In this document: positions 1 to 64,000 of the stretch, piece by piece
How positions within the stretch are numbered: position 1 is the stretch's first letter
Layout: each line of letters opens with the position of its first letter
Source: Buxus sempervirens
Taxonomy: Eukaryota; Streptophyta; Magnoliopsida; Buxales; Buxaceae
Assembly: GCA_947561395.2 (NCBI GenBank)
Contig: OX387189.1
Location: 21,204,329 to 21,268,328 of the forward strand
Reading direction: 5' to 3'
Length of the DNA: 64,000 bases
Program-made: the position numbers and the translations under genes
The notes under the pieces: model-generated
Database searches by the model: none
Told to the model about the DNA's origin: nothing
The model's input: only the letters and a program-made list of their open reading frames with translations

Positions 1-502
1 TTCGATACTAGTCCGATGCATTTCAAATAGTAGTGTACCTCATCAATCGGCTTCCCACACCGGTCCTTGGTCATAAGAGTCCTTATGAAAAACTCTTTCA
101 CAAGCTACCTGACTATAACTTGTTACGTAGTTTTGGGTGCACTTGTTTTCCTTATCTCCGGCCCAATCACAATCGGAAGTTTGAGTTCCAATCTACACCG
201 TGTATATTCCTTGGCTACAGTGCGTCTCATCTTGGGTACTGCTGTTTTGATCACAAATCTTGACGGTTATATATTTCTTTGCATGTTGTCTTTAAGGACA
301 AGGATTTTTATTTTGGAAAGCAATAGTCAGATTCTGCTTCCTGGTCCTCTTCTTGTGCAGAAGTCGATCTTGTGCTTCTGTCTCCTCTTATGGATCAATG
401 GGTTTCTCCTGTTCCAATACCCAATAAGGTTTTACCAACCTCCTCTACATCAATAGTGGTTTAACCAACCTCCTTTACATCAACAGAAACCTCTCTACCT
501 GT
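1..502 (+). pseudogene. Ty1/copia integrase C-terminal fragment (5' side of a split copia element)
   Basis: The plus-strand reading from about 33 to 263 shows the end of a copia integrase core: an LINRLPTPVL stretch, SPYEKLFHK, the FGCTCFPYLRP block and a CIFLGYS motif followed by GYCCFD. These are standard for the region after the catalytic domain of plant Ty1/copia polyproteins. After a stop at about 261-263 the same frame continues (YISLHVVFKDKDF), with more stops, into a low-complexity Pro/Ser/Thr linker. The fragment is cut at 502 by solo LTR A and resumes at 21316 and again at 24675, so it belongs to the RT/RNase H pseudogene there. Position 1 is only the window edge. It is not functional. 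Confidence 0.85.
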
Positions 503-1614
503 TGTGCGCCCGTCGGAAACGCCGCACGGGAAAATTTCGAAGTCACCACCGCCTGATGGGGTGCAGGCAGACACCTGGGTGCCTAATTTTGTCTATTAAG
601 GCTTTGGTCCGCGGCTTGAGATTCTAAGAAGGGTCACAGTTGTGGTCTGGGGAAGTCCATAGACACCCCAAACCACCCCGTCGGATGACGGGTCCCGTGG
701 GTTCCCTGGTTTGAGTCAACTTTGGTTTCTCACCCGATTCCTAATCCAGCATGCAACTTAAGTCTGTCGGGACCACCTGAGTGGTGTGGGTCCCTTTAAT
801 TGCTTTTATCTTGCTTAATTCAGATGATCTGAGTTTGGCTGGGTGGGCCCTGTTGGAGGGCCCACGGTGTCCTTGGTGGGCTTGGTTAAGCCCACATGCC
901 GCTGGTGGGCCTCCATCTAAGCCTGGGAGGCCCTTTGGGCTTTGGTGAGTGTAAGCACCTTATTTTTGCACCCCCTGAAGTGCCGGAATTGCAAACCAAA
1001 GCAGAAAAGTCAAAACCCTGAGGGGACAAAAAGTTGACTTTTGATCAAGTGATAATTTACCATCTTGCTTTATCTCATTGGATAGAGAATCCTGACACGG
1101 TTCTAACGCAACTGAGTTTGCTGGAATCGGAGTCCGGATAAAGGATCTGCGGGCCGGTAAAACTTGAAGGGGAGCCGAAGTTGACTTTCTGCTAAACCCC
1201 GATCCAGGTGCTTACCCCCATGCCATTGGATAGAGGGTTCCGATACGATTCTAACGCAACTGAGTTTGCCCAGATCGGAGCCCGGATGAAGAAAATATAA
1301 GCTGTCAAAGTTTCCGAGCAGCAAAACTGGAAAACTGCACACGTGGCAGAGAGCTGCACACGTGGCAAGTGGCGCAGGAAAATGTCTCGGGGTTCAAATC
1401 CGTAAATATCAAAACATTCAAAAGATCCCAGGGACAAATCTGAAAATGTCTGAAAATATCTAAATAAAATAATATTTTCTCAAAATATCGCAGGGACTAA
1501 ATCTTAATTTTCTGATTTTTCGAACAAATTTGCGGCCGAATTAATTATTTGTAATCATGGTGTCTTGCTCGGCGCAAGCTTGGCGCCAACCCGCCGGACA
1601 CCCATTTCTTCTCC

Positions 1615-1621
1615 TATAAAA
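1615..1621 (+). promoter_or_regulatory. TATA box of LTR B
   Basis: TATAAAA in the context tcctataaaagcc. It lies about 665 bp from the LTR start, where the other family X LTRs also have a TATA box. It is inferred to be the retroelement promoter. GC-rich inverted repeats (GGCGCAAGC / TTGGCGCC) sit just upstream at about 1566-1605. Confidence 0.5.
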
Positions 1622-3169
1622 GCCACAGCAACCCTCTTGCAAAGGGTTCGGCTTTCTTTTTTCGGAGGCTCTTGTAGGGTTCGGCATTTTTTGGCTGGCT
1701 TTCTTCTCTTCCGAAGTTCTTTCCTGGGCAGAGAGTTCTCACTCTCTTCGTTGGTGTTCTCCGGGGTTGGCTCTTCCCACAGAGAATTGGTCCTCCCCGC
1801 TTTGCCTGAGTTAAAAACCCTCCTTTCTTCCTCTCCGTTGCCTCACAACCAAGAGGACGACAAGCTGGTGAGGAGAGGTGTTGCTCCGGCAGTCGTTCAT
1901 GCTCAAGGAGGCTCAACACATCGTTAACCCAAGGTAATGTTTCCCACAACTCGTCCTCCAGCATGAATAAAAATAGGCCAAAGCATGGTATTTTGAGCAT
2001 GATTTAATTGCTTTTTTTAGTCGTTTGCTGTTATTGGTTTTGATTCGAAGGTGGGAGCATGTTCCCCATGATCTCTACATTTCTTGTACCCCGATGTAAA
2101 CCCCCTCTCCCCTTCATTGGTCATAACCTGTCTGTTTTCGGATTTGGGATGTTTTCGGTGAACTTTGGAGTCGGGATGTTGAAGTAGCTTAATTTAATTT
2201 CAAGTTGTGTTCAAAGGTCTTCTGGGAGTCTAAGGATCCCCAGAAAGTTGTTACAGAGCTTAAAAACCAGACGTTCATGGAGTTTGAGTAAGAAAACAGA
2301 GAGTCGGGGTTCATATATCAGGGGTATACGCTGAGCTCGCGCGGAGCTCACGCCGAGCTCGCGTCTAGCGCGCGCCTGGAGATTTTGCGTCCCCCAAGCT
2401 CGCGCCGAGTTTGCGCTGAGCTCGCGCCGAGCGTGTGCATTTTTTTGCTGTTTTCGGTCCGCCGGGCTTGCGCTGACCTCGCGCCCAGCACCCGGAGGTC
2501 AGCGCACACCCTTTTAAGGCCGAGTTGCTTATATTTTTTGGAAAACCCGAAATTACCCTTGGACCCAGATTATGTGATTTTTGTATGTTTTGTGTATTTC
2601 GTGATTTCTGAATATTTTGTGATTTTGCTGGATGTGGGTGACCTCTTCAAACCAAACCAAACGGACCAATAGGGTTTCCGGATCACCCGGAAACCCAACA
2701 TGGGACTTAGACCACCCGGTCTAATTTGATCTCCAATGGGCCTTCCAACGGGGCCCACCTAGCCCAAACCATCCAATTATGCTTAAATAAGATAATTAAA
2801 AGAATTGAGTGGGCCAAACCCACTGGAGGCCCACCAAAGCCCTATGTGGGGCATGCATGTGTAGTTAAAATTGTGGTTTGGCTGAGACCACGGGCAGGGC
2901 CTGTCAGGCCCACTAAGCCCACAAAACCAAGCAGGAAGTCTTGGGCTTTCAAGCCCAAGCCCAGGTAAAGGGCCCCAAGCCCAAGGCCTGGCCCATTTTC
3001 GAAACTTAATCAAGATAAATCCAATAAATCACTTAGCTACCATGTGTGGCCCACCCAATGGGCCCACAAACCAAACCGGCCCACTTTGGCATGGAAATCA
3101 CTTAATAACCCAACTTGAACTCCAAAATAAAATCAATTCAAATTGAACCAACACTACAAAAAACGGGGC

Positions 3170-3775
3170 TTTAGCGGCGGGTTTTTTGCGGCGGTAACCA
3201 ATTACCGCCGCTAAAAGCCCGTAAATACATTTAACCGGCGGGGGATAGTATATCGCCGTTGAAATAAGTCTTTAGCGGCGGTAAATTTCTACCGCCGCTA
3301 AAAAGAATGGCGCCAACTCGAATTCTCGAGCGTATGTTTGGCGTGTCTTTGTACCGGCGGTAGAGCCGCCGGTAATATTGAAAACTACCGCTAGGGAAAA
3401 TAATATTAGTTAAGTTTTTCATAAGTAAAATAAATATTTTGAGCGGCGGTAATTACCGCCGCGAAAACTGTTTGTAGCGGTGGGAACTACTTGCCGCCGC
3501 AAAAAAGATTATATTGGCATCGTGCGAAGTTTGGTTTTAGCGGCGGTATCTTATTACCGCCGCTATCGCTAAAAGGTCATAATGGCATCGCGCGAACTTG
3601 GGTTTTAGTGGCGGTACCTTAGTACCACCGCTAAAAGGTCATAATGGCATCGCGCGAACTTGGGTTTTAGCGGCGGTAACTTATTACCGCCGCTAAAAGG
3701 TCATAATGGCATCGCGCGAACTTGGGTTTTAGCGGTGGTAACTTATTACCGCCGCTAAAAGGGTATAAATCCCCA
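3170..3775. repeat. Left sub-terminal repeat array of the CACTA element
   Basis: About eight copies of a palindromic motif, TTTTAGCGGCGGTAA facing TTACCGCCGCTAAAA, occur here. From about 3530 they lie in direct repeats of about 65-70 bp that share the spacer ggtcataatggcatcgcgcg. In En/Spm the sub-terminal repeats are binding sites of the TNPA protein, and that role is inferred here. Some copies carry single changes (for example AGTGGCGG). Confidence 0.85.
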
Positions 3776-5560
3776 AATCGCGCGAAATGGGGTTTTCTTC
3801 TTTGCGCGAAAACCTTGGTTTTTCCTTTGTTGCTCGCCGTCGCCGACCTTCCTGCCGTCGCCAAGCTGCCTGCCGTCGCCGTTCGTCTTCTCCATCGCCA
3901 AGCCGCCGCCGGCCATCTTCTCCGTCGCCCTTCGCCGTTCACAGTTCATAGGTAAGTTGTCGCCCTTCGCCCTTCGCCGTTTGCTTCTATACTTTTCTCC
4001 ATAGGTTCTCTCTTTCATTTCCATATATACTTGAGTCATATTTGTTAAGTTTATAATTGGTTTAGGATTTCCAGCATACCATTATTGCTGCCTTCGAAAT
4101 TATGTCCACATAATGTTTTGATAGAGAAAAAGATATGGCTTGTATAAAAACAACATTTGTACCGTATTTTATGCTTATAAGAATATGAAATAACCTTTCA
4201 GCTATCAAAATGAAATAAATATTGAGATGATTTTGTGATTAGAGCTCTAGATTAATCTAACAATAAACGCAATATCAGCTATTATAATTGTCAAGGACAA
4301 GGTTTTCAAAAGCAGTGCTGGTTTTGATGCTGTTTTGCCATGGGTTTGTCGTGCCATTTCGCCAAAATTTTGCCAGCACACCTCTCATGCCTCTGTCCAA
4401 AGAAATTTCAAATAGTAAATACATTAATATCCTTTGATATTAGCAGAACATCTGCTAATATAACTAAATACAGTTCTATTTTATATCAGCATGTTGGTCT
4501 AGTCCATTATGAAACATCAGTTACCAAAAAACCAATGGTCTAATTGTAGCAGCCAGTTAAACTGTTAAATCATTGGCCAGCTAATAAACAGTTAAATCAG
4601 CCAATTTAAGGTTCGATCAAATCAATTAAGCCCATTGAATTTTTAATTACTCCAAATACTTAACATTTTGGGATATTGGATTAAGGCAAGAATGGGGAAA
4701 AGAAGAAACATTTATACCTAGAAATGAATTTAATTAGACTAGTTCCTTTGTTTGAAAAAATTCCATTCCCTTTTATTAAAAATTTAACGTTTGTTGATTT
4801 AGGCTTATGGAGAGGGATAAGAGCTCGAACAAGTAATCTTTCCCATCCACTTTCATTTCTCAATCAGTTTCTCGAAAATAACATGGGAAGACATCTTAGC
4901 AAACAATCCAAGCCCATAAATATATTTGAAATTGTGTATTTCATTACCTTTGAAGATTGATGATTCTATACATTAGCTTTATGGGTTTAGTTCTTCCTTT
5001 TAGAATTGGTATTATGCTGAAATATGGTGATCCACATTTGGAATGTCTAACATGTCATGCCATATAAATCTAATCTAGGAAAAAAGGGAAAAGCAATCAA
5101 AGGGCTCTAGACTTTGCCAGAATCACATCTTGGCTCTAGACTTGGGTTCTTCCTTTAATTGTAGAGGCCAAGTTCTTCAATTTTCAGCACTGTATAATAT
5201 TTTTGTCTCCCTAGTCTTATCAAAGCTAAGGATACTAATGCTAGTCAGAAACAAAGCTGAGGATACTAATGCTAGTCAGAAACATTAAGAACTAACCGTT
5301 TTTTTCCATTTTTTTGGTATCCATTTTGCCTTCTTCATATTCATTGGCTTGCAATACATTGCTTTTGCTAGAAAGCCAGTTTGCTAGCTAGTTAAAGTTC
5401 AATGGCTTATAATGTTTTTGTTTCCACTTGTTTTAGAGTCTTATAGCTCAAATCTGTAAAATTTAGGCTAATATGCCTTCATATACTTTAATTTGTTAGA
5501 TCAATATAACATGTGGATGCTCTTTTTGGGTGATGAACAATTTATGGGTGATTAAGTTAG
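3776..5560 (+). other. CACTA interior upstream of TNP2: no recognisable gene
   Basis: About 1.8 kb between the left sub-terminal array and the first TNP2 exon. The first 200 bp are GC-rich with GCCGTCGCC-type repeats; the rest is AT-rich with stops in all frames. The N-terminal transposase-associated domain that normally starts TNP2-type proteins should lie here, but I could not find it. A short direct duplication (tgaggatactaatgctagtcag) occurs around 5227-5283. Confidence 0.5.
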
Positions 5561-5564
5561 GCTC

Positions 5565-8500
5565 ATGGTTAAAGAAGCTTATGGGGTGCAGGATGAAATG
5601 GACATATCTGCGAGTTCTTCACATAGGCCATCAGATGATACCCCAAAAGAGGATAATCCACAGTTTGAGAAACTGTTCCATGATGCTGGAGATGAGTTAT
5701 ACCCGGGGTGTAAAAGCCACACGAAATTGTCGTTCATTGTTAAACTATTTCATATAAAGTGCCTAAGTGGATGGAGCAATAAGTCATTGACTTTGACGCT
5801 TGAGTTGTTGAGAGAGACATTTCCATTTGTGTCAAAATTGCCAGAAACAAGTTCACAGGTCAAGACGATGATATCGGACCTGGGTCTTAATTATAACAAA
5901 ATAGATGCGTGCCCAAATGACTGTATGCTATATTGGAATGAAACTAGTGAAAAACAAAAGTGTGATATTTGCGGTACTTCTAGATGGAAATCCGAAGACA
6001 GTCATTCCAATAAAAAGGGAAAGAAAAAGGCAGCAAAGATATTAAGGCACTTTCCTTTGAAGCCGCGTCTTCAAAGATTGTATATGTCTTCCAAGATTGC
6101 CGATGATATGAGATGGCATGTGGATGGTCATACTAATGATGATAAGTTAAGGCATCATGCGGATTCTATGACTTGGAAATATTTTGATGTTATGAATAGC
6201 GAGTTCAGTTCTAATCCTCGTAATGTTAGACTGGGCTTAGCATCTGACGGCTTCAATCCATTTAGATCAATGAGTATCACCCACAACACGTGGCCAGTCA
6301 TTTTGATTCCATATAACTTGCCATCGTGGTTGTGCATGAAACAACCAAACATGACCCTTTCTTTACTCATACCAGGGCCGAAGGGGCCGGGAAATGATAT
6401 TGATGTGTACTTGCGCCCTCTTATAGAAGAGTTAAAAGACCTATGGGGTTCTGGGGTTGAGACATATGATGCGTCAAGAAAGGAGGTCTTCACTCTGCGT
6501 GCAGGGTTAATTTGGACGATTAGTGATTTCCTTGGGTATGCTATGCTTTCGGGTTGGAGCACTAAAGGGAAACTTGCATGCCCTTCTTGTCATAAAGACA
6601 CGTGTTCTAAGTATTTGCGTCATAGCCGGAAGCACTGTTATATGGGTCATCGTCAATTCCTACCTCTTGATCATAAGTTTCGAAAGCAGAAACAATCCTT
6701 TGATGGTACCACAGAGACAAGGGAAGCTTCAACAGGATTAATCGGGTGGGATATTGTTGATCACTTAAGGGGCAGTTTACATGTATTCAGGAAGCATACC
6801 AGTAAGAAGTGCTCTAAAAACACTGGTAAAGGAGCAATGCCCTTTAATTGGAAGAAAAAGAGCATATTTTTTGAATTGCCATATTGGAGGGATATTATGT
6901 TGAAACATAATTTGGACGTGATGCATATTGAGAAGAATGTTTGTGATAGTATACTTGGTACATTGTTAAATATTGATGGAAAAACGAAGGACAACTTTAA
7001 GGCGCGCTTGGATTTTGTTGACATGGGTATTAGACACGCACTTCATCTACAGATGTTACCAGATAGAAAGAAAGCATGTTTGCCGGCTGCATGCTTCTCA
7101 CTAGACAAACGGGAACAAGATATATTTTGCAAAGTGCTGAAAAGTATAAAGGTTCCAGATGGTTATTCGTCCAACATTGCTAAACGGGTGAGTAGTAAAG
7201 AACGGAAGACATTTGGTCTTAAAAGTCATGATTTCCATGTGTTGCTACATCAACTATTGCCTCTTGCTATTCGGAAAGTGTTGCCGAAGAATGTAGCATC
7301 CGTATTGATAGAGTTCAGCAACTTTTTTCATCAATTGTGCTCCAAAGTTTGTGAAGTTGATGACTTGAAGCGCCTTCAAGATAGTATTGCCCAAGTATTA
7401 TGCCAGATGGAGAGGATTTTCCCCCCATCGTTCTTTGATATTATGGTGCATTTGCCAATTAACTTAGCAAATGAAGCTATGGAAGGGGGGCCTGTCCAAT
7501 ATCGTTGGATGTATCCAATTGAAAGGTACGTATTACAACAGTCTTATTAAATGTGTTTCCTTGTATTTTGCCATCGAATCATCTTGATTATCAATATTTT
7601 TTGTTTTTCATAATAGGTACTTGTACACCCTAAAGTCATATGTGCGCAATCGAGCACAACCGGAGGGGTCAATTGCAGAAGGGTATATTGCGGAAGAATG
7701 TATGATATCCTGTTCCCGATACTTACCTAATGTAGAATCAAAAACTAATCGGCCGCAAAGAAACTATGATGAAACTGCAATTGGAAGTGGCCAACCATAT
7801 AAATTATCCAATATTGAGTGGGCACAAGCGCATCGTTATGTGCTTTTCAACGACGATAGGGTTGTAAGTTTTCGAATGTAAGAAGTTACTTGCTTACCTC
7901 ATCAATTTGTTTCTATATTACAATATTTTCATATTCTTTGAATTAATCATTGTATTTTACATTACAAGCGCCATCTAAGCCTTCTTAAGATGTTAACTCC
8001 AAGGGTAAGGGAACATGACATACAAAAGAAACATAATAATGAATTCATGCAGTGGTTTAAAGAACATGTAAGAAACCTTATTTCATTGATAGAGTTATAG
8101 CTCCACATGTGTTGTTTAATATTGCATTTCTTAACCTATTTGGCCCCTTATTTATAGGCCGAGACACTAAAAGCATCAACTAGTGCCGTCTCCGAGGACA
8201 TTATGTTGTTGTCACAGGGGCCACAATCAATGGCAAAAAAATTCAAGGGATACATAAGTAATGGATATCGTTTTTGCACGATGGAGAAAGAGAAATCCTC
8301 AAAGAGTCAGAATAGCGGTGTTGTGGTAAAAGCAAGCACTACTAGCTACGCTAGTACGAAAGATAAAAATCCAATAACAAGTTATATGTCTTTTTACGGG
8401 CGTCTGACTGATGTGGTTGAATTGGCATATTCAGAGCAACTTAGACATGTACTGTTTAAGTGTGATTGGGTTGATATCATGACACAAGGAAGAGGCATTA

Positions 8501-8898
8501 AGACAGATGAGTTAGGATTTACACTTGTGAACTTCAAACGGTTATTATATATTGGTCAACATGTCATGGATGATCCGTTTGTGTTCGCATCTCAAGCTGA
8601 ACAAGTTTTCTTTGTGGTGGATCCAATCGATGAAGAGTGGAATGTTGTTGTGAAGACTAAGCCAAGGGACTTGTTTGAATTGATCGCGAATGATGATCAA
8701 CCCATTGATTGCGAGCCATATGCTACCCAACTTGTAACAAATAATGAAGAAGAGGTTGATGGGTTGAGTTGGCCAAGGGAAGACGTACCTGGCACAACAA
8801 TTGATGCTCATTCTCATACGAGTAGAGAACAGCTCGCATCTTCTAGTGATCCTGTTCATGACGAAGAGGGATCGGATTCTGATGATGACCATGAATGA
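5565..8898 (+). CDS. TNP2-like CACTA transposase (N-terminus not found)
   Basis: The deduced exons are about 5561-7525, 7617-7863, 7969-8067 and 8158-8898. All have GT/AG borders and consistent phase, ending TGA at 8896-8898. The first exon has the Transposase_21 (TNP2) features: the LYPGCKSHTKLSF block, a Cys pair in CDICGTSRW, the LASDGFNPF acidic motif, PGPKGPGNDIDVYL, and LACPSCHKDT. Next come HNLDVMHIEKNVCDSI and, toward the exon end, a DUF4218-like region (QLLPLAIRKVLP to EGGPVQYRWMYP). The last exon has a DUF4216-like segment (FYGRLTDVVELAY to FVVDP) and an acidic tail. It probably cuts the element at its ends in the nucleus. An AG acceptor just before 5561 suggests a missing upstream exon. 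The ATG at 5565 is only the first available one. Confidence 0.85.
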
Positions 8899-9055
8899 AT
8901 TGTAGTGATCCTGTTCATTCTCATTTTTTGTCTTGAATACGACACACTATTTTCTTCTATTAAACTAACTAACAAACAATAGCCCTTTATGATGAATCAG
9001 ATTGTTATTGACTTGTATGATTTTATTTTCTACAGCATATAGTGTATTTTATTAG

Positions 9056-10891
9056 ATGGCAGAGGGTGGGCCAGCTAGGAGGGGTAGAGGCCCTACTAGA
9101 TGCCTTGATATACTAAAACTTAGACCTGGAGAAAAGTTCAACATCGATGTAGATGAATTGGGGCAGCCAATTGGACCAAATGCCTCCAAATTGGCTAGTT
9201 TTTGTGGGACACTGGCACACGATGGATGTGTTATACCCCTGAATCGCTTTGGATGGCGAGAAGTCACAGATAGGGAGAAGGACCGAGCGTGGTCGCTTGT
9301 AAAGGTAAATAATCTAAATTTTAATGTAGTTCATTGCTCAAAATGTCCACATATTTAGCTAATTGGTATTAACTTTTAAATTTCAATTTTTTATGCACCG
9401 TAGGAAAAGTTTGAGGTTGAAGAGAGGTTACGTGATGTTATCATGCAATAAATTAATAAAAAATGGAGGGACTATAAGTCCGATTTGAAGCAGAACCATT
9501 ACGATCCATACGAAACAAATGCTGAACGTATAAATCATCGCCCACCAGATGTGGTAGAGGAGCAATGGTCAATTATAGTAGAGTACTGGAACTCACAAAG
9601 CGCCCAGGTAATTTGTTAATTAGTTAATATGTCTTCTAAAGCTACTGCATCCTTGTTTATTGACTTTGTATGATTATATGTTGCAGAACGCGTTAGCAAG
9701 GAATAAAACTAATCGTGCCAACCAGACCCTTAATCATACGGCTGGGACAAAGAGCTTTGCCAGGGTCAGAAACGAACAAGTATAACAAATGGCCACTTAT
9801 GAATGTCTTGATATACTATTATAAATCTAGTCACCTCATCAACTTGATGATCGGTTTTCATAGTGTACAATCTTATTTTATTGCTTTCTTATCTCTTCTA
9901 AGTTGTATAGTAGCTTTTCTATTTTCTTGTATGATAAGATTAAATATTTATGTGAATGAGGATTGTATATGAATGCTACGTTTTGCATTCTTTTTTGTTT
10001 TTCAGGTTGAATGGCATTATTTTAGACCAATTCGGTCTGGACAACCCTCTATTTTTAGGGGAGATGCCGTCGAAATTTTTATTATTTTTTCTTTATTTAT
10101 CTCTACATGTGTTCTTTGTTTTTATATTTCTTCATCTTTTTAATCGGGTCAATTGTATTAATTTCTGCTTGTGGGTGTTTAAATGATTTATGATGAATTA
10201 ACACCATATTTTTTCCTTAGGGATTGGCGGGCCGTGTTGAGACTTTTATAAGAACGCATACTCTAAAAGATGGCATGCCAATCAATGATGAAGCAGCTGA
10301 CAAGATAGTAAGTTATTTCCTCTTATTGTAGGTATAATTGTAGCATACGATTAACTTTATTAGCATCTATATTTATAACTCAATGATTGCATAAATATTT
10401 TTTTCAGGATCAAATGCGAACTATCATGGAACAAGGCACGCCAGATTCGACAACCCGAGATGATGTATATACTCAAGTCATGGGGCATGACACACATGGC
10501 AGGGAGCGGTGTTGTGGGTTTGGCCACATGCCCACTAGGCTGTGGGGTAGTGCATCCTCGAGTAAATCATCTCGGTATGTCGATATGGATGAGTTTAATA
10601 GGATGCGAGAACAATTGCAACGTACAGAAGAGCGGCTAGAAGAAGAGATGCGACAACGACAAACAATTGAAGCAACTATTGCACAGCATACCAGAGAATT
10701 TGCAGAATTTAGAAACTTAATGATGAGTAACCATCAAACACAGGTATTATATAAATGCCTTACAAAAATACATATAGCACAAATTCATATCATCTTTATA
10801 TTTAAATACCACACTTAATGATCTTTGTTACAATTTATAGTCTCCTGGCGAAACTTCTGCAAATGATAGTCCTCCTTGGGATTTTAGCTAG
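9056..10891 (+). pseudogene. TNPA-like CACTA accessory gene with an in-frame stop
   Basis: The deduced exons are 9056-9304, 9404-9607, 9687-9779, 10221-10307, 10408-10743 and 10841-10891 (final TAG). All have GT/AG borders and whole-codon phase. The product matches the plant Ptta/En/Spm (Transposase_24) family: an N-terminal GRGPTR region, KKWRDYKSDLKQNHY, then TAGTKSFARVR, FIRTHTLKDGMPINDEAADK, and a C-terminal coiled coil rich in Arg/Glu/Gln. In En/Spm the equivalent protein binds sub-terminal repeats and pairs the ends. The second exon has an in-frame TAA at 9449-9451, so the protein is cut short unless splicing avoids it. A possible extra exon around 10005-10070 could not be confirmed. 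Confidence 0.75.
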
Positions 10892-11261
10892 ACATGCATT
10901 CTTATTATTTGAGGTGAGTAACACAAGATAGCTTCGGTTCTATATATATATATTTTTTGGCTAAATTGATTTGTCTATTTATAATTTTACTGACGCATGA
11001 TTCATTGCTATTTTCATGCAGGGCTATTAAATTGATACGAGTTGCAATATCACTTGTTAATGGAAACCATCAATTTACTGTTATTTAGTTTAATTTATAT
11101 GACATGAATGTTTGGAGTACTTTAATTTTATTAGAATCTATTTTAATTCACTTTCTTTTTTATAATTCTTTTGCTCTATTTGTTATAAAATTTGCTACGA
11201 AATGAGGTATTTTACAGGATTTTTATGGCACTAATTATAATTTTTGTATATGCAGGTAAAG
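10892..11261. other. AT-rich spacer of the CACTA element
   Basis: About 370 bp between the TNPA stop and the right sub-terminal array. It is very AT-rich, has stops in all frames, and shows no feature I can name. A TATATATATATTTT run occurs near 10945. Confidence 0.5.
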
Positions 11262-11720
11262 GCTTTTAGCGGCGGTAATTACCGCCGCTAAAAGCCAAAA
11301 GCTTTAAGCGGCGGTAATTACCGCCGCTAAAACCTCAATCGTATTTTACTTATACAAATTATTGGCGGCGGTACTTACCGCCGCTAAAGGCATATGGAAG
11401 CATGTGAGGATATTAGCGGCGGTAATTACCGCCGCTAATATAAGGTATTAGCGGCGGTAAATGTTTCCGCCGTTAAAAATTTCTTATTAAGCGGCGGAAA
11501 AACCCGCTGGTAAAATTTGTTTTAACGGCGGTAATTCCCGCCGCTAAATTACCGTCGGCTATTTCTCCGAAATAGCGGCGGTAATTTTGCTACCGCCGTT
11601 GTCGGCGTCGCCGATTAGTTTAGCAGCTCGGTATTAAGCGGCGGTAGAATTTACCGCCGTTAAATATTTAACGGCGGTAATTTGACTTTTACCAGCGGGA
11701 GTCTACCGCCGGTAAAAGTC
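11262..11720. repeat. Right sub-terminal repeat array of the CACTA element
   Basis: About nine closely spaced copies of AGCGGCGGTAATTACC with the facing GGTAATTACCGCCGCT arm. Several form perfect palindromes of about 30 bp. The copies decay toward the end (TAACGGCGG, ACCAGCGGG). They mirror the left array and are inferred TNPA binding sites. Confidence 0.85.
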
Positions 11721-12308
11721 GACTTTTTTGTAGTGCAAAGTCCAAAGGGCCACACTTGGCCCACCAAGGGATACCGTGGGCCTTCCAACGGGGTCCGCCC
11801 CACCAGACCCAGATCATTCTAACTAAAGAAGATAAAATCAAGTAAAGGGACCCACACCACTTTGGCGATCCCGCCAGACTTAACCAAATGTGCATGCTGG
11901 ATTAGGAATCAGGTGAGTGAGAGACCAAAGTTGACTCAAACCAGGGAAACCTATGGGACCCGTCATTTGACGGGGTGGACTGGGGTGTCTACGGACTTCC
12001 CCAGACCGCAACCGAGAACTTACTTAGAATCTCTAAGCCACAGACTAGTCTAATAGAAAATCTAGGCACCCAGGTGTCCCCTGCACCCCATCAGGTGGTG
12101 GCGACTCCAATTTCCCATTTTTACCCAGTGCGACACCCCGAAGTCAGGCGCGCACAGTGAGTTCAATTGATTTTACTTTCAGGGTTCAAGTTAGAATTTA
12201 AGCAGTTTCCATGCAAAGGTGGGCTGGGTGGATTGGCGGGCCCATTGGGTGGGCCACACCTGGATACCAATGATTTATTGGAATTTATCTTTTTTTTAAA
12301 TTCTCAAA

Positions 12309-12328
12309 GGGGGGGGGGGGGGGGGGGG
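12309..12328 (+). repeat. Poly-G tract (20 G) in LTR A
   Basis: An uninterrupted run of about 20 G residues. Similar runs lie at 26285-26299, 33583-33600 and 46387-46403. The length may be unreliable in sequencing. Confidence 0.8.
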
Positions 12329-12753
12329 CTAGACCATGGGCTTGTGGCCTGTTGGTCTAGACTTGGACCGGATGGTTCGTGGTTCAGTGGGTCAGGGTAT
12401 TGGACCCTGCCTTGTTGGGTTGATGGGCTTAGTGGGCCCGATAGGCCCATGCCCGCAGTCACGGCCAAACCATTCCTACATTTGCCAGCATGCTTTCTTT
12501 TTGGGCTTTGGTGGGCCTCATTAGGGTTCGGCCCACTTAGTTTATTTCGATTATCTTGTTTACTTTTAAACTTGATCTTGGACTGGGTGGGCCCCGTTGG
12601 AAGGCCCACAAAGGAATCAAGCTGGGCTTGAAAGCCCGTGTGCCACTTTGGGTTTCCGATTGACCCGGAAACCCTGCTGGTTCGACCGGTTTAGCTCACA
12701 TGGCATAGCAAATCAACATACATGCAAGAATCAAGTTTTTATTAAAATTTGAA

Positions 12754-12898
12754 GGTAACCGAAATTAAATTTCGGTTAACTTTAAAATGTGGTATAACCG
12801 AAATTGGATTTCGGTTATACTAGGATTTTAGGTTTAACCGAAATTCAATTTCGGTTAACCCAAGGACTGCCCAGAACCGAACTGAGATTTCGGGTAAA
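12754..12898. repeat. AACCGAAAT palindrome cluster, downstream side of the LTR A promoter
   Basis: Four inverted repeats of the form TAACCGAAAT / ATTTCGGTTA within 145 bp, with short AT centres. The fourth is degenerate (GAACCGAA / TTTCGGGT). The same motif recurs at 20487-20725, on the other side of the A promoter, and nowhere else in the window. Confidence 0.85.
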
Positions 12899-13525
12899 CA
12901 GCAGAAACTTATTTTTTCACTTTTTTAGCAAAGAACTGGTTCTTGGGGTTTGTGAGCATGCATGGGGTCTCTGTAGGCCCCTGTGTGGGCCCACAGTGGT
13001 TCGAATGGAGCAATTAGGCTCACTTTTTGGGGCCTTTCAAAACCAAACAATGAGGGAATGGGTGGGGGTTCCCCTCCCTCCTTCCAATCCACATAAAGAC
13101 TAACCAGGGATCTAGGTATCCCTAGTTTAGTTTCTTTTCTTCCAAGACAAGTTAGCATGCTTGCATATGGACAAAGATCCAAGAAAAATGACTAACCTAG
13201 GTGTAAGCACCTTATTTTTGCACCCCTGGAAGTGCTGAAAATGCAAAACCCGGCTAAAAAGTCAAACCCTGAGGGGTCGAAATTTGACTTTTTGATCAAG
13301 TGATAATTGGCTGCCTTGCTTTATCTCAATGGATAGAGAATCCCGACACGAGTCCAACGCAACTGAGTTTGCTGGAATCGGAGTCCGGATGAAGGTTCTG
13401 TAGGCCGGTCAAACTTGAGGATGAGCCGAAAGTTGACTTTTCCTCGAACCCCGTGCCAGGTGCTTAGCCCTATGTCATTGGACAGAGGGCTTCGATACGA
13501 GTCTAACACAATTGAGTTTGCTCAA

Positions 13526-16317
13526 TGTGCGCGCGTGGGAAACGCGGCACGGGGTAATTCGGAGTCGCCACCGCCTGATGGGGTGCAGGCGGACACCTGG
13601 GTGCCTAATCTTGCCTATTAGGGCCTTTTGGTCTGCGGCTTGAGATTCTAAGTCTGTTCTCGGTTGTGGTTCGGGGAAGTCCGTAGACACCCCGGTCCAC
13701 CCCGTCAGATGACGGGTCCCGTGGGTTCCCTGGTTTGAGTCAGCTTACATTGGTCTCACCTGATTCCTAATCCGATATGCAATTTGGTTAAGTCTGGCGG
13801 GACCACCTGAGTGGTGTGGGTCCCTTTAGTTGCTTTTATCTTGATTACTTAGGTGATCTGAGTCTGGTTGGGTGGGCCCCGTTGGAAGGCCCACGGTATC
13901 CTTGGTGGGCTTAGTCAAGCCCGTGTGCCCTTGTGGGCCTTGGCCTATCCTAGGAGGCCTTTTGGGCTTTGGTTAGTTCAACAGATTTTACTTTAAGTTC
14001 AGATTTGAAGGTTAAGTGTTTTTTATGCACAAGTGGGCCGGACTGGTTTGTGGGCCCCTTAGGTGGGCCCACATGGTGGCCGAGTATTTTTTATTGGATT
14101 TATCTTTTTAATTTTGCCAAAGTGATTCGGACACTGGGCTTGGGGCCCGCAGTCCAAATCTGGGCTTGTAAGCCCAAGTTACCGGAAGTTAGGGTTTGCA
14201 CCCTTCCTTAGTTCGGTTGGTGGGCTTTGGCGGGCCCGGTAGGCCCTTGCCCTTGGTCTCGGCCAAACCACGCAATTCATGCATCAATTTCACATAACAA
14301 GGCTCGGGTGGGCCGCATTGGGTTTGGCCCGCCGGTTCAAATTGTTCATTTTACTTAAGTTATTTTAATGGCATGCCTTGGTGTTTACTGGGCTGGGTGG
14401 GCCCCGTTGGAAGGCCCACTGGAAGTCAAGTTGGACCGGGAGTCCAAGTCCCATGTCGGGTTTCCGGGTGACCTAGAAACCCTTTTGGTTTATCCGGTTT
14501 GGTTCGGAAATATCATTCACATTTAGCAATAATCACAGAAAAACACAAAAAAAAGAGGTGAGCGCGAGCCTCGCGCGAAGGTACGCGCGAGCCTCGCGCG
14601 AGCTCAGTGGATACTCGATGCTCTGGGTTTTCTTTCAAATTCCATTTCTGAGCTTATTTTTGAGCTCTGTACTCCCTCCCAGGTGTTCCCCAGACTCCCA
14701 TGAGACCTTCGAACACAACTTGACTTCAACATCCGGACTCAAATCTCTTTGGAACCCCAAATCCGGAACAAAACACTAACAGAGCATAATAAAATCCGGA
14801 AACAGACACTAACAACACCATGAATTAACAGAACCCGAATAAGGAAGAAGGGAACGGGGGGCTTTATCGGGATACATTAGATCTTCGCAGGAACATACTC
14901 CTTTAAAATAAAACCAATAACAAAAGCAAGCAGGCAAAAATGAATCTGAAGCAGGCAAAGGACCAGATCTGGTCCCGGGAGAGACTTATCTTTCTAAATA
15001 TGGCCAAATGAATCTAATCTTAGATATGCTGTGTAAAAAATACAAGAGAGAACATTACCTTGAATGTTTCGAGACCCTAGAGGGGGGGAAGCATCTCCTT
15101 GAAGCACAAATGGTTGCCGGAGCAGTTACTCTCCACACCCACAGCGAGTTCTCCTTCGGGTTTGATGAGGAAGAAGAGGAAGAGAGGAACGGGGTCTTCA
15201 AAAGCCGAACAAAGAATGCCGAAAAAAGAAACAGGCAACCTTAAAAAATGCCCGGTCAAAAAAGTCTCCAACCACAAGAAGGTCGAACCAAAAATGAATG
15301 CCAAACCCTTTTGCGCGCACTTCGCGCGGCCTTATATAGGCAAGAAAAAGGGGGTGCCGCTCACCTTGGCGCCCAGCTCAAGGTGGGCGCAAGCCCGCTC
15401 GCCACGTCCGCGCGAGCGGCATAATGATGAAAATTCATTAAATGCCGCCGCTCGCCGGTCGAAAAAATCTTGAAAATTCGGATTTGGTCCCTGGCCAATT
15501 TCAATTCAATCCGATATTCTCGGATTTTTACAGATTTAGTCCCTGGGATATTTTGAATGTTTGGATATTTACGGATTTGATCCCCGAGATATTTTCCTGC
15601 GCAACTCGCCACGTGTGCAGCTTTTTGCCACGTGCGCAGATTGCCGGTTTTGCTGCTCAGGAATTTCGTCAGCTCATATTTCCTTCATCCGGACTCCGAT
15701 CTGGGCAAACTTAGTTTCATTAGAATCGTATCGGAGCCTTCCATCCCATGACCTAGGGGTAGGCCTCCGGATCGGATTTTAGCAGAAAGTCAACTTTTGG
15801 CTCTGCTCAAGTTTGACCGCCCGCAGAACCTTCATCCGAACCCCGATTCCTGAAAACCCAGTTTCGTTGGAACCGTGTCGAGATTCTCTATCCAATGGTA
15901 TAAAGCTAGGTACTTGGCACGGAATTCGAGGAAAAGTCAACTCTCGGCTCTTCCTCAAGTTTGACCGCCCGCAGAACCTTCATCCGGACCCCGATTCCTG
16001 CAAACTCAATTGCATTGGAATCGTGTCGAGATTCTCTATCCAATGACCTAGGGGTAGGCCTCTGGATCGGATTTTAGCAGAAAGTCAACTTTTGGCTCTG
16101 CTCAGGTTTGACCGCCCGCAGAACCTTTATCCGGACCCCGATTCCTGCAAACTCAGTTGCGTTGAAACCGTGTCGAGATTTTCTACCCAATGGTATAAAG
16201 CGAGGGGGCCAATTTTCACTTGATCAAAAAGTCAACTTTTCACCCCTTAGGGTTTGACTTCCTGTCCAGGGTTTGCATTTTTGGTTTTTCTGGGAGCGCA
16301 AAAATGAGGTGCTTACA
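13526..16317 (-). mobile_element. Solo LTR D of gypsy family X
   Basis: On the plus strand it runs from TGTGCGCGCG at 13526 to GCTTACA at 16317 (2.8 kb). The TSD ctcaa is at 13521-13525 and 16318-16322. It is uninterrupted and so is the cleanest solo LTR here. A minus-strand TATA box (TATATAAG) lies at 15331-15338. GCGC-rich palindromes flank it on both sides (14555-14610 and 15360-15425). Three near-copies of a 100-130 bp block with CAAACTCAGTTGCGTTGGA lie at about 15830-16200. By eye its first 950 bp are the closest match to the 5' LTR of element I. It is inserted in solo LTR C. Confidence 0.88.
15331..15338 (-). promoter_or_regulatory. TATA box of LTR D
   Basis: On the minus strand it reads TATATAAG within gcctatataagg, about 980 bp from the LTR start at 16317. 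It is the inferred promoter of the original retroelement. Confidence 0.45.
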
Positions 16318-16545
16318 CTCAAATCAGAGTTCAGATGAGGGAGATATAAGCTGTCGAAGTTTCCGCGCAGCAAAACCGGAAACTGCACACGTGGCGAAGA
16401 AACTGCGAACGTGGCGATGAATGCAGCAAAATATCTCAGGGACTAAACCAAAATTCGCAGGGGGCAATCCGTAGATATCCAAAAGTGTCAAATCGGTCGA
16501 ATCGGTCAAGTCGAAGGGCAAATCCGTAATTTTTTTGATTTGTAT

Positions 16546-16790
16546 CCGGTCAAATATGCCGGATACACATACCCTTGTGTGTATCCGGACTCAAGTATCG
16601 GATACAAAGATTTGCTCGGCGAGATTCGCGCTGATTGCCCGACAAATTCGTGGCGGCATTTAATTTTTGAATGATTATGTTTTGTATCTGGCATTGAATT
16701 CCAGATACAAAGGGACCTGTGTGTAGCCGGCCATGGAGGCCAGTTATGAAGAGGACTTAGTGTATCCGGCCTGAGTTGCCGGATACATTA
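16546..16790. repeat. ATCCGG palindrome cluster upstream of the LTR C promoter
   Basis: Four to five inverted repeats with arms such as GTATCCGG / CCGGATAC. Other units have changed arms that still pair, such as GTATCTGG / CCAGATAC at about 16683-16710. Related palindromes recur downstream at 17827-17945. Confidence 0.8.
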
Positions 16791-16798
16791 AGTTGGCC

Positions 16799-16805
16799 TA
16801 TAAAA
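16799..16805 (+). promoter_or_regulatory. TATA box of LTR C
   Basis: TATAAAA in ggcctataaaaggcc, itself a short palindrome. It is the inferred retroelement promoter, followed by a pyrimidine-rich leader. Confidence 0.5.
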
Positions 16806-17826
16806 GGCCAACAGCAGCCCAGTTCCGAGGTTGGCTCCTTTTGGGTTGATTCCACCCTTTCTCCCTCAGACCACCTACTCCGAAACCCCTTCCTTTTGGC
16901 CTCCTTTGGCTCCCCAAACCCTCCAAGCCTTACTTCAAGGATCTCCCACTCTCTCTTCCCTTATTCTTCTCCATTTCCTCACAAGCAAGAAGAAGGCCTG
17001 CTGCTCTTGGTGGCACAAGGAGAGGTTCTAGCCACTGGTGAGCTTCAAAGAAGAATCTCTACACCACACAAAGGCTTCAAAGCCCCAAGGTATTGTTCCC
17101 CATTACTATTTACACCATATATATGAAAATGAGCCTCTAGCATGGTTCTTAGAAAAAGTATGCTCTCTCTTTTTTTGTTGAGTTATTTTCTTGCATAATC
17201 CCCATGTATTTCCTTTCCATTGGTATCCCATGGAGTTCTCCAAGGTTAGAGGATTCATGGGTGTGGTTCCACCGGAGAGGGTGAGAGGTTTTCATCACCC
17301 TATCAAGTCACTTGAGCTGCTGGAATCTCTGTTTGACCATGATTATCCTCTTATTTGATAGGGAGCATGTTCCCTCTCCCAACAATCTAATGTACCCCAT
17401 GTTAAACCCCCCTCAATCCCTTCTTTAAATGGTTTTATTTGAATGATTTTGCATGTGCGCTGAGCATGAAGTTAGTGATTTAATGCATGAGCTTAGGTTA
17501 GATAATCTAGGTCATGTATTTCATGCATATTCCTTGGAAAGTATGCTCCCCATCCCCTTTTGCTATATCCCCTAGCTAATGTTATGGACAGCATGATATT
17601 GTCCTCTCTCTAGCACATGCACACATGCATGCCTTCACACACCATTGGAACCATGCATCTCCCTTCCTGGCTTTGTTGTAAAAAATCTCAAAAGAGATTG
17701 AAATGAGGTGATTCCTCATCTCTAGAACCATTGTGGGCTCACACAGGAGCCCACACCACCCCTGGAACACCCCAGGGAGCCTAAGAATCCAAGCCCATAG
17801 CAAAAATCCGAAAAAATAGCTTATGT

Positions 17827-17945
17827 AGGTTGATCCGGCAACTCAGGCCGGATCAACAGAAGCCCACTTGTAGCTGGCAAAAGATGCCGGATACACTGAG
17901 ACTTGTGTGTAACCGGCATCTCAGGCCGGCTACACTGCCAGAATG
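17827..17945. repeat. ATCCGG palindrome cluster downstream of the LTR C promoter
   Basis: Inverted repeats with arms TTGATCCGGC / GCCGGATCAA, GTAGCTGGC / GCCGGATAC and GTAACCGGC / GCCGGCTAC. They lie about 1 kb after the TATA box and are the same motif class as the upstream cluster. Confidence 0.8.
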
Positions 17946-19135
17946 TTGTTTTTACTATTTTGTGATTTTGTGCTATTTTGTTGGTTTGATTGATCAATCC
18001 GGACGAACCAGAAGGGTTTTTGGGTCACCTGGAAACCCAAGATGGGCCAGGGACCGACCCGGTCCAAATTGATTCCCGGTGGGCCTTCCAACGGGGCCCA
18101 CCAAGCTCGACAAACTCATTTTGTTAAATAAAGATAAAATCAATCTAGTTGAGTGGGCCACACCATTGGAGGCCCGCCAAAGCCCACTTGTGAAGCATGT
18201 TGATCATATTTATGCATGGTTTGGCCGAGGCAAAGGGCAGGGCCTATCGGGCCCACCAAGCCCATTAACCAACTAAGGTTAGGGTTTCAAAACCCTAACT
18301 CAAGAAGTCTTGGGCTTTCAAGCCCAAGCCTAGGTAAAGGGCCCCAAGCCCAAGGCCTGGCCCATTTTGGCACGGATAATCAAAGATAAACTAAATCATT
18401 TCAACCAATAGTGTGGCCCACTCAAGGGCCCACAAACCAACCCGGCCCGCTTTGGCATGAAATCCACTTAAATAATCATACTTAAACTTCAAATAAAAAT
18501 CAATTCATTTGAACCAAAGCCCAAGGGCCTCTCAGGCTAGACTGAGGCCCATCAAGGGACGCGTGGGCTCAAACAAGCCCACCAAGGAATCCGCGGGCCT
18601 TCCAACGGGGCCCGCCCAATCCAACTCAGATCATCTTTAACTAAAAAGATAAAATCAAGTAAAGGGACCCACACCACTTTGGCGGTCCCGCCAGACTTAA
18701 ACCAAATTTGAATGCTGGATTAGGAATCGGGTGAGTGAGAGACCGGAGTTAACTCAAACCAAGGAAACCTATGGGACCCGTCACGGACTTCCCTAGACCG
18801 CAACCGAGAACCTACTTAGAATCTCAAATCGTAGACCAAGCCTTAATAGAAGAACTTAGGCACCCAGGTGTCTGCCTGCAACCCATCAGGCAGTGGCGAC
18901 TCCAAACAAACCCCGAGGCACGCATCGTTTTGCGTGCACCTCGTCGTGCGACCGGAATCGGGTGCGCACACTAGGCTGGCTTCAAGTTGGAACGAGATTG
19001 AACTAGAGGATGCATGATTAAACACTACCAATGCTGGGAAAACACCCTCTTGGCACTCATAACTTAATGAACACAGCCCTTCCTAGCATACATTTCTAAT
19101 GAGTGGGAATAGCATGCATGCATATGGGTACATAT

Positions 19136-19575
19136 TAGAGTTGGAAACGGGTCGGGTCATAATCGGGTTGGGGGTTAATCAGGTCATAATCGGGTTGGAC
19201 TAAATTATGGCGGGTTGGAAAACCCCCAACCCAAACCCAACCCGCCAATAAACGGGTTCAACCCGCCAACCCGTTTATTATTATTTTTTATTTTTCAAAA
19301 AATATTATTAAAATAGGGTTGGGGGGTTAATTGGATCGGGTTGTGCCGGGTTCGGGTCGGGTTTTGGGGTTAATCGGGTCAAAACATGACACTTTTGCCA
19401 TATTTTTTTTTAATCGGGTTGCCCGTCGGGTTTGCGGGTCATAATCGGGTTGACCTGATTATTGGTGGGTTGGGGAAACCCCAACCTGCACCCAACCCCA
19501 ATTAATAAACGGGTCAACCCAACCCGTTTATAATCGGGTTGACCCGTCGGGTTGGGTGGCATTTTGCCGGCTCTA
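19136..19575. mobile_element. hAT-type MITE, 440 bp
   Basis: The ends are imperfect terminal inverted repeats: TAGAGTTGGAAACGGG at the left and, on the opposite strand, TAGAGCCGGCAAAATG at the right. The 8-bp TSD gtacatat is at 19128-19135 and 19576-19583. An 8-bp TSD with TAGAG-type ends is the mark of hAT elements. The interior has repeated CGGGTTGGG and CCCAACCCG tracts and no ORF. It is inserted in solo LTR A. Confidence 0.85.
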
Positions 19576-20464
19576 GTACATATGTGCAAAGGGGACTGCT
19601 TCATATGGTCACAAACAGTAGTTAAAAAGGTTACAACAATCTCACTAAAGTGCATGAAAAACAGTTGGAAAAGCATGCAATCATACAAGACTAAAATCAT
19701 GGCATGCATGCTTTAAATCCTAATGACTAACAAAGGGATTTCATGCATTCAAATGACAGCAACTAAGCATGCATCTCACACATTTAATCATATCAAGATT
19801 GTCTCCAAAGCCTAACCAAATAACATTTAAAGAAGGGACGAGGAGGGGGCTTATGCCAAGGTTACATTTGGATTTAGGTGAGAGGAACATGCTCCTCATA
19901 TTGACATGGAACCAGCAACAACCATGACCACAAAACAGTGGCCGAAATAAGGATTGCATGACCACTTTAAGCCAACCAAACCACTATATATTCTCTCTTT
20001 ATACTACCGGTAACTCACCTCTCTTGCCTTGGAAGGGCAACAATCCGTCGAACACCCATGGGGAGATGAGAAAACAGTAAAAGAACATATGCATGGTGAA
20101 TAAACATGGCCTTATAGCATACTCGAAGATTGACATGCTCCAAATGGCCTTAAATTTATATATGTTAAACAAAGTTTAAGGAGAAACCATACCTTAAGGT
20201 TGGAATCTTCTTTGGATGGTGATGGAGTCCACTTGAAGCCTCCACAGCACTGAGGTACCTCCTCCAAGCTCCAGCAAGTCCTCCAAGGCCTCTTCCAAGT
20301 AGTGGGAGTGAAGAAGGAGGGGGTGGGAAAAGGGTTTAGAATGGTTAGGGTAGGGTTTTGGGTGTTGGAGAGGGGTGGAGAGGGTAGGGAGGAAGGTCAC
20401 GCACAGGGTGGGGTGGGGGAAAATTTCGGCAAGCAGCAACCCCAAACCAAATGGCTGGGGTTGC

Positions 20465-20472
20465 TATTTATA
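20465..20472 (-). promoter_or_regulatory. TATA box of LTR A
   Basis: The minus strand reads TATAAATA within ttgctataaatagcaa. It lies about 850 bp from the LTR start at 21315. It is the inferred promoter. Confidence 0.45.
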
Positions 20473-20486
20473 GCAAAAAAAAGAAG

Positions 20487-20725
20487 AACCGAAATTTGTT
20501 TTCGGTTATGATGGTTTTGTAGCATAACCGAAAACTAATTTCGGTTATGCCATTGGTTGTTTGTAACCGAAATTTAATTTCAATTACTTTTGCACTCAAT
20601 TAGCAATTAATTTCTGTCAGGTACGAAATCAGAGAATCTGTCGGGCGATTTTTGATTCACTTTATGAACCGAAAATATATTTCGGTTATACACAATTTGT
20701 GCATAACCGAAATTTATTTTCGGTT
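20487..20725. repeat. AACCGAAAT palindrome cluster, upstream side of the LTR A promoter
   Basis: Five inverted repeats of ATAACCGAAAT / ATTTCGGTTAT type, with central variation (for example CCGAAAAC / TTTCGG). They sit just upstream of the minus-strand TATA box and match the downstream cluster at 12754-12898. Confidence 0.85.
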
Positions 20726-21315
20726 ATTCTGCTAATATTTTTGATATTTGCAGATTGCCCCCTGGATTTGACCGATTTGACCTGATTTGACACTAAGATA
20801 TTCGCAGATAGCCCCCTGCGTAATTTTGGATTAAACCTTGAGATATTTTGTGGATTTTGGATATTTACGGATTGTCCCTTGAGATATTTTCCTGCATTTC
20901 TCACCACGTGTACAGTTTCTTTGCCACGTGTGCAGTTTCGGCATTGCTGTCCGGAAACTTCAACATCTTATATCTTCTTTATCCAGATCCGATTCGAGCA
21001 AACTCAGTTGTGTTAGAACCGTATCGAAGTCCTCTATCCAATGACATAGGGCTAAGCACCTGGCTTGGGGTTTAGTAGAAAGTCAACTTTCGCCTCCCCC
21101 CAAGTTTGACCGGCCTATAAATCCTTCAACCGGGCTCCGATTCCTGCAAACTCAGTTGCGTTGGAACCGTGTCGGGATTCTCTATTCATTGAGATACAGA
21201 AAATTGGCCAATTATCACTTGATCAAAAAGTCAACTTTTCACCCTTAGGATTTGACTTCCCATCCAGGGTTTGCATTTCCGGCTCTTCCGAGAGCGCAAA
21301 AATGAGGTGCTTACA

Positions 21316-21473
21316 CCTGTATCATCATCTCCTATGCCACCACCATCCAACAACGTTACTGCTGCTGCACCTCTTACTTCTCCACAACATTACTCGGCTC
21401 CTACTAGCAACAACTTGATTGTGGATCTTAATGATTCGTCACCATCATCACCACATATTCTCTCTCATCATCC
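21316..21473 (+). pseudogene. Copia linker fragment between integrase and RT
   Basis: A 158-bp piece of the split copia polyprotein. It reads openly in Ser/Pro/Thr-rich frame (SNNLIVDLNDSSPSSPH region), as is usual between integrase and RT in plant copia elements. It joins the fragment ending at 502 across solo LTR A (TSD cctgt) and the RT portion at 24675 across solo LTR E (TSD catcc). Confidence 0.75.
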
Positions 21474-24400
21474 TGTAAGCACCTTATTTTTGCACCCCTG
21501 GAAGTGCTAAAAATGAAAACCCTAGCAGAAAAGTCAAACCCTTAGGGGTCGAAATTTGACCTTTTGATCAAGTGATAATTGGCCGCCTTGCTTTATCTCA
21601 ATGGATAGAGAATCCTGACACGAGTCCAACGCAACTGAGTTTGCTGGAATCAGAGTCCAGATGAAGCTTCTGTGGGCCAGTCAAACTTGAGGGTGAGCCG
21701 GAAGTTGACTTTTTTTCGAACCCCGAACCAGGTGCTTAGCCCTATATCATTGGATATAGGGCTCCGATACGAGTCCAACGAAACTGAGTTTGCTAAAATC
21801 GGAGTCCGGATGAAGGAGATATGAGCTGTCAAAGTTTCCGACCAAAACCCAGAAAGCTGCACACGTGGCAAAAAGCCGCACACGTGGCTAGTGGCGCAAG
21901 AAAATATCTCGAGGGGCAATCCGTAAATATCCAAACATGCAAAATATCCCAGGGTTTAAACCAAAATTCACAGGGGGCAATCTGCAGATATCCAAAAGTG
22001 TCAAATTGATCGAATCAATCAAATCGGTCAAGTCGAGGGGCAAATCCGTAATTTTTTGATTTGTATCCGGTCAAATATATCGGATACACATAGGTTTGTA
22101 TATAACCGACATCAAATGTCGGATACAAAGATTTGCTCGGCGAGATTCGCGCCGATTCGCCGACAAATTCGTGGCGGCATTTAATTTTCGAAATTATTAT
22201 GTCTTGTATCCGATATAATATGCCGAATACAAAGGAAGTGCAGTGTATCTGACATAATATGCCAGATACAAAGGAAGTATAGTGTATCCGACATTAAATG
22301 CCGGATACAAAAATGTTTCTATAAAAAGGCAACAGCAGCCCCATTTCCGGGGTTGGCTTCTTTTTGGCTGCTTCCACCTCTTCCTCCCCCTTCGTCCTTG
22401 CTCCGAAAACCTCCCATTCAACCCCTCATTGCCCCCATATAACCCAAGACACCACTAAACATTACCCAACCCCTTTTCTCCTTCTTTTTCTCCATTTCCT
22501 CACAACCAAGAGAAGAAGTTGCTGTTGGTGGGGGAGAGGTGCTGCTCCAGCAGTTGCTTGTGCATCTCAAGGAGTTCCACACACTCAAAAAGGGGTCTAA
22601 ACCCCCAAGGTGAGCACTTTGTTTATCTTGTTTCACATATATACAGATGACATGATTTGAAGCATGTTGGATTTTGTGCATGTCATGTGTTTGCTGCTAG
22701 GATAGATTCATGCTTGTTCCTTTGTTTTCACTATTTTTGTTTTGATATATACCATCACAAAGATTTTGCTTTCATGAGGTAAGATGGGTATTTTAGAAGA
22801 AGGAGAGTTCCTTAAGCATGGTTTTAAGTGGCATAGGATTGCTGTTCCATAGGGATATTAATATTGCTATCGTTTTACTTTTAATGGAGGAGCATGTTCC
22901 TTCCATTTATTCCAATGTATCCCAATTTAATCGCCCCTATTCCCTTCTTTAGACACTTTTTAGTTAGATGTGTGAGTTGGGTGCATATGGTTATAATAGG
23001 AGGGATGGGTGATATATGTTCCTTTACTCATTTGGATAGGATCATAGCTTTGAGCATGCTTGTTTTTCTTTACTTTTGCATGTGTTCACTTAGGATCATA
23101 ACTCATGTTTAGTTGCTGTTTTGGCCATGAAAAGTCAGTCCCCCCTTTGCACATGTTCCATGGGGCTGGATTGGGTTTGTGTTTACTTGAAGCATGTTTG
23201 TGGATGCTCCACTTCGCTTGTTGTTTTATGTAGGATAATGGGGGATCGCTTAGAAGAAAAAGGAACCCAAGACAGGGACACTTGAGTCCCTGTTTGTACG
23301 TCAAGTGGGTCCAGAAAAGAGGAGGAGGCAAGCCCCGGCCACCATCTCCTCCCTTTAATTTTCAAAACATTAAGAAGAGAGCCAGGTGGCTCTCACCTGA
23401 ACCAACGTGGGCTCACACAGTAGCCCCCACAATCCCTGGAACACCCCAAGAGGCCTAAGAATCCAAGCCCATAGCAAAAATCCAAAAAAGCAGCTTCTGT
23501 AGGTTGATCCGGCAACTCAGGTCGGATCAACAGAGTCATGTTCGTAGCCGGCTAAAGATGCCGGATACACTGACCCTTATGTGTAACCAGCATCTTAGGC
23601 CGGCTACACTGCCAGATTGTTTTTTCTTGCCATTTCTAATCTTGTGCTGTTTTTTGGTTTGTTTGATCACATCCGGATGAACCAGAAGGGTTTCTGGGTC
23701 ACCCGGAAACCCAAGATGGGCCATGGACCGACCCGGTCAAATTGATTCCCGGTGGGCCTTCCAACGGGGCCCAGCAAGCCCGACAAACCTATTGTGCTTA
23801 AATAAGATGATTAAGAGAGTTGAGTGGGCCAGACCCCTTGAGGCCCACCAAAGCCCAACTGGGGCAACATGCATGTTTAGATCTAGGTTTGGTTTGGCCG
23901 AGACTGCGGGTAGGGCCGATTGGGCCCGCTAAAGCCCATTAAATCGAACCAATTTTAGGGTTTCCAAACCCTAACTCATGAAGACTTAGGCTTTCAAGCC
24001 CAAGCCCAGGTAAAGGGCCCCAAGCCCAAATCCTTGCCCACTTTGGCCCAGATTAAGAAAGATAATCAAAACTACTTGGCAACCAACTGTGTGGCCCACT
24101 CAAGGGCCCACAAAGCAATCCCCGCCCACTTTGGCATGGAAATCCACTTAAATAATCAAACTTGAAATCCAAATAAAATTAATTCATTTGAACCAAGCCC
24201 AAAGGGCCTCTCAGGCTAGACTGAGGCCCACCAGGGGACACGTGGGCTTAACCAAGCCCACCAAGGAATCCGCGGGCCTTCCAACGGGGCCTGCCCAATC
24301 CGACTCACACCATTTTAAGCTAAGAAAGATAAAACCAAGTAAAGGGACCCACACCACTTTGGCGGTCCCGCCAGACTTAACCAAATTGAAAGCTGGAATA

Positions 24401-24674
24401 GGAATCGGATGAGTGAGAGACCAAAGTTGACTCAAACCGGGGAAACCCATGGGACCCGTCATTCGATGGGGTGGACTGGGGTGTCTACGGACTTCCCCAG
24501 ACCGCGACCGAGAACTTGCTCAGAATCTCTAGCCACAGACCAAGCCTTAATAGACAAAAATAGGCACCCAGGTGTCTGCCTGCACCCCATCAGGCAGTGG
24601 CGACTCCAAACAAGTCCCGAGGCACGCATCATCTCGCGTGCGCCTCGTCGTGTGACTGAAATCAGGTGCGCACA
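21474..24674 (+). mobile_element. Solo LTR E of gypsy family X
   Basis: It begins TGTAAGCACC at 21474 and ends GGTGCGCACA at 24674 (3.2 kb), with the TSD catcc at 21469-21473 and 24675-24679. It is uninterrupted. It has a TATA box at 22320, palindromes of the ATCCGG class upstream (22064-22310) and downstream (23503-23615), and the family hairpin at 24576-24597. The upstream palindromes include changed arms that still pair, such as CCGACAT / ATGTCGG and GTATCTG / CAGATAC. It lies in the copia element beside solo LTR A. Confidence 0.9.
22320..22327 (+). promoter_or_regulatory. TATA box of LTR E
   Basis: TATAAAAA, 846 bp after the LTR start, between the two palindrome clusters. Confidence 0.5.
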
Positions 24675-26380
24675 CATCCTATGGTTACCCGTACCTGTGA
24701 CGGTACTAGACGGCCCAAGTTATTATGTGCTACTCGGCACCCCTTGCCTTAAGCTTTTCTTGCACACTCATCCTCTGTTGTTCAAGAGCCTACTTGCTTC
24801 TCTCAAGCAAGTAAAGATCTTGACTAGCATGGTGCTATGAATGCCGAATACAATGCTCTTCTAGCAAATCATACTTGGTCACTTGTACCTTATTCCTCTC
24901 AGATGAATCTTGTGGGCTGTAAATGGGTGTTTAAACTCAAGCAAAAGTATGATGGCAGCATTCATAGATACAAAACACGACTCATTGCCAAGGGATTTCA
25001 TCTGCAACCAGGTATTGATTATGATGAGACTTTTAGCCTAGTTGTTAAACTTGTTATGATCCGTACTGTTCTCTCCATTGCTATATCCAAGGCTTGGTCT
25101 ATTCAACAGTTAGATGTGTCCAATGCCTTTCTTCATGGCACTCTAAAGGAGAATATTTTTATGACTCAACCACCTGGGTTTGTTGACCCACTACAACCTA
25201 CTAACATATGAGAACTTCACAAAGCACTGTATGGCCTTAAACAAGCCCCTCGTGGTTGGTTTCATCGGTTGAGTAAATTCCTTTCGACACTTGGTTTTGT
25301 TGGGTCTAAATCTGATTCCTCCCTTTTTATACAGCACATGGCTCAAGCTACAACATATATTTGCTCATTTCTTCCTTCATCCAGCAACTTGGTATTGAAT
25401 TCACTTTAAAAGATTTTGGTGAACTTTCATACTTCTTGGGTGTTTGTGCTACACGATCTTCTACTGGCTTGTTTTTTTCCCAATCCCAATACATTGTTGA
25501 TTTATTGAAACGCACAAATATGGATGGCGCCAAACCATGTTGTCCTCCAATGAAGACTGGTAAAATTCTATCTCGGCTTGATGGTATTATACTCCCCAAT
25601 CCTGCCGAATATCAAAGTGTTATAGGAGCCTTGCAGTATTTGTCCTTTACTATGCCGGATATTGTGTTTTCGGTAAACAAGGAATGTTAGTTTATGCACT
25701 CGCCTAATGATATTCATTGGAGTGCAGTCAAACGTATCCTTCGTTACCTAAAGCACACGGTCAACGCTAGACTTTTTATCAAGAAATTGGATGATCTTTC
25801 TCTTAACTGTCTTTCAGATGTTGATTGGGCTGGATGCCTTGATGATCGTAGGTCTACAAGTGGCTATTGTGCTTTCCTCAGTCCAAATCCTATTTCATGG
25901 ACATCCAACAAACATCCCACTATTGCTCATTCCAACATTGAGTCGGAATACCGAGGTCTTGCACTCGCCACATCCAAATTAATCTGGCTTGAGTCACTTC
26001 TTTATGAACTTTGTCTCTCTCTCCCACAAGCTCCAACGCTTTGGTGTGATAATATTGGAGCCACTTACCTTGATGTTAATCCCGTGTTTCGCGCTCGGAC
26101 GAAGCATATAGAAATCGATCAACATTTTATTCGAGACAGAATTGCTCAGAAAAAGCTTCATGTTCGGTTTTTATTTTCCGTTGATCAGTTGGCCGATGTT
26201 CTAACCAAGCCACTCTCTGGTCCACAGTTCGGTTTATTGCGTTCCAAGCTTGCTGTTCTTGATGATACACTATGCTTGCCGGGCGGGGGGGGGGGGGGGA
26301 TTAAGCATGATACTGATGATATACATAGTTCCAATGTTCAGCTACAAAGCTCATCCAAAGATCAATTTAGATTAGGATAA
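24675..26380 (+). pseudogene. Ty1/copia reverse transcriptase and RNase H, broken
   Basis: The reading starts with an HPMVTR motif and passes a stop. At 24837-25211 it shows the RT front: CKWVFKLKQKYDGS, RYKTRLIAKG, DYDETFSLV, QLDVSNAFLHG and QPPGF. A TGA follows, then [16 protein letters not shown]. At about 25350 the YVDD active-site block is missing and the frame changes, going straight to [20 protein letters not shown] and SYFLGV. RNase H follows at 25694-26380 with DVDWAG, SNIESEYRGL, CDNIGATYL, TKHIEID and LADVLTKPL. Several stops and the lost catalytic block show that it is dead. It is the 3' part of the copia element that begins before position 1. Confidence 0.9.
26285..26299 (+). other. 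Copia polypurine tract (15 G)
   Basis: A run of 15 G plus a following A lies right after the RNase H region. That is the expected place and strand for the plus-strand primer next to the 3' LTR. The G run has probably grown by slippage. Confidence 0.55.
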
Positions 26381-26612
26381 ACTCTTTGTAACTTCTTTGA
26401 GTTTATCCTTTAGATATGTATTCTCTTGTTTCTGTTTTGTACCAAACTTGTTGTTTCTGTTTGTAACAAACTTGTTGGTTTATAAATATATGGCCGTTCT
26501 TGTGAACAGTATAGTAGCAGTTGTATGTCATTGTACATTCAACTTGTTATACGTCTTGCCTATGCTTGTAAAGAATTGCCTTACTAATCTTTGTATGGTT
26601 CACTTCTTAACA
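26300..26612 (+). mobile_element. Probable copia 3' LTR, about 310 bp
   Basis: It follows the polypurine tract. It starts TTAAGCATGA (probably from a lost TG) and ends CTTCTTAACA at 26612, so TTAA and TTAA form the expected inverted ends. A TATAAATATA box lies at 26481-26490. The 5' LTR lies outside the window, so the limits are inferred. Confidence 0.5.
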
Positions 26613-26666
26613 CCAATACCATTTGCTTCGTCCTTTAGATAACTCATGATTTCTAAGTACCATGGA

Positions 26667-29190
26667 TGTAACTACCTGGAACCAGGTCTGCCCATCCAAG
26701 GCACTCACTTGTCCCCGGTCGTCACGGGTAGGTCTTTTGACCTAATGGAAATACAGATAATTTAAAACTTTTCTTAAACAAGTGAAAGTGATAGAACAAT
26801 TTATACATGTACATATCAAAAGTGTATCTATAGAAGTAACAAGTCCCATGGTAGACTTACAAGTGAATTACATAACTACTTGGTTATTACAAAATGATGG
26901 GTAACTAATCACTCATCTCAGTTATCAAGTTCTACAATCCAAAATAACTAACTACCAAGTACAAGAAATACAACTCTAGGTAGGACGGTAGTAATCCTCT
27001 TCTCTATACCCTGGTGCTTTCTCCTTTCCTTTGTCTCCAATCCAGTCCTTCCCACTGGACGTTGACGGTTCTGAAAACAAAATCAATAAAACAACTTATG
27101 AGATGAATGTCTCAGTAAGCAACACATGCATGATTGAGAAAACGTAGTTCATGCCAATATTATTCGGAATAAATCATGACATGCGGGTAGTTGAAATAAT
27201 AGTTAAATCGTCGTCAAGTCAATATAGTACAAGTGGTGTAGTCCTATGCTTTACGTGTACAAGTCAAACAATAAATAAATAATCACACATCAAGTCTTAT
27301 CAGTTTGTTATCTAGGTGGTTTAATACATATTGCACATGACCCCATCTAACTCTACCGATTTCTCATGATGGGCTAGACATCCAACACTGATTCCCCTTA
27401 GTGTTAGGCATCCATATGCTGATTCCCCTTAGCGTAGGGCATCCATGCCTATTCCCCGTAGCTATGGGCATCGGCCACCAATGTTCCTTGGTGTCGAGAT
27501 GATACAGTACAACAATAGTAACTTGGTCATGGCATTATATACAAATACACCTACTTAAGATTTATGGATCCATAACTTAAGGTTGTTCATTATGCAATTG
27601 TCCTTTAGTTCATTTCATATAACAACTCATGCCATTCACGCATATAGAATCTCAATGGTAGCCTCATAGCCTTACCCACATCAACTTGGTCCAATGCCCT
27701 TTTTCAACATCTCATGGAACCGGGCCACTGCCCTCCATATAAATATAACAAGTAATGGGCCAATGCCCTTCATATCATGTTAATCAATTTGGGCCAATGC
27801 CCTTCACAGTATATATCACATGCTATAACAATAATCAATAGCATCAAGACATGTTCATGGTGTTAAATCATGCATTTTCACACATTACTTGGGCAACCTA
27901 GGCCCCAACTCATTAGAAACATTCGCAACTATATTTTGGCTTTGGTTTTCTACTTCTAAGGATCATTTGGAAGATGCTTCAAGTAGTAGAATTAAAATAT
28001 ACCATTCCTATAGAAATCTGGAACATAAACTCTATATGAAACCTAGTTCAGTAGAACGTACCCAAACTCTTGGTTAATTGCAATTTTGAGGTAATTCCAG
28101 TGGGAACACTTCCTAGACACCTAAATCCTATTTTTACATGGGTTGGATTCAAACAAAAACAATCTGTAGTTGGAAACTCTCACAATTCCCAAAATATCCA
28201 AAACTGCCCAGGGCGCTTGCAATTGCGCTCGAGCGTTGGGTCGGGCGCTCGGCTTAGCCAAAAACTCAACTCTCGGGTTTTGAGTTTTAAATAAACACAG
28301 GCGGGGCGCTCACGATCACACTCGAGCGGCCATGCCTACGATCAGTAAATAAAATGGGTGCTCGACATAGCACTCGAGCGCTATGTCAGGCGCCCTGGCG
28401 ATTTCCAAGTCGCGAAAATCCAAATTGCGAGATTTTTGGGGTTTTTCTCAAATCTAACTTGTTTTCTATGGTTTTTGTGTCTTAAACCTCTCTAGGATGA
28501 GCTATCACCTAGTACTCATCTAGCCATGAACACATGCACTTCTTATTCGTAAAGGAAACAAGAATATTCAAAACCCTAGGTCTCAAATCCTTTCAAATCA
28601 AAGAATAAGAAGGTTTTAGGTTGGAAGGGTGTTGCTTACCTGATCTAAGCAAGCAAGCATGACCTCTTGCTCCTAAGGCAAGCCATGAACAGCTCTCCCT
28701 TGAGCTCCTTGAATGCTTCTTCACAAATCCTTCAACCTTTAACCAAACGAAAATCCACTAAGCCTTTGAGTTTTTCCCTCTTCTTTAGCAAGAGTTCTCT
28801 CAACCTTGCCCAACAACTTAGAAGAGAATGGAGTGAAGACTGTGGTAGGAGAATGAGGGTATGGAAGAGAAGAGAAGAAAAGAGAAGAAGAGGGTTTTGG
28901 GTTTCAATCGTATGGGTGGAACCCCTCCTTGTACTTAGTAAATTTTCTCCCCAAATGCTCTTTGACAATCTTCCAAGTTTGCCCTTCTCCCATCAAGGCA
29001 CCAATATTTACCACCTTGCCACTCCTTCCACTTTGCACATTTTTGACAACCCTTGACTTAGCCACTTGGTTGGCTTCATGTTTGGGCTTCTCCCACTTCA
29101 CCTTCACAACAAAATAGAGAATTTTAGAATTCACCAAATGTCACTTGCTTAATCACTTAAGCAAATGATCTAAGAATCTGGGGTCTCACA
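26667..29190 (-). mobile_element. Solo LTR J, another gypsy family
   Basis: The plus strand begins TGTAACTACC at 26667 and ends GGGTCTCACA at 29190, with the TSD atgga at 26662-26666 and 29191-29195. In the minus sense it starts TGTGAGACCCC, a common start for plant gypsy LTRs. It is 2.5 kb with no ORF of note. Inside are a hairpin array at 27384-27493, four GGGC-CAAT-GCCC hairpins at about 27690-27810, and GCGCTCGAGCG-rich inverted repeats at 28205-28400. Confidence 0.85.
27384..27493. repeat. Hairpin array in LTR J
   Basis: Four hairpins lie in a row: AACACT / AGTGTT around the loop GATTCCCCTT; TATGCT / AGCGTA around the identical loop; ATGCCT / GGGCAT around a related ATTCCCC loop; and CACCAA / TTGGTG around TGTTCC. 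The loops are alike while the arms differ and still pair. Confidence 0.75.
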
Positions 29191-29269
29191 ATGGATCCTT
29201 GTCTTGTGTACTGCCCTCTATTCTCATGTAATACATTGATTGATGGAGAACTTTTATTCCAAGTAGGTG

Positions 29270-30150
29270 CACTAGTACATTCTCAATGATGTTAAGTATG
29301 GTGGTCACTATAGCTAAGGCATCAAAACTAATTCTTTGGTACAAGACATATGAATGAATATAATGCTCTCAAATCTCAATCTACTCTTTCGGTTCTTGAA
29401 TTAGCTCATTGTAAGGTAACAACTTTGAGTCTTTCATCCTCCAATCTCAAGTTACTTGATAAATGATCAGACTCGAGTCACTAGATACCTCTAAGTCTTG
29501 TTTCCCCATATCATTTGTTACTTGTAAACAAAAAACATTGGCTTCGTACTCAACCATATCGTGCATGCAGTCAAACAAGAGTTTTACTACTCCTAGGTGA
29601 AGAACATCATGAGGAGAAACTAGCTTTACCCCAATTAATTTTCCATTCACATTAACTATCCTATCAAAATACATGCTCTATATATATGTGTGTTCTTCTT
29701 CTGCCTCCTCCATCTATGATAACATTATGTCTTCATTCAGGAAATGTTTCTACAAAGGTTGATAGCCTGGTAAGGGATTTATTGCTAGATGATCTATGAC
29801 TGCTTGTCCTTTCGTCACCTTTTGTTAGGTATAGACTATCAACCCGTATTGATGGAACCCGCTTCTTCAAAGTATACTTCAATGACTCCAAATTAGACAT
29901 TAGTCAGAATGTATGGTTGAATAAATTGTTGATTCCCGTCTATGTTGCTCGGACTAAGCTACAACATTTCCTTTCAAGAGACGAATAACAAGTCTTATAA
30001 TGAATGAACTTCTTGTTAAAGTAATATATTGCTTACTCCTTGCAACCTAACTCAATATGCTGCCCTAATACATAATCAATTGATATATTTGAAATGATAA
30101 ATACATTATCAAGGGACGTCCTGGAACTGATGAGCCAAGGTTGGTGTGTA
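29270..30150 (-). pseudogene. Decayed Tat-type pol fragment (RNase H region)
   Basis: On the minus strand 29674-29447 reads FDRIVNVNGKLIGVKL, then KLLFDCMHDMVEYEA and SSDSSLIIYQV. These line up with the second, archaeal-like RNase H of element I (FDGAVNVNGKGIGAVL, NMAEYEA, GDSSLIIYQV). Further along, DNA at about 29830-30150 resembles the first RNase H region of I at about 52300-52620, including the aagggtcgtcctggaac block. The order agrees with a minus-strand pol. Stops and frameshifts are many. It is an old remnant, cut by solo LTR J. Confidence 0.75.
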
Positions 30151-30990
30151 AGCGCTCTAATTTTTCATGAAGAACAGTGTTGAAAGTGCAAACACTAGTT
30201 TAGAAGAAAATGGGTAAAAGTGAGAATTATTTCTATTTCGTTGCTACCAAACCTGTTATTGGTTGGACCATCACTTAAGCTGAAGCGAGCTGAAGACTCA
30301 ATTTGACAGCCTTGAGGCTGTCAATTGAAATGAATGGGACAATCAACAGGTTCAGCAAGATCCTGTCTGATTGGTAAATAAAATTTTCCTTTCTCAAGAA
30401 CAACATTTATCACGTTAACCAAATTGACTTTTGTGAAGACACCATTTAACAAGCTCAATTTTTGTCTAATTTTCTAAGTACTTAGCTGAGTAAATAACTT
30501 ACTAGTGATGGGCCAATATTCGAAATAAAAGCAGCCACAAAGAAGTGGTTTTACATTTTCACACAACAAAAAATGAAATCTCATAAAGGAAATTGACCAA
30601 ACGAAAAAACAATAATAAGGAATTATTGAGAAAGCAATTTCATTACCATTAAACAGAATCTTTACTTATCTCTACATGAATTAAACAAGGTATTGTGTTC
30701 CCAAGTTCATATGGTTTGCTCATACCTACTCTAACAGACAATGAATTGATTTATAACTTGTCACATGGTCTTGCATTCAACAAGTGTTTCTGCATTTCAT
30801 GTGATTATCGCATACAACACATGCACTTTCACTAGTGAAATGACAACCACAATCTTTCCTCTTATGATCCATCACATTCTTCTAGAGAAAGGATATAAAC
30901 ATTTGACAAGTAGAAGTACCAAATATATGTGAAATCTAAGAGGACACAAAACTAGATATACAATTCATAGAAAAAGATGTATCAAGTAAT
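30151..30990. other. AT-rich stretch with no gene; one foldback
   Basis: About 840 bp with no coding signal and no similarity I recognise. It holds one imperfect foldback at 30251-30351: outer arms ACCTGTT / AACAGGT and a core TGACAGCC-TTGA-GGCTGTCA. It may be MITE-derived or more of the old Tat remnant. Confidence 0.5.
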
Positions 30991-31095
30991 TGTAGACACC
31001 CCAAATTGCACTACAAAATGAGAAAATAATTGAAAACATGTAATTGGGATTTGAAACAGGTCAAAAAAGTATAAAATCTGGCCAAACTGGTCATG

Positions 31096-31205
31096 CCCGT
31101 ATTTTGTTTACGGTCTAGTCATGCCCGCAGTTGATATACGGGCACGGCGTGCCTGTATTAATAATACAGGCAGAGCGCGCCCGTAATATATATACGGGCA
31201 CAGGG
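31096..31205. repeat. GCCCGTAT palindrome cluster upstream of the K promoter
   Basis: Four inverted repeats in 110 bp: CCGTA / TACGG, CCCG / CGGG, GCCTGTATT / AATACAGGC and GCCCGTA / TACGGGC. The third and fourth differ by a paired C-G to T-A exchange. The same motif recurs in the leader at 39742-39872. Confidence 0.85.
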
Positions 31206-31407
31206 GTTTTTGTGCGAATTTATCCTTTCTCGATTTCTGAGCCTTATCTGCATCCAAATATATCTCTGGGATATGCGAATCCTCTTATTTATCCATTCGA
31301 ATCTCTTATTATCCTATTTGGCAATGGATTGGCATTATCCCTGTTTTTAATTCAATCTAGAGGATCATGGCATATCCCTTTGGACCAACCATGCCCCTGG
31401 GTTTGCC

Positions 31408-31415
31408 TATAAATA
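31408..31415 (+). promoter_or_regulatory. TATA box of LTR K
   Basis: TATAAATA within gcctataaatagagg, about 420 bp from the LTR start. A good match to plant LTR promoters. Confidence 0.6.
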
Positions 31416-31552
31416 GAGGTCAGATCCTCAAGCAAAGGGCCACGAAATTTGAAGTCTAAGGAGCTCCAAGTGAAAAGAGGAATCCCTGCTTCTCTACTTG
31501 CTCAATCCAGGTAAGTCCCTTTTCCCTTTTATTTTCTGTCTTCAATTCTAGG

Positions 31553-32267
31553 TGTAAGCACCTTATTTTTGCACCCCTGGAAGTGCTGAAAATGGAAACC
31601 CTAGCAGAAAGTCAAACCCCAAGGGGACAAAAAGTTGACTTTTTGATTAGGTGATAGTTGACCACCTTGCTTTATCTCATTAGATAGAAAATCCCGACAC
31701 GGTTCCAACGCAACTGAGTTTGTAGGAATCGGAGTCCGGATGAAGGTTTTGCGGGCGGTCAAACTTGACGGGGAGCAGAAATTGACTTTCTGTTAAACCC
31801 CGGATCAGGTGCCCAAACTTGTCCCAGTGAACAGGTCATCCTGACACGATTCTAATGCAACTAAGTTTGCTCGAATCGGAGTCCCGGATAATAAGTTATG
31901 GGCAAAACAAGAAACACTAAAAACTGCCCACGTGGCAAAAACAGTAGAGAAAACAGGAGAAAAAGGTGTCTGGGGGCAAAACCGTAAAATATCAGGACAG
32001 TCAAAAATATCTGATGGCATGTCTGTAATTACCTGGGGACGAATCTGTGAATATCAAGTTGATGTGAAAATAGATCAGGGACTAATATGCAATTACCAAG
32101 AAAATCATCCCCACATGCTTAATTCCCCACCACATCTTTCTTTCTCTCTTTCTCCTCCATAACTCATCCCCCACATGCTTAATTCACCACCACATCTTCT
32201 TTCCCTCTCTCTCTCCTTCATAAAGGCATGTTCCCCATGTGCACCCCCATTCACCATGCATGCAAGC

Positions 32268-32318
<51 letters not shown>

Positions 32319-34990
32319 CACCTCATGAATATCCATGCATACATCATGCATAACCTCTCTTTCTCTCTCTCTCTTCCCCCCATGATCACCCATGCATGCA
32401 TCTTGCATGCACCTCTCTCTCTCCCTCATGATTAGTGTTCCCCATGTGCATCCCCTATGCATCATCCATGCATGCACCACCTCATGCATCCTTCTCTCTC
32501 TCTCTCTCTCCTCCAAACACCTTTTCCCCATGCATGCATCATATGCATACACATCACACACACATCACATTATAAAAATTCCAAGCCCCCATACGTATGG
32601 GGGGTGGAGCACATTTTTGTCTCTCCATTTTCTTCTCTAATCTCTCTCCCATCTCTCCCAAGCTCTCTTCATCTCTCCCACTCTCTTGAACCTCTTATCC
32701 CAAGCCATTTCTCTACCACTTTTCTTCACTTCCATCACTTGGAGGAGGTCTTGGAGATCATTTGGAGAGGAGGAGGTGCTGCCCAAGGACTGTGGTGTCA
32801 CAAAGTAGCTCAAGCACATCTCCAAAGGGGTCTTACACTTCAAGGTATGATTCCCCACTAAGTTTTATGTAACATATGTTAAAATAAGTATGATCAAGGC
32901 ATGTTGCTTCACTTTTTCATTGTGTATGTGCTGTATCCCCTTTCACCAAGCATGTTTTCCCCTTCTACTAGTCTCTTTAGGCTCATTTAAGGGTTGGTAT
33001 TCTCTCACGGTAAGAGGAGAATCCCCGGTAGCCTAAAGAGAAGGAGAAAAGTTTTCTTTGGTTGATTAAGAAGGTCCACTCGACCACTGTCTTGATGGTT
33101 TCTGTTTTGGGTTATTTTTATCAAAAAAAAAGAGAGGAGTATGTTCCTCTTGTGCATGCCATCTCATGTACCCCCAAGTAACCCCCCTTCTATTCCCTTC
33201 TTTAGGTTTTAGATTGATATTATCACATGGAAATCCATGTGTGATGCATGCTGAAGTTCACTCATTATTGTTTATGCATGGTCTAGTTGTCATCTTATGT
33301 GTGCATGAATTGGTCACTATGTGAAGCATGCGTAGGGTTACTGGAGGACCATGTAAATACCTGACTTTTCTTATTGTTTTGTCTGTTTTCATAATGATTT
33401 TTATCCCTTTTTAGCTACTATTTAGGTTGGTGTAGGGTGCATGCAAAGTGTGTCTAGCATAACATGTCTCATTGGTTTACTTTGTGTATCATGGTTGTTT
33501 CCTTTTAAATATGAGATACCCAAAACAGGGACACTTGATCCCTGTTTAGGTGCTGGTTTTAGCACAAGAGAAAGAAGAAGGAGGGGGGGGGGGGGGGGGG
33601 AACCCCCACCCATTTCCTTTGGTATTTGGTCTTGAAACCCCAAGAAAAAGAGATGCCATTTGGTTCTATTTGAACCACTGTGGGCCCACACAGGGGCCCA
33701 CACAATCATTAGAACACCCTAGAAGACCCAAGAACCCAAGCCCAATGCAAAAATCTGAAAGAAGCATGTTTTTAGGTTGATTTGACAACTCAGGTCGGAT
33801 CAACAGGGCCCTGTTTGTAGCCGGCTAGAGATGCCGGATACATTGGTCTTTATGTATATCCGGCATCTCAGGCCGGCTACACATGTTCCATTGAGTAGCC
33901 GACATTTTAGGTCGGCTACGCTGCTGAAATGCCCATTGCTGCTGTTTTGCGATCTTTTGCTATTTTTGTGCCTTGTTGATCAATCCGAACGAACCAGAAG
34001 GGTTTCTGGGTCACCCGGAAACCCAAGGTGGACCTTGGACCGACCCGGTCCAAATTGATTTCTGGTGGGCCTTTCAACGGGGCCCACCAAGCCCGACAAA
34101 CCCATTTTTGCTAAATTAAGACTATCAAATTAATTGAGTGGGCTGGACCATTGGAGGCCCACCCAAGCCTAGTTTCAGTAGCATGTTGCTTAGATTTAGG
34201 CATGGTTTGGCCGAGACCAAGGGTAGGGCCGATCGGGCCTGCTAAAGCCCATTAAATCGAACCAATTTTAGGGTTTCCAAACCCTAACTCAATAAGCCTT
34301 GGGCTTTCAAGCCCAAGCCTAGGTAAAGGGCCCCAAGCCCGATGCCTGGCCCGCTTTGGTATAATTAATCAAGATAACACAAAATCACTTGGCAACCAGT
34401 TGTGTGGCCCACTCAAGGGCCCACAAACCAACCCGGCCCACTTGTGCATAGAAATCACTTAAACCTTTCAATTTGAATCATTAAATAAAATCAATTCATT
34501 TGAACCAAGCCCAAAGGGCCTCTTAGGCTAGACCGAGGCACACCAGGGGACACGTGGGCTCAACCAAGCCCACCAAGGAATCCGCGGGCCTTCCAATGGG
34601 GCCTGCCCGATCAGACTCAGATCATTTTTAACCAAAAGAAGATAAAATCAAGTAAAGGGATCCACACCACTTTGGCGGTCCCGCCGGACTTAACCAAATT
34701 GAATGCTGGAATAGGAATCGGGTGAGTGAGAGACCAAAGTTGACCCAAACCAGGGAAACCTATGGGACTCGTCACTTGACGGGGTGGACTGCATGGGGTG
34801 TCTACGGACTTCCCCAGACCGCAACCGAGAACCTACTTAGAATCTCAAGCCGCAGACCAAGCCATAATAAATAAATTTAGGCACCCAGGTGTCTGCCTGC
34901 ACCCCATCAGGCAGTGGCGACTCCAAACAATCCCGAGGCACGCATCATTTTGCATGCGCCTCGTCGTGCGACCGAAATCAGGTGCGCACA
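31553..34990 (+). mobile_element. Solo LTR F of gypsy family X
   Basis: It begins TGTAAGCACC at 31553 and ends GGTGCGCACA at 34990 (3.4 kb), with the TSD ctagg at 31548-31552 and 34991-34995. It has a TATAAAAA box at 32571, ATCCGG-class palindromes downstream only (33775-33925), an 18-G run at 33583, and the family hairpin at 34893-34914. A long CT-rich stretch upstream of the TATA box replaces the usual upstream palindromes. It is inserted in the K LTR. Confidence 0.9.
32180..32515. repeat. CT microsatellite region in LTR F
   Basis: Several (CT)n runs, the longest about 32269-32320, alternate with ATGCATGCA and CCCCATGCA words. Open frames through it (Ser/Leu on one strand, Arg/Glu on the other) are by-products of the repeat. 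Confidence 0.85.
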
Positions 34991-35084
34991 CTAGGAGTAA
35001 TCAGATCTTCTCCATTACTGTAGAATAAGGCCTGGCTTATACTTGTATTCCTAAACCTGCCTCCAAGTACCTCAAGAATACTCT

Positions 35085-37297
35085 TGTAGAAACCCGATAA
35101 TTTTCTCTCTGTAAGAATTATTTTGTTGTTATTTATGTGGGGAATTAAAGTTAAGGAGTTTTGTGTAAATATGTAGGAGTTTTCGGTGGGTGAGCGCGCA
35201 TCAAAAAAGAGGTTTCAAAAGTTCGTCGAGCAGCAAATTATTTATGGAAGGTATATATATATACTTTAGGAAAATTAGGTTTGGGTTTTAATACGCGTAT
35301 ACTCATACTGAGATCGATTGGCGATTGCGGCTGCAGCGATTTTCCTAGGTTACTTTGGGAGAGAAGAAGAACTGGGGAGTCCTACCGTTTGGAGTTTGTG
35401 ATCAAGCAGTTCAAAAGGGCTTTTCCTCTTGTGATCAAAAGAGTATCTGGGCGATTAGACGAACTGTTGGTTGGGGTTTGCTCTACGAGGGGTTGCTGTT
35501 GCCAAGACTTGGAAGCGTATAAGGTGAGTGGCACCGTTTTAAAACCTGGGTTTTCGTATTATTCGTAGGTTTAATCTGAATGCATATGTTTTCCTGGAAG
35601 AAGATATTCATGTGTTTTCTGGACGGAGATAGTCCGAGTGTGGTTTCTTTACGATTGAATGAGATAAATAAAAACGTGTTTAGATTAATTTCAAAAGTGG
35701 TTTAAATGTGTTTTGGGAATGTTTGGAGACTAGGAAAATTGTTACAGAGGGAAAAAGTTCGGCCAGTCGTATAGATCTTGAACTAACAGAGAGTCAATGA
35801 AACAGAAGGGTATTCGCCGAGTGGCGCTGACCCAGCGCCAACTGACCTGGTCGGCGAAACCAAAATTTGGTTTTACCGCCGAGCCCGTGCTCAACGCGCG
35901 CCTAGCTCGTGCGGCTTCCTTTTTCTCCGTGCCTAAGTCACCCGAGTCTCGCGCATATCGTGTGCTCAACTCGCGCGTAGTAAATTGTGAAGTGAGCGCG
36001 ACCTGTATTGTTTATAAATGTCTTACCGCCAACCTCGCGCCTAGCGCTAGAGGTCAGTGCAAGGTCGATCCTTTGCCGAATGTTGAGATTTGAGAAAAAT
36101 AAGATACAGAGAACACTTTGAGGGTTTTAAGCACTTACTTATTGACTAGTTGGAATGTTAGAAAATAATATATTAGTCAAACCAAAATCTGAGATTATTG
36201 AATCACCTTCTGAACATTAGTACGAACTATTCGAAAGGAGAGTTTAAGGAAGTTAGGCAGAATTGTTGCTATTTATGATCCTATACTTAAATGAGCTAGG
36301 TTTGGTATATACTTCATCTGTTTTTGAAATTGTATAAATTGGTTTTGTTCACTATCAAATGCCTGAAAAGTATTGAATGGTTTTGTGTGAGTAAGAGAAA
36401 TTTGATTTCATAAGAGTGTTGTTGTGAGGTTGGGAACTTTAAATTGTGTGAGTTGAGGTTCTGGTTGGAACAATTTGTGATGAGTGTATTAAGATACACA
36501 GGTTTGAAATAATTGTGGGTTTACTGAAATGCGGAGTTTATTTGATCCTTGTTAACCTTAGTAATGTGATGGTATGTGTTTATTGGTATAATTGCATGGC
36601 CTTGTGTGTTGCCACGACCAGTGTAGAGCAGCCAGATACCCTGAGTAAGCCTGGTTGTCAGTGCCGATACCCGGAGTAGGCCGGCATTGGATGACGATAC
36701 CCTGAGTAGGCCGTCATTTCAGAGTGTCCGATACCCTGAGTAGGCCGGAACTGTGTACATGGAGGTGTGGAGTGTCTACTTGGCATGTAAATTAATCAAT
36801 GTAAGAATATGCATGACATTGACCTTTTTGTGGTGTTATCGGAAATCTGTTGTTTAAATTGTTGGTTATTATCGAAGCATGTTTTATAACTATGTTTAAC
36901 TATTTCTGCATGCATGTGTCACTCGCTGTGATATTCGTATCTCATCCTTCGTTGTTGCTTTGTTTTTCAGATCTTCGTGGTGAGGTGCCTACTGGGGTAG
37001 ATCCGACTAACACCTATAGGGAGGAGGATTATTACTACAATCCTTAGACTAGTAGGTCATTTTAGATGTAAACTTTGTTTCAATTGATTTTGTGGGAAAT
37101 GTAATAAGGTAGTAAATTGGAACCATTTGATGTTATTTGAAGATTTTATAGACTTATTAGATGAGAATTTTAATTGTGCACTCTGATATGGTATAAATAG
37201 AGTGATTATCTAGCAATCACTGTTATTGAGATCCTTACCTAACCCTCTGTGAGACGTGTTATACCTTTAATGAACAACACGGATCCGGGGCGTTACA
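35085..37297 (+). mobile_element. Solo LTR G (third gypsy LTR family)
   Basis: It begins TGTAGAAACCCG at 35085 and ends CCGGGGCGTTACA at 37297 (2.2 kb), with the TSD actct at 35080-35084 and 37298-37302. It shares blocks with H in the opposite orientation: AAACCTGGGTTTCGTATTATTCG-like DNA near 35540, GCGCCGAGC-type repeats, and the hairpin array at 36629-36750. A TATATATATATAC stretch near 35252 may be the promoter. It has no genes. It is inserted in the K LTR. Confidence 0.88.
36629..36750 (+). repeat. Constant-loop hairpin array in LTR G
   Basis: Four hairpins in 120 bp share the 15-nt loop ATACCCTGAGTAGGC, or one-base variants of it. The stems are CAGCCAG / CTGGTTG, AGTGCCG / CGGCATT, ATGACG / CGTCAT and TCCG / CGGA. 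The arms differ from unit to unit but always pair. Matching arrays on the opposite strand of H lie at 40670-40775 and 40972-41100. Confidence 0.85.
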
Positions 37298-38462
37298 ACT
37301 CTCTAGCTGTAAAAGGTGAAGAGAGAGCTAGGGGAAAGGGGAACAGGTGGATCCCTAGAATAGAACCCCATAATCTGTTTTTCTTTTTTCTTTTTGTAGA
37401 ATAAGGCCATTGATTGTGTTTGTATACCTAAACCTATCTCTAAGTACCTCAAGAATCCTCTCTAGCAGTAAAACGTGAAGAGAGAGCTAGGGGAAAAGAG
37501 AATAGGTGGATCCGTAGGGTAGATCCCCCATGTGCTCTAATCTGTGAGATATGGCTGCTTTGAATATCCTGTTCATGTTTTAATGGTTTTATTTTGAATC
37601 TGAATGAATCATATGAATCTATGATGTTTATGCATGAGATCCCCACTTTTTCCTAAAATTTGGATTTTCACCACTTTTGCACCTACAGCACTGTTTTCGT
37701 GATTTTAGGCTAAGATCCTGGATCTATCATGATCTATATGATAGATCTGGATTCAGAAGCCTGAAAGTAACTTCTTGGATTTCATGAAGTGGTTTTTGAG
37801 TCGTTTTTCATGTTTGAGAGAAGACCCTACGGTCTAAGTTCTCCCGTTTTGATGTTCTTCATCAATGTGGGTATTTTTTGTTTTGATTTTTTGATCTAAT
37901 GTGAAATTTGGGCTATATCTATGTCCTAGACTGTTCAAGTTCAATTCTGCAATATTTTATAAAAATCATATTTTTCTAGATTTCTAGAATTTAACTTGAA
38001 GCCAGGTTTTTGAAGTTTTCAGTTTAGATTGGTTTTATTTGATTTAATCTCAATTTTATTTTAATCATGAAACCCTAGGAATGGTATGATCATATTTGAA
38101 AGTTCTGAATCAATCAGGCTATTCGTATGAAAAAAAGCATACACTTTTATCTTTTTTGTGATTTTTCATGATTTTTGTAGCAAGCCCTTTTTCCTTTATT
38201 TTAACATAAACAATGCCTGGCAACCACCTTGTGTGGATGAATAGGGGTGTCTAACACCGTCCCCTATTCATAACCTAATCCCCTTACCCATCTTTGGTTT
38301 TTTTTAATAGGGTTATTTTTACCCTAAATTTGCGTTTTTTGTGCTTATTTGATATTTTGGTGTCCATTCACACTTAAACAGAATGGTGGCGACTCTTTGT
38401 TTTTAACCAATCCCATGTGATGATTAGGAAGTCATTGAATTGATTTTTCCATGTCTCACCAC

Positions 38463-38481
38463 TGGCGACTCTGCTGGGGAC
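38463..38481 (+). promoter_or_regulatory. Primer-binding site region of element K
   Basis: TGGCGACTCTGCTGGGGAC follows the LTR end at about 38461. This motif is found after the 5' LTR in many plant Tat-type elements, where it pairs with a tRNA 3' end. I have not confirmed which tRNA. Confidence 0.6.
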
Positions 38482-39740
38482 TTGTGGATTTCAGCCTTTT
38501 GGTTTTTGTTCATGTTTTGGGTGTTTTTGCTTGCTTGCTATTTTTAGCATGTTTGATATGTTCTAGGGTTTTGCTTGCTATTTTGTGTTCTTAAGCATGT
38601 TGGGTATGTTTTAAATCTGATTTATTGCCTAAAAGCATGGGTTATTGCCTAAAAGCATGGGGGGTAGAAACATGTTCAATTCTGATTTATAAGATTGTTT
38701 CTAGATGCATGCGTAGAGGGGGTTCTTTTGATAAACCATGCTTATTTCTTGCTGTATTTTTATAATAGCATGTTTTAAATTTCAGCATGATCTCCATGAT
38801 GTATTTTGGTTGTATAACATGATCATATGTTTACATGTTTTGGTGATTTTTGTGAGCATGTTTTAGGTGCTATAGGGTTGCTTTGTTTCCTTGTATTTGT
38901 TTACTTTGAATGTGCTTTCATATTATGCCTTGGTTTGTATATGCATGGCTACGAAAAGAGTGGTAAGGGTTTGGGACGTTGTGAATGTACCCAAATTTTA
39001 CATATGCACTGTGCACATTTTATTTTTTTACACACCCTACCCATAACCTATAGGAAGTTGAACCCCAATGTATGTAGCTTGGCGCAACGAGGTCGATACT
39101 TCGGAAAGCGAAAGTGAAAACATTCACCTTAGAACTTTGGGCCAATGATGTGATGATAATGTGGATCTGTGATTTGATTCTGGTAATCACTAGGCTTGAG
39201 TTCTAAGTTGCCATTAAGCCAAAACCCAAAAACCCCTATTCTTGAAGGTGGAGTTACACGTTTTTGCTAAAGTACACAATTACGTGGGGATATGGGTTTG
39301 TAATTGTGGGAAGGCCGTTTGTATGGTTCCAAGCCAAGGCATAATGCGGATGCCATATTGAAGGTAAACAAGGTAACCTTAACTTTTGCATTATTTTCAT
39401 GTCATAGGGTTGTCATGGTGTCCATCGGGTTGGGATAAAATTGGTCCCAAATAGGCATGTATCCTAAAATTGGTGTAGCCCATAGGAAGAGTTTTTAACT
39501 CTGTTCAGAATCAATCCTACCCAATGTTCATACAAGAGGCAACCAAAGGGTACCATACCCCTGAATATGGTGTCAATTTGGAGGGAACATGTGCCCTCCT
39601 AAACGTGTATTTTTGCAAATAGGTCAAAGTCCACTTTGGGACAGTTTAGAAGCCTTGCAAGGGTGAACTGCATGTTTGGATGAACAATCAAAGTGATCAA
39701 ATCATGTAAAAATTGGAAAAAACAAAAAAGGCTCCGTAAA
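38482..39740 (+). other. First part of the K leader, no ORF of note
   Basis: About 1.26 kb of AT-rich DNA with many GCATGTTT and TGCTTGCTATTTT repeats at 38520-38900. From 39030 there is a less AT-rich stretch. I see no conserved coding motif. It is probably untranslated leader, possibly spliced. Confidence 0.5.
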
Positions 39741-39741
39741 C

Positions 39742-39872
39742 TGCATTTATTAAACGGGTTGGGCTTGCCCGTATTGGTTATACGGGCTGGTCTCATCCGT
39801 GTTGGCTATACGGTCATGGCTTGCTCGCAATTTAAATGCGGGCAAGGCCGGACCGTACTGTATATGCGGTTT
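39742..39872. repeat. GCCCGTAT palindrome cluster in the K leader
   Basis: Inverted repeats GCCCGTAT / ATACGGGC (39767-39787), CCGT / ACGG, and GGCTTGCTCGCA / TGCGGGCAAGGCC around AATTTAAA. They match the class found upstream of the K TATA box at 31096-31205. Confidence 0.8.
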
Positions 39873-40044
39873 TCTCGGAAAATTCAAATCTAAACAGTTT
39901 TTTCCACTAAATCATGTTCCTTCAACCTTCAAATGATGATAAAGGGAAATGAGTTTGAATAAAATGTTTCAAAAAAATTTTTTTAATACAAATGTGAAAC
40001 AAAAAAAAATCTAAAAAAGAATAAATAAATAAAAAATAAAATCT

Positions 40045-43000
40045 TTGGGCCTCTGAAAGCCTTTGAATTTTATACCTTTTTCAAAAAATCTTTGGGCCTC
40101 TGAATGTAACGCCCCGGATCTGAGTCACGAAATAACACCGTAACTCATCCCCGGAGGTTAATTTAAAACACAGGATCGCAATATCAGAATGAAGGAAAAA
40201 CATGAATACAACAATAGCTATATAACAGAGTGCGCTAAAATATTCCTAAACTAAAATAAAACTCACATGTCCTAGTAACTACCCGCAAGTATCGAGCTCT
40301 CCAAGAGTATCTGAAAACAAAACAAAAGCAACGGGGTGAGATACGAATATCCCAGTGAGCAGCACATGCATGCACAAATACATTTAGTTCAGTTCTAAAA
40401 CATGCCACGATTACAAACCATATACAACGATGATAACACGTATAACCCAACAAAACTTCAACGATCCAATTTACATCCATGAGGAAAACCATCGTATAAA
40501 CCAAGCAGTAAAGACGGTATCAAATCATGCATATAGCCGTAAAGTCATGTATAACCAGGTAACAACATATCGAATAAATCATAGTTCAGCAACTCAAAAG
40601 ATATAACTCGGGTCCCAACCTGTATCAACAATAAAGTCACATCATAGCCATGCCCACGCCTCTCAATGTATATCCGGCCTACTCAGGGTTTCGGATATTG
40701 AAATGACAGCGTCATCCAATGCCGGCCTACTCCGGGTATCGGAATTGACAACACCCTACCACTCAGGGTCACGATGCTGCTCTACACTGGCGGAAAAACT
40801 ACTAACACCAGATAAGCGATAAACCACATTCAGTGAACCATAAATACCAATAAACAAGCGGATAAAACATATTGTGCCAAATAAACAAATCCCCACAGTA
40901 GTCAATGTCATGTAGTTGCTTAGTTTGGTTAATCAACATGCCAGAGCGACATCCACACCTCCATGTACACAGTTCCGGCCTACTCAGGGTATCGGACACT
41001 CTGAAATGACGGCCTACTCAGGGTATCGTTATCCAATGCCGGCCTACTCCTGGTATCAGCATTGACAACCAGGCCTACTCAGGGTTTCTGGCTGCTCTAC
41101 ACCGGTCGTGGCAACACTCCATGGCCATGCCATTACACCAATAAAACAAAATACATCACATTACTAAGCTTAGACTCTGGATCCAGGACAAGCTAAACGA
41201 AAACCGATAAATAACCAAATAAACTCCGCATTCAGTAAACCCACATTTATTTCGAACCTGTGTATCCCAATACACTCATCACAAATTGTTCCAACCAGAA
41301 TAGTAACTCCTCACAAGTGTTCCAACCAGAACTTCCACTCACACAAGAAAATAGTCTTTACAATTCATTTCAAAACTTGCCAATAAGTAAAGCCAGGATT
41401 TAATAAATTCTCAACCAAGTACAGTGTTTAACCAAAGAGAACTAAAATAGGAACTCCTAGTGTTTGGTATCCAAAACATCACCTACAGATAGCCCTAAAT
41501 TTGCCTTGGAAGCTCCTAAGAATTTCCAGAATTTATCTTTAATATTCTCATAGGTAATATTGTTTCTAGAGTCTTAAACATGTGATTTGTCGAGTGCTTG
41601 AAACCTCTTATCATCAAAATCCAACTTGGTTTACTCAAACATGCAATTTGGCAAAGAAAATGGACCATGCGCTGACCTCCTGCACTAGGCGCGAGGTCGG
41701 CGGGAGGTCGATGGTCGAAATTTTGGGTATGCGCCCACTTCAAGTCGAGTGAGCCCGAGCTAGGCGTGAAGTGGGCGGGAGGTTCGCGCGAGATGCGCGT
41801 ATCGGGTTTAATTGCGCGCGAACTGAGTGCCAAGTGGGTGCAAGCTCGGTGGATAGTATAATTTGACCTTGCGCCTACTACCCGAAGTGGGCGCCAGTGA
41901 GCGCCAAGTGGGCGGATAGTCGACTGAGTTTTCGAGTCTCTGTTATTTCCAGATCTACAACTCTGGCCGAACTTTTTCGGTCTGTAACTACTTCTTTAGT
42001 CTCCTAATATCCCCAGCACACATTCAAACTAGTTTTGGAATTAATCTAACACAAATTTTATTTACCCTCGTCCAGTTTTAAAGAAACAATCCTCGGACTA
42101 TCTCCGTCCAGAAAACCAATGAATATCTCATTCCACAAACATATGCATTCAGATTAAACTTACGAATAATACGAAACCCAGGTTTTAAAACAGTGCCACT
42201 CACCTTACACGCGCTTCCAAGTCTTTGCAATAGCATCCTTCGTGAAGCAAAAACCAACCAAGATCCACGACACACAGTCGATCGCCGCCCAGTCGATCGG
42301 CACCCAAACTCCTTCGTTTCGCGAGAGTCTTTCCTGGATACCCTTACCACGGAACAACTGGATCGGCAGGAAAACCCAGACTTCTTCTCCTCTCCAAACC
42401 CTATATCACCAGCCGCAATTGCCTTCAACTCAAAGTATCCGTAAACGAAAAGAAAACCCTACGAGTCCAAATACGCTAGGTATTTATACTTACCTTACAT
42501 ACACTTTGCCGCTCGACAAGTTTTGAAACACTTGATTTGGTGCAACGCTCGCCCACCAAGATTCCTACCTATTCAACTCATTTAAGTGTGCGATCAGGTA
42601 CCTGCCACTCCACAAAAAACCTACACCAGCATCTTCCCCAAATAAATAAAATTTTCCCATTTTAAATAATTCATCCTATTTAGATTTTAAATTTAGCTCA
42701 AATTAATTTCCTCTTCTCAATTATTAAAATTTTTCATTAATTAAACTAATTAACAACAAAATCTAAAATATTTTTATGTTATTAAAATTCGGGATTTTAC
42801 ACTGAAAGCCTTTGAATTTCAGACCTTTTTCAAAAAAATCTCTGGGCCTCTGAAAGCCTTTGAATTTCAGACCTTTCTCAAAAATCTTTGGGCCTCTGGA
42901 AGCCTTTGAATTTCAGATCTTTTTCTTTGGGCCTCTGAAAGACTCTGAATTTTAGATCTTTTTCTGTGGGCCTCTGAAAGCCTTTGAATTTCAGATCTTT

Positions 43001-44410
43001 TTCTTTGAGCGTCTGAAAGCCTTTGAATTTCAGATCCATGGGCCTCTGAAAGCCTTTGAATTTCAGATCTTTTTCTTTGGGCCTCTGAAAGACTCTGAAT
43101 TTTAGATCTTTTTCTGTGGGCCTTTGAAAGCCTTTGAATTTAAGATCTTTTTCTTTGAGCGTCTGAAAGCCTTTGAATTTCAGATCCATGGGCCTCTGAA
43201 AGCCTTTGAATTTCAGACCTTTCTAAAAAATCTTTGGGCCTCTGAAAGCCTTTGAATTTCAGATCTTTTTCTTTGGGCCTCTGAAAGCCTTTGAATTTCA
43301 GAAATATCCTTGGGCCTCTGAAAGCCTTTGAATTTCAGATATTTTTCCAAAATACCTTTGGGCTTTTGAAAGCCTTCGAATTTCAGACTTTACCCTTGGG
43401 CCTCTGAAAGCCTTTGAATTTTAGATCTTTGGCCCCCTAAAAGCCTTTGAATTTTAGACTTTTCCCCTGGGCTTCTGAAAGCTTTTGAATTTCAGACCTC
43501 TTTCAAAAAATCTTTGGGCCTTTGAAAGCCTTTGAATTTCAGACATTTCTCAAAAATCTTTGGGCCTCTGAAAGCCTTTGAATTTTAGACCTTTTTCAAA
43601 AAATCTTTGGGCCTCTGAAAGCCTTTGAATTTCAGACATTTTTCAAAAATATTCCTGGGCCTCTGAAAGTTTTTGAATTTCAGACCTTTTTCAAAATATC
43701 CCTGGGCCATCTAAAAGCTTCTGAATTTTAGGCAAATCATTTCTTTGGGCTGTCTAAAAGCCTCTGAATTTTCGACAAATCATTTCTTTGGGCTGTCTAA
43801 AAGCCTCTGAATTTTAGACAAATCATCTCTTTGGGCCGTCTATAAGCCTCTGAATTATAGACACATATTCTTTGGGCCGTCCATAAGCCTCTGAATTATA
43901 GACACATATTCTTTGGGCTGTCTATAAGCCTCTGAATTATAGACACATATTCTTTGGGCCATTTAAAAGCCTCTGAATTTTAGACAAATCATTCCTTTGG
44001 GCTGTCTAAAAGCCTCTGAATTTTAGACACAATCTTTTTGGGCCATTTGAAAGCCTCTGAATTTCAAACATCCATCTCTTTGGGCCGTCTAAAAGCCTTT
44101 GAATTTTAGACACAACCTTTTTTTGGGCCGTCTAAAAGCCTCTGAATTTTAGACACAATCGTTTTGGGCCATTTGGAAGCCTCTGAATTTCAAGCATCCA
44201 TCTCTTTGGGCCGTATATAAGCCTCTAAATTATAAACACATATCCATTTTGGGCCGTCTAAAAGCCTCTGAATTTTAGATATTTCTCATTCTTTGTGGGA
44301 CCTGTTGGAAGCCCTAAAATATTCCAACAACTCTTTGGTTGGTCTTTTTCGTACCAATCATTTCATACCTTGTGGGATATGTTGGAAGCCCTAGAATATT
44401 CCAACAACTC
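40045..44410 (+). repeat. Tandem hairpin array in the K leader (about 39 units)
   Basis: Not counting solo LTR H, about 1.65 kb of units of about 37-46 bp. Each has the constant centre GCCTTTGAA or GCCTCTGAA between two paired arms, preceded by TTGGGCC. Arm pairs seen: TCTGAAA / TTTCAGA (most), GTCTAAAA / TTTTAGAC, GTCTATAA / TTATAGAC, TTTGAAA / TTTCAAA, and at the end TGTTGGAA / TTCCAACA (44303-44329 and 44380-44406). A 150-bp higher-order repeat starts at 42934 and 43084. It lies between the primer site and the gag ATG. Confidence 0.92.
40105..42801 (-). mobile_element. Solo LTR H (same family as G, opposite orientation)
   Basis: The plus strand begins TGTAACGCCCCGG at 40105 and ends CGGGATTTTACA at 42801 (2.7 kb), with the TSD ctgaa at 40100-40104 and 42802-42806. 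Read on the minus strand its ends are TGTAAAATCCCGAA and CCGGGGCGTTACA, matching G. It carries GGCCTACTCAGGGTATC hairpin arrays at 40670-40775 and 40972-41100, and GC-rich inverted repeats at 41665-41925. It splits one hairpin unit of the K array. Confidence 0.9.
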
Positions 44411-44595
44411 AAAAAAAAAAAAAAAAGATAAAAAGGGGGGAAAAAATCCAAGCTCGTGTTCACCTAACCTGCATACATGCATTTATAGGTAGGTAACTGA
44501 AATTGAATTGGTACTGATATTTCTTTTTTATTATTTTTCCAAGTATCAAGATATTTGCAACCATAGCTCCTGTGACCAGATCAAGAGCTTGCACC

Positions 44596-45011
44596 ATGAA
44601 TCCCACTGAGAATCAAGCCGATGTTCGTATTCAAGACTTTGCCCAGCTGCAAGAGCAAGTGGCAGGACTTGCCCAAATGCTAGAAAACTTACTGGCGGTG
44701 CAAGCTCAAGTCCAAGCCCAGAACCAAGCCTCCACTTCCAACGTACCACCTCCACCTCAAGTCAATATTCCACCTCCGATTCAACTTATTCCTGAACCCA
44801 TTTCTGAACCCACCTCGGAACCTATACTAACCAGGGAGGAGACGGTTGAATCAGAAAAAGAAAAAGAGAGGATGAGGGATGAGATGGAAAAGAAGTTCAT
44901 GGATAGGCTGGAGATTATTCAGGATGAACTGAGGGAGGTGAAAGGGGTGAATAACTTTGGAGGCACCAATTTCGAAGATTTTTGTCTATGCCCTGACGTA
45001 TGTTTACCGGC
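44596..45011 (+). pseudogene. Start of the element K gag, cut by element I
   Basis: The first ATG of the open frame is at 44596 (MNPTENQ). The 139 codons read without a stop to 45011: a Gln-rich coiled-coil segment (QLQEQVAGLAQMLENLL), a Pro-rich stretch, a charged helix (EKEKERMRDEMEKKFMDR) and NNFGGTNFEDFCLCPDV. The last part matches the segment just before the capsid-like region of plant Tat gag proteins, and element I has a similar SDI-LPAKF site. The frame then runs into the LTR of I, so the capsid domain is lost to this fragment. Confidence 0.75.
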
Positions 45012-46061
45012 TGTGCGCGCGTGGGAAACGCGGCACGGGGTAATTCGGAGTCGCCACCGCCTGATGGGGTGCAGGCGGACACCTGGGTGCCTAATCTTGT
45101 CTATTTAGGGCTTTGGGTCTGCGGCTTTGAGATTCTAAGGTTGGTTCTCAGTTGTGGGCTAGGGAAGTCCGTAGACACCCCAATCCACCCCGTCGGATGA
45201 CGGGTCCCGTGGGTTCCCTGATTTGAGTCAGCTTTCATATTTGGTTCTCACCCGATTCCTAGTCCAGCATGCTTTTTGTTAGGTCTTGGTGGGACCACCT
45301 GAGTGGTGTGGGTCCCTTTTAGTTGATTTTATCTTTTCTTGACTTAAGTGACCTGGCTCTGATTGGGTGGGCCCCGTTGGAAGGCCCTACTGGTGTCCTG
45401 GATGGGCTTGAGTTGGCCTGTGTGCCCTTGGTGGGCCCCAGTCTAAGCCTAGGAGGCCCTGTGGGCTTTGGTTAATGAGTTGGTTTTTTATTAAGGTTCA
45501 AGTTTGAAGCTTAAATGGTTTTCATGCGAGTGGTGGGCCGGATTGGTTTGTGGGCCCCTTAGGTGGGCCCACATGGTGGCCAATTGACTTTGCATCTTTT
45601 ATCTTCGTTGGTTTGCCAAAGTGGGCTGGTCATTGGGCTTGGGGCCCGTGATCCAGGCTTTGGGCTTTGAAAGCCCAGCTCCTTAGAGTTTGGGGCTTGC
45701 ACCCTAACTCGGTTCGGTTGGCGGGCTTTGGCGGGCCCGAAAGGCCCTAGCCCAAGGTCTCGGCCAAACCACACAATTTATGCATTCGTTCACCTTACAA
45801 GGCGCGGGTGGGCCGCATTGGGTTTGGCCCGCCCGGTTCACATGGTTATTTTAGCTTAGGTTATTTAATTGCATGCCTTCAGGTTCATTGGGCTTGGTGG
45901 GCCCCGTTGGAAGGCCCACTAGTGTGCCAAGTTGGACCGGTTGGTCCAAGTCCCATCTTGGGTTTCCGGATGGCCCGGAAACCCTGCTGGTTCAATGATT
46001 TTGATGCAAATCACCATAGAATTCGGCAATACAACAGAATATACAAAAAAAAGCATGCTTC

Positions 46062-46205
46062 TGTGTGTATCCGGTAACTCAGGCCGGACACACAAGTTCC
46101 ACAGGTGATCCGGTCAGAGTGACCGGATACACAGGGCCTGTGGGTTATCCGGCCTTGGTGGCCGGATACGCTAAGGCCTCAGGTGATCCGGCCTGAGTTG
46201 CCGGA
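46062..46205. repeat. ATCCGG palindromes downstream of the element I 3' LTR promoter
   Basis: Inverted repeats GTATCCGG / CCGGACAC, GATCCGGTC / GACCGGATAC, TATCCGGCC / GGCCGGATA and GATCCGGCC / GCCGGATC in 145 bp. Confidence 0.8.
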
Positions 46206-47238
46206 TCACTCTGGAATGGCCTTTTTTGGGCTTTGGCCTTTCGGGATGGATTCCAGGGGGTTCCTGGGACATTTTAAGAGTCTTGTGGGCCCCTATGAGG
46301 GCCCACGTTGGCTCAGGTTTGAGAGAAGCCTCATTTGGCTTCTTTCCTTGGGTCTCTTAGCAAAAGCAAGGGAATGTAAAACAAAAGGGGGGGGGGGGGG
46401 GGGAAGGGGATCATGCTTACACAAGATGGTAATGAAAATAGGACACACACATGGTCCTAATGATGAAGAAGAAATCTGCTTCCAGGGAGGGTTGGTCCCC
46501 GCATGCTTGGATCCAAGGCTAACTACTTTCATGCAAAGAAAACAGGAACCTATACTAACACATGGTGCATGGGATTCACAGCAAAGCCTCACTGGCTATA
46601 CACATGCATTTTACTTGAAGAAATAAAGAAAGGAAGAAAGGGGGGGTTACACATGGGGGTACAAAAGATCACATTCCAAGGAGGAACATGCTCCTCCAGA
46701 GAATGCCTATAATCCAACCTCAAAATAGAAAATACAGAACATTAGAAAGCATGTAAGACTGGACTTTTGTGCCTCTTAAACGATCCCTACGTGGGTATCA
46801 TGCATGCGGTGGCTCCATGCCATAAAAAAGGAAGCAAACACATGCTCAAAGTGATAGGAGCATGACTCCATGCAAAGAAGGAAGTCATACCAAAAATATT
46901 TTTAGAAAAATGCAAGTTTAATATATGATGAACACAACATGCTAGGGAGCCTTACCTGAAGGTTTTTGCACCCTTGAGCGAGGTAGAGACCCCTCCTTGA
47001 GGCCAAAAAGTGTAGCTGGAGATCCTCCTCCTTGAGCACAGCAGTGGTTCCCCCTTTGGCTTCAACAAGAACAAGAAAGAGAGAAGAAGGCCAAGTCTAG
47101 GGTGGCTTTGATTTGTATTTGGAGGTGAAAGAGGGTTGAGAGAGGTGAAAGAGGTGGGATTCGGGGTGAGCAAGTGGGGGAGAAGGGCTGGGAAGCAACC
47201 AAAAATAATGCCAACCCCGGATATGAGCTGCTGTTGGC

Positions 47239-47246
47239 TATTTATA
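47239..47246 (-). promoter_or_regulatory. TATA box of the element I 3' LTR
   Basis: The minus strand reads TATAAATA within gcctataaatagcc. It lies between two ATCCGG palindrome clusters. Confidence 0.5.
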
Positions 47247-47256
47247 GGCAACTTAA

Positions 47257-47510
47257 TGTATCCGGCAACTCAAGCCAGATACACTAAGGCCTCTTCGTAT
47301 CCGGACTTCAAGTCCGGATACACTGGCTTCCCTTTGTATCCGGTAACTCAGGCCGGATACATGACTTAATCATTTCAAAATTTAATGCCGCCGCGAATCT
47401 GTCGGCCAAGTGGCATGAATTTCGCGCGAATATCTTTATGTATCCGGCCTTCAAGTCCGGATATGAAGGAGAGGCAGTGTATCCGGTATATATGACCGGA
47501 TACAAATCAA
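47257..47510. repeat. ATCCGG palindromes upstream of the element I 3' LTR promoter
   Basis: Units include GTATCCGG / CCAGATAC, GTATCCGGACT / AGTCCGGATAC, GTATCCGG / CCGGATAC and GTATCCGGTA / GACCGGATAC. They match the downstream class. Confidence 0.8.
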
Positions 47511-48191
47511 AAAATTACGGATTTGCCCTCGGACTTGACCGATTTGACCCTTTTTGATATCTACGGATCGCCCGTACGAATTTTTTATATTTAAGATTTA
47601 GTCCCTGAGATATTTTGCTGCGTTGGCCGCCACGTGTGCAGCTTCTGCGCCATGTGTGCAGTTTCCGGCTTTGCTGCCCGGGAACTTTGACAGTTCATAT
47701 CTCACTCATCTGAACTCCGATTTGAGCCAGCTCAATTGCGTTAAACTCGTATCGGAGCCCTCTATTTAATGACATGGGGCTAAGCACTTGCACGGATTCC
47801 GAGAAAAAGTCAACTTTTGGCCTTCCCTTAAGTTTGACTGCCCTTAGAACCTTCATCCGGGCCCCGATTCCTGCAAACCCAGTTGCGTTGGAACCGTGTC
47901 GGGATTCTCTATCCATTGGGATAAAGTAAGGCATTTGGCACGGAATTCGAGGAAAAGTCAACTCTCGGCTTTCCCTTAAGTTTGACTGCCCTTAGAACCT
48001 TCATCCGAGCCCCGATTCCTGCAAACCCAGTTGCGTTGGAACCGTGTCGGGATTCTCTATTCATTGGGATAAAGTAAGGTGGCCAAATTTTATCTGATTA
48101 AAAGGTCAACTTTTCACCCCTCAGGGTTTGACTTTTTATCCGGGCTTTGCATTTCTGGCTTTTTTTGGAGCGCAAAAATGAGATGCTTACA

Positions 48192-48207
48192 GCTGCCCCT
48201 CTTTGCC
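48192..48207 (-). promoter_or_regulatory. Polypurine tract of element I
   Basis: The minus strand reads GGCAAAGAGGGGCAGC directly before the LTR start TGTAAGCATC. The position and purine content fit the plus-strand primer. Confidence 0.8.
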
Positions 48208-50385
48208 GAAGTCACCTCGCGGATGAATGGCAAAGAGAAAAAGAATCTTGTTTTTTCGCCTGGTATTTCTGTCGACATGGTCGACGAGCTTAGTCCTTTG
48301 AAATTTTCACTTTGAGAGGGGAGCGGCCAAATCATGTGGCGTCACTCCCTGGCTTCAGAGTTTCCTTACCCTTTGCTTTTCGGGTTTTTGTAGGGCAACT
48401 CTTCAGCAATTGATTCAAGTTTTGAAAGAGATTAGATTGGACTTGAGCTCGCCAACCTGTTTCGGCGTTGATGCCAGACACTTGACAATATTCTTTTCTT
48501 CTTGTTTGTTCCTTTAAAGCTTTTAGGTGATTCCATTTGGTGTCTTTTACTTGTGGCTTTTAATAGTTGTTTTTTTTTTTTTGGATTTGGTGGCCAAGGG
48601 TTGGGTTAAGATGTGGACCGAATGGAGAAAGGAGGAAGGAAGAGTGGAGGAGGAGCTGCTGTTGGTGAGGAGGTGCTTCCAGCGCTGTCCAGTGCCTCAA
48701 GGGAGTCCACACACCTGCTCTACTCTATTTACAAAAGTGTGAAATCAAAATTACAAAAGGGGCCATCTTGCCCGATGATATCTTCATTTATGCTCATTCT
48801 TCTTCATGTCTTGTCATTCCTTCTTTGGCAGTGCTTTCTGGTTGGCTTTCCCTTTGGTAGAGGCTCCCTAGCTTGGAGTGACTGTTGCTGGGGATTGGGC
48901 AGGAATTTTTTTTTCTTATCGCCTCTTCTTTCGGGTCGAGCCTTGTTAGTGACAAGCGTGGGAGCTCCCCGGGGAAGGATGCTCCGCTGGGGATAAGTGG
49001 GGATTCCTCACGCTGTCATTTTCCTTCATAAGGCCTCCTCCCTCTGCTTGGGTGCGAATTCTTCATGTTTGTTCAAGCTCTTGTTGAGTGCGAGAGGTTC
49101 CACCAGGGATTGATGCGAGCTTGCTTGTCTTCTTTCCGCTCTTCTTCGCAAAGCCGGCCTCTTCAGACTGGGCGAGGCTTGATAAGTCTACGTCATCCGG
49201 TATCATTCTCTTATTGCTTGAGAGGACTCTACTGGGGATGTAAGGGTGTCGTCCCTTGTTTGCTGAAGGCCTTCCACTGGGGATTTTTGGAGGTTGTTAT
49301 TCTCCGTTTACTGAAGGAATTCCGCTGGGGATTTTGGAGAAGACGTTCGTTATCCCACTTTTGCTGTACCTGTGAAGGCAGGAAAAGACAATATGTTAGC
49401 CGTGGAATAGCTGGGGAATGCAAAACACTTCTTTTTTTTTTTTTCGAGCCTTTTGCCCATCGCAGATAGAAGCGGCCTTTGCCAAGGTTAGGAGACTATC
49501 AACTTAGGTTAGTAGCCCAACGTGGAGCTCAAAACAGTTAAGTAGAACAATTATAGAGAAAACAGGTGTGTCAGTGTGTGCCTGTGTTTCCAATATCAAA
49601 GAAATTTTTCCAATGTCATACGGGACTTGGAGCGCTTGGTATTTTCCGTAGCATTGTCATCACAGGCCACTGTGAAGTCTTTGACTCGGGCGCAACCTGC
49701 CAGTCTGGACCTCTCAAATCTGTTCAATTTTCTCAGTTTACTATCTGCCACTGCTCTCCTCTATATCTTGCTCTCCTCAAACCAGATGTGACCAGTTCTC
49801 TCTTCTCCTTGTTTTTTTTAACTAACCACGCAACGCCCTTTTTTCGGGTTTTCGCTGTGTTCATCCTTTCGAAGAAACTCTGAATTCCGTCATTGCTGAT
49901 GAACGCAGACCTAACTGTTTGCCCTGATCATTCCTTTTGGGATCTGAGAGGTCTTAGAGATAGGACGAAACGTAGGCTTGGTCTTGGTTATGAAAGAAAG
50001 GATAAGCGGCTCAAAAAGCTTTAATTTTTGGGTTTGCAAAGTGTGCTACTTTTATTGTTGGTGGGACTTACATCCTGGCTTATTTGTATCTCTGTTTTTG
50101 TTGGGTAAACATTTCCCCATTTTTTTGTGTTTCTTTCTTTTTCTTTTCTTTTCCTATTGCATTTTCTCTTCTTTTTGAGGTTTTTTTTTTCTGGGCGAGA
50201 GTGCCCTGTTGCTTTTTGCTTTGCCAGGAATGCCCGATTTGATGTGTAGAACACTTGCAATGGGTTGAAAGAATTTTAAGGCTCAAAATTGTCTAACTAG
50301 GGGAGAATTTAAGGTATTTTGGAAGGATTTACAGTCTAAAGGAGAGTCAAGGATGGCCTCTCTTCATTTCCCAATCAGAATGATC
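48208..50385 (-). other. 3' untranslated region of element I
   Basis: About 2.2 kb between the integrase stop and the polypurine tract, with no conserved protein on either strand. The part at about 48880-49350 has at least five spaced copies of a motif ending CTGGGGAT. Several follow a small palindrome (GAAGGCCTTC, AGGAATTCC, AGAGGACTCT). Poly-T and TTC runs occur at 50110-50200. Long 3' UTRs are usual in Ogre-like elements. Confidence 0.6.
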
Positions 50386-51246
50386 CTAGGCATAGTACAG
50401 TTTGACGGCGTCCGCATTTATCGGCTTGGGAAAAATTGCCCCGTCCATCTCTTGCAGGATAAGTGCTCCTCTGGACATAACCTTGTGGACTACGAATGGC
50501 CCTTCGTAGTTTGGCTTGAATTTCCCACGGTTGTCCTCTTGCTGGGGAAAGATTCTCTTCAGTACTAGGTCTCCCACTTTGAACTGTCGTGGCTTCACTT
50601 TCTTGTTGTAGGCTCGCGCCACTCTCTGTTGATAGAGCTGGCCATGGCACAAAGCCTTGATCCTTTTTTCATCCAATAACTGTAACTGGTCAAATCTGGA
50701 TTCTTCCCATTCGACGTCACTGATTTCAGCTTCCTTCAGAATCCTGAGTGAAGGAATTTGTGCTTCCACGGGGAGGACTGCTTCCATTCCATATACCAGG
50801 GAGAAAGGGGTTGCCCCGGTCGATGTCCTAATCGACGTCCGATAGGCGTGCAGTGCATAGGGCAGCTTCTCATGCCAATCTCTGTAAGTGACTAACATTT
50901 TCACAAGTATCTTCTTCAGATTCTTGTTGGCAGCTTCTACTGTCCCGTTCATCTTGGGCCGGTATGCCATGGAGTTTAGATGTCTGATCTTCAGATCTTC
51001 ACACATCTTTTCCATGCCCTTATTATTCAGATTCTTTGCATTATCAGTGATGATCGCTTCTGGAACTCCGTAGCGACAGACTATATTGTTTCTGATAAAC
51101 TTGAGCACATGAGATTTCTTTACGTCCACGAAGGACATGGCCTTTACCCACTTGGTAAAATAGTCAATTGCCACTAAGATGAACCGATGCCCGTTTGAAG
51201 CCATTGGATGAACCTGCCCTATCATGTCGATTCCCCCAGATGGCAA
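50386..51246 (-). CDS. Integrase core of element I, frameshifted from pol
   Basis: The plus-strand complement of 50386-51246 encodes the catalytic core and C-terminus of a Ty3/gypsy integrase. The DDE triad is visible: Asp in VAIDYFTKWVKA, Asp in ITDNAKN, and Glu in NGTVEAANKNL. Next come WHEKLPYALHAYRTS and TPFSLVYGMEAVLP, and the C-terminal FKVGDLVLKR and YEGPFVV region. The enzyme joins cDNA to nuclear DNA. It should be continuous with pol. The zinc-binding part is in the pol frame, and the switch lies in a run of five C (G on the coding strand) at 51233-51237, where one extra base breaks the frame. The first codons here are out-of-frame filler, not a true start. Confidence 0.9.
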   Translation of the reverse strand: MPSGGIDMIGQVHPMASNGHRFILVAIDYFTKWVKAMSFVDVKKSHVLKFIRNNIVCRYGVPEAIITDNAKNLNNKGMEKMCEDLKIRHLNSMAYRPKMNGTVEAANKNLKKILVKMLVTYRDWHEKLPYALHAYRTSIRTSTGATPFSLVYGMEAVLPVEAQIPSLRILKEAEISDVEWEESRFDQLQLLDEKRIKALCHGQLYQQRVARAYNKKVKPRQFKVGDLVLKRIFPQQEDNRGKFKPNYEGPFVVHKVMSRGALILQEMDGAIFPKPINADAVKLYYA

Positions 51247-54200
51247 ATGGCCAAGGTGATGTCATGGAGTATAACGTATTCGGTGGTGCATGGATGTTGT
51301 CGGCATAAATCTGGCATAACTGGCATTTTCTAACATGAGCGTAGCAGTCGGCCTCCATGGTCATCCAGTAATAGCCCATCCTTAGAATCTTCCTTGCTAG
51401 CATATGCCCATTCATGTGTGCGCCACACAAACCTCCATGGACTTCCTCGATTAATCTCCGCGCCTCAGCTTCTTTGACACATAGCAGTAGGGAATCGTTG
51501 TATGACTTTTTGTACAGTCTGCCCCCACTGTAGAAGTACTGCCCGGCCAATCTCTGTATAGTTCGCTTCTCTGCAGCTGAGGCACCCTCTGGCAGAATTC
51601 TGTCTCTTATATACCTCTCTATATCTGTATACCAAGGCTCCTCTTCGGGTGTGCTTTTATCGACACTGAAGCAGTAAACAGGGTAACGCCGAATTTCTAT
51701 TTCCAGTGGTTGCACCCAAGCATTATTCGTGATGGTGGCCATTGATGCCAGTGTAGCTAGTGCATCTGCAAATCGGTTCCCGTCTCGTGGCATGTAGTCA
51801 AATGTCACGCTCTCAAATTCCTCTTCTAATTCCTTGACCAGTTCTTGGTATGGTACCAACTTCACATCTCTGGTCTTCCAGTCTCCCATCACTTGATAGA
51901 TGATAAGACTTGAGTCACCAAACACTTTCAGCTCTTGTATACGCATCTCAATTGCTGCTCGCAAGCCTAACACACATGCTTCATATTCGGCCATGTTGCT
52001 AGTGCAATCAAACAGAAGTTTCGCTGCTATCGGGTGATGGACACCGTCTGGGGAGATTAGCACTGCTCCGATCCCTTTTCCATTTACATTCACTGCCCCG
52101 TCAAAGAACATTTGCCACTTCGTTTCTTCTGTATCATCTGCAGACTCTGTACACATCACATCTTCGTCCGGGAAGTGAGTCAGAAGTGGTTGGTAGTCAG
52201 GTAGTGGATGCTCTGCCAAGTGATCTGCCACAGCTTGCCCTTTTATCGCCCTTCTAGTTGTGTAGACAATGTCGTACTCAGACAAAAGGACTTGCCACCT
52301 GGCAACCCTATCAGTGGAGATCGGCTTCTCAAAGATATATTTCAACGGATCCAGATTGGAGATCAGTAAGACTGTGTGACTAAGCAAATAATGCCGAAGT
52401 TTCTGAGCTGCCCAGACTAGGGCACAACACGTCTTTTCAAGCACTGTGTATCTGACTTCGATGTCGGTAAACTTCTTGCTCAGGTAGTAGATTGCTTGTT
52501 CTTTCTGCCCTTTCTCATCGTGTTGTCCTAGCACACATCCTACAGCCGTCTCAGAGACTGTCAGATACATAATCAAGGGTCGTCCTGGAACCGGCGGGAC
52601 CAACGTTGGCGGACTCATCAGATATGCTTTGATCTTATCAAACGCTACTTGACAGTCGTCATTCCAAACCACAGGGTTGTCTTTCTTTAGCAGCTTGAAC
52701 ATAGGTTCACACACAGGAGTCATCTGCGCAATGAACCTACTGATATACTGCAATCTGCCCAGGAATCCTCTCACTTCCTTTTCTGTCGACAGAGGAGGCA
52801 TCTCCAGAATTGCCTTTACTTTGACAGGATCAACCTCAATGCCTCGCTTGCCCACTATGAAGCCGAGCAGCTTTCCTGAAGTCACTCCAAACACACACTT
52901 GTTTGGGTTGAGCCGAAGTTTTTGCTCTTTGAGTCTGTCGAACATCTTTCCAAGGTTCACCAAGTGGTCTTCTTCTTCCTTAGACTTCGCTATCATGTCA
53001 TCCACATACACTTCCATCTCTTTGTGTATCATGTCGTGGAACAACAGAGTCATCGCACGCTGATATGTAGCGCCCGCATTTTTCAGTCCAAACGGCATCA
53101 CGCGGTAGCAGTAAGTGCCCCAATGCGTGATAAAGGATGTCTTCTCCATATCTTTAGGTGCCATCCTTATCTGGTTGTAACCAGAGAAGCCGTCCATGAA
53201 AGAGAACATCAAATGCGTTGCTGTGTTGTCTACCAGTACATCAATGTGCGGTAATGGGAAGTCGTCCTTCGGACTTGCTCTATTCAGGTCTCTATAGTCG
53301 ACACACATCCTGACTTTCCCATCTTTCTTGGGAACTGGCACAATGTTGGCTAACCACTCTGGATAGTGAGTTACTTGCAGGAATCCGGCATCCAACTGCT
53401 TGGTGACCTCTTCCTTGATCTTCAGGGCCCATTCCGGCTTCGTGCGCCTGAGCTTCTGTTTCACAGGTATGGCCTCAGACTTTGTTGGTAACCGATGCAC
53501 AACCAAGTCCGTGTCTAACCCGGGCATATCCTCGTATGACCATGCAAACACGTCAGAATAAGACTTAAGAAAATCGAATATCTGTTTTCTCAATAATGGT
53601 GACAGCTTTTTACCAATTTGGAGGATCCTTGGTTGTGCTATTTCACCTATGTCAATTGACTCTGTTTCCTCAATGTTTGCCTGGGGACCCTTTTCATGCC
53701 TTTCCAATGCAAGCTGGAATTCAAGCGGGGTCTCCCACAATTCATCATCGTCCTCATGCTCGAAAGACTCACAGGGGACGATGTTTGAATCTCCTTGCTG
53801 CGATGGGCGAGTGCCCCAATCTGATTTGCCGAGTTCTTGCTCGTTTTCAGGATTGGACACTGGCTCATGCATTTCATTTATTATTGCCATCTGCACTGGC
53901 TTCTCAATTTCTTTTTGTTCTTTTTGTTTTATTATGGCGATCTCATTACCTATCCCGTGCCCCAGATCTTCCAGGTGTGCGTCGGGATTGATACTAAGAT
54001 TGCGATGCTCAAGTTGTTCATTTTTGTTATTTTCTTTTCCAAATAAATGCAAGTAGTAAGAAGAGTTCAGGTATTCATTAAAAATATGAGCAGTAGCTAC
54101 AACAGAAACTTCAGAGGTGATAGAAACCCCCTTTGGAATGGTAGCTTTGCTAATGGCAAAAGGCGTAGCGCTCCAGTTTTTGAGTGGTGCCCGATCTTCC

Positions 54201-56824
54201 TTGTTGATGACGATTGCCGCTTCCGGTTCTTCAGCTAGTACCATGTTGGCGCTGTCGTCAGAAAATAGGCAGATCGGATCATGTACTGCGCCTCCCACTG
54301 GCTTGTTCTGGCTCCTTTCTGACTGGGGGCCAGATTCTGATGATATCCCCATCCATGCTCCACTGATGGGGATGGCCCACGGTATCTCGTCCCTGGGTGG
54401 CGCATACGCGATGGTGACTTCGTTGGCCGGGTCAATTCTGGGGGGGGCAAACATTATGGGTATCCCAGTTGGTATCCCAGGAACTGTAGATGAGTAAGCT
54501 GGTGGTGCCCATTTGCCGTAAGCTGCATGGTATACCTCTTCCGGTACCAGCCCTAGCACTTGGGGCATGCTACGGAACATGCGGTTCAAACCATCGCGAG
54601 TTCCAGGGTGCGGGATATAAGGGCGCGGAGGAGGCGACCTTGGCCTGCGGGTTGGTGCTCCTGAGCTGTCTCGCCCTTCCATCATGCAGACATACATGAC
54701 CGGACCTTCTTCTTTGGATTCCTCAATGGGGGCAGGTGGTGGCACTTCTATCACAGTCGGAGGGTTGACCGGGATCCCGTCAGGGATGAAATGTTCGTCT
54801 GGTGGGGCGAAGGCCATGGTGACTTCGTCAACTGAATCCAGGGCGACCAGTGCTGGCAGGCCCTCTGGCAACCCCTCAAGAGCTGATGGGTCTACTTCTA
54901 CTGCATCTCCAATCCTTTCCATAGGGGGTGGCTCCTCCCAGAGCATCTGAGCCAAACCTTGCAGGTAGTCTTCTTTTGCAGCAGGGGTTTCCAAAAACTC
55001 ATCTCCCCATCCCTGGGGGACTATGTTCTCGATAGCCTGGGCCGCTTCACGCTCCATGTTAGCGAAGCGGTGGTACAAGTTCTCGTGTGTGCATATGGGC
55101 CAGTGGGGGTCTCTTCCTTCAGTTCTTGCCCTTTTCCTCTCGGCATGGTTCCCAAGGAGTCGGGAGTAGTCTTCTGGCTGCGGTCTGAACCCCAGTCCAA
55201 AACCAGTAGTCTGCTCATAAGGTCGGATGGCTGCCTTAATTCCCTGCTTATACTTGCCCAATCCATCGCCGGCTCTGAGACCCCAGTCTGCACAGTCAGC
55301 AGCGCTGAACATGTACTTTCTCCTCTTTTTCGAGAGTCGTCGCCCCCTTTCAGATTCAGGGATACGGTTCACCTGCACCATCTCCAGTGCTTGGAAATTG
55401 AGTGTGGAGGGCAACTCATAATCCACATAAGGTACTCCGACCCTTTCGAACTCTCGATGATCCTCAGCATGTACTGTTATAAGTTCGTTGCCTGACACGA
55501 ACTGGACCATTCTGTGCAGTGTGGAAGATACTGCTCCTGCCTGATGCAGCCACGGCCTCCCAATCAGCAAGTTGAATGAGGCGTTGATATCCATGAGTTC
55601 TAACTCCATGGTAAAGGGCCTACCTGCGATCATGATCACCAAATTGACCTCTCCCAGTGAGTCCCTTCGGGCGTTGTCAAAGCCTCTGACATTGTGCCCA
55701 CTTGGTTTGATCATGGTAGGGCTCAATTGTAAACTATGGAATGTCCTCATCGAACATATATTCAACGCTGACCCATTGTTGATCATGGCTCGCTTTACAA
55801 TGAGATCTACACACTTCACAGTTATATAAAGTGGCTCAGCATGGTCATAACCCTCTGGTGGCAGATCTGCTGCAGAGAAAGAGATAGACTGGGGTGCCAT
55901 GATCACTGACACCACTGCCCCTAGTTGCTCAGGATCGATATTCGTTGGTACGTGTGCGTCACCCAGGACCTTCATCAGTACTGCCCGGTGCTTCTCTGAG
56001 TCAATCAGAAGTCTCATTATGGAAATCTGGGCGGGTACCTTGTTCAACTGCTGGAGGAGATCGTATTCGGGAGTGTAGATGCTGTGGTGCAAATTTGTGA
56101 CCTCCTCTTCTGTGGCCCTTCCCTTTCTCTTGAGGGTCGGTGGCAATTCTGTGACCACGTCCTTCCCTTTTTCTTTCCTTTTTGCTTCTGCTTCTGCTCC
56201 CTCCTCTGGTGCGAGCGGGGGGTCAGTGTTTATGTATCGATCGGATCGGGTGATCCGATCGATTTTTGCTTCAATGGTGGTTGCGGAGGTGGCTTGATGG
56301 TGGAAAGGTTGGGTGGGGTAAGGTGGGGGTGCGGCCTTGTACGAAGGTGGCTCCAGGTTGAGTTTCGAAAGATTCAGTGTGGGTGGTTCGAACGAAAGGT
56401 GGAAGGGGTCTTGTGGAGGTGAGTCCATGATGTCATGGATGTTGAGGGCGGAGGGGTTGGCGAGAGGGGTGGGGTAGAAAAACCCTTGGTCTGTGTGTGG
56501 GTGGAAATGCACCAGAGGGAGATCAGTAGGGAAGTCACTGCCATCTTCTTCAATGACGTTTACCGTCCTGCTTTCTTCGGCTGATGTGTCTTCGGAGTCC
56601 GTATCAGGGGACTCGTCCGAACTCTCATACGGATCAAGCAGGGTTGCAAGTTCAGGAGTGGATGGTGGTTCCTCTTCTTCCGTGGCATAAGGGGGGGTGT
56701 ACCACTCAGACGTGCCGTGGGAAGAGGATTCTAAACTCGGTTCCGCTGATAGGGGATCGGTGAGGGATAGCAGGTCCGGCTCTGAAGTCGCAGACATATA
56801 CTCAGGTGGCCATCTGGTAGACAT
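51164..56824 (-). CDS. Pol of element I: protease, G-patch, RT, two RNase H domains, integrase zinc region
   Basis: 1886 codons are open. Residues 1-250 are a Pro/Glu-rich spacer. A retropepsin-like protease lies near 270-460 with the site INNGSALN at about 348, where most relatives have an Asp before the Asn-Gly-Ser. A G-patch (GLRAGDGLGKY) lies near 515. RT lies at about 1080-1290, with VPVPKKDGKVRMCVDYRDLN, SFMDGFSGYNQI, FGLKNAGATYQ and the catalytic YVDDM near 1272. The first RNase H is at about 1400-1500. The second, archaeal-like one is at about 1570-1720 (FFDGAVNVNG, NMAEYE, GDSSL, DALATLA). The integrase HHCC zinc motif (HGGLCGAHMNGH, CQLC) is near 1795-1838. It follows gag in the same frame after one TAG. 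It ends early because of the frameshift at 51233-51237. Confidence 0.93.
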   Translation of the reverse strand: MSTRWPPEYMSATSEPDLLSLTDPLSAEPSLESSSHGTSEWYTPPYATEEEEPPSTPELATLLDPYESSDESPDTDSEDTSAEESRTVNVIEEDGSDFPTDLPLVHFHPHTDQGFFYPTPLANPSALNIHDIMDSPPQDPFHLSFEPPTLNLSKLNLEPPSYKAAPPPYPTQPFHHQATSATTIEAKIDRITRSDRYINTDPPLAPEEGAEAEAKRKEKGKDVVTELPPTLKRKGRATEEEVTNLHHSIYTPEYDLLQQLNKVPAQISIMRLLIDSEKHRAVLMKVLGDAHVPTNIDPEQLGAVVSVIMAPQSISFSAADLPPEGYDHAEPLYITVKCVDLIVKRAMINNGSALNICSMRTFHSLQLSPTMIKPSGHNVRGFDNARRDSLGEVNLVIMIAGRPFTMELELMDINASFNLLIGRPWLHQAGAVSSTLHRMVQFVSGNELITVHAEDHREFERVGVPYVDYELPSTLNFQALEMVQVNRIPESERGRRLSKKRRKYMFSAADCADWGLRAGDGLGKYKQGIKAAIRPYEQTTGFGLGFRPQPEDYSRLLGNHAERKRARTEGRDPHWPICTHENLYHRFANMEREAAQAIENIVPQGWGDEFLETPAAKEDYLQGLAQMLWEEPPPMERIGDAVEVDPSALEGLPEGLPALVALDSVDEVTMAFAPPDEHFIPDGIPVNPPTVIEVPPPAPIEESKEEGPVMYVCMMEGRDSSGAPTRRPRSPPPRPYIPHPGTRDGLNRMFRSMPQVLGLVPEEVYHAAYGKWAPPAYSSTVPGIPTGIPIMFAPPRIDPANEVTIAYAPPRDEIPWAIPISGAWMGISSESGPQSERSQNKPVGGAVHDPICLFSDDSANMVLAEEPEAAIVINKEDRAPLKNWSATPFAISKATIPKGVSITSEVSVVATAHIFNEYLNSSYYLHLFGKENNKNEQLEHRNLSINPDAHLEDLGHGIGNEIAIIKQKEQKEIEKPVQMAIINEMHEPVSNPENEQELGKSDWGTRPSQQGDSNIVPCESFEHEDDDELWETPLEFQLALERHEKGPQANIEETESIDIGEIAQPRILQIGKKLSPLLRKQIFDFLKSYSDVFAWSYEDMPGLDTDLVVHRLPTKSEAIPVKQKLRRTKPEWALKIKEEVTKQLDAGFLQVTHYPEWLANIVPVPKKDGKVRMCVDYRDLNRASPKDDFPLPHIDVLVDNTATHLMFSFMDGFSGYNQIRMAPKDMEKTSFITHWGTYCYRVMPFGLKNAGATYQRAMTLLFHDMIHKEMEVYVDDMIAKSKEEEDHLVNLGKMFDRLKEQKLRLNPNKCVFGVTSGKLLGFIVGKRGIEVDPVKVKAILEMPPLSTEKEVRGFLGRLQYISRFIAQMTPVCEPMFKLLKKDNPVVWNDDCQVAFDKIKAYLMSPPTLVPPVPGRPLIMYLTVSETAVGCVLGQHDEKGQKEQAIYYLSKKFTDIEVRYTVLEKTCCALVWAAQKLRHYLLSHTVLLISNLDPLKYIFEKPISTDRVARWQVLLSEYDIVYTTRRAIKGQAVADHLAEHPLPDYQPLLTHFPDEDVMCTESADDTEETKWQMFFDGAVNVNGKGIGAVLISPDGVHHPIAAKLLFDCTSNMAEYEACVLGLRAAIEMRIQELKVFGDSSLIIYQVMGDWKTRDVKLVPYQELVKELEEEFESVTFDYMPRDGNRFADALATLASMATITNNAWVQPLEIEIRRYPVYCFSVDKSTPEEEPWYTDIERYIRDRILPEGASAAEKRTIQRLAGQYFYSGGRLYKKSYNDSLLLCVKEAEARRLIEEVHGGLCGAHMNGHMLARKILRMGYYWMTMEADCYAHVRKCQLCQIYADNIHAPPNTLYSMTSPWPFAIWGNRHDRAGSSNGFKRASVHLSGN

Positions 56825-58717
56825 CTACGGGGGTACCCTTGAACTGCCCACGGACGCGTCTGTGTCCGGTGGCCCATTTCGGAACCAGGGTCCCTCAGAA
56901 CTGCCGATTCCTTCTCTGCGTGGAGGGGATGGGGAGTCACTGATCCATCCGCATTGCACTGGGTTCCATGGCCCCGTGACCTCCTCACTGCTCTGCGGTT
57001 CATCCTCTATAACACAGACGTAGACGCCTGTATCCTCCTTAATTGTAATTGCTGTAGGGGGGGTTTCTGCTCGAAGCTGCACCTTCACTGTCTGCCCTGG
57101 CCGGCCAATAAGTGCAAAAGGGTCGAACTGCCTGATGCCCTGATCACTGCTCACCTGATTCGCCGTTCTACTAGTGGAGGCTTTTGAGTGATCTGGGAGC
57201 GGATTGGTGGTCACGCCAGCTGCTGGAGTCTGGGCAGGGGGTGCCGGGGGATCGACAGTGATGCGTTTACTGTCAATCAGGTCTTGGATATCATGCCTCA
57301 GATCCCAACACCGATTGGTGTGGTACCCTGGAGCACCAGAGTGGTACTCGCACTGCTCTGCTGCGTTATAGCTTCTAGCATTGACCAGGCGGGGATTTGG
57401 GGGTTTGACCTGCACGTACCCCTTCTTCAGCAAAGTAGGCAGCAACTCTGCTGGCGCATACGGGAGTGGAGTGAAAACCCGTTTCATTCTGGCCTCCATC
57501 TCTTCCCTTGTTCTTCTTACCCCTTGGTAAGCAGCCTGCGCGGTCCCTTGAGGTGCCACGGCTTCTGGTCTTTGGGAGAAATGATGGGGTTGTGCAGGGT
57601 GTACATAGTTGACCGCCTGCTGTTCTTGTCTCCTGGGCTCTTGCCCCTGGTTTCTGCTGGCTTGCCCTGACACTGGCCTCCTTGGTGCGGCACTTTGCCC
57701 ACTACTATCTATCTTTCCGGCCCTTACTGCGTCTTCAATCCGATCCGCAGTCAAGATCAGGTCATTGAAGTTTGACGTACTCTGCCCCAGCAGCAGAGTG
57801 AAGAAAGGTTGGCCCAATGATGCGATAAACAATGACGTCATCTCTTGTTCCAACAGTGGCGGCTGTACAAGTGTTGCCAACTCCTTCCAGCGTTTGGCGT
57901 ATTCCCTTACTGACTCCTGACTCTTCTTAGCCAGCCTCTGCAATTCTGCCCTTGTCTGCACTATCTGACTGTTTAGGCGATATTGCTGGATGAAGACCGC
58001 TGCCAGGTCATTCCATGTTTTAATCTTAGCCTTGTCCAGACTCAGGAACCAAGAGTAAGCGGCCCCAGTCAATGATTTTTGGAAGAACTGCACCATGATC
58101 CTCTCTTCCTTGGCGTATTGGCACATGTCGCCTGAGTACGACCTTAGATGGTTCAGTGGGCACCCGGTGCCGTCAAACTGGTGCAACTCAGGGCATTTGA
58201 ACTTAGCCGGGAGCTAGATATCTGAAAAGAAACAGAGGCTTTCCAGGGTAGCCTCACTTTGCACCGTGCTAGGTTGGAGCTGTTTGAGCTGCTCCTTCAA
58301 GGCGGCCATCTCTGTTCTGTTCTCCTCCCTTACCGCTGTCAGCTTCTCCTCAAACTGTATTTCCTGGGTTCTGTACCAGTCCTCATCACCCTGTCCCAGA
58401 TGGATAGGCAGAAACTGATCCTGTTGTGCCACGTGAAATGGTGCTGCCGGTGGTGGTGGTGGTGGTGGTGCTAGGGGAGGGGGATTTACTGGGCGTGGCG
58501 GTGGCGCCACTTCCGCTTGTGGCGGGAACTGCGGCTGCGGCTGCTGGGCAACTGGTGCCACTGGCGGGGCCTGCCTCAACTCTCGCAGCTCTGTCATTAG
58601 TTTTTGGATGATGGAGCTCATGCTATCCATTTTCTGCTACATCTCATTAACCACTTGGGCATGACTGGACTCTGCCGGATGCTGCCCTGGCGGCGTCTGT
58701 TCCCCTTGCTGTTTCAT
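56825..58717 (-). CDS. Gag of element I, with in-frame TAG codons
   Basis: The frame starts at an ATG at 58717 (MKQQGEQTPP) and is closed by TAG at 58637-58639, 58214-58216 and finally 56825-56827. Between the stops it reads as one gag protein: a coiled coil, a Pro/Ala-rich part, a second coiled coil, and a retrotransposon capsid domain (FDGTGCPLNHLRSYSGDM, AAYSWFLSLDKAKIKTWNDLA, FIQQY). A zinc-knuckle-like CEYHSGAPGYHTNRC follows near the C-terminus. It would form the particle shell and package RNA. The last TAG is directly followed by the ATG of pol in the same frame. Whether the stops are read through or are decay cannot be told here. Confidence 0.85.
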
Positions 58718-58888
58718 GTCGAGCCTTCTCCTCGATCTTAACAGGAACGGGCTTCTGAAAGCAATTTTTGGTACCTGAAGGGACAATTCGCAGGCATTAG
58801 GGTATTTTTACACAAATTTCTTTACACAATTTTATCTGATTGAATTTATTTATTTATATTATTTTTTTTGTTTTATGATATGATTTGA

Positions 58889-59385
58889 CTAACTGATCTA
58901 TTTTAGCTACCCTAAGGCAACAAGGGAAGAGAACCTGAATTTTGAATCAACCGATCTATTTTAGTTACCTGGAAGTGACCGAGAAAGAGAACCCTAGTAA
59001 CCGGATCTATTTTAGCTACCCGTGGGTAACTGGGAAAGAGAACCCTAAATGAATTAGCTGATCTATTTTAGCTACCCGCAGGTAACAAGGGAAGAGAACC
59101 TTAATGAATTTGGAGACTGATCTATTTCGGCTGTCCTAGGACGACCGGGGAAGAGAACCCTAATAAGTTTGAAGACTGATCTATTTTAGCTACCCGTAGG
59201 TAACAAAGGAAGAGAACCTTAGTGACCGAGTCTATTTTAGTCACCCGCAGGCAACTGGGAGAGAGAACCCTATTTTTTTCTGAAAGCTGATCTATTTTAG
59301 TCGCTTGGAAGCGACTGGGACAGAGAACCCGGTTGAACTAATCTATTTTAGCTGTTTAGGCAAGGAAAGAGAACCTTTAATTTAA
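58889..59385 (-). repeat. Tandem hairpin array in the element I leader (9 units)
   Basis: Nine units of about 50-60 bp, each with CTGATCTATTTTAG, a 16-nt hairpin, then a GGGAAGAGAACC block (plus strand). In the RNA (minus) sense the stems include GUUACC / GGUAGC with loop UGCG or UACG, GUUGCC / GGUGAC with loop UGCG, GUUACCC / GGGUAGC, and the perfect GUCGCU / AGCGAC. The flanks are constant, while the arms vary and mostly stay paired. It lies between ORF1 and gag. Confidence 0.88.
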
Positions 59386-59399
59386 GGGGCTTTGTTTGA

Positions 59400-59870
59400 G
59401 CTCAGAATCACAGGGTTGGACCAATGCGGGTCTTCGCAGGGGGTGAACTGAAAAGCAGCACCCAGGCGCACCTCGACTGATCTCCAGTTCATTCACTGGC
59501 GGCGTCGGCGCCAAACTTCGGCTAGTAGTTCCCGGGCGTGCCTTAGCTAGTCGTTAGTTTAATCACCATTGACTTCGGCGCCTCACAAAGGGGAAGGCTA
59601 TACCAGGACGCTCATCCACCAAACGGTTCAATCACCGGCAGCTTCAGTGCCCCAAAGGTTTCGGCTAGTAGTACCCGGACGCTCCGCAGCCAATATCCGA
59701 TTCAATCACCGGCGGCTTTGGTGTCACTAAAAGGGGTAGGCTATGCCAGGACGATCCTCCACCAATATCCGACTCATCCGTCCGTGGTTTCGGTGCCCTA
59801 CAGGTTAGACCGCATGATCTTGAAAAGATGCAGACGGGTGTGATCTGAGCTCAAAGTCTCGGGTGTTTTT
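59400..59870 (-). repeat. Degenerate repeats of about 60-130 bp beside the hairpin array
   Basis: Five spaced copies of a TTCAATCACCGGCGGCTTCG-like block, alternating with GGCTAGTAGTACCCGGACG and GGCTATACCAGGACG blocks. Some form small inverted repeats (CACC / GGTG, GGCA / TGCC). I see no coding function. It is part of the leader between ORF1 and gag. Confidence 0.65.
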
Positions 59871-60147
59871 TAACACTTGCTGGGTTTTGCGATCTCAATG
59901 AGAGAGATGCAATCAAAGGAAACTAGGTGGTCGCAGCGACCAGGGAGATTGAAATTATCTGAGAATAGGTGGTCTGTCGGAGACCGAGTTGCCCTATTGG
60001 AGGGGATTAATTCCTTCATTTCAAGCTCTTGTTTTGTTAAATTTAAACAACATAGTAGGGTGAAAATAAATTCATGCTTTAATCAAAAAGTGCCGCCGCG
60101 GCACGAAGTACATCATCATGCTTATCAAAATACAACGAAGCCAAAGT

Positions 60148-61581
60148 CTAGCTAGGTTGGTCATCATCATAGTGGGAGGACACGTCTTGCCTCCTCAAGG
60201 CTCGCAGAAGCTTGTTCCGCAGACGTCGGTCCTCCTCAGCGCGTTTGCGCACCAATTCCATTTCGTGTTGCAAGGCCATATTGGCCTGCCTACTCTCCCG
60301 TTCCAAATCCACATAAGCTGAATGGATACGTGAGTGGGTCTCCCGCAGTTCGGCCACCCTGTCCCTATATGTGTTAGGGGGCGGAACTGGAATGTCGCCT
60401 GATGCGACAGGCTGAAGAGGTGGGGGGCCGTCATGGCCAAATTCCCGAGCTATCCATTGCTCATAGTCTCGAAAGTGTGATTCGGTGAAGACGTCTTCCC
60501 GATACACACACACCGTCTTCCACTCCATCAGCAGTTGGGTCCTTAGTCCCTTGGTGAGTGGACCAATCAAATTGCCCAAGTCGTCCTTGACCGGGATTCC
60601 CTGCGGTTTCCCAAACTGTCTCAAAACCCGAATCGGATAGTACGGCACGGCATGGGTAAGGCCTATCAAGGCAAGCCCCTCTCTTTTCTTGAAAGCTATA
60701 ATGGGGTTGTAGGGGATGTTGTATGTACCCCACCATCTAACGTCCGTTTCTCCCTTTAAGTGGAGAAAGTGGTTGAACCAATCCTCACGGGTGGGTAGGT
60801 CTGGTTTGATCTCTCTCTGAGCCAACCAATGGATGTTGTCGCCGGTTGCCTTGTAGTATGCACTGACTGGTGATGACACCATCAGGTGGTCTTGCAGCCA
60901 AAGGTGGAGAAGGGGGGCGCACCCTTGAAACCTCCGGGTTTCGTTTTTGGACAAGGTCAGGGAATGGAATAATTGAGCTAGGATCAGTGGCATGATTCGG
61001 TACCCCGTCCTGAGTTGATCCACAACTTCCATGAGGGCCAAATTAATGGTGTCTCCTCCAAGTGGAAAGAAGATTTGCGATAGAACCACAAGGGTGAAGG
61101 CGTCAAACCAAGCCCGGGGTCTTTCCTGCTTTTTGTTTCTTATCTTTTCAGCCAGGAATGTTTTGGGGACCCGAGTGAATGATTTGTCACCTCCTAAGGT
61201 CTGGAATTCTCCCCTTGAAAGGCCAAAGAAAGCGCAAGCTTCATTCTTGTAGCTTTCTTTGAGGCTTGGCCTAGCGGGTTCTCCTAAGTCGCGAAATCGG
61301 AGGAACAGGTCAAGCTCCTCAATTGTGGGAGTCAACTCATTGATCCCGAATCGAAACACTGAAAGCTGGGGATCCTAGAAAAGCAATGACACTTGGATCA
61401 TATCCCAGTTGATCAGCACGTTTAACAGGGACAAAGTCTGTCCCATGCGGTATTTGTGCTCCCATTCAATCTGCTCACTCCCTTGGAGCTGCCTTGTCCA
61501 AGAACGGATCCAGGGGGTATCCCAGGCGCACTTCTCTATCCTAGGGAAACGGGTTCTCTCAGATGAGGATGAGGATGCCAT
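60148..61581 (-). CDS. ORF1 of element I, Ogre-type extra protein, split by one TAG
   Basis: It starts at an ATG at 61581 (MASSSSSERTRF) and reads to 60148, with one in-frame TAG at 61375-61377, so about 477 codons. The central part (FGINELTPTIEELDLFL, AWFDAFTLVVLSQIFFP, INLALMEVVDQLRTG, PLILAQLFHSL, APLLHLWLQDHL) resembles the plant 'DUF7745'-type domain that I associate with ORF1 of Ogre-like elements and with plant-mobile-domain-like proteins. The C-terminus is a charged coiled coil (LRETHSRIHSAYVDLERESRQ) ending in Arg/Asp-rich residues. Its role is unknown. It lies upstream of gag on the same strand, with the hairpin array between them. An upstream in-frame Met at 61629 is a less likely start. 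Confidence 0.75.
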
Positions 61582-61629
61582 GCCAACTATCCGGTCGAAA
61601 TTCCGAATCAATTTAAGGTTCCACACCAA

Positions 61630-62572
61630 GACTCTAAGTTAGTCCTAAGACATGCATAATTTTAAGCAAAAGAGATAACCATTAGCAGTTCTAACATGCT
61701 TCACCAAATGAAGAAAGAACAAAGCAATGCGGAATTTAACTCAGGCACACGGGGTGTGTGGTCCTAGGGGCAATGAAGGCGCGACTCCTAGACATACTTG
61801 TGTAGAGGAGCACATTCAAGTCCCGATCAGTCTTTCTGTCTTTCATCTATTCTTTCATCTGCTTTCGGTGTCGGACCATAGCGAAATTACAACTTGCCAC
61901 CGAGGGCAAATCTTTACAAGATATTCACAAAAGCTGCAAAGAATTCATCCTTGAGGCTGTCGGGAGCCAAAAGGGAGGATACAAATTGCTTTCAAAGTGG
62001 GTAGGCTAAAAATCTCTAGATCTAGGGTTTAGTGCCTATGCTCTGATCTGGCATGCTTTCATCTGTTTGGCTGATCTGGCCGGCTTTCGTCTGCTCTAAA
62101 AGACCAATCTGGACTTAAAGTGCTCCCAGCGGACTCTAATGGGTCAAAACCCATAGCATACAGGACTCTATGCATGGATCTGGGGTGGTTCCCCTGATCA
62201 GGGTTAGGTGAGTTTCCTAAGCTAGGGCCGAGGTAGCCCAGCATCTAGGGTTTACTTCATTGGATGCAAAAAGCGGGGGTTGCTGCCCCTGATGGACTCT
62301 GAATTTTATTCCAATTTTATTCATCATTCACATCCTACTCACCCTCTCATGCTCAACGCAAGGTTCATTCAGAAACGTTAGGTGGGGAAGGATACCCAGC
62401 CCGAGACATAAGCCTACAAGGGGCTGGACCAGTACTGGATCCTCGCGTGCCACGGCAAGAAACCAGTGGTGCTAACGGACTCCAGTAAACTGGGGGGATG
62501 GGTTTACCCTGCTTTCCCCGGCAAGCCACGGGAGCGTAGGTGCTAATACCATCCCAAATATTAGTTCATAGT
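61630..62572 (-). other. 5' leader of element I before ORF1
   Basis: About 940 bp without a conserved ORF between the 5' LTR and ORF1. A weak match to an initiator-Met primer site (minus strand TGGTATTAGCACC, 62539-62551) lies 21 bp from the LTR edge. That is farther than usual, so it is doubtful. Confidence 0.45.
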
Positions 62573-64000
62573 TGTGCGCGCGTGGGAAACGCGGCACGGG
62601 GTAAATTCGGAGTCGCCACCGCCTGATGGGGTGCAGGCGGACACCTGGGTGCCTAACCTTGTCTATTAGGGCTTTTGGTCTGCGGCTTTGAGATTCTAAG
62701 TAGGGTCTCGGTTGCGGTCCGGGGAAGTCCGTAGACACCCCGGTCCACCCCGTCGGGTGACGGGTCCCTTAGGTTTGTCCTGGTTTGAGTCAGCTTACTT
62801 TGGTCTCGCCCGATTCCTAAACCGATATGCAGCTTGGTTAAGTCTGGCGGGACCACCTGAGTGGTGTGGGTCCCTTTAGTTGCTTTTATCTTGATTAATT
62901 AGGTAGTCTGAGTCTGGTTGGGTGGGCCCGTTGGAAGGCCCACGGTGTCCTTGGTGGGCTTAGTCAAGTCCGTGTACCCTTGTGGGCCTCGGCCTATCCT
63001 AGGAGGCCCTTTGGGCTTTGGTTAAGTGTTTTGATTTTACTTTAGGTTCAGATTTAAAGTTTAAGTGTTTTCCATGAAAAGGTGGGCCGGACTGGTTTGT
63101 GGGCCCCTAAGGTGGGCCCACATGGCGGCCAAGTATTTTTATTGGATTTATCTTTTTAATTTTACCAAAATGAGTTGGACACTGGGCTTGGGGCCCACAG
63201 TCCAAATCTGGGCTTGTAAGCCCAAGTTATCGGAAGTTAGGGTTTGCACCCTTCCTTGGTTCGGTTGGCGGGCTTTGGCGGGCCCGGTAGGCCCTCGCCC
63301 TTGGTCTCGGCCAAACCACGCATTTCATGCATCAATTTCACTAATCTAGTTCGGGTGGACCGCCTTAGGTTTGGCCCGCCCGGTTTAATCGGTTAATTTC
63401 GCTTATCTTGATTAAGTTGCATGCATACATGTTTTATTGGGCCGGGTGGGCCCCGTTGTAAGGCCCACTGGAAATCAAGTTGGACCGAGGGTCCAAGTCC
63501 CATGTTGGGTTTCCGGGTGACCCGGAAACCCTATTGGTTCATTTGGCTCGACTTAGGAACGCCACCCATAAAAGTTACAGGATATAGGCCACATAAACAT
63601 ATCAAAATCAACACTTAGCAAGGAGAGATTTAGCTCATTACGCTGGGTCCAAGGGGAGGTACCTGGGGCCCCTGTGGGCGAAGCGAAGCGGAGCCCACGG
63701 GGCGGGGTACCTCCTCGTACCAAGGAGCTAGTTGGATGCGTAGCGAACAAAAGGGTTGGGGGTGCGGGGGGCTTCGCCCCCCGCAGTACGGTAAAGGGTG
63801 ATTTCGAAATTTCTCAAAAATATAGCAATCCGGCATGTTTTAGGGGTGGGCGCCGACCTCAGGCACTAGGCGCAAGGTCGGCGCGGGCTGGGCGGACCGA
63901 AAACCCGCGAAGCGTGAAAAGTGCTCGCGCGAGGTTCACGCGAACTGAGCGCGAGCTTCGCGCGAGGTTCACACGAAGTGTTCGCGCTCACTTCGCGCGA
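62573..64000 (-). repeat. 5' LTR of element I (partial, runs off the window)
   Basis: It begins TGTGCGCGCG at 62573 on the plus strand, with the family hairpin at 62619-62640. The first 950 bp are clearly homologous to the 3' LTR but by eye closer to solo LTR D. After about 63540 it parts from the 3' LTR: instead of ATCCGG palindromes it has GC-rich hairpins (63653-63785) and GCGCGAG palindromes (63850-64000), as in D. Confidence 0.85.
63653..63785. repeat. Two strong GC-rich hairpins in the element I 5' LTR
   Basis: One has outer arms GGAGGTACC / GGTACCTCC (63655-63663, 63707-63715) and inner GTGGGC / GCCCAC. The second has perfect 9-bp arms TGCGGGGGG / CCCCCCGCA around CTTCG (63763-63785). 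No other X-family LTR in the window has them, so they may be a small inserted segment. Confidence 0.8.

Follow-up and report, generated by a model that had tools for sequence, protein, structure and literature searches.

The element and its leader

The hairpin array lies in the leader of an LTR retrotransposon whose LTR starts at 30991 and whose gag ATG is at 44596 of the window, that is, the whole 64,000-nucleotide stretch of Buxus sempervirens DNA that was analyzed; all features are on the plus strand unless noted. The 5' LTR start (30991–31013), TGTAGACACCCCAAATTGCACTA, was located by an exact match within the window, and the same sequence opened the shared region beside unrelated flanks in four copies (L010, L018, L021, and L023). 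At the end of the LTR are PBS-like TGGCGACTC motifs (38387–38481, the first at 38387). Four copies had 1723–1741 bp from the LTR start to the PBS-like motif and 1570–1632 nt from the PBS-like site to the first array unit. The sequence of the U3 part of the LTR (31092–31203) displayed short GC-rich hairpins of the CCCGTATT/AATACGGG type, one of them with CCTG/CAGG. Such hairpins were found at +155 to +159 in L018, L021, and L023 and were looked for, and not found, in L010; TATAAATA was present at +417 in L018 and +415 in L021. The U3 motif recurs in the GC-rich hairpins of the leader (39764–39880, also from the sequence), where it stood ∼200–320 nt upstream of the first unit in four copies. Inspection by eye revealed that the leader is long and has ATGs upstream of gag, along with TACTGAT and a T-rich tract at ∼44513–44540.

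The gag N-terminus of the element (44596–45000) had 150 scored matches in the genome, with the window's own counted in. Likeness of the window element to the other copies stopped near 45011; the window copy ends in gag. Pfam analysis of its 135-aa gag fragment returned zero families, and the open reading frame of one related copy contained PF03732 (Retrotrans_gag; E 9.3e-12). With an LTR boundary seen in four copies, a PBS-like site, and PF03732 in a related copy, the element is an LTR retrotransposon. It is probably of the Ty3/Gypsy type, judging from the gag family, as PF03732 is habitual for Gypsy elements.

Layout and conservation of the hairpin array

The array consists of 37–40 units spaced 33–48 nt apart at 40045–40104 and 42802–44280, followed by two longer hairpins. 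A paired-arm scan of 40045–44280 yielded 37 units and pairing-blind scans (loop plus GGGC) yielded 40 and 38, to which two TGTTGGAA/TTCCAACA hairpins are added; these values agree with the ∼39 units of an earlier note on this DNA. That note also correctly placed the array in the leader, as it sits between the PBS-like site and gag, and its claim that the array fills all of 40045–44410 was wrong. An uninterrupted array is ruled out by an LTR-like TG...CA insert of 2,697 bp (40105–42801, listed without a strand) that is not part of the array proper. The insert runs TGTAACGCC...TTTTACA, is flanked on either side by a CTGAA target duplication, and in parts matches 35467–36823 in inverted orientation.

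Each unit comprises a GGGCC block, a stem of 7–8 bp, and a fixed 9-nt loop. The constant centre described earlier, GCC-T/C-T/C-TGAA, is confirmed, flanked by complementary arms, and the arm pairs named with it are present. According to the sequence and the paired-arm scan, the array opens at 40045–40104 with a complete unit and another that the insert truncates, 42802–43700 holds mainly class A units (TCTGAAA-GCCTTTGAA-TTTCAGA, spacing 33–48), and 43703–44280 holds units of classes B (TCTAAAA/TTTTAGA), C (TCTATAA/TTATAGA), and D (TTTGAAA/TTTCAAA) with a spacing of 41–43. The two longer hairpins, with TGTTGGAA/TTCCAACA arms, form class E. The first copy (44303–44329; fold z −2.14) is absent from many relatives, and the 48 E hairpins counted in 40 copies indicate that few copies carry two. 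The gag-proximal copy (44380–44406) had a mean column conservation of 98.3% across 40 copies, making it the top 27-nt stretch of the compared part.

The family is very abundant, with 19,085 exact perfect class A 23-mers in the genome. Array similarity was the basis for selecting copies L009–L028, which are 20 of 39 further places taken from a similarity search, and L029–L048 were 20 of the 150 gag matches, selected from the top first and then with long open frames and lower identity favored, skipping places fetched earlier. Among these 20 leaders chosen by gag match, independently of the array, 19 contained at least five units, and the number of units per array ranged from 22 to 58 in 21 copies. 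For aligned copies in the 85–88% identity bin, divergence was 3.8% in the loop, 6.7% in the arms, and 13.2% in the spacer, and the same order held in both other bins; the conservation figures for loop and GGGC are flattered because these two features served to locate the units.

Pairing, arm classes, and mutations in the arms

Within the window, 97.2% of 217 cells pair (36 of 37 units, 31 of them distinct; the unit at 42808 beside the insert was excluded). None of 500 shuffles reached the observed number of paired cells, the number of cells changed on both sides, or the covariation score of 0.294, and the high pairing excludes chance hairpins. Other measures were unremarkable against the shuffles, namely the pairs changed on both sides (3; 37/500) and the further pair types (7; 144/500). 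The comparison ignores the relatedness of the units, and we rejected its covariation score as proof of stem selection because a null that considers ancestry gave no significant stem pair. On a minimal tree, the five arm classes require five paired changes and zero unpaired ones, an outcome with a chance of ∼5.7e-7 given the number of changes; hence, something kept the arms matched. The earlier note had regarded co-changing arms in many units as a mark of selection, and this view is supported insofar as the classes differ by paired changes only and unsupported insofar as the many units were taken for independent evidence. The many paired units trace to few old switches multiplied by duplication.

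The earlier note had also proposed a test for covariation beyond shared ancestry. In our home-made, R-scape-like form of that test (1153 units, 656 unique, from 40 copies), no stem pair passed, with a best E of 1.6, and the sole column pair to stand out (E 0.025) falls outside the stem pairing; the test has low power because the events are few. Six single units gave fold z values of −0.3 to −2.1, and a 601-nt part of the array folded no better than its dinucleotide shuffles (z −0.52; 20 shuffles). Rfam returned zero matches at gathering score for 37300–45010.

We compared G.U and A.C mismatches genome-wide at stem positions 2, 3, and 5. Position 2 exhibited 207 G.U versus 31 A.C, position 3 had 761 versus 879, and position 5 had about 716 versus 785. 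All position-5 compositions, those of the doubles included, were tallied by eye from the first 100 of 770, 1,090, and 158 listed places. The wobble intermediates pointed out earlier do exist, but A.C is as common at two of the three positions. Position 7 had 90 A.C versus 4 G.U (735 units). A sample of single changes from A:T pairs contained 34 G.U and 13 A.C, of which position 2 supplied 20 and 2; units that tied between classes were left out, so position-3 transitions are missing from this sample. In unit trees built on 39 columns, inferred single substitutions on shared branches (G.U versus A.C) numbered 12.0 versus 12.4 from G:C and 6.7 versus 3.0 from A:T, and private ones 25.0 versus 18.7 and 20.6 versus 16.9, respectively; they show no clear G.U preference. 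The per-site T>C rate was 0.0028–0.0054 in the arms and 0.0081–0.0208 in unpaired columns, and G>A, which yields A.C, was not lower in the arms than in unpaired columns.

Stems are freely broken by present-day mutations. Position-5 doubles were barely enriched for pairing (paired to unpaired 80:20 versus ∼70:30 expected, p 0.037, in the first 100 of 158 places), and the six position-2 doubles in class A were three paired, two of these adjacent, and three unpaired. Mismatches common to copies formed 18 clusters (GU 4, AC 3, other 11), or GU 2, AC 3, and other 7 after removal of six clusters judged to be wrong-register E hairpins. A pattern for units altered at the loop-closing pair gave two matches, neither of them a unit.

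Interpretation and significance

The matching arm changes are real; they are suggestive of RNA structure but no proof of it. The explanation that we tentatively prefer, at somewhat less than even confidence, is that the array belongs to the leader RNA and acts in cis, with hairpins that were maintained while the element was active, were multiplied by duplication, and are now decaying. The array would be transcribed, selection would have acted at the RNA level, and the loop may be read in packaging or translation. In an active element, stems would have stayed pairable and the loop constant, and recognition of the stem-borne loop by Gag or by some host protein would account for the constant loop; a constant loop on variable stems resembles a loop-read RNA hairpin, which we count in favor of the leader-RNA reading. 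Also in its favor are the five paired founder changes, the placement ahead of gag and the recurrence in 19 of 20 gag-selected leaders, the lower divergence of loop and arms, the G.U excess at position 2 and among changes from A:T pairs, the lower T>C rate in the arms, and the conserved gag-proximal E hairpin. Weighing against it are the ancestry-aware null, the mismatch counts at positions 3, 5, and 7, the inferred substitutions, the G>A rate, the slight enrichment of paired doubles, the mismatch clusters common to copies, and the fold z values. Rare new stem classes would each have arisen through paired changes, tandem duplication and transposition would have multiplied the units such that few paired switches are now seen in tens of thousands of them, and inserted copies would decay neutrally. 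A more specific version, which we regard as unlikely, is a multivalent leader platform: many copies of one fixed loop on interchangeable stems that switch in paired steps, with a near-invariant hairpin before gag, would gather Gag or a host protein and select genomic RNA for packaging over translation.

The main rival dispenses with stem selection and is a real possibility, though one we doubt. The palindromes would have been made and kept perfect by template switching, in which one arm is copied onto the other as the element is reverse transcribed or replicated, satellite-like multiplication would have spread them, and the covariation would be clonal. A few paired founder events spread over thousands of units fit this account, as do the near-equal G.U and A.C counts at positions 3 and 5 and the hairpin richness of other repeats in the window, which has 120 perfect hairpins of at least 8 bp versus 10–15 in three shuffles. 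Template switching is reported to make and repair stems in one event (PMC8794818), and quasi-palindrome mutations are described in yeast (PMC3820800). The perfect stems and the multi-base paired changes that need no stepwise selection resemble the template-switch hairpins in the former, which are described for RNA genes; in a retrotransposon array such an origin is a candidate. Against it, copied-arm doubles are rare today (3 of 6 paired at position 2 of class A, versus 207 G.U, 31 A.C, and 19,085 perfect units), and neither the conserved loop and GGGCC nor the position-2 asymmetry is explained. Multi-base paired changes without intermediates would mark such an origin; paired doubles are rare today, and the founder events are old.

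The palindromes might instead act in DNA as dyad sites for a binding protein (an enhancer or silencing signal), like the GC-rich U3 palindromes, which we consider improbable. One GC-rich palindrome family does lie ahead of the TATA box and again in the leader, G.U and A.C are tolerated about equally at two positions, and the TGGGCC/T blocks are reminiscent of the plant site II/TCP motif, which would count for such sites. A dimeric site, however, predicts constant half-sites and a free spacer, whereas these units keep a constant centre and vary in their arms, and the G.U excess at position 2 also argues against it. Least probable is that the leader, including the array, serves as an intron or as a shunt region in which hairpins bring distant signals together for gag translation or splicing; the leader length, the ATGs ahead of gag, and the TACTGAT and T-rich tract, all seen by eye, would suit this role, but the highly variable array length (22 to 58 units) would not.

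Packaging hairpins of retroviral leaders are few and each unique, whereas the present leader has tens of near-identical hairpins. The shared feature is a structured leader before gag, and a loop read by Gag, with the MMTV purine loop as an example (PMC8096270), is a working analogy. Tat-lineage elements (Ogre, Retand) resemble the present one in having family-specific tandem arrays inside plant Gypsy elements, but their repeats are in the 3' untranslated region, downstream of pol and ahead of the 3' LTR (PMC7004042, PMC11963269), whereas this array lies between the LTR and gag and is built of hairpins with paired arm classes. The word "hairpin" had zero occurrences in the main text of those two papers. 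The Tat clade (Ogre, Retand, TatI–III) is defined by RT phylogeny and an additional RNase H domain (PMC6317226). Among the titles and abstract openings listed, which were a share of the matching papers, none dealt with hairpin arrays in retrotransposon leaders; such an array may nonetheless have been published.

Tandem arrays in retrotransposon UTRs are mostly discussed as raw material for satellites. A gag-side hairpin array in which the arm classes are paired and the loop is conserved offers a case for separating function from drift, and its many copies within one genome make statistical tests cheap. Covariation is inflated by tandem copies, as the many paired units here amount to about five events, a warning for repeat arrays scored by eye or by ancestry-blind shuffles.

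The hairpin array and the element that carries it

A paired-arm scan recognized 37 units in the window (40 and 38 in loop and GGGC scans that ignored pairing), located at 40045-40104 and 42802-44280 in the leader upstream of gag. Each unit runs GGGCC, 5′ arm, GCCTYTGAA loop, 3′ arm and T-rich spacer, with a spacing of 33-48 nt; the arms belong to classes A (TCTGAAA/TTTCAGA), B (TCTAAAA/TTTTAGA), C (TCTATAA/TTATAGA) and D (TTTGAAA/TTTCAAA). Two longer hairpins, class E (arms TGTTGGAA/TTCCAACA), lie 3′ of the units at 44303-44329 and 44380-44406. The earlier note had placed about 39 hairpins in a single tract, 40045-44410; the array stands, but 40105-42801 is a separate, LTR-like insert of 2,697 bp, read from its TG...CA ends and CTGAA target duplication, parts of which recur inverted at 35467-36823. 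For 36 of the 37 units (the one at 42808 was left out), 97.2% of 217 cells were paired. In shuffles blind to relatedness, the covariation score was matched in 0 of 500, the three pairs with both sides changed were reached in 37 of 500, and the seven further pair types in 144 of 500.

The array is part of an LTR retrotransposon leader. The 5′ LTR starts at 30991, identified by a match to TGTAGACACCCC; in four related copies this start adjoins unrelated DNA and the LTR measures 1723-1741 bp. The PBS-like TGGCGACTC precedes the first unit by 1570-1632 nt in four related copies, whereas inserts have lengthened the corresponding distance in the window. The start codon (ATG) of gag lies at 44596; similarity to other copies stops near 45011, where the next repeat starts. 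One related copy encodes Retrotrans_gag (PF03732, E 9.3e-12), and the element is thus probably Ty3/Gypsy. Compared with each other, U3 hairpins of this element at 31150-31172 and 31122-31203 differ by a paired C-G to T-A change (CCCG/CGGG, CCTG/CAGG). By eye, 44513-44567, just 5′ of gag, resembles an intron 3′ end (TACTGAT, T-rich tract, AG dinucleotides). As described in PMC11963269 and PMC7004042, Tat-lineage elements carry tandem arrays of unknown function between pol and the 3′ LTR, whereas the present array sits on the gag side; among the papers listed by literature searches, none dealt with hairpin arrays in the leader of a retrotransposon.

Searching the plant's own genome (676.5 Mb) with the array gave 119 matches (40 scored of 2,024 candidates), and 20 array-matching copies were fetched for comparison. 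With gag alone, 150 matches were scored of 5,372 candidates, the window's own included. At least five units were present in 19 of 20 leaders chosen from these gag matches (copy L035 had none), and their perfect-stem array hairpins used the same five arm classes, some being absent from a given leader; in L031, E was the sole class among perfect stems. Exact class-A 23-mers number 9,444 + 9,641 = 19,085 genome-wide, and since 21 copies held 264 perfect class-A units, about a dozen per array, we estimate some 1,500 arrays.

Hairpin enrichment extends to several repeat families of the window, with 120 perfect inverted repeats (≥8 bp, loops of 0-14 nt) compared to 10-15 in three local shuffles. Another repeat, at ∼45005-48195, hosts ∼39-bp hairpin repeats of the TGTATCCGG/CCGGATACA type at 46066-46210 and 47257-47504, varied in both arms and loops; by eye, one cluster lies directly past TATAAATAG on the minus strand. 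Hairpin repeats of the TTTAGCGGCGGTAA/TTACCGCCGCTAAA type, with stems of 10-18 bp, occupy 3188-3698 and 11261-11680. A further retrotransposon, on the minus strand at 50386-61359, encodes gag (PF03732) and, upstream of it, an ORF bearing the plant mobile domain PF10536; between the two lie 59-bp repeats in which a hairpin scan detected no perfect hairpins of ≥10 bp.

Arm pairing, shared ancestry and decay

All mutual differences among the five classes in the 7-bp core are paired, and their minimal tree comprises five paired changes. Given the number of changes, the chance of the 3′ changes mirroring the 5′ changes is ∼5.7e-7; therefore, some force held the arms matched when the classes originated. 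Exact class A, B, C or D 7-nt arms occurred on both sides of 558 of 735 units picked blind to pairing from 21 copies. The earlier note had read paired change across many units as the mark of selection on a stem, an argument that does not hold as proof, since the abundant paired units go back to a handful of events. In a home-made, ancestry-aware test modelled on R-scape (FastTree; 656 unique units of 1,153; 39 columns; Fitch substitutions moved to random columns in 40 replicates), limited by those few events, no stem pair covaried significantly beyond ancestry (E values of 1.6, 26, and 44 at stem positions 2, 3, and 5), and the single outstanding column pair (E 0.025) was sited upstream of the stem. 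Within those limits, this is an outcome that the earlier note had named as counting against its reading.

Selection on RNA pairing should tolerate G.U and not A.C, and DNA decay should produce the two about equally because the arms are mirror images. Genome-wide, position 3 showed 761 G.U versus 879 A.C (p 0.004), opposite to the direction for RNA selection, and position 5 an estimated ∼716 versus ∼785 (from 770 and 1,090 single mutants, with composition taken from the first 100 listed of each). Position 2 showed 207 G.U versus 31 A.C, with p 4e-33 under an assumption of unit independence that fails; position 7 was the reverse (90 A.C versus 4 G.U in 735 units). The position-2 G.U units are not one event, as they are spread over classes A, B, and D and several distinct spacers, and a plain strand bias does not account for them since A>G does not exceed T>C per site in unpaired columns (about equal upstream, rarer in the loop and downstream). 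Single changes against class in the first sample (735 units) comprised 59 G.U, 41 A.C, and 39 others; a larger sample, with ties dropped, gave 34 G.U and 13 A.C from A:T pairs (20 and 2 of these at position 2) and 13 and 6 from G:C pairs. No clear G.U preference was seen among substitutions inferred on the unit tree, where G.U versus A.C was 12.0 versus 12.4 from G:C and 6.7 versus 3.0 from A:T on shared branches, and 25.0 versus 18.7 and 20.6 versus 16.9, respectively, for private changes. T>C was less frequent in arms than in unpaired columns, in line with RNA selection, and G>A, another source of A.C, was not lower in arms. This evidence for RNA pairing is mixed.

Both sides of position 5 were changed in 158 class-A units; the first 100 listed included 80 paired and 20 unpaired, where ∼70 would be expected to pair if the single changes arose independently (p 0.037). 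Of six doubles at position 2, three pair (two of them neighbors in the same array) and three do not. Mismatches shared among copies formed 18 clusters (4 GU, 3 AC, 11 other), six of which, found in 14-15 copies, were judged to be E hairpins in the wrong register, leaving 2, 3, and 7. Inserted copies thus decay, their stems without visible repair.

Conservation and possible role of the hairpins

Aligned arrays of 85-88% identity diverged by 3.8% in loops, 6.7% in arms, and 13.2% in spacers, an order that held in two closer identity bins; loop and GGGC conservation is inflated because both served to find units, and arm conservation is not. The gag-proximal E hairpin (TGTTGGAAGCCCTAGAATATTCCAACA, 44380-44406) was the most conserved 27 nt of ∼450 nt, at 98.3% per column in 40 copies (rows required an E match with ≤7 differences, present in 40 of 41 copies). 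These 40 copies held 48 E hairpins, the other one (44303-44329 in the window) being absent from many relatives. Six single units gave folding z values of −0.3 to −2.1 (200 shuffles each), and 601 nt of array gave −0.52 on the plus and +1.03 on the minus strand (20 shuffles each), with many arms predicted to pair with arms of different units.

The anatomy of the array, its arm classes, the paired founder changes, the conservation and the number of copies are observed. We tentatively favor maintenance of the array hairpins in leader RNA during element activity. The main rival, arm copying by template switching, is somewhat less likely: as PMC8794818 describes the process, it would account for paired founders without selection, but it leaves the constant loop unexplained. 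That the units act as DNA dyads is unlikely, because dyad arms should be the constant part and here the loop is constant and the arms vary; a role in splicing or shunting seems more improbable still. If the hairpins were indeed maintained in RNA, the array would be transcribed, act at the RNA level and meet a protein partner, and its constant loop on variable paired stems may be read by a putative loop-binding protein, which suits this arrangement better than a DNA dyad does.
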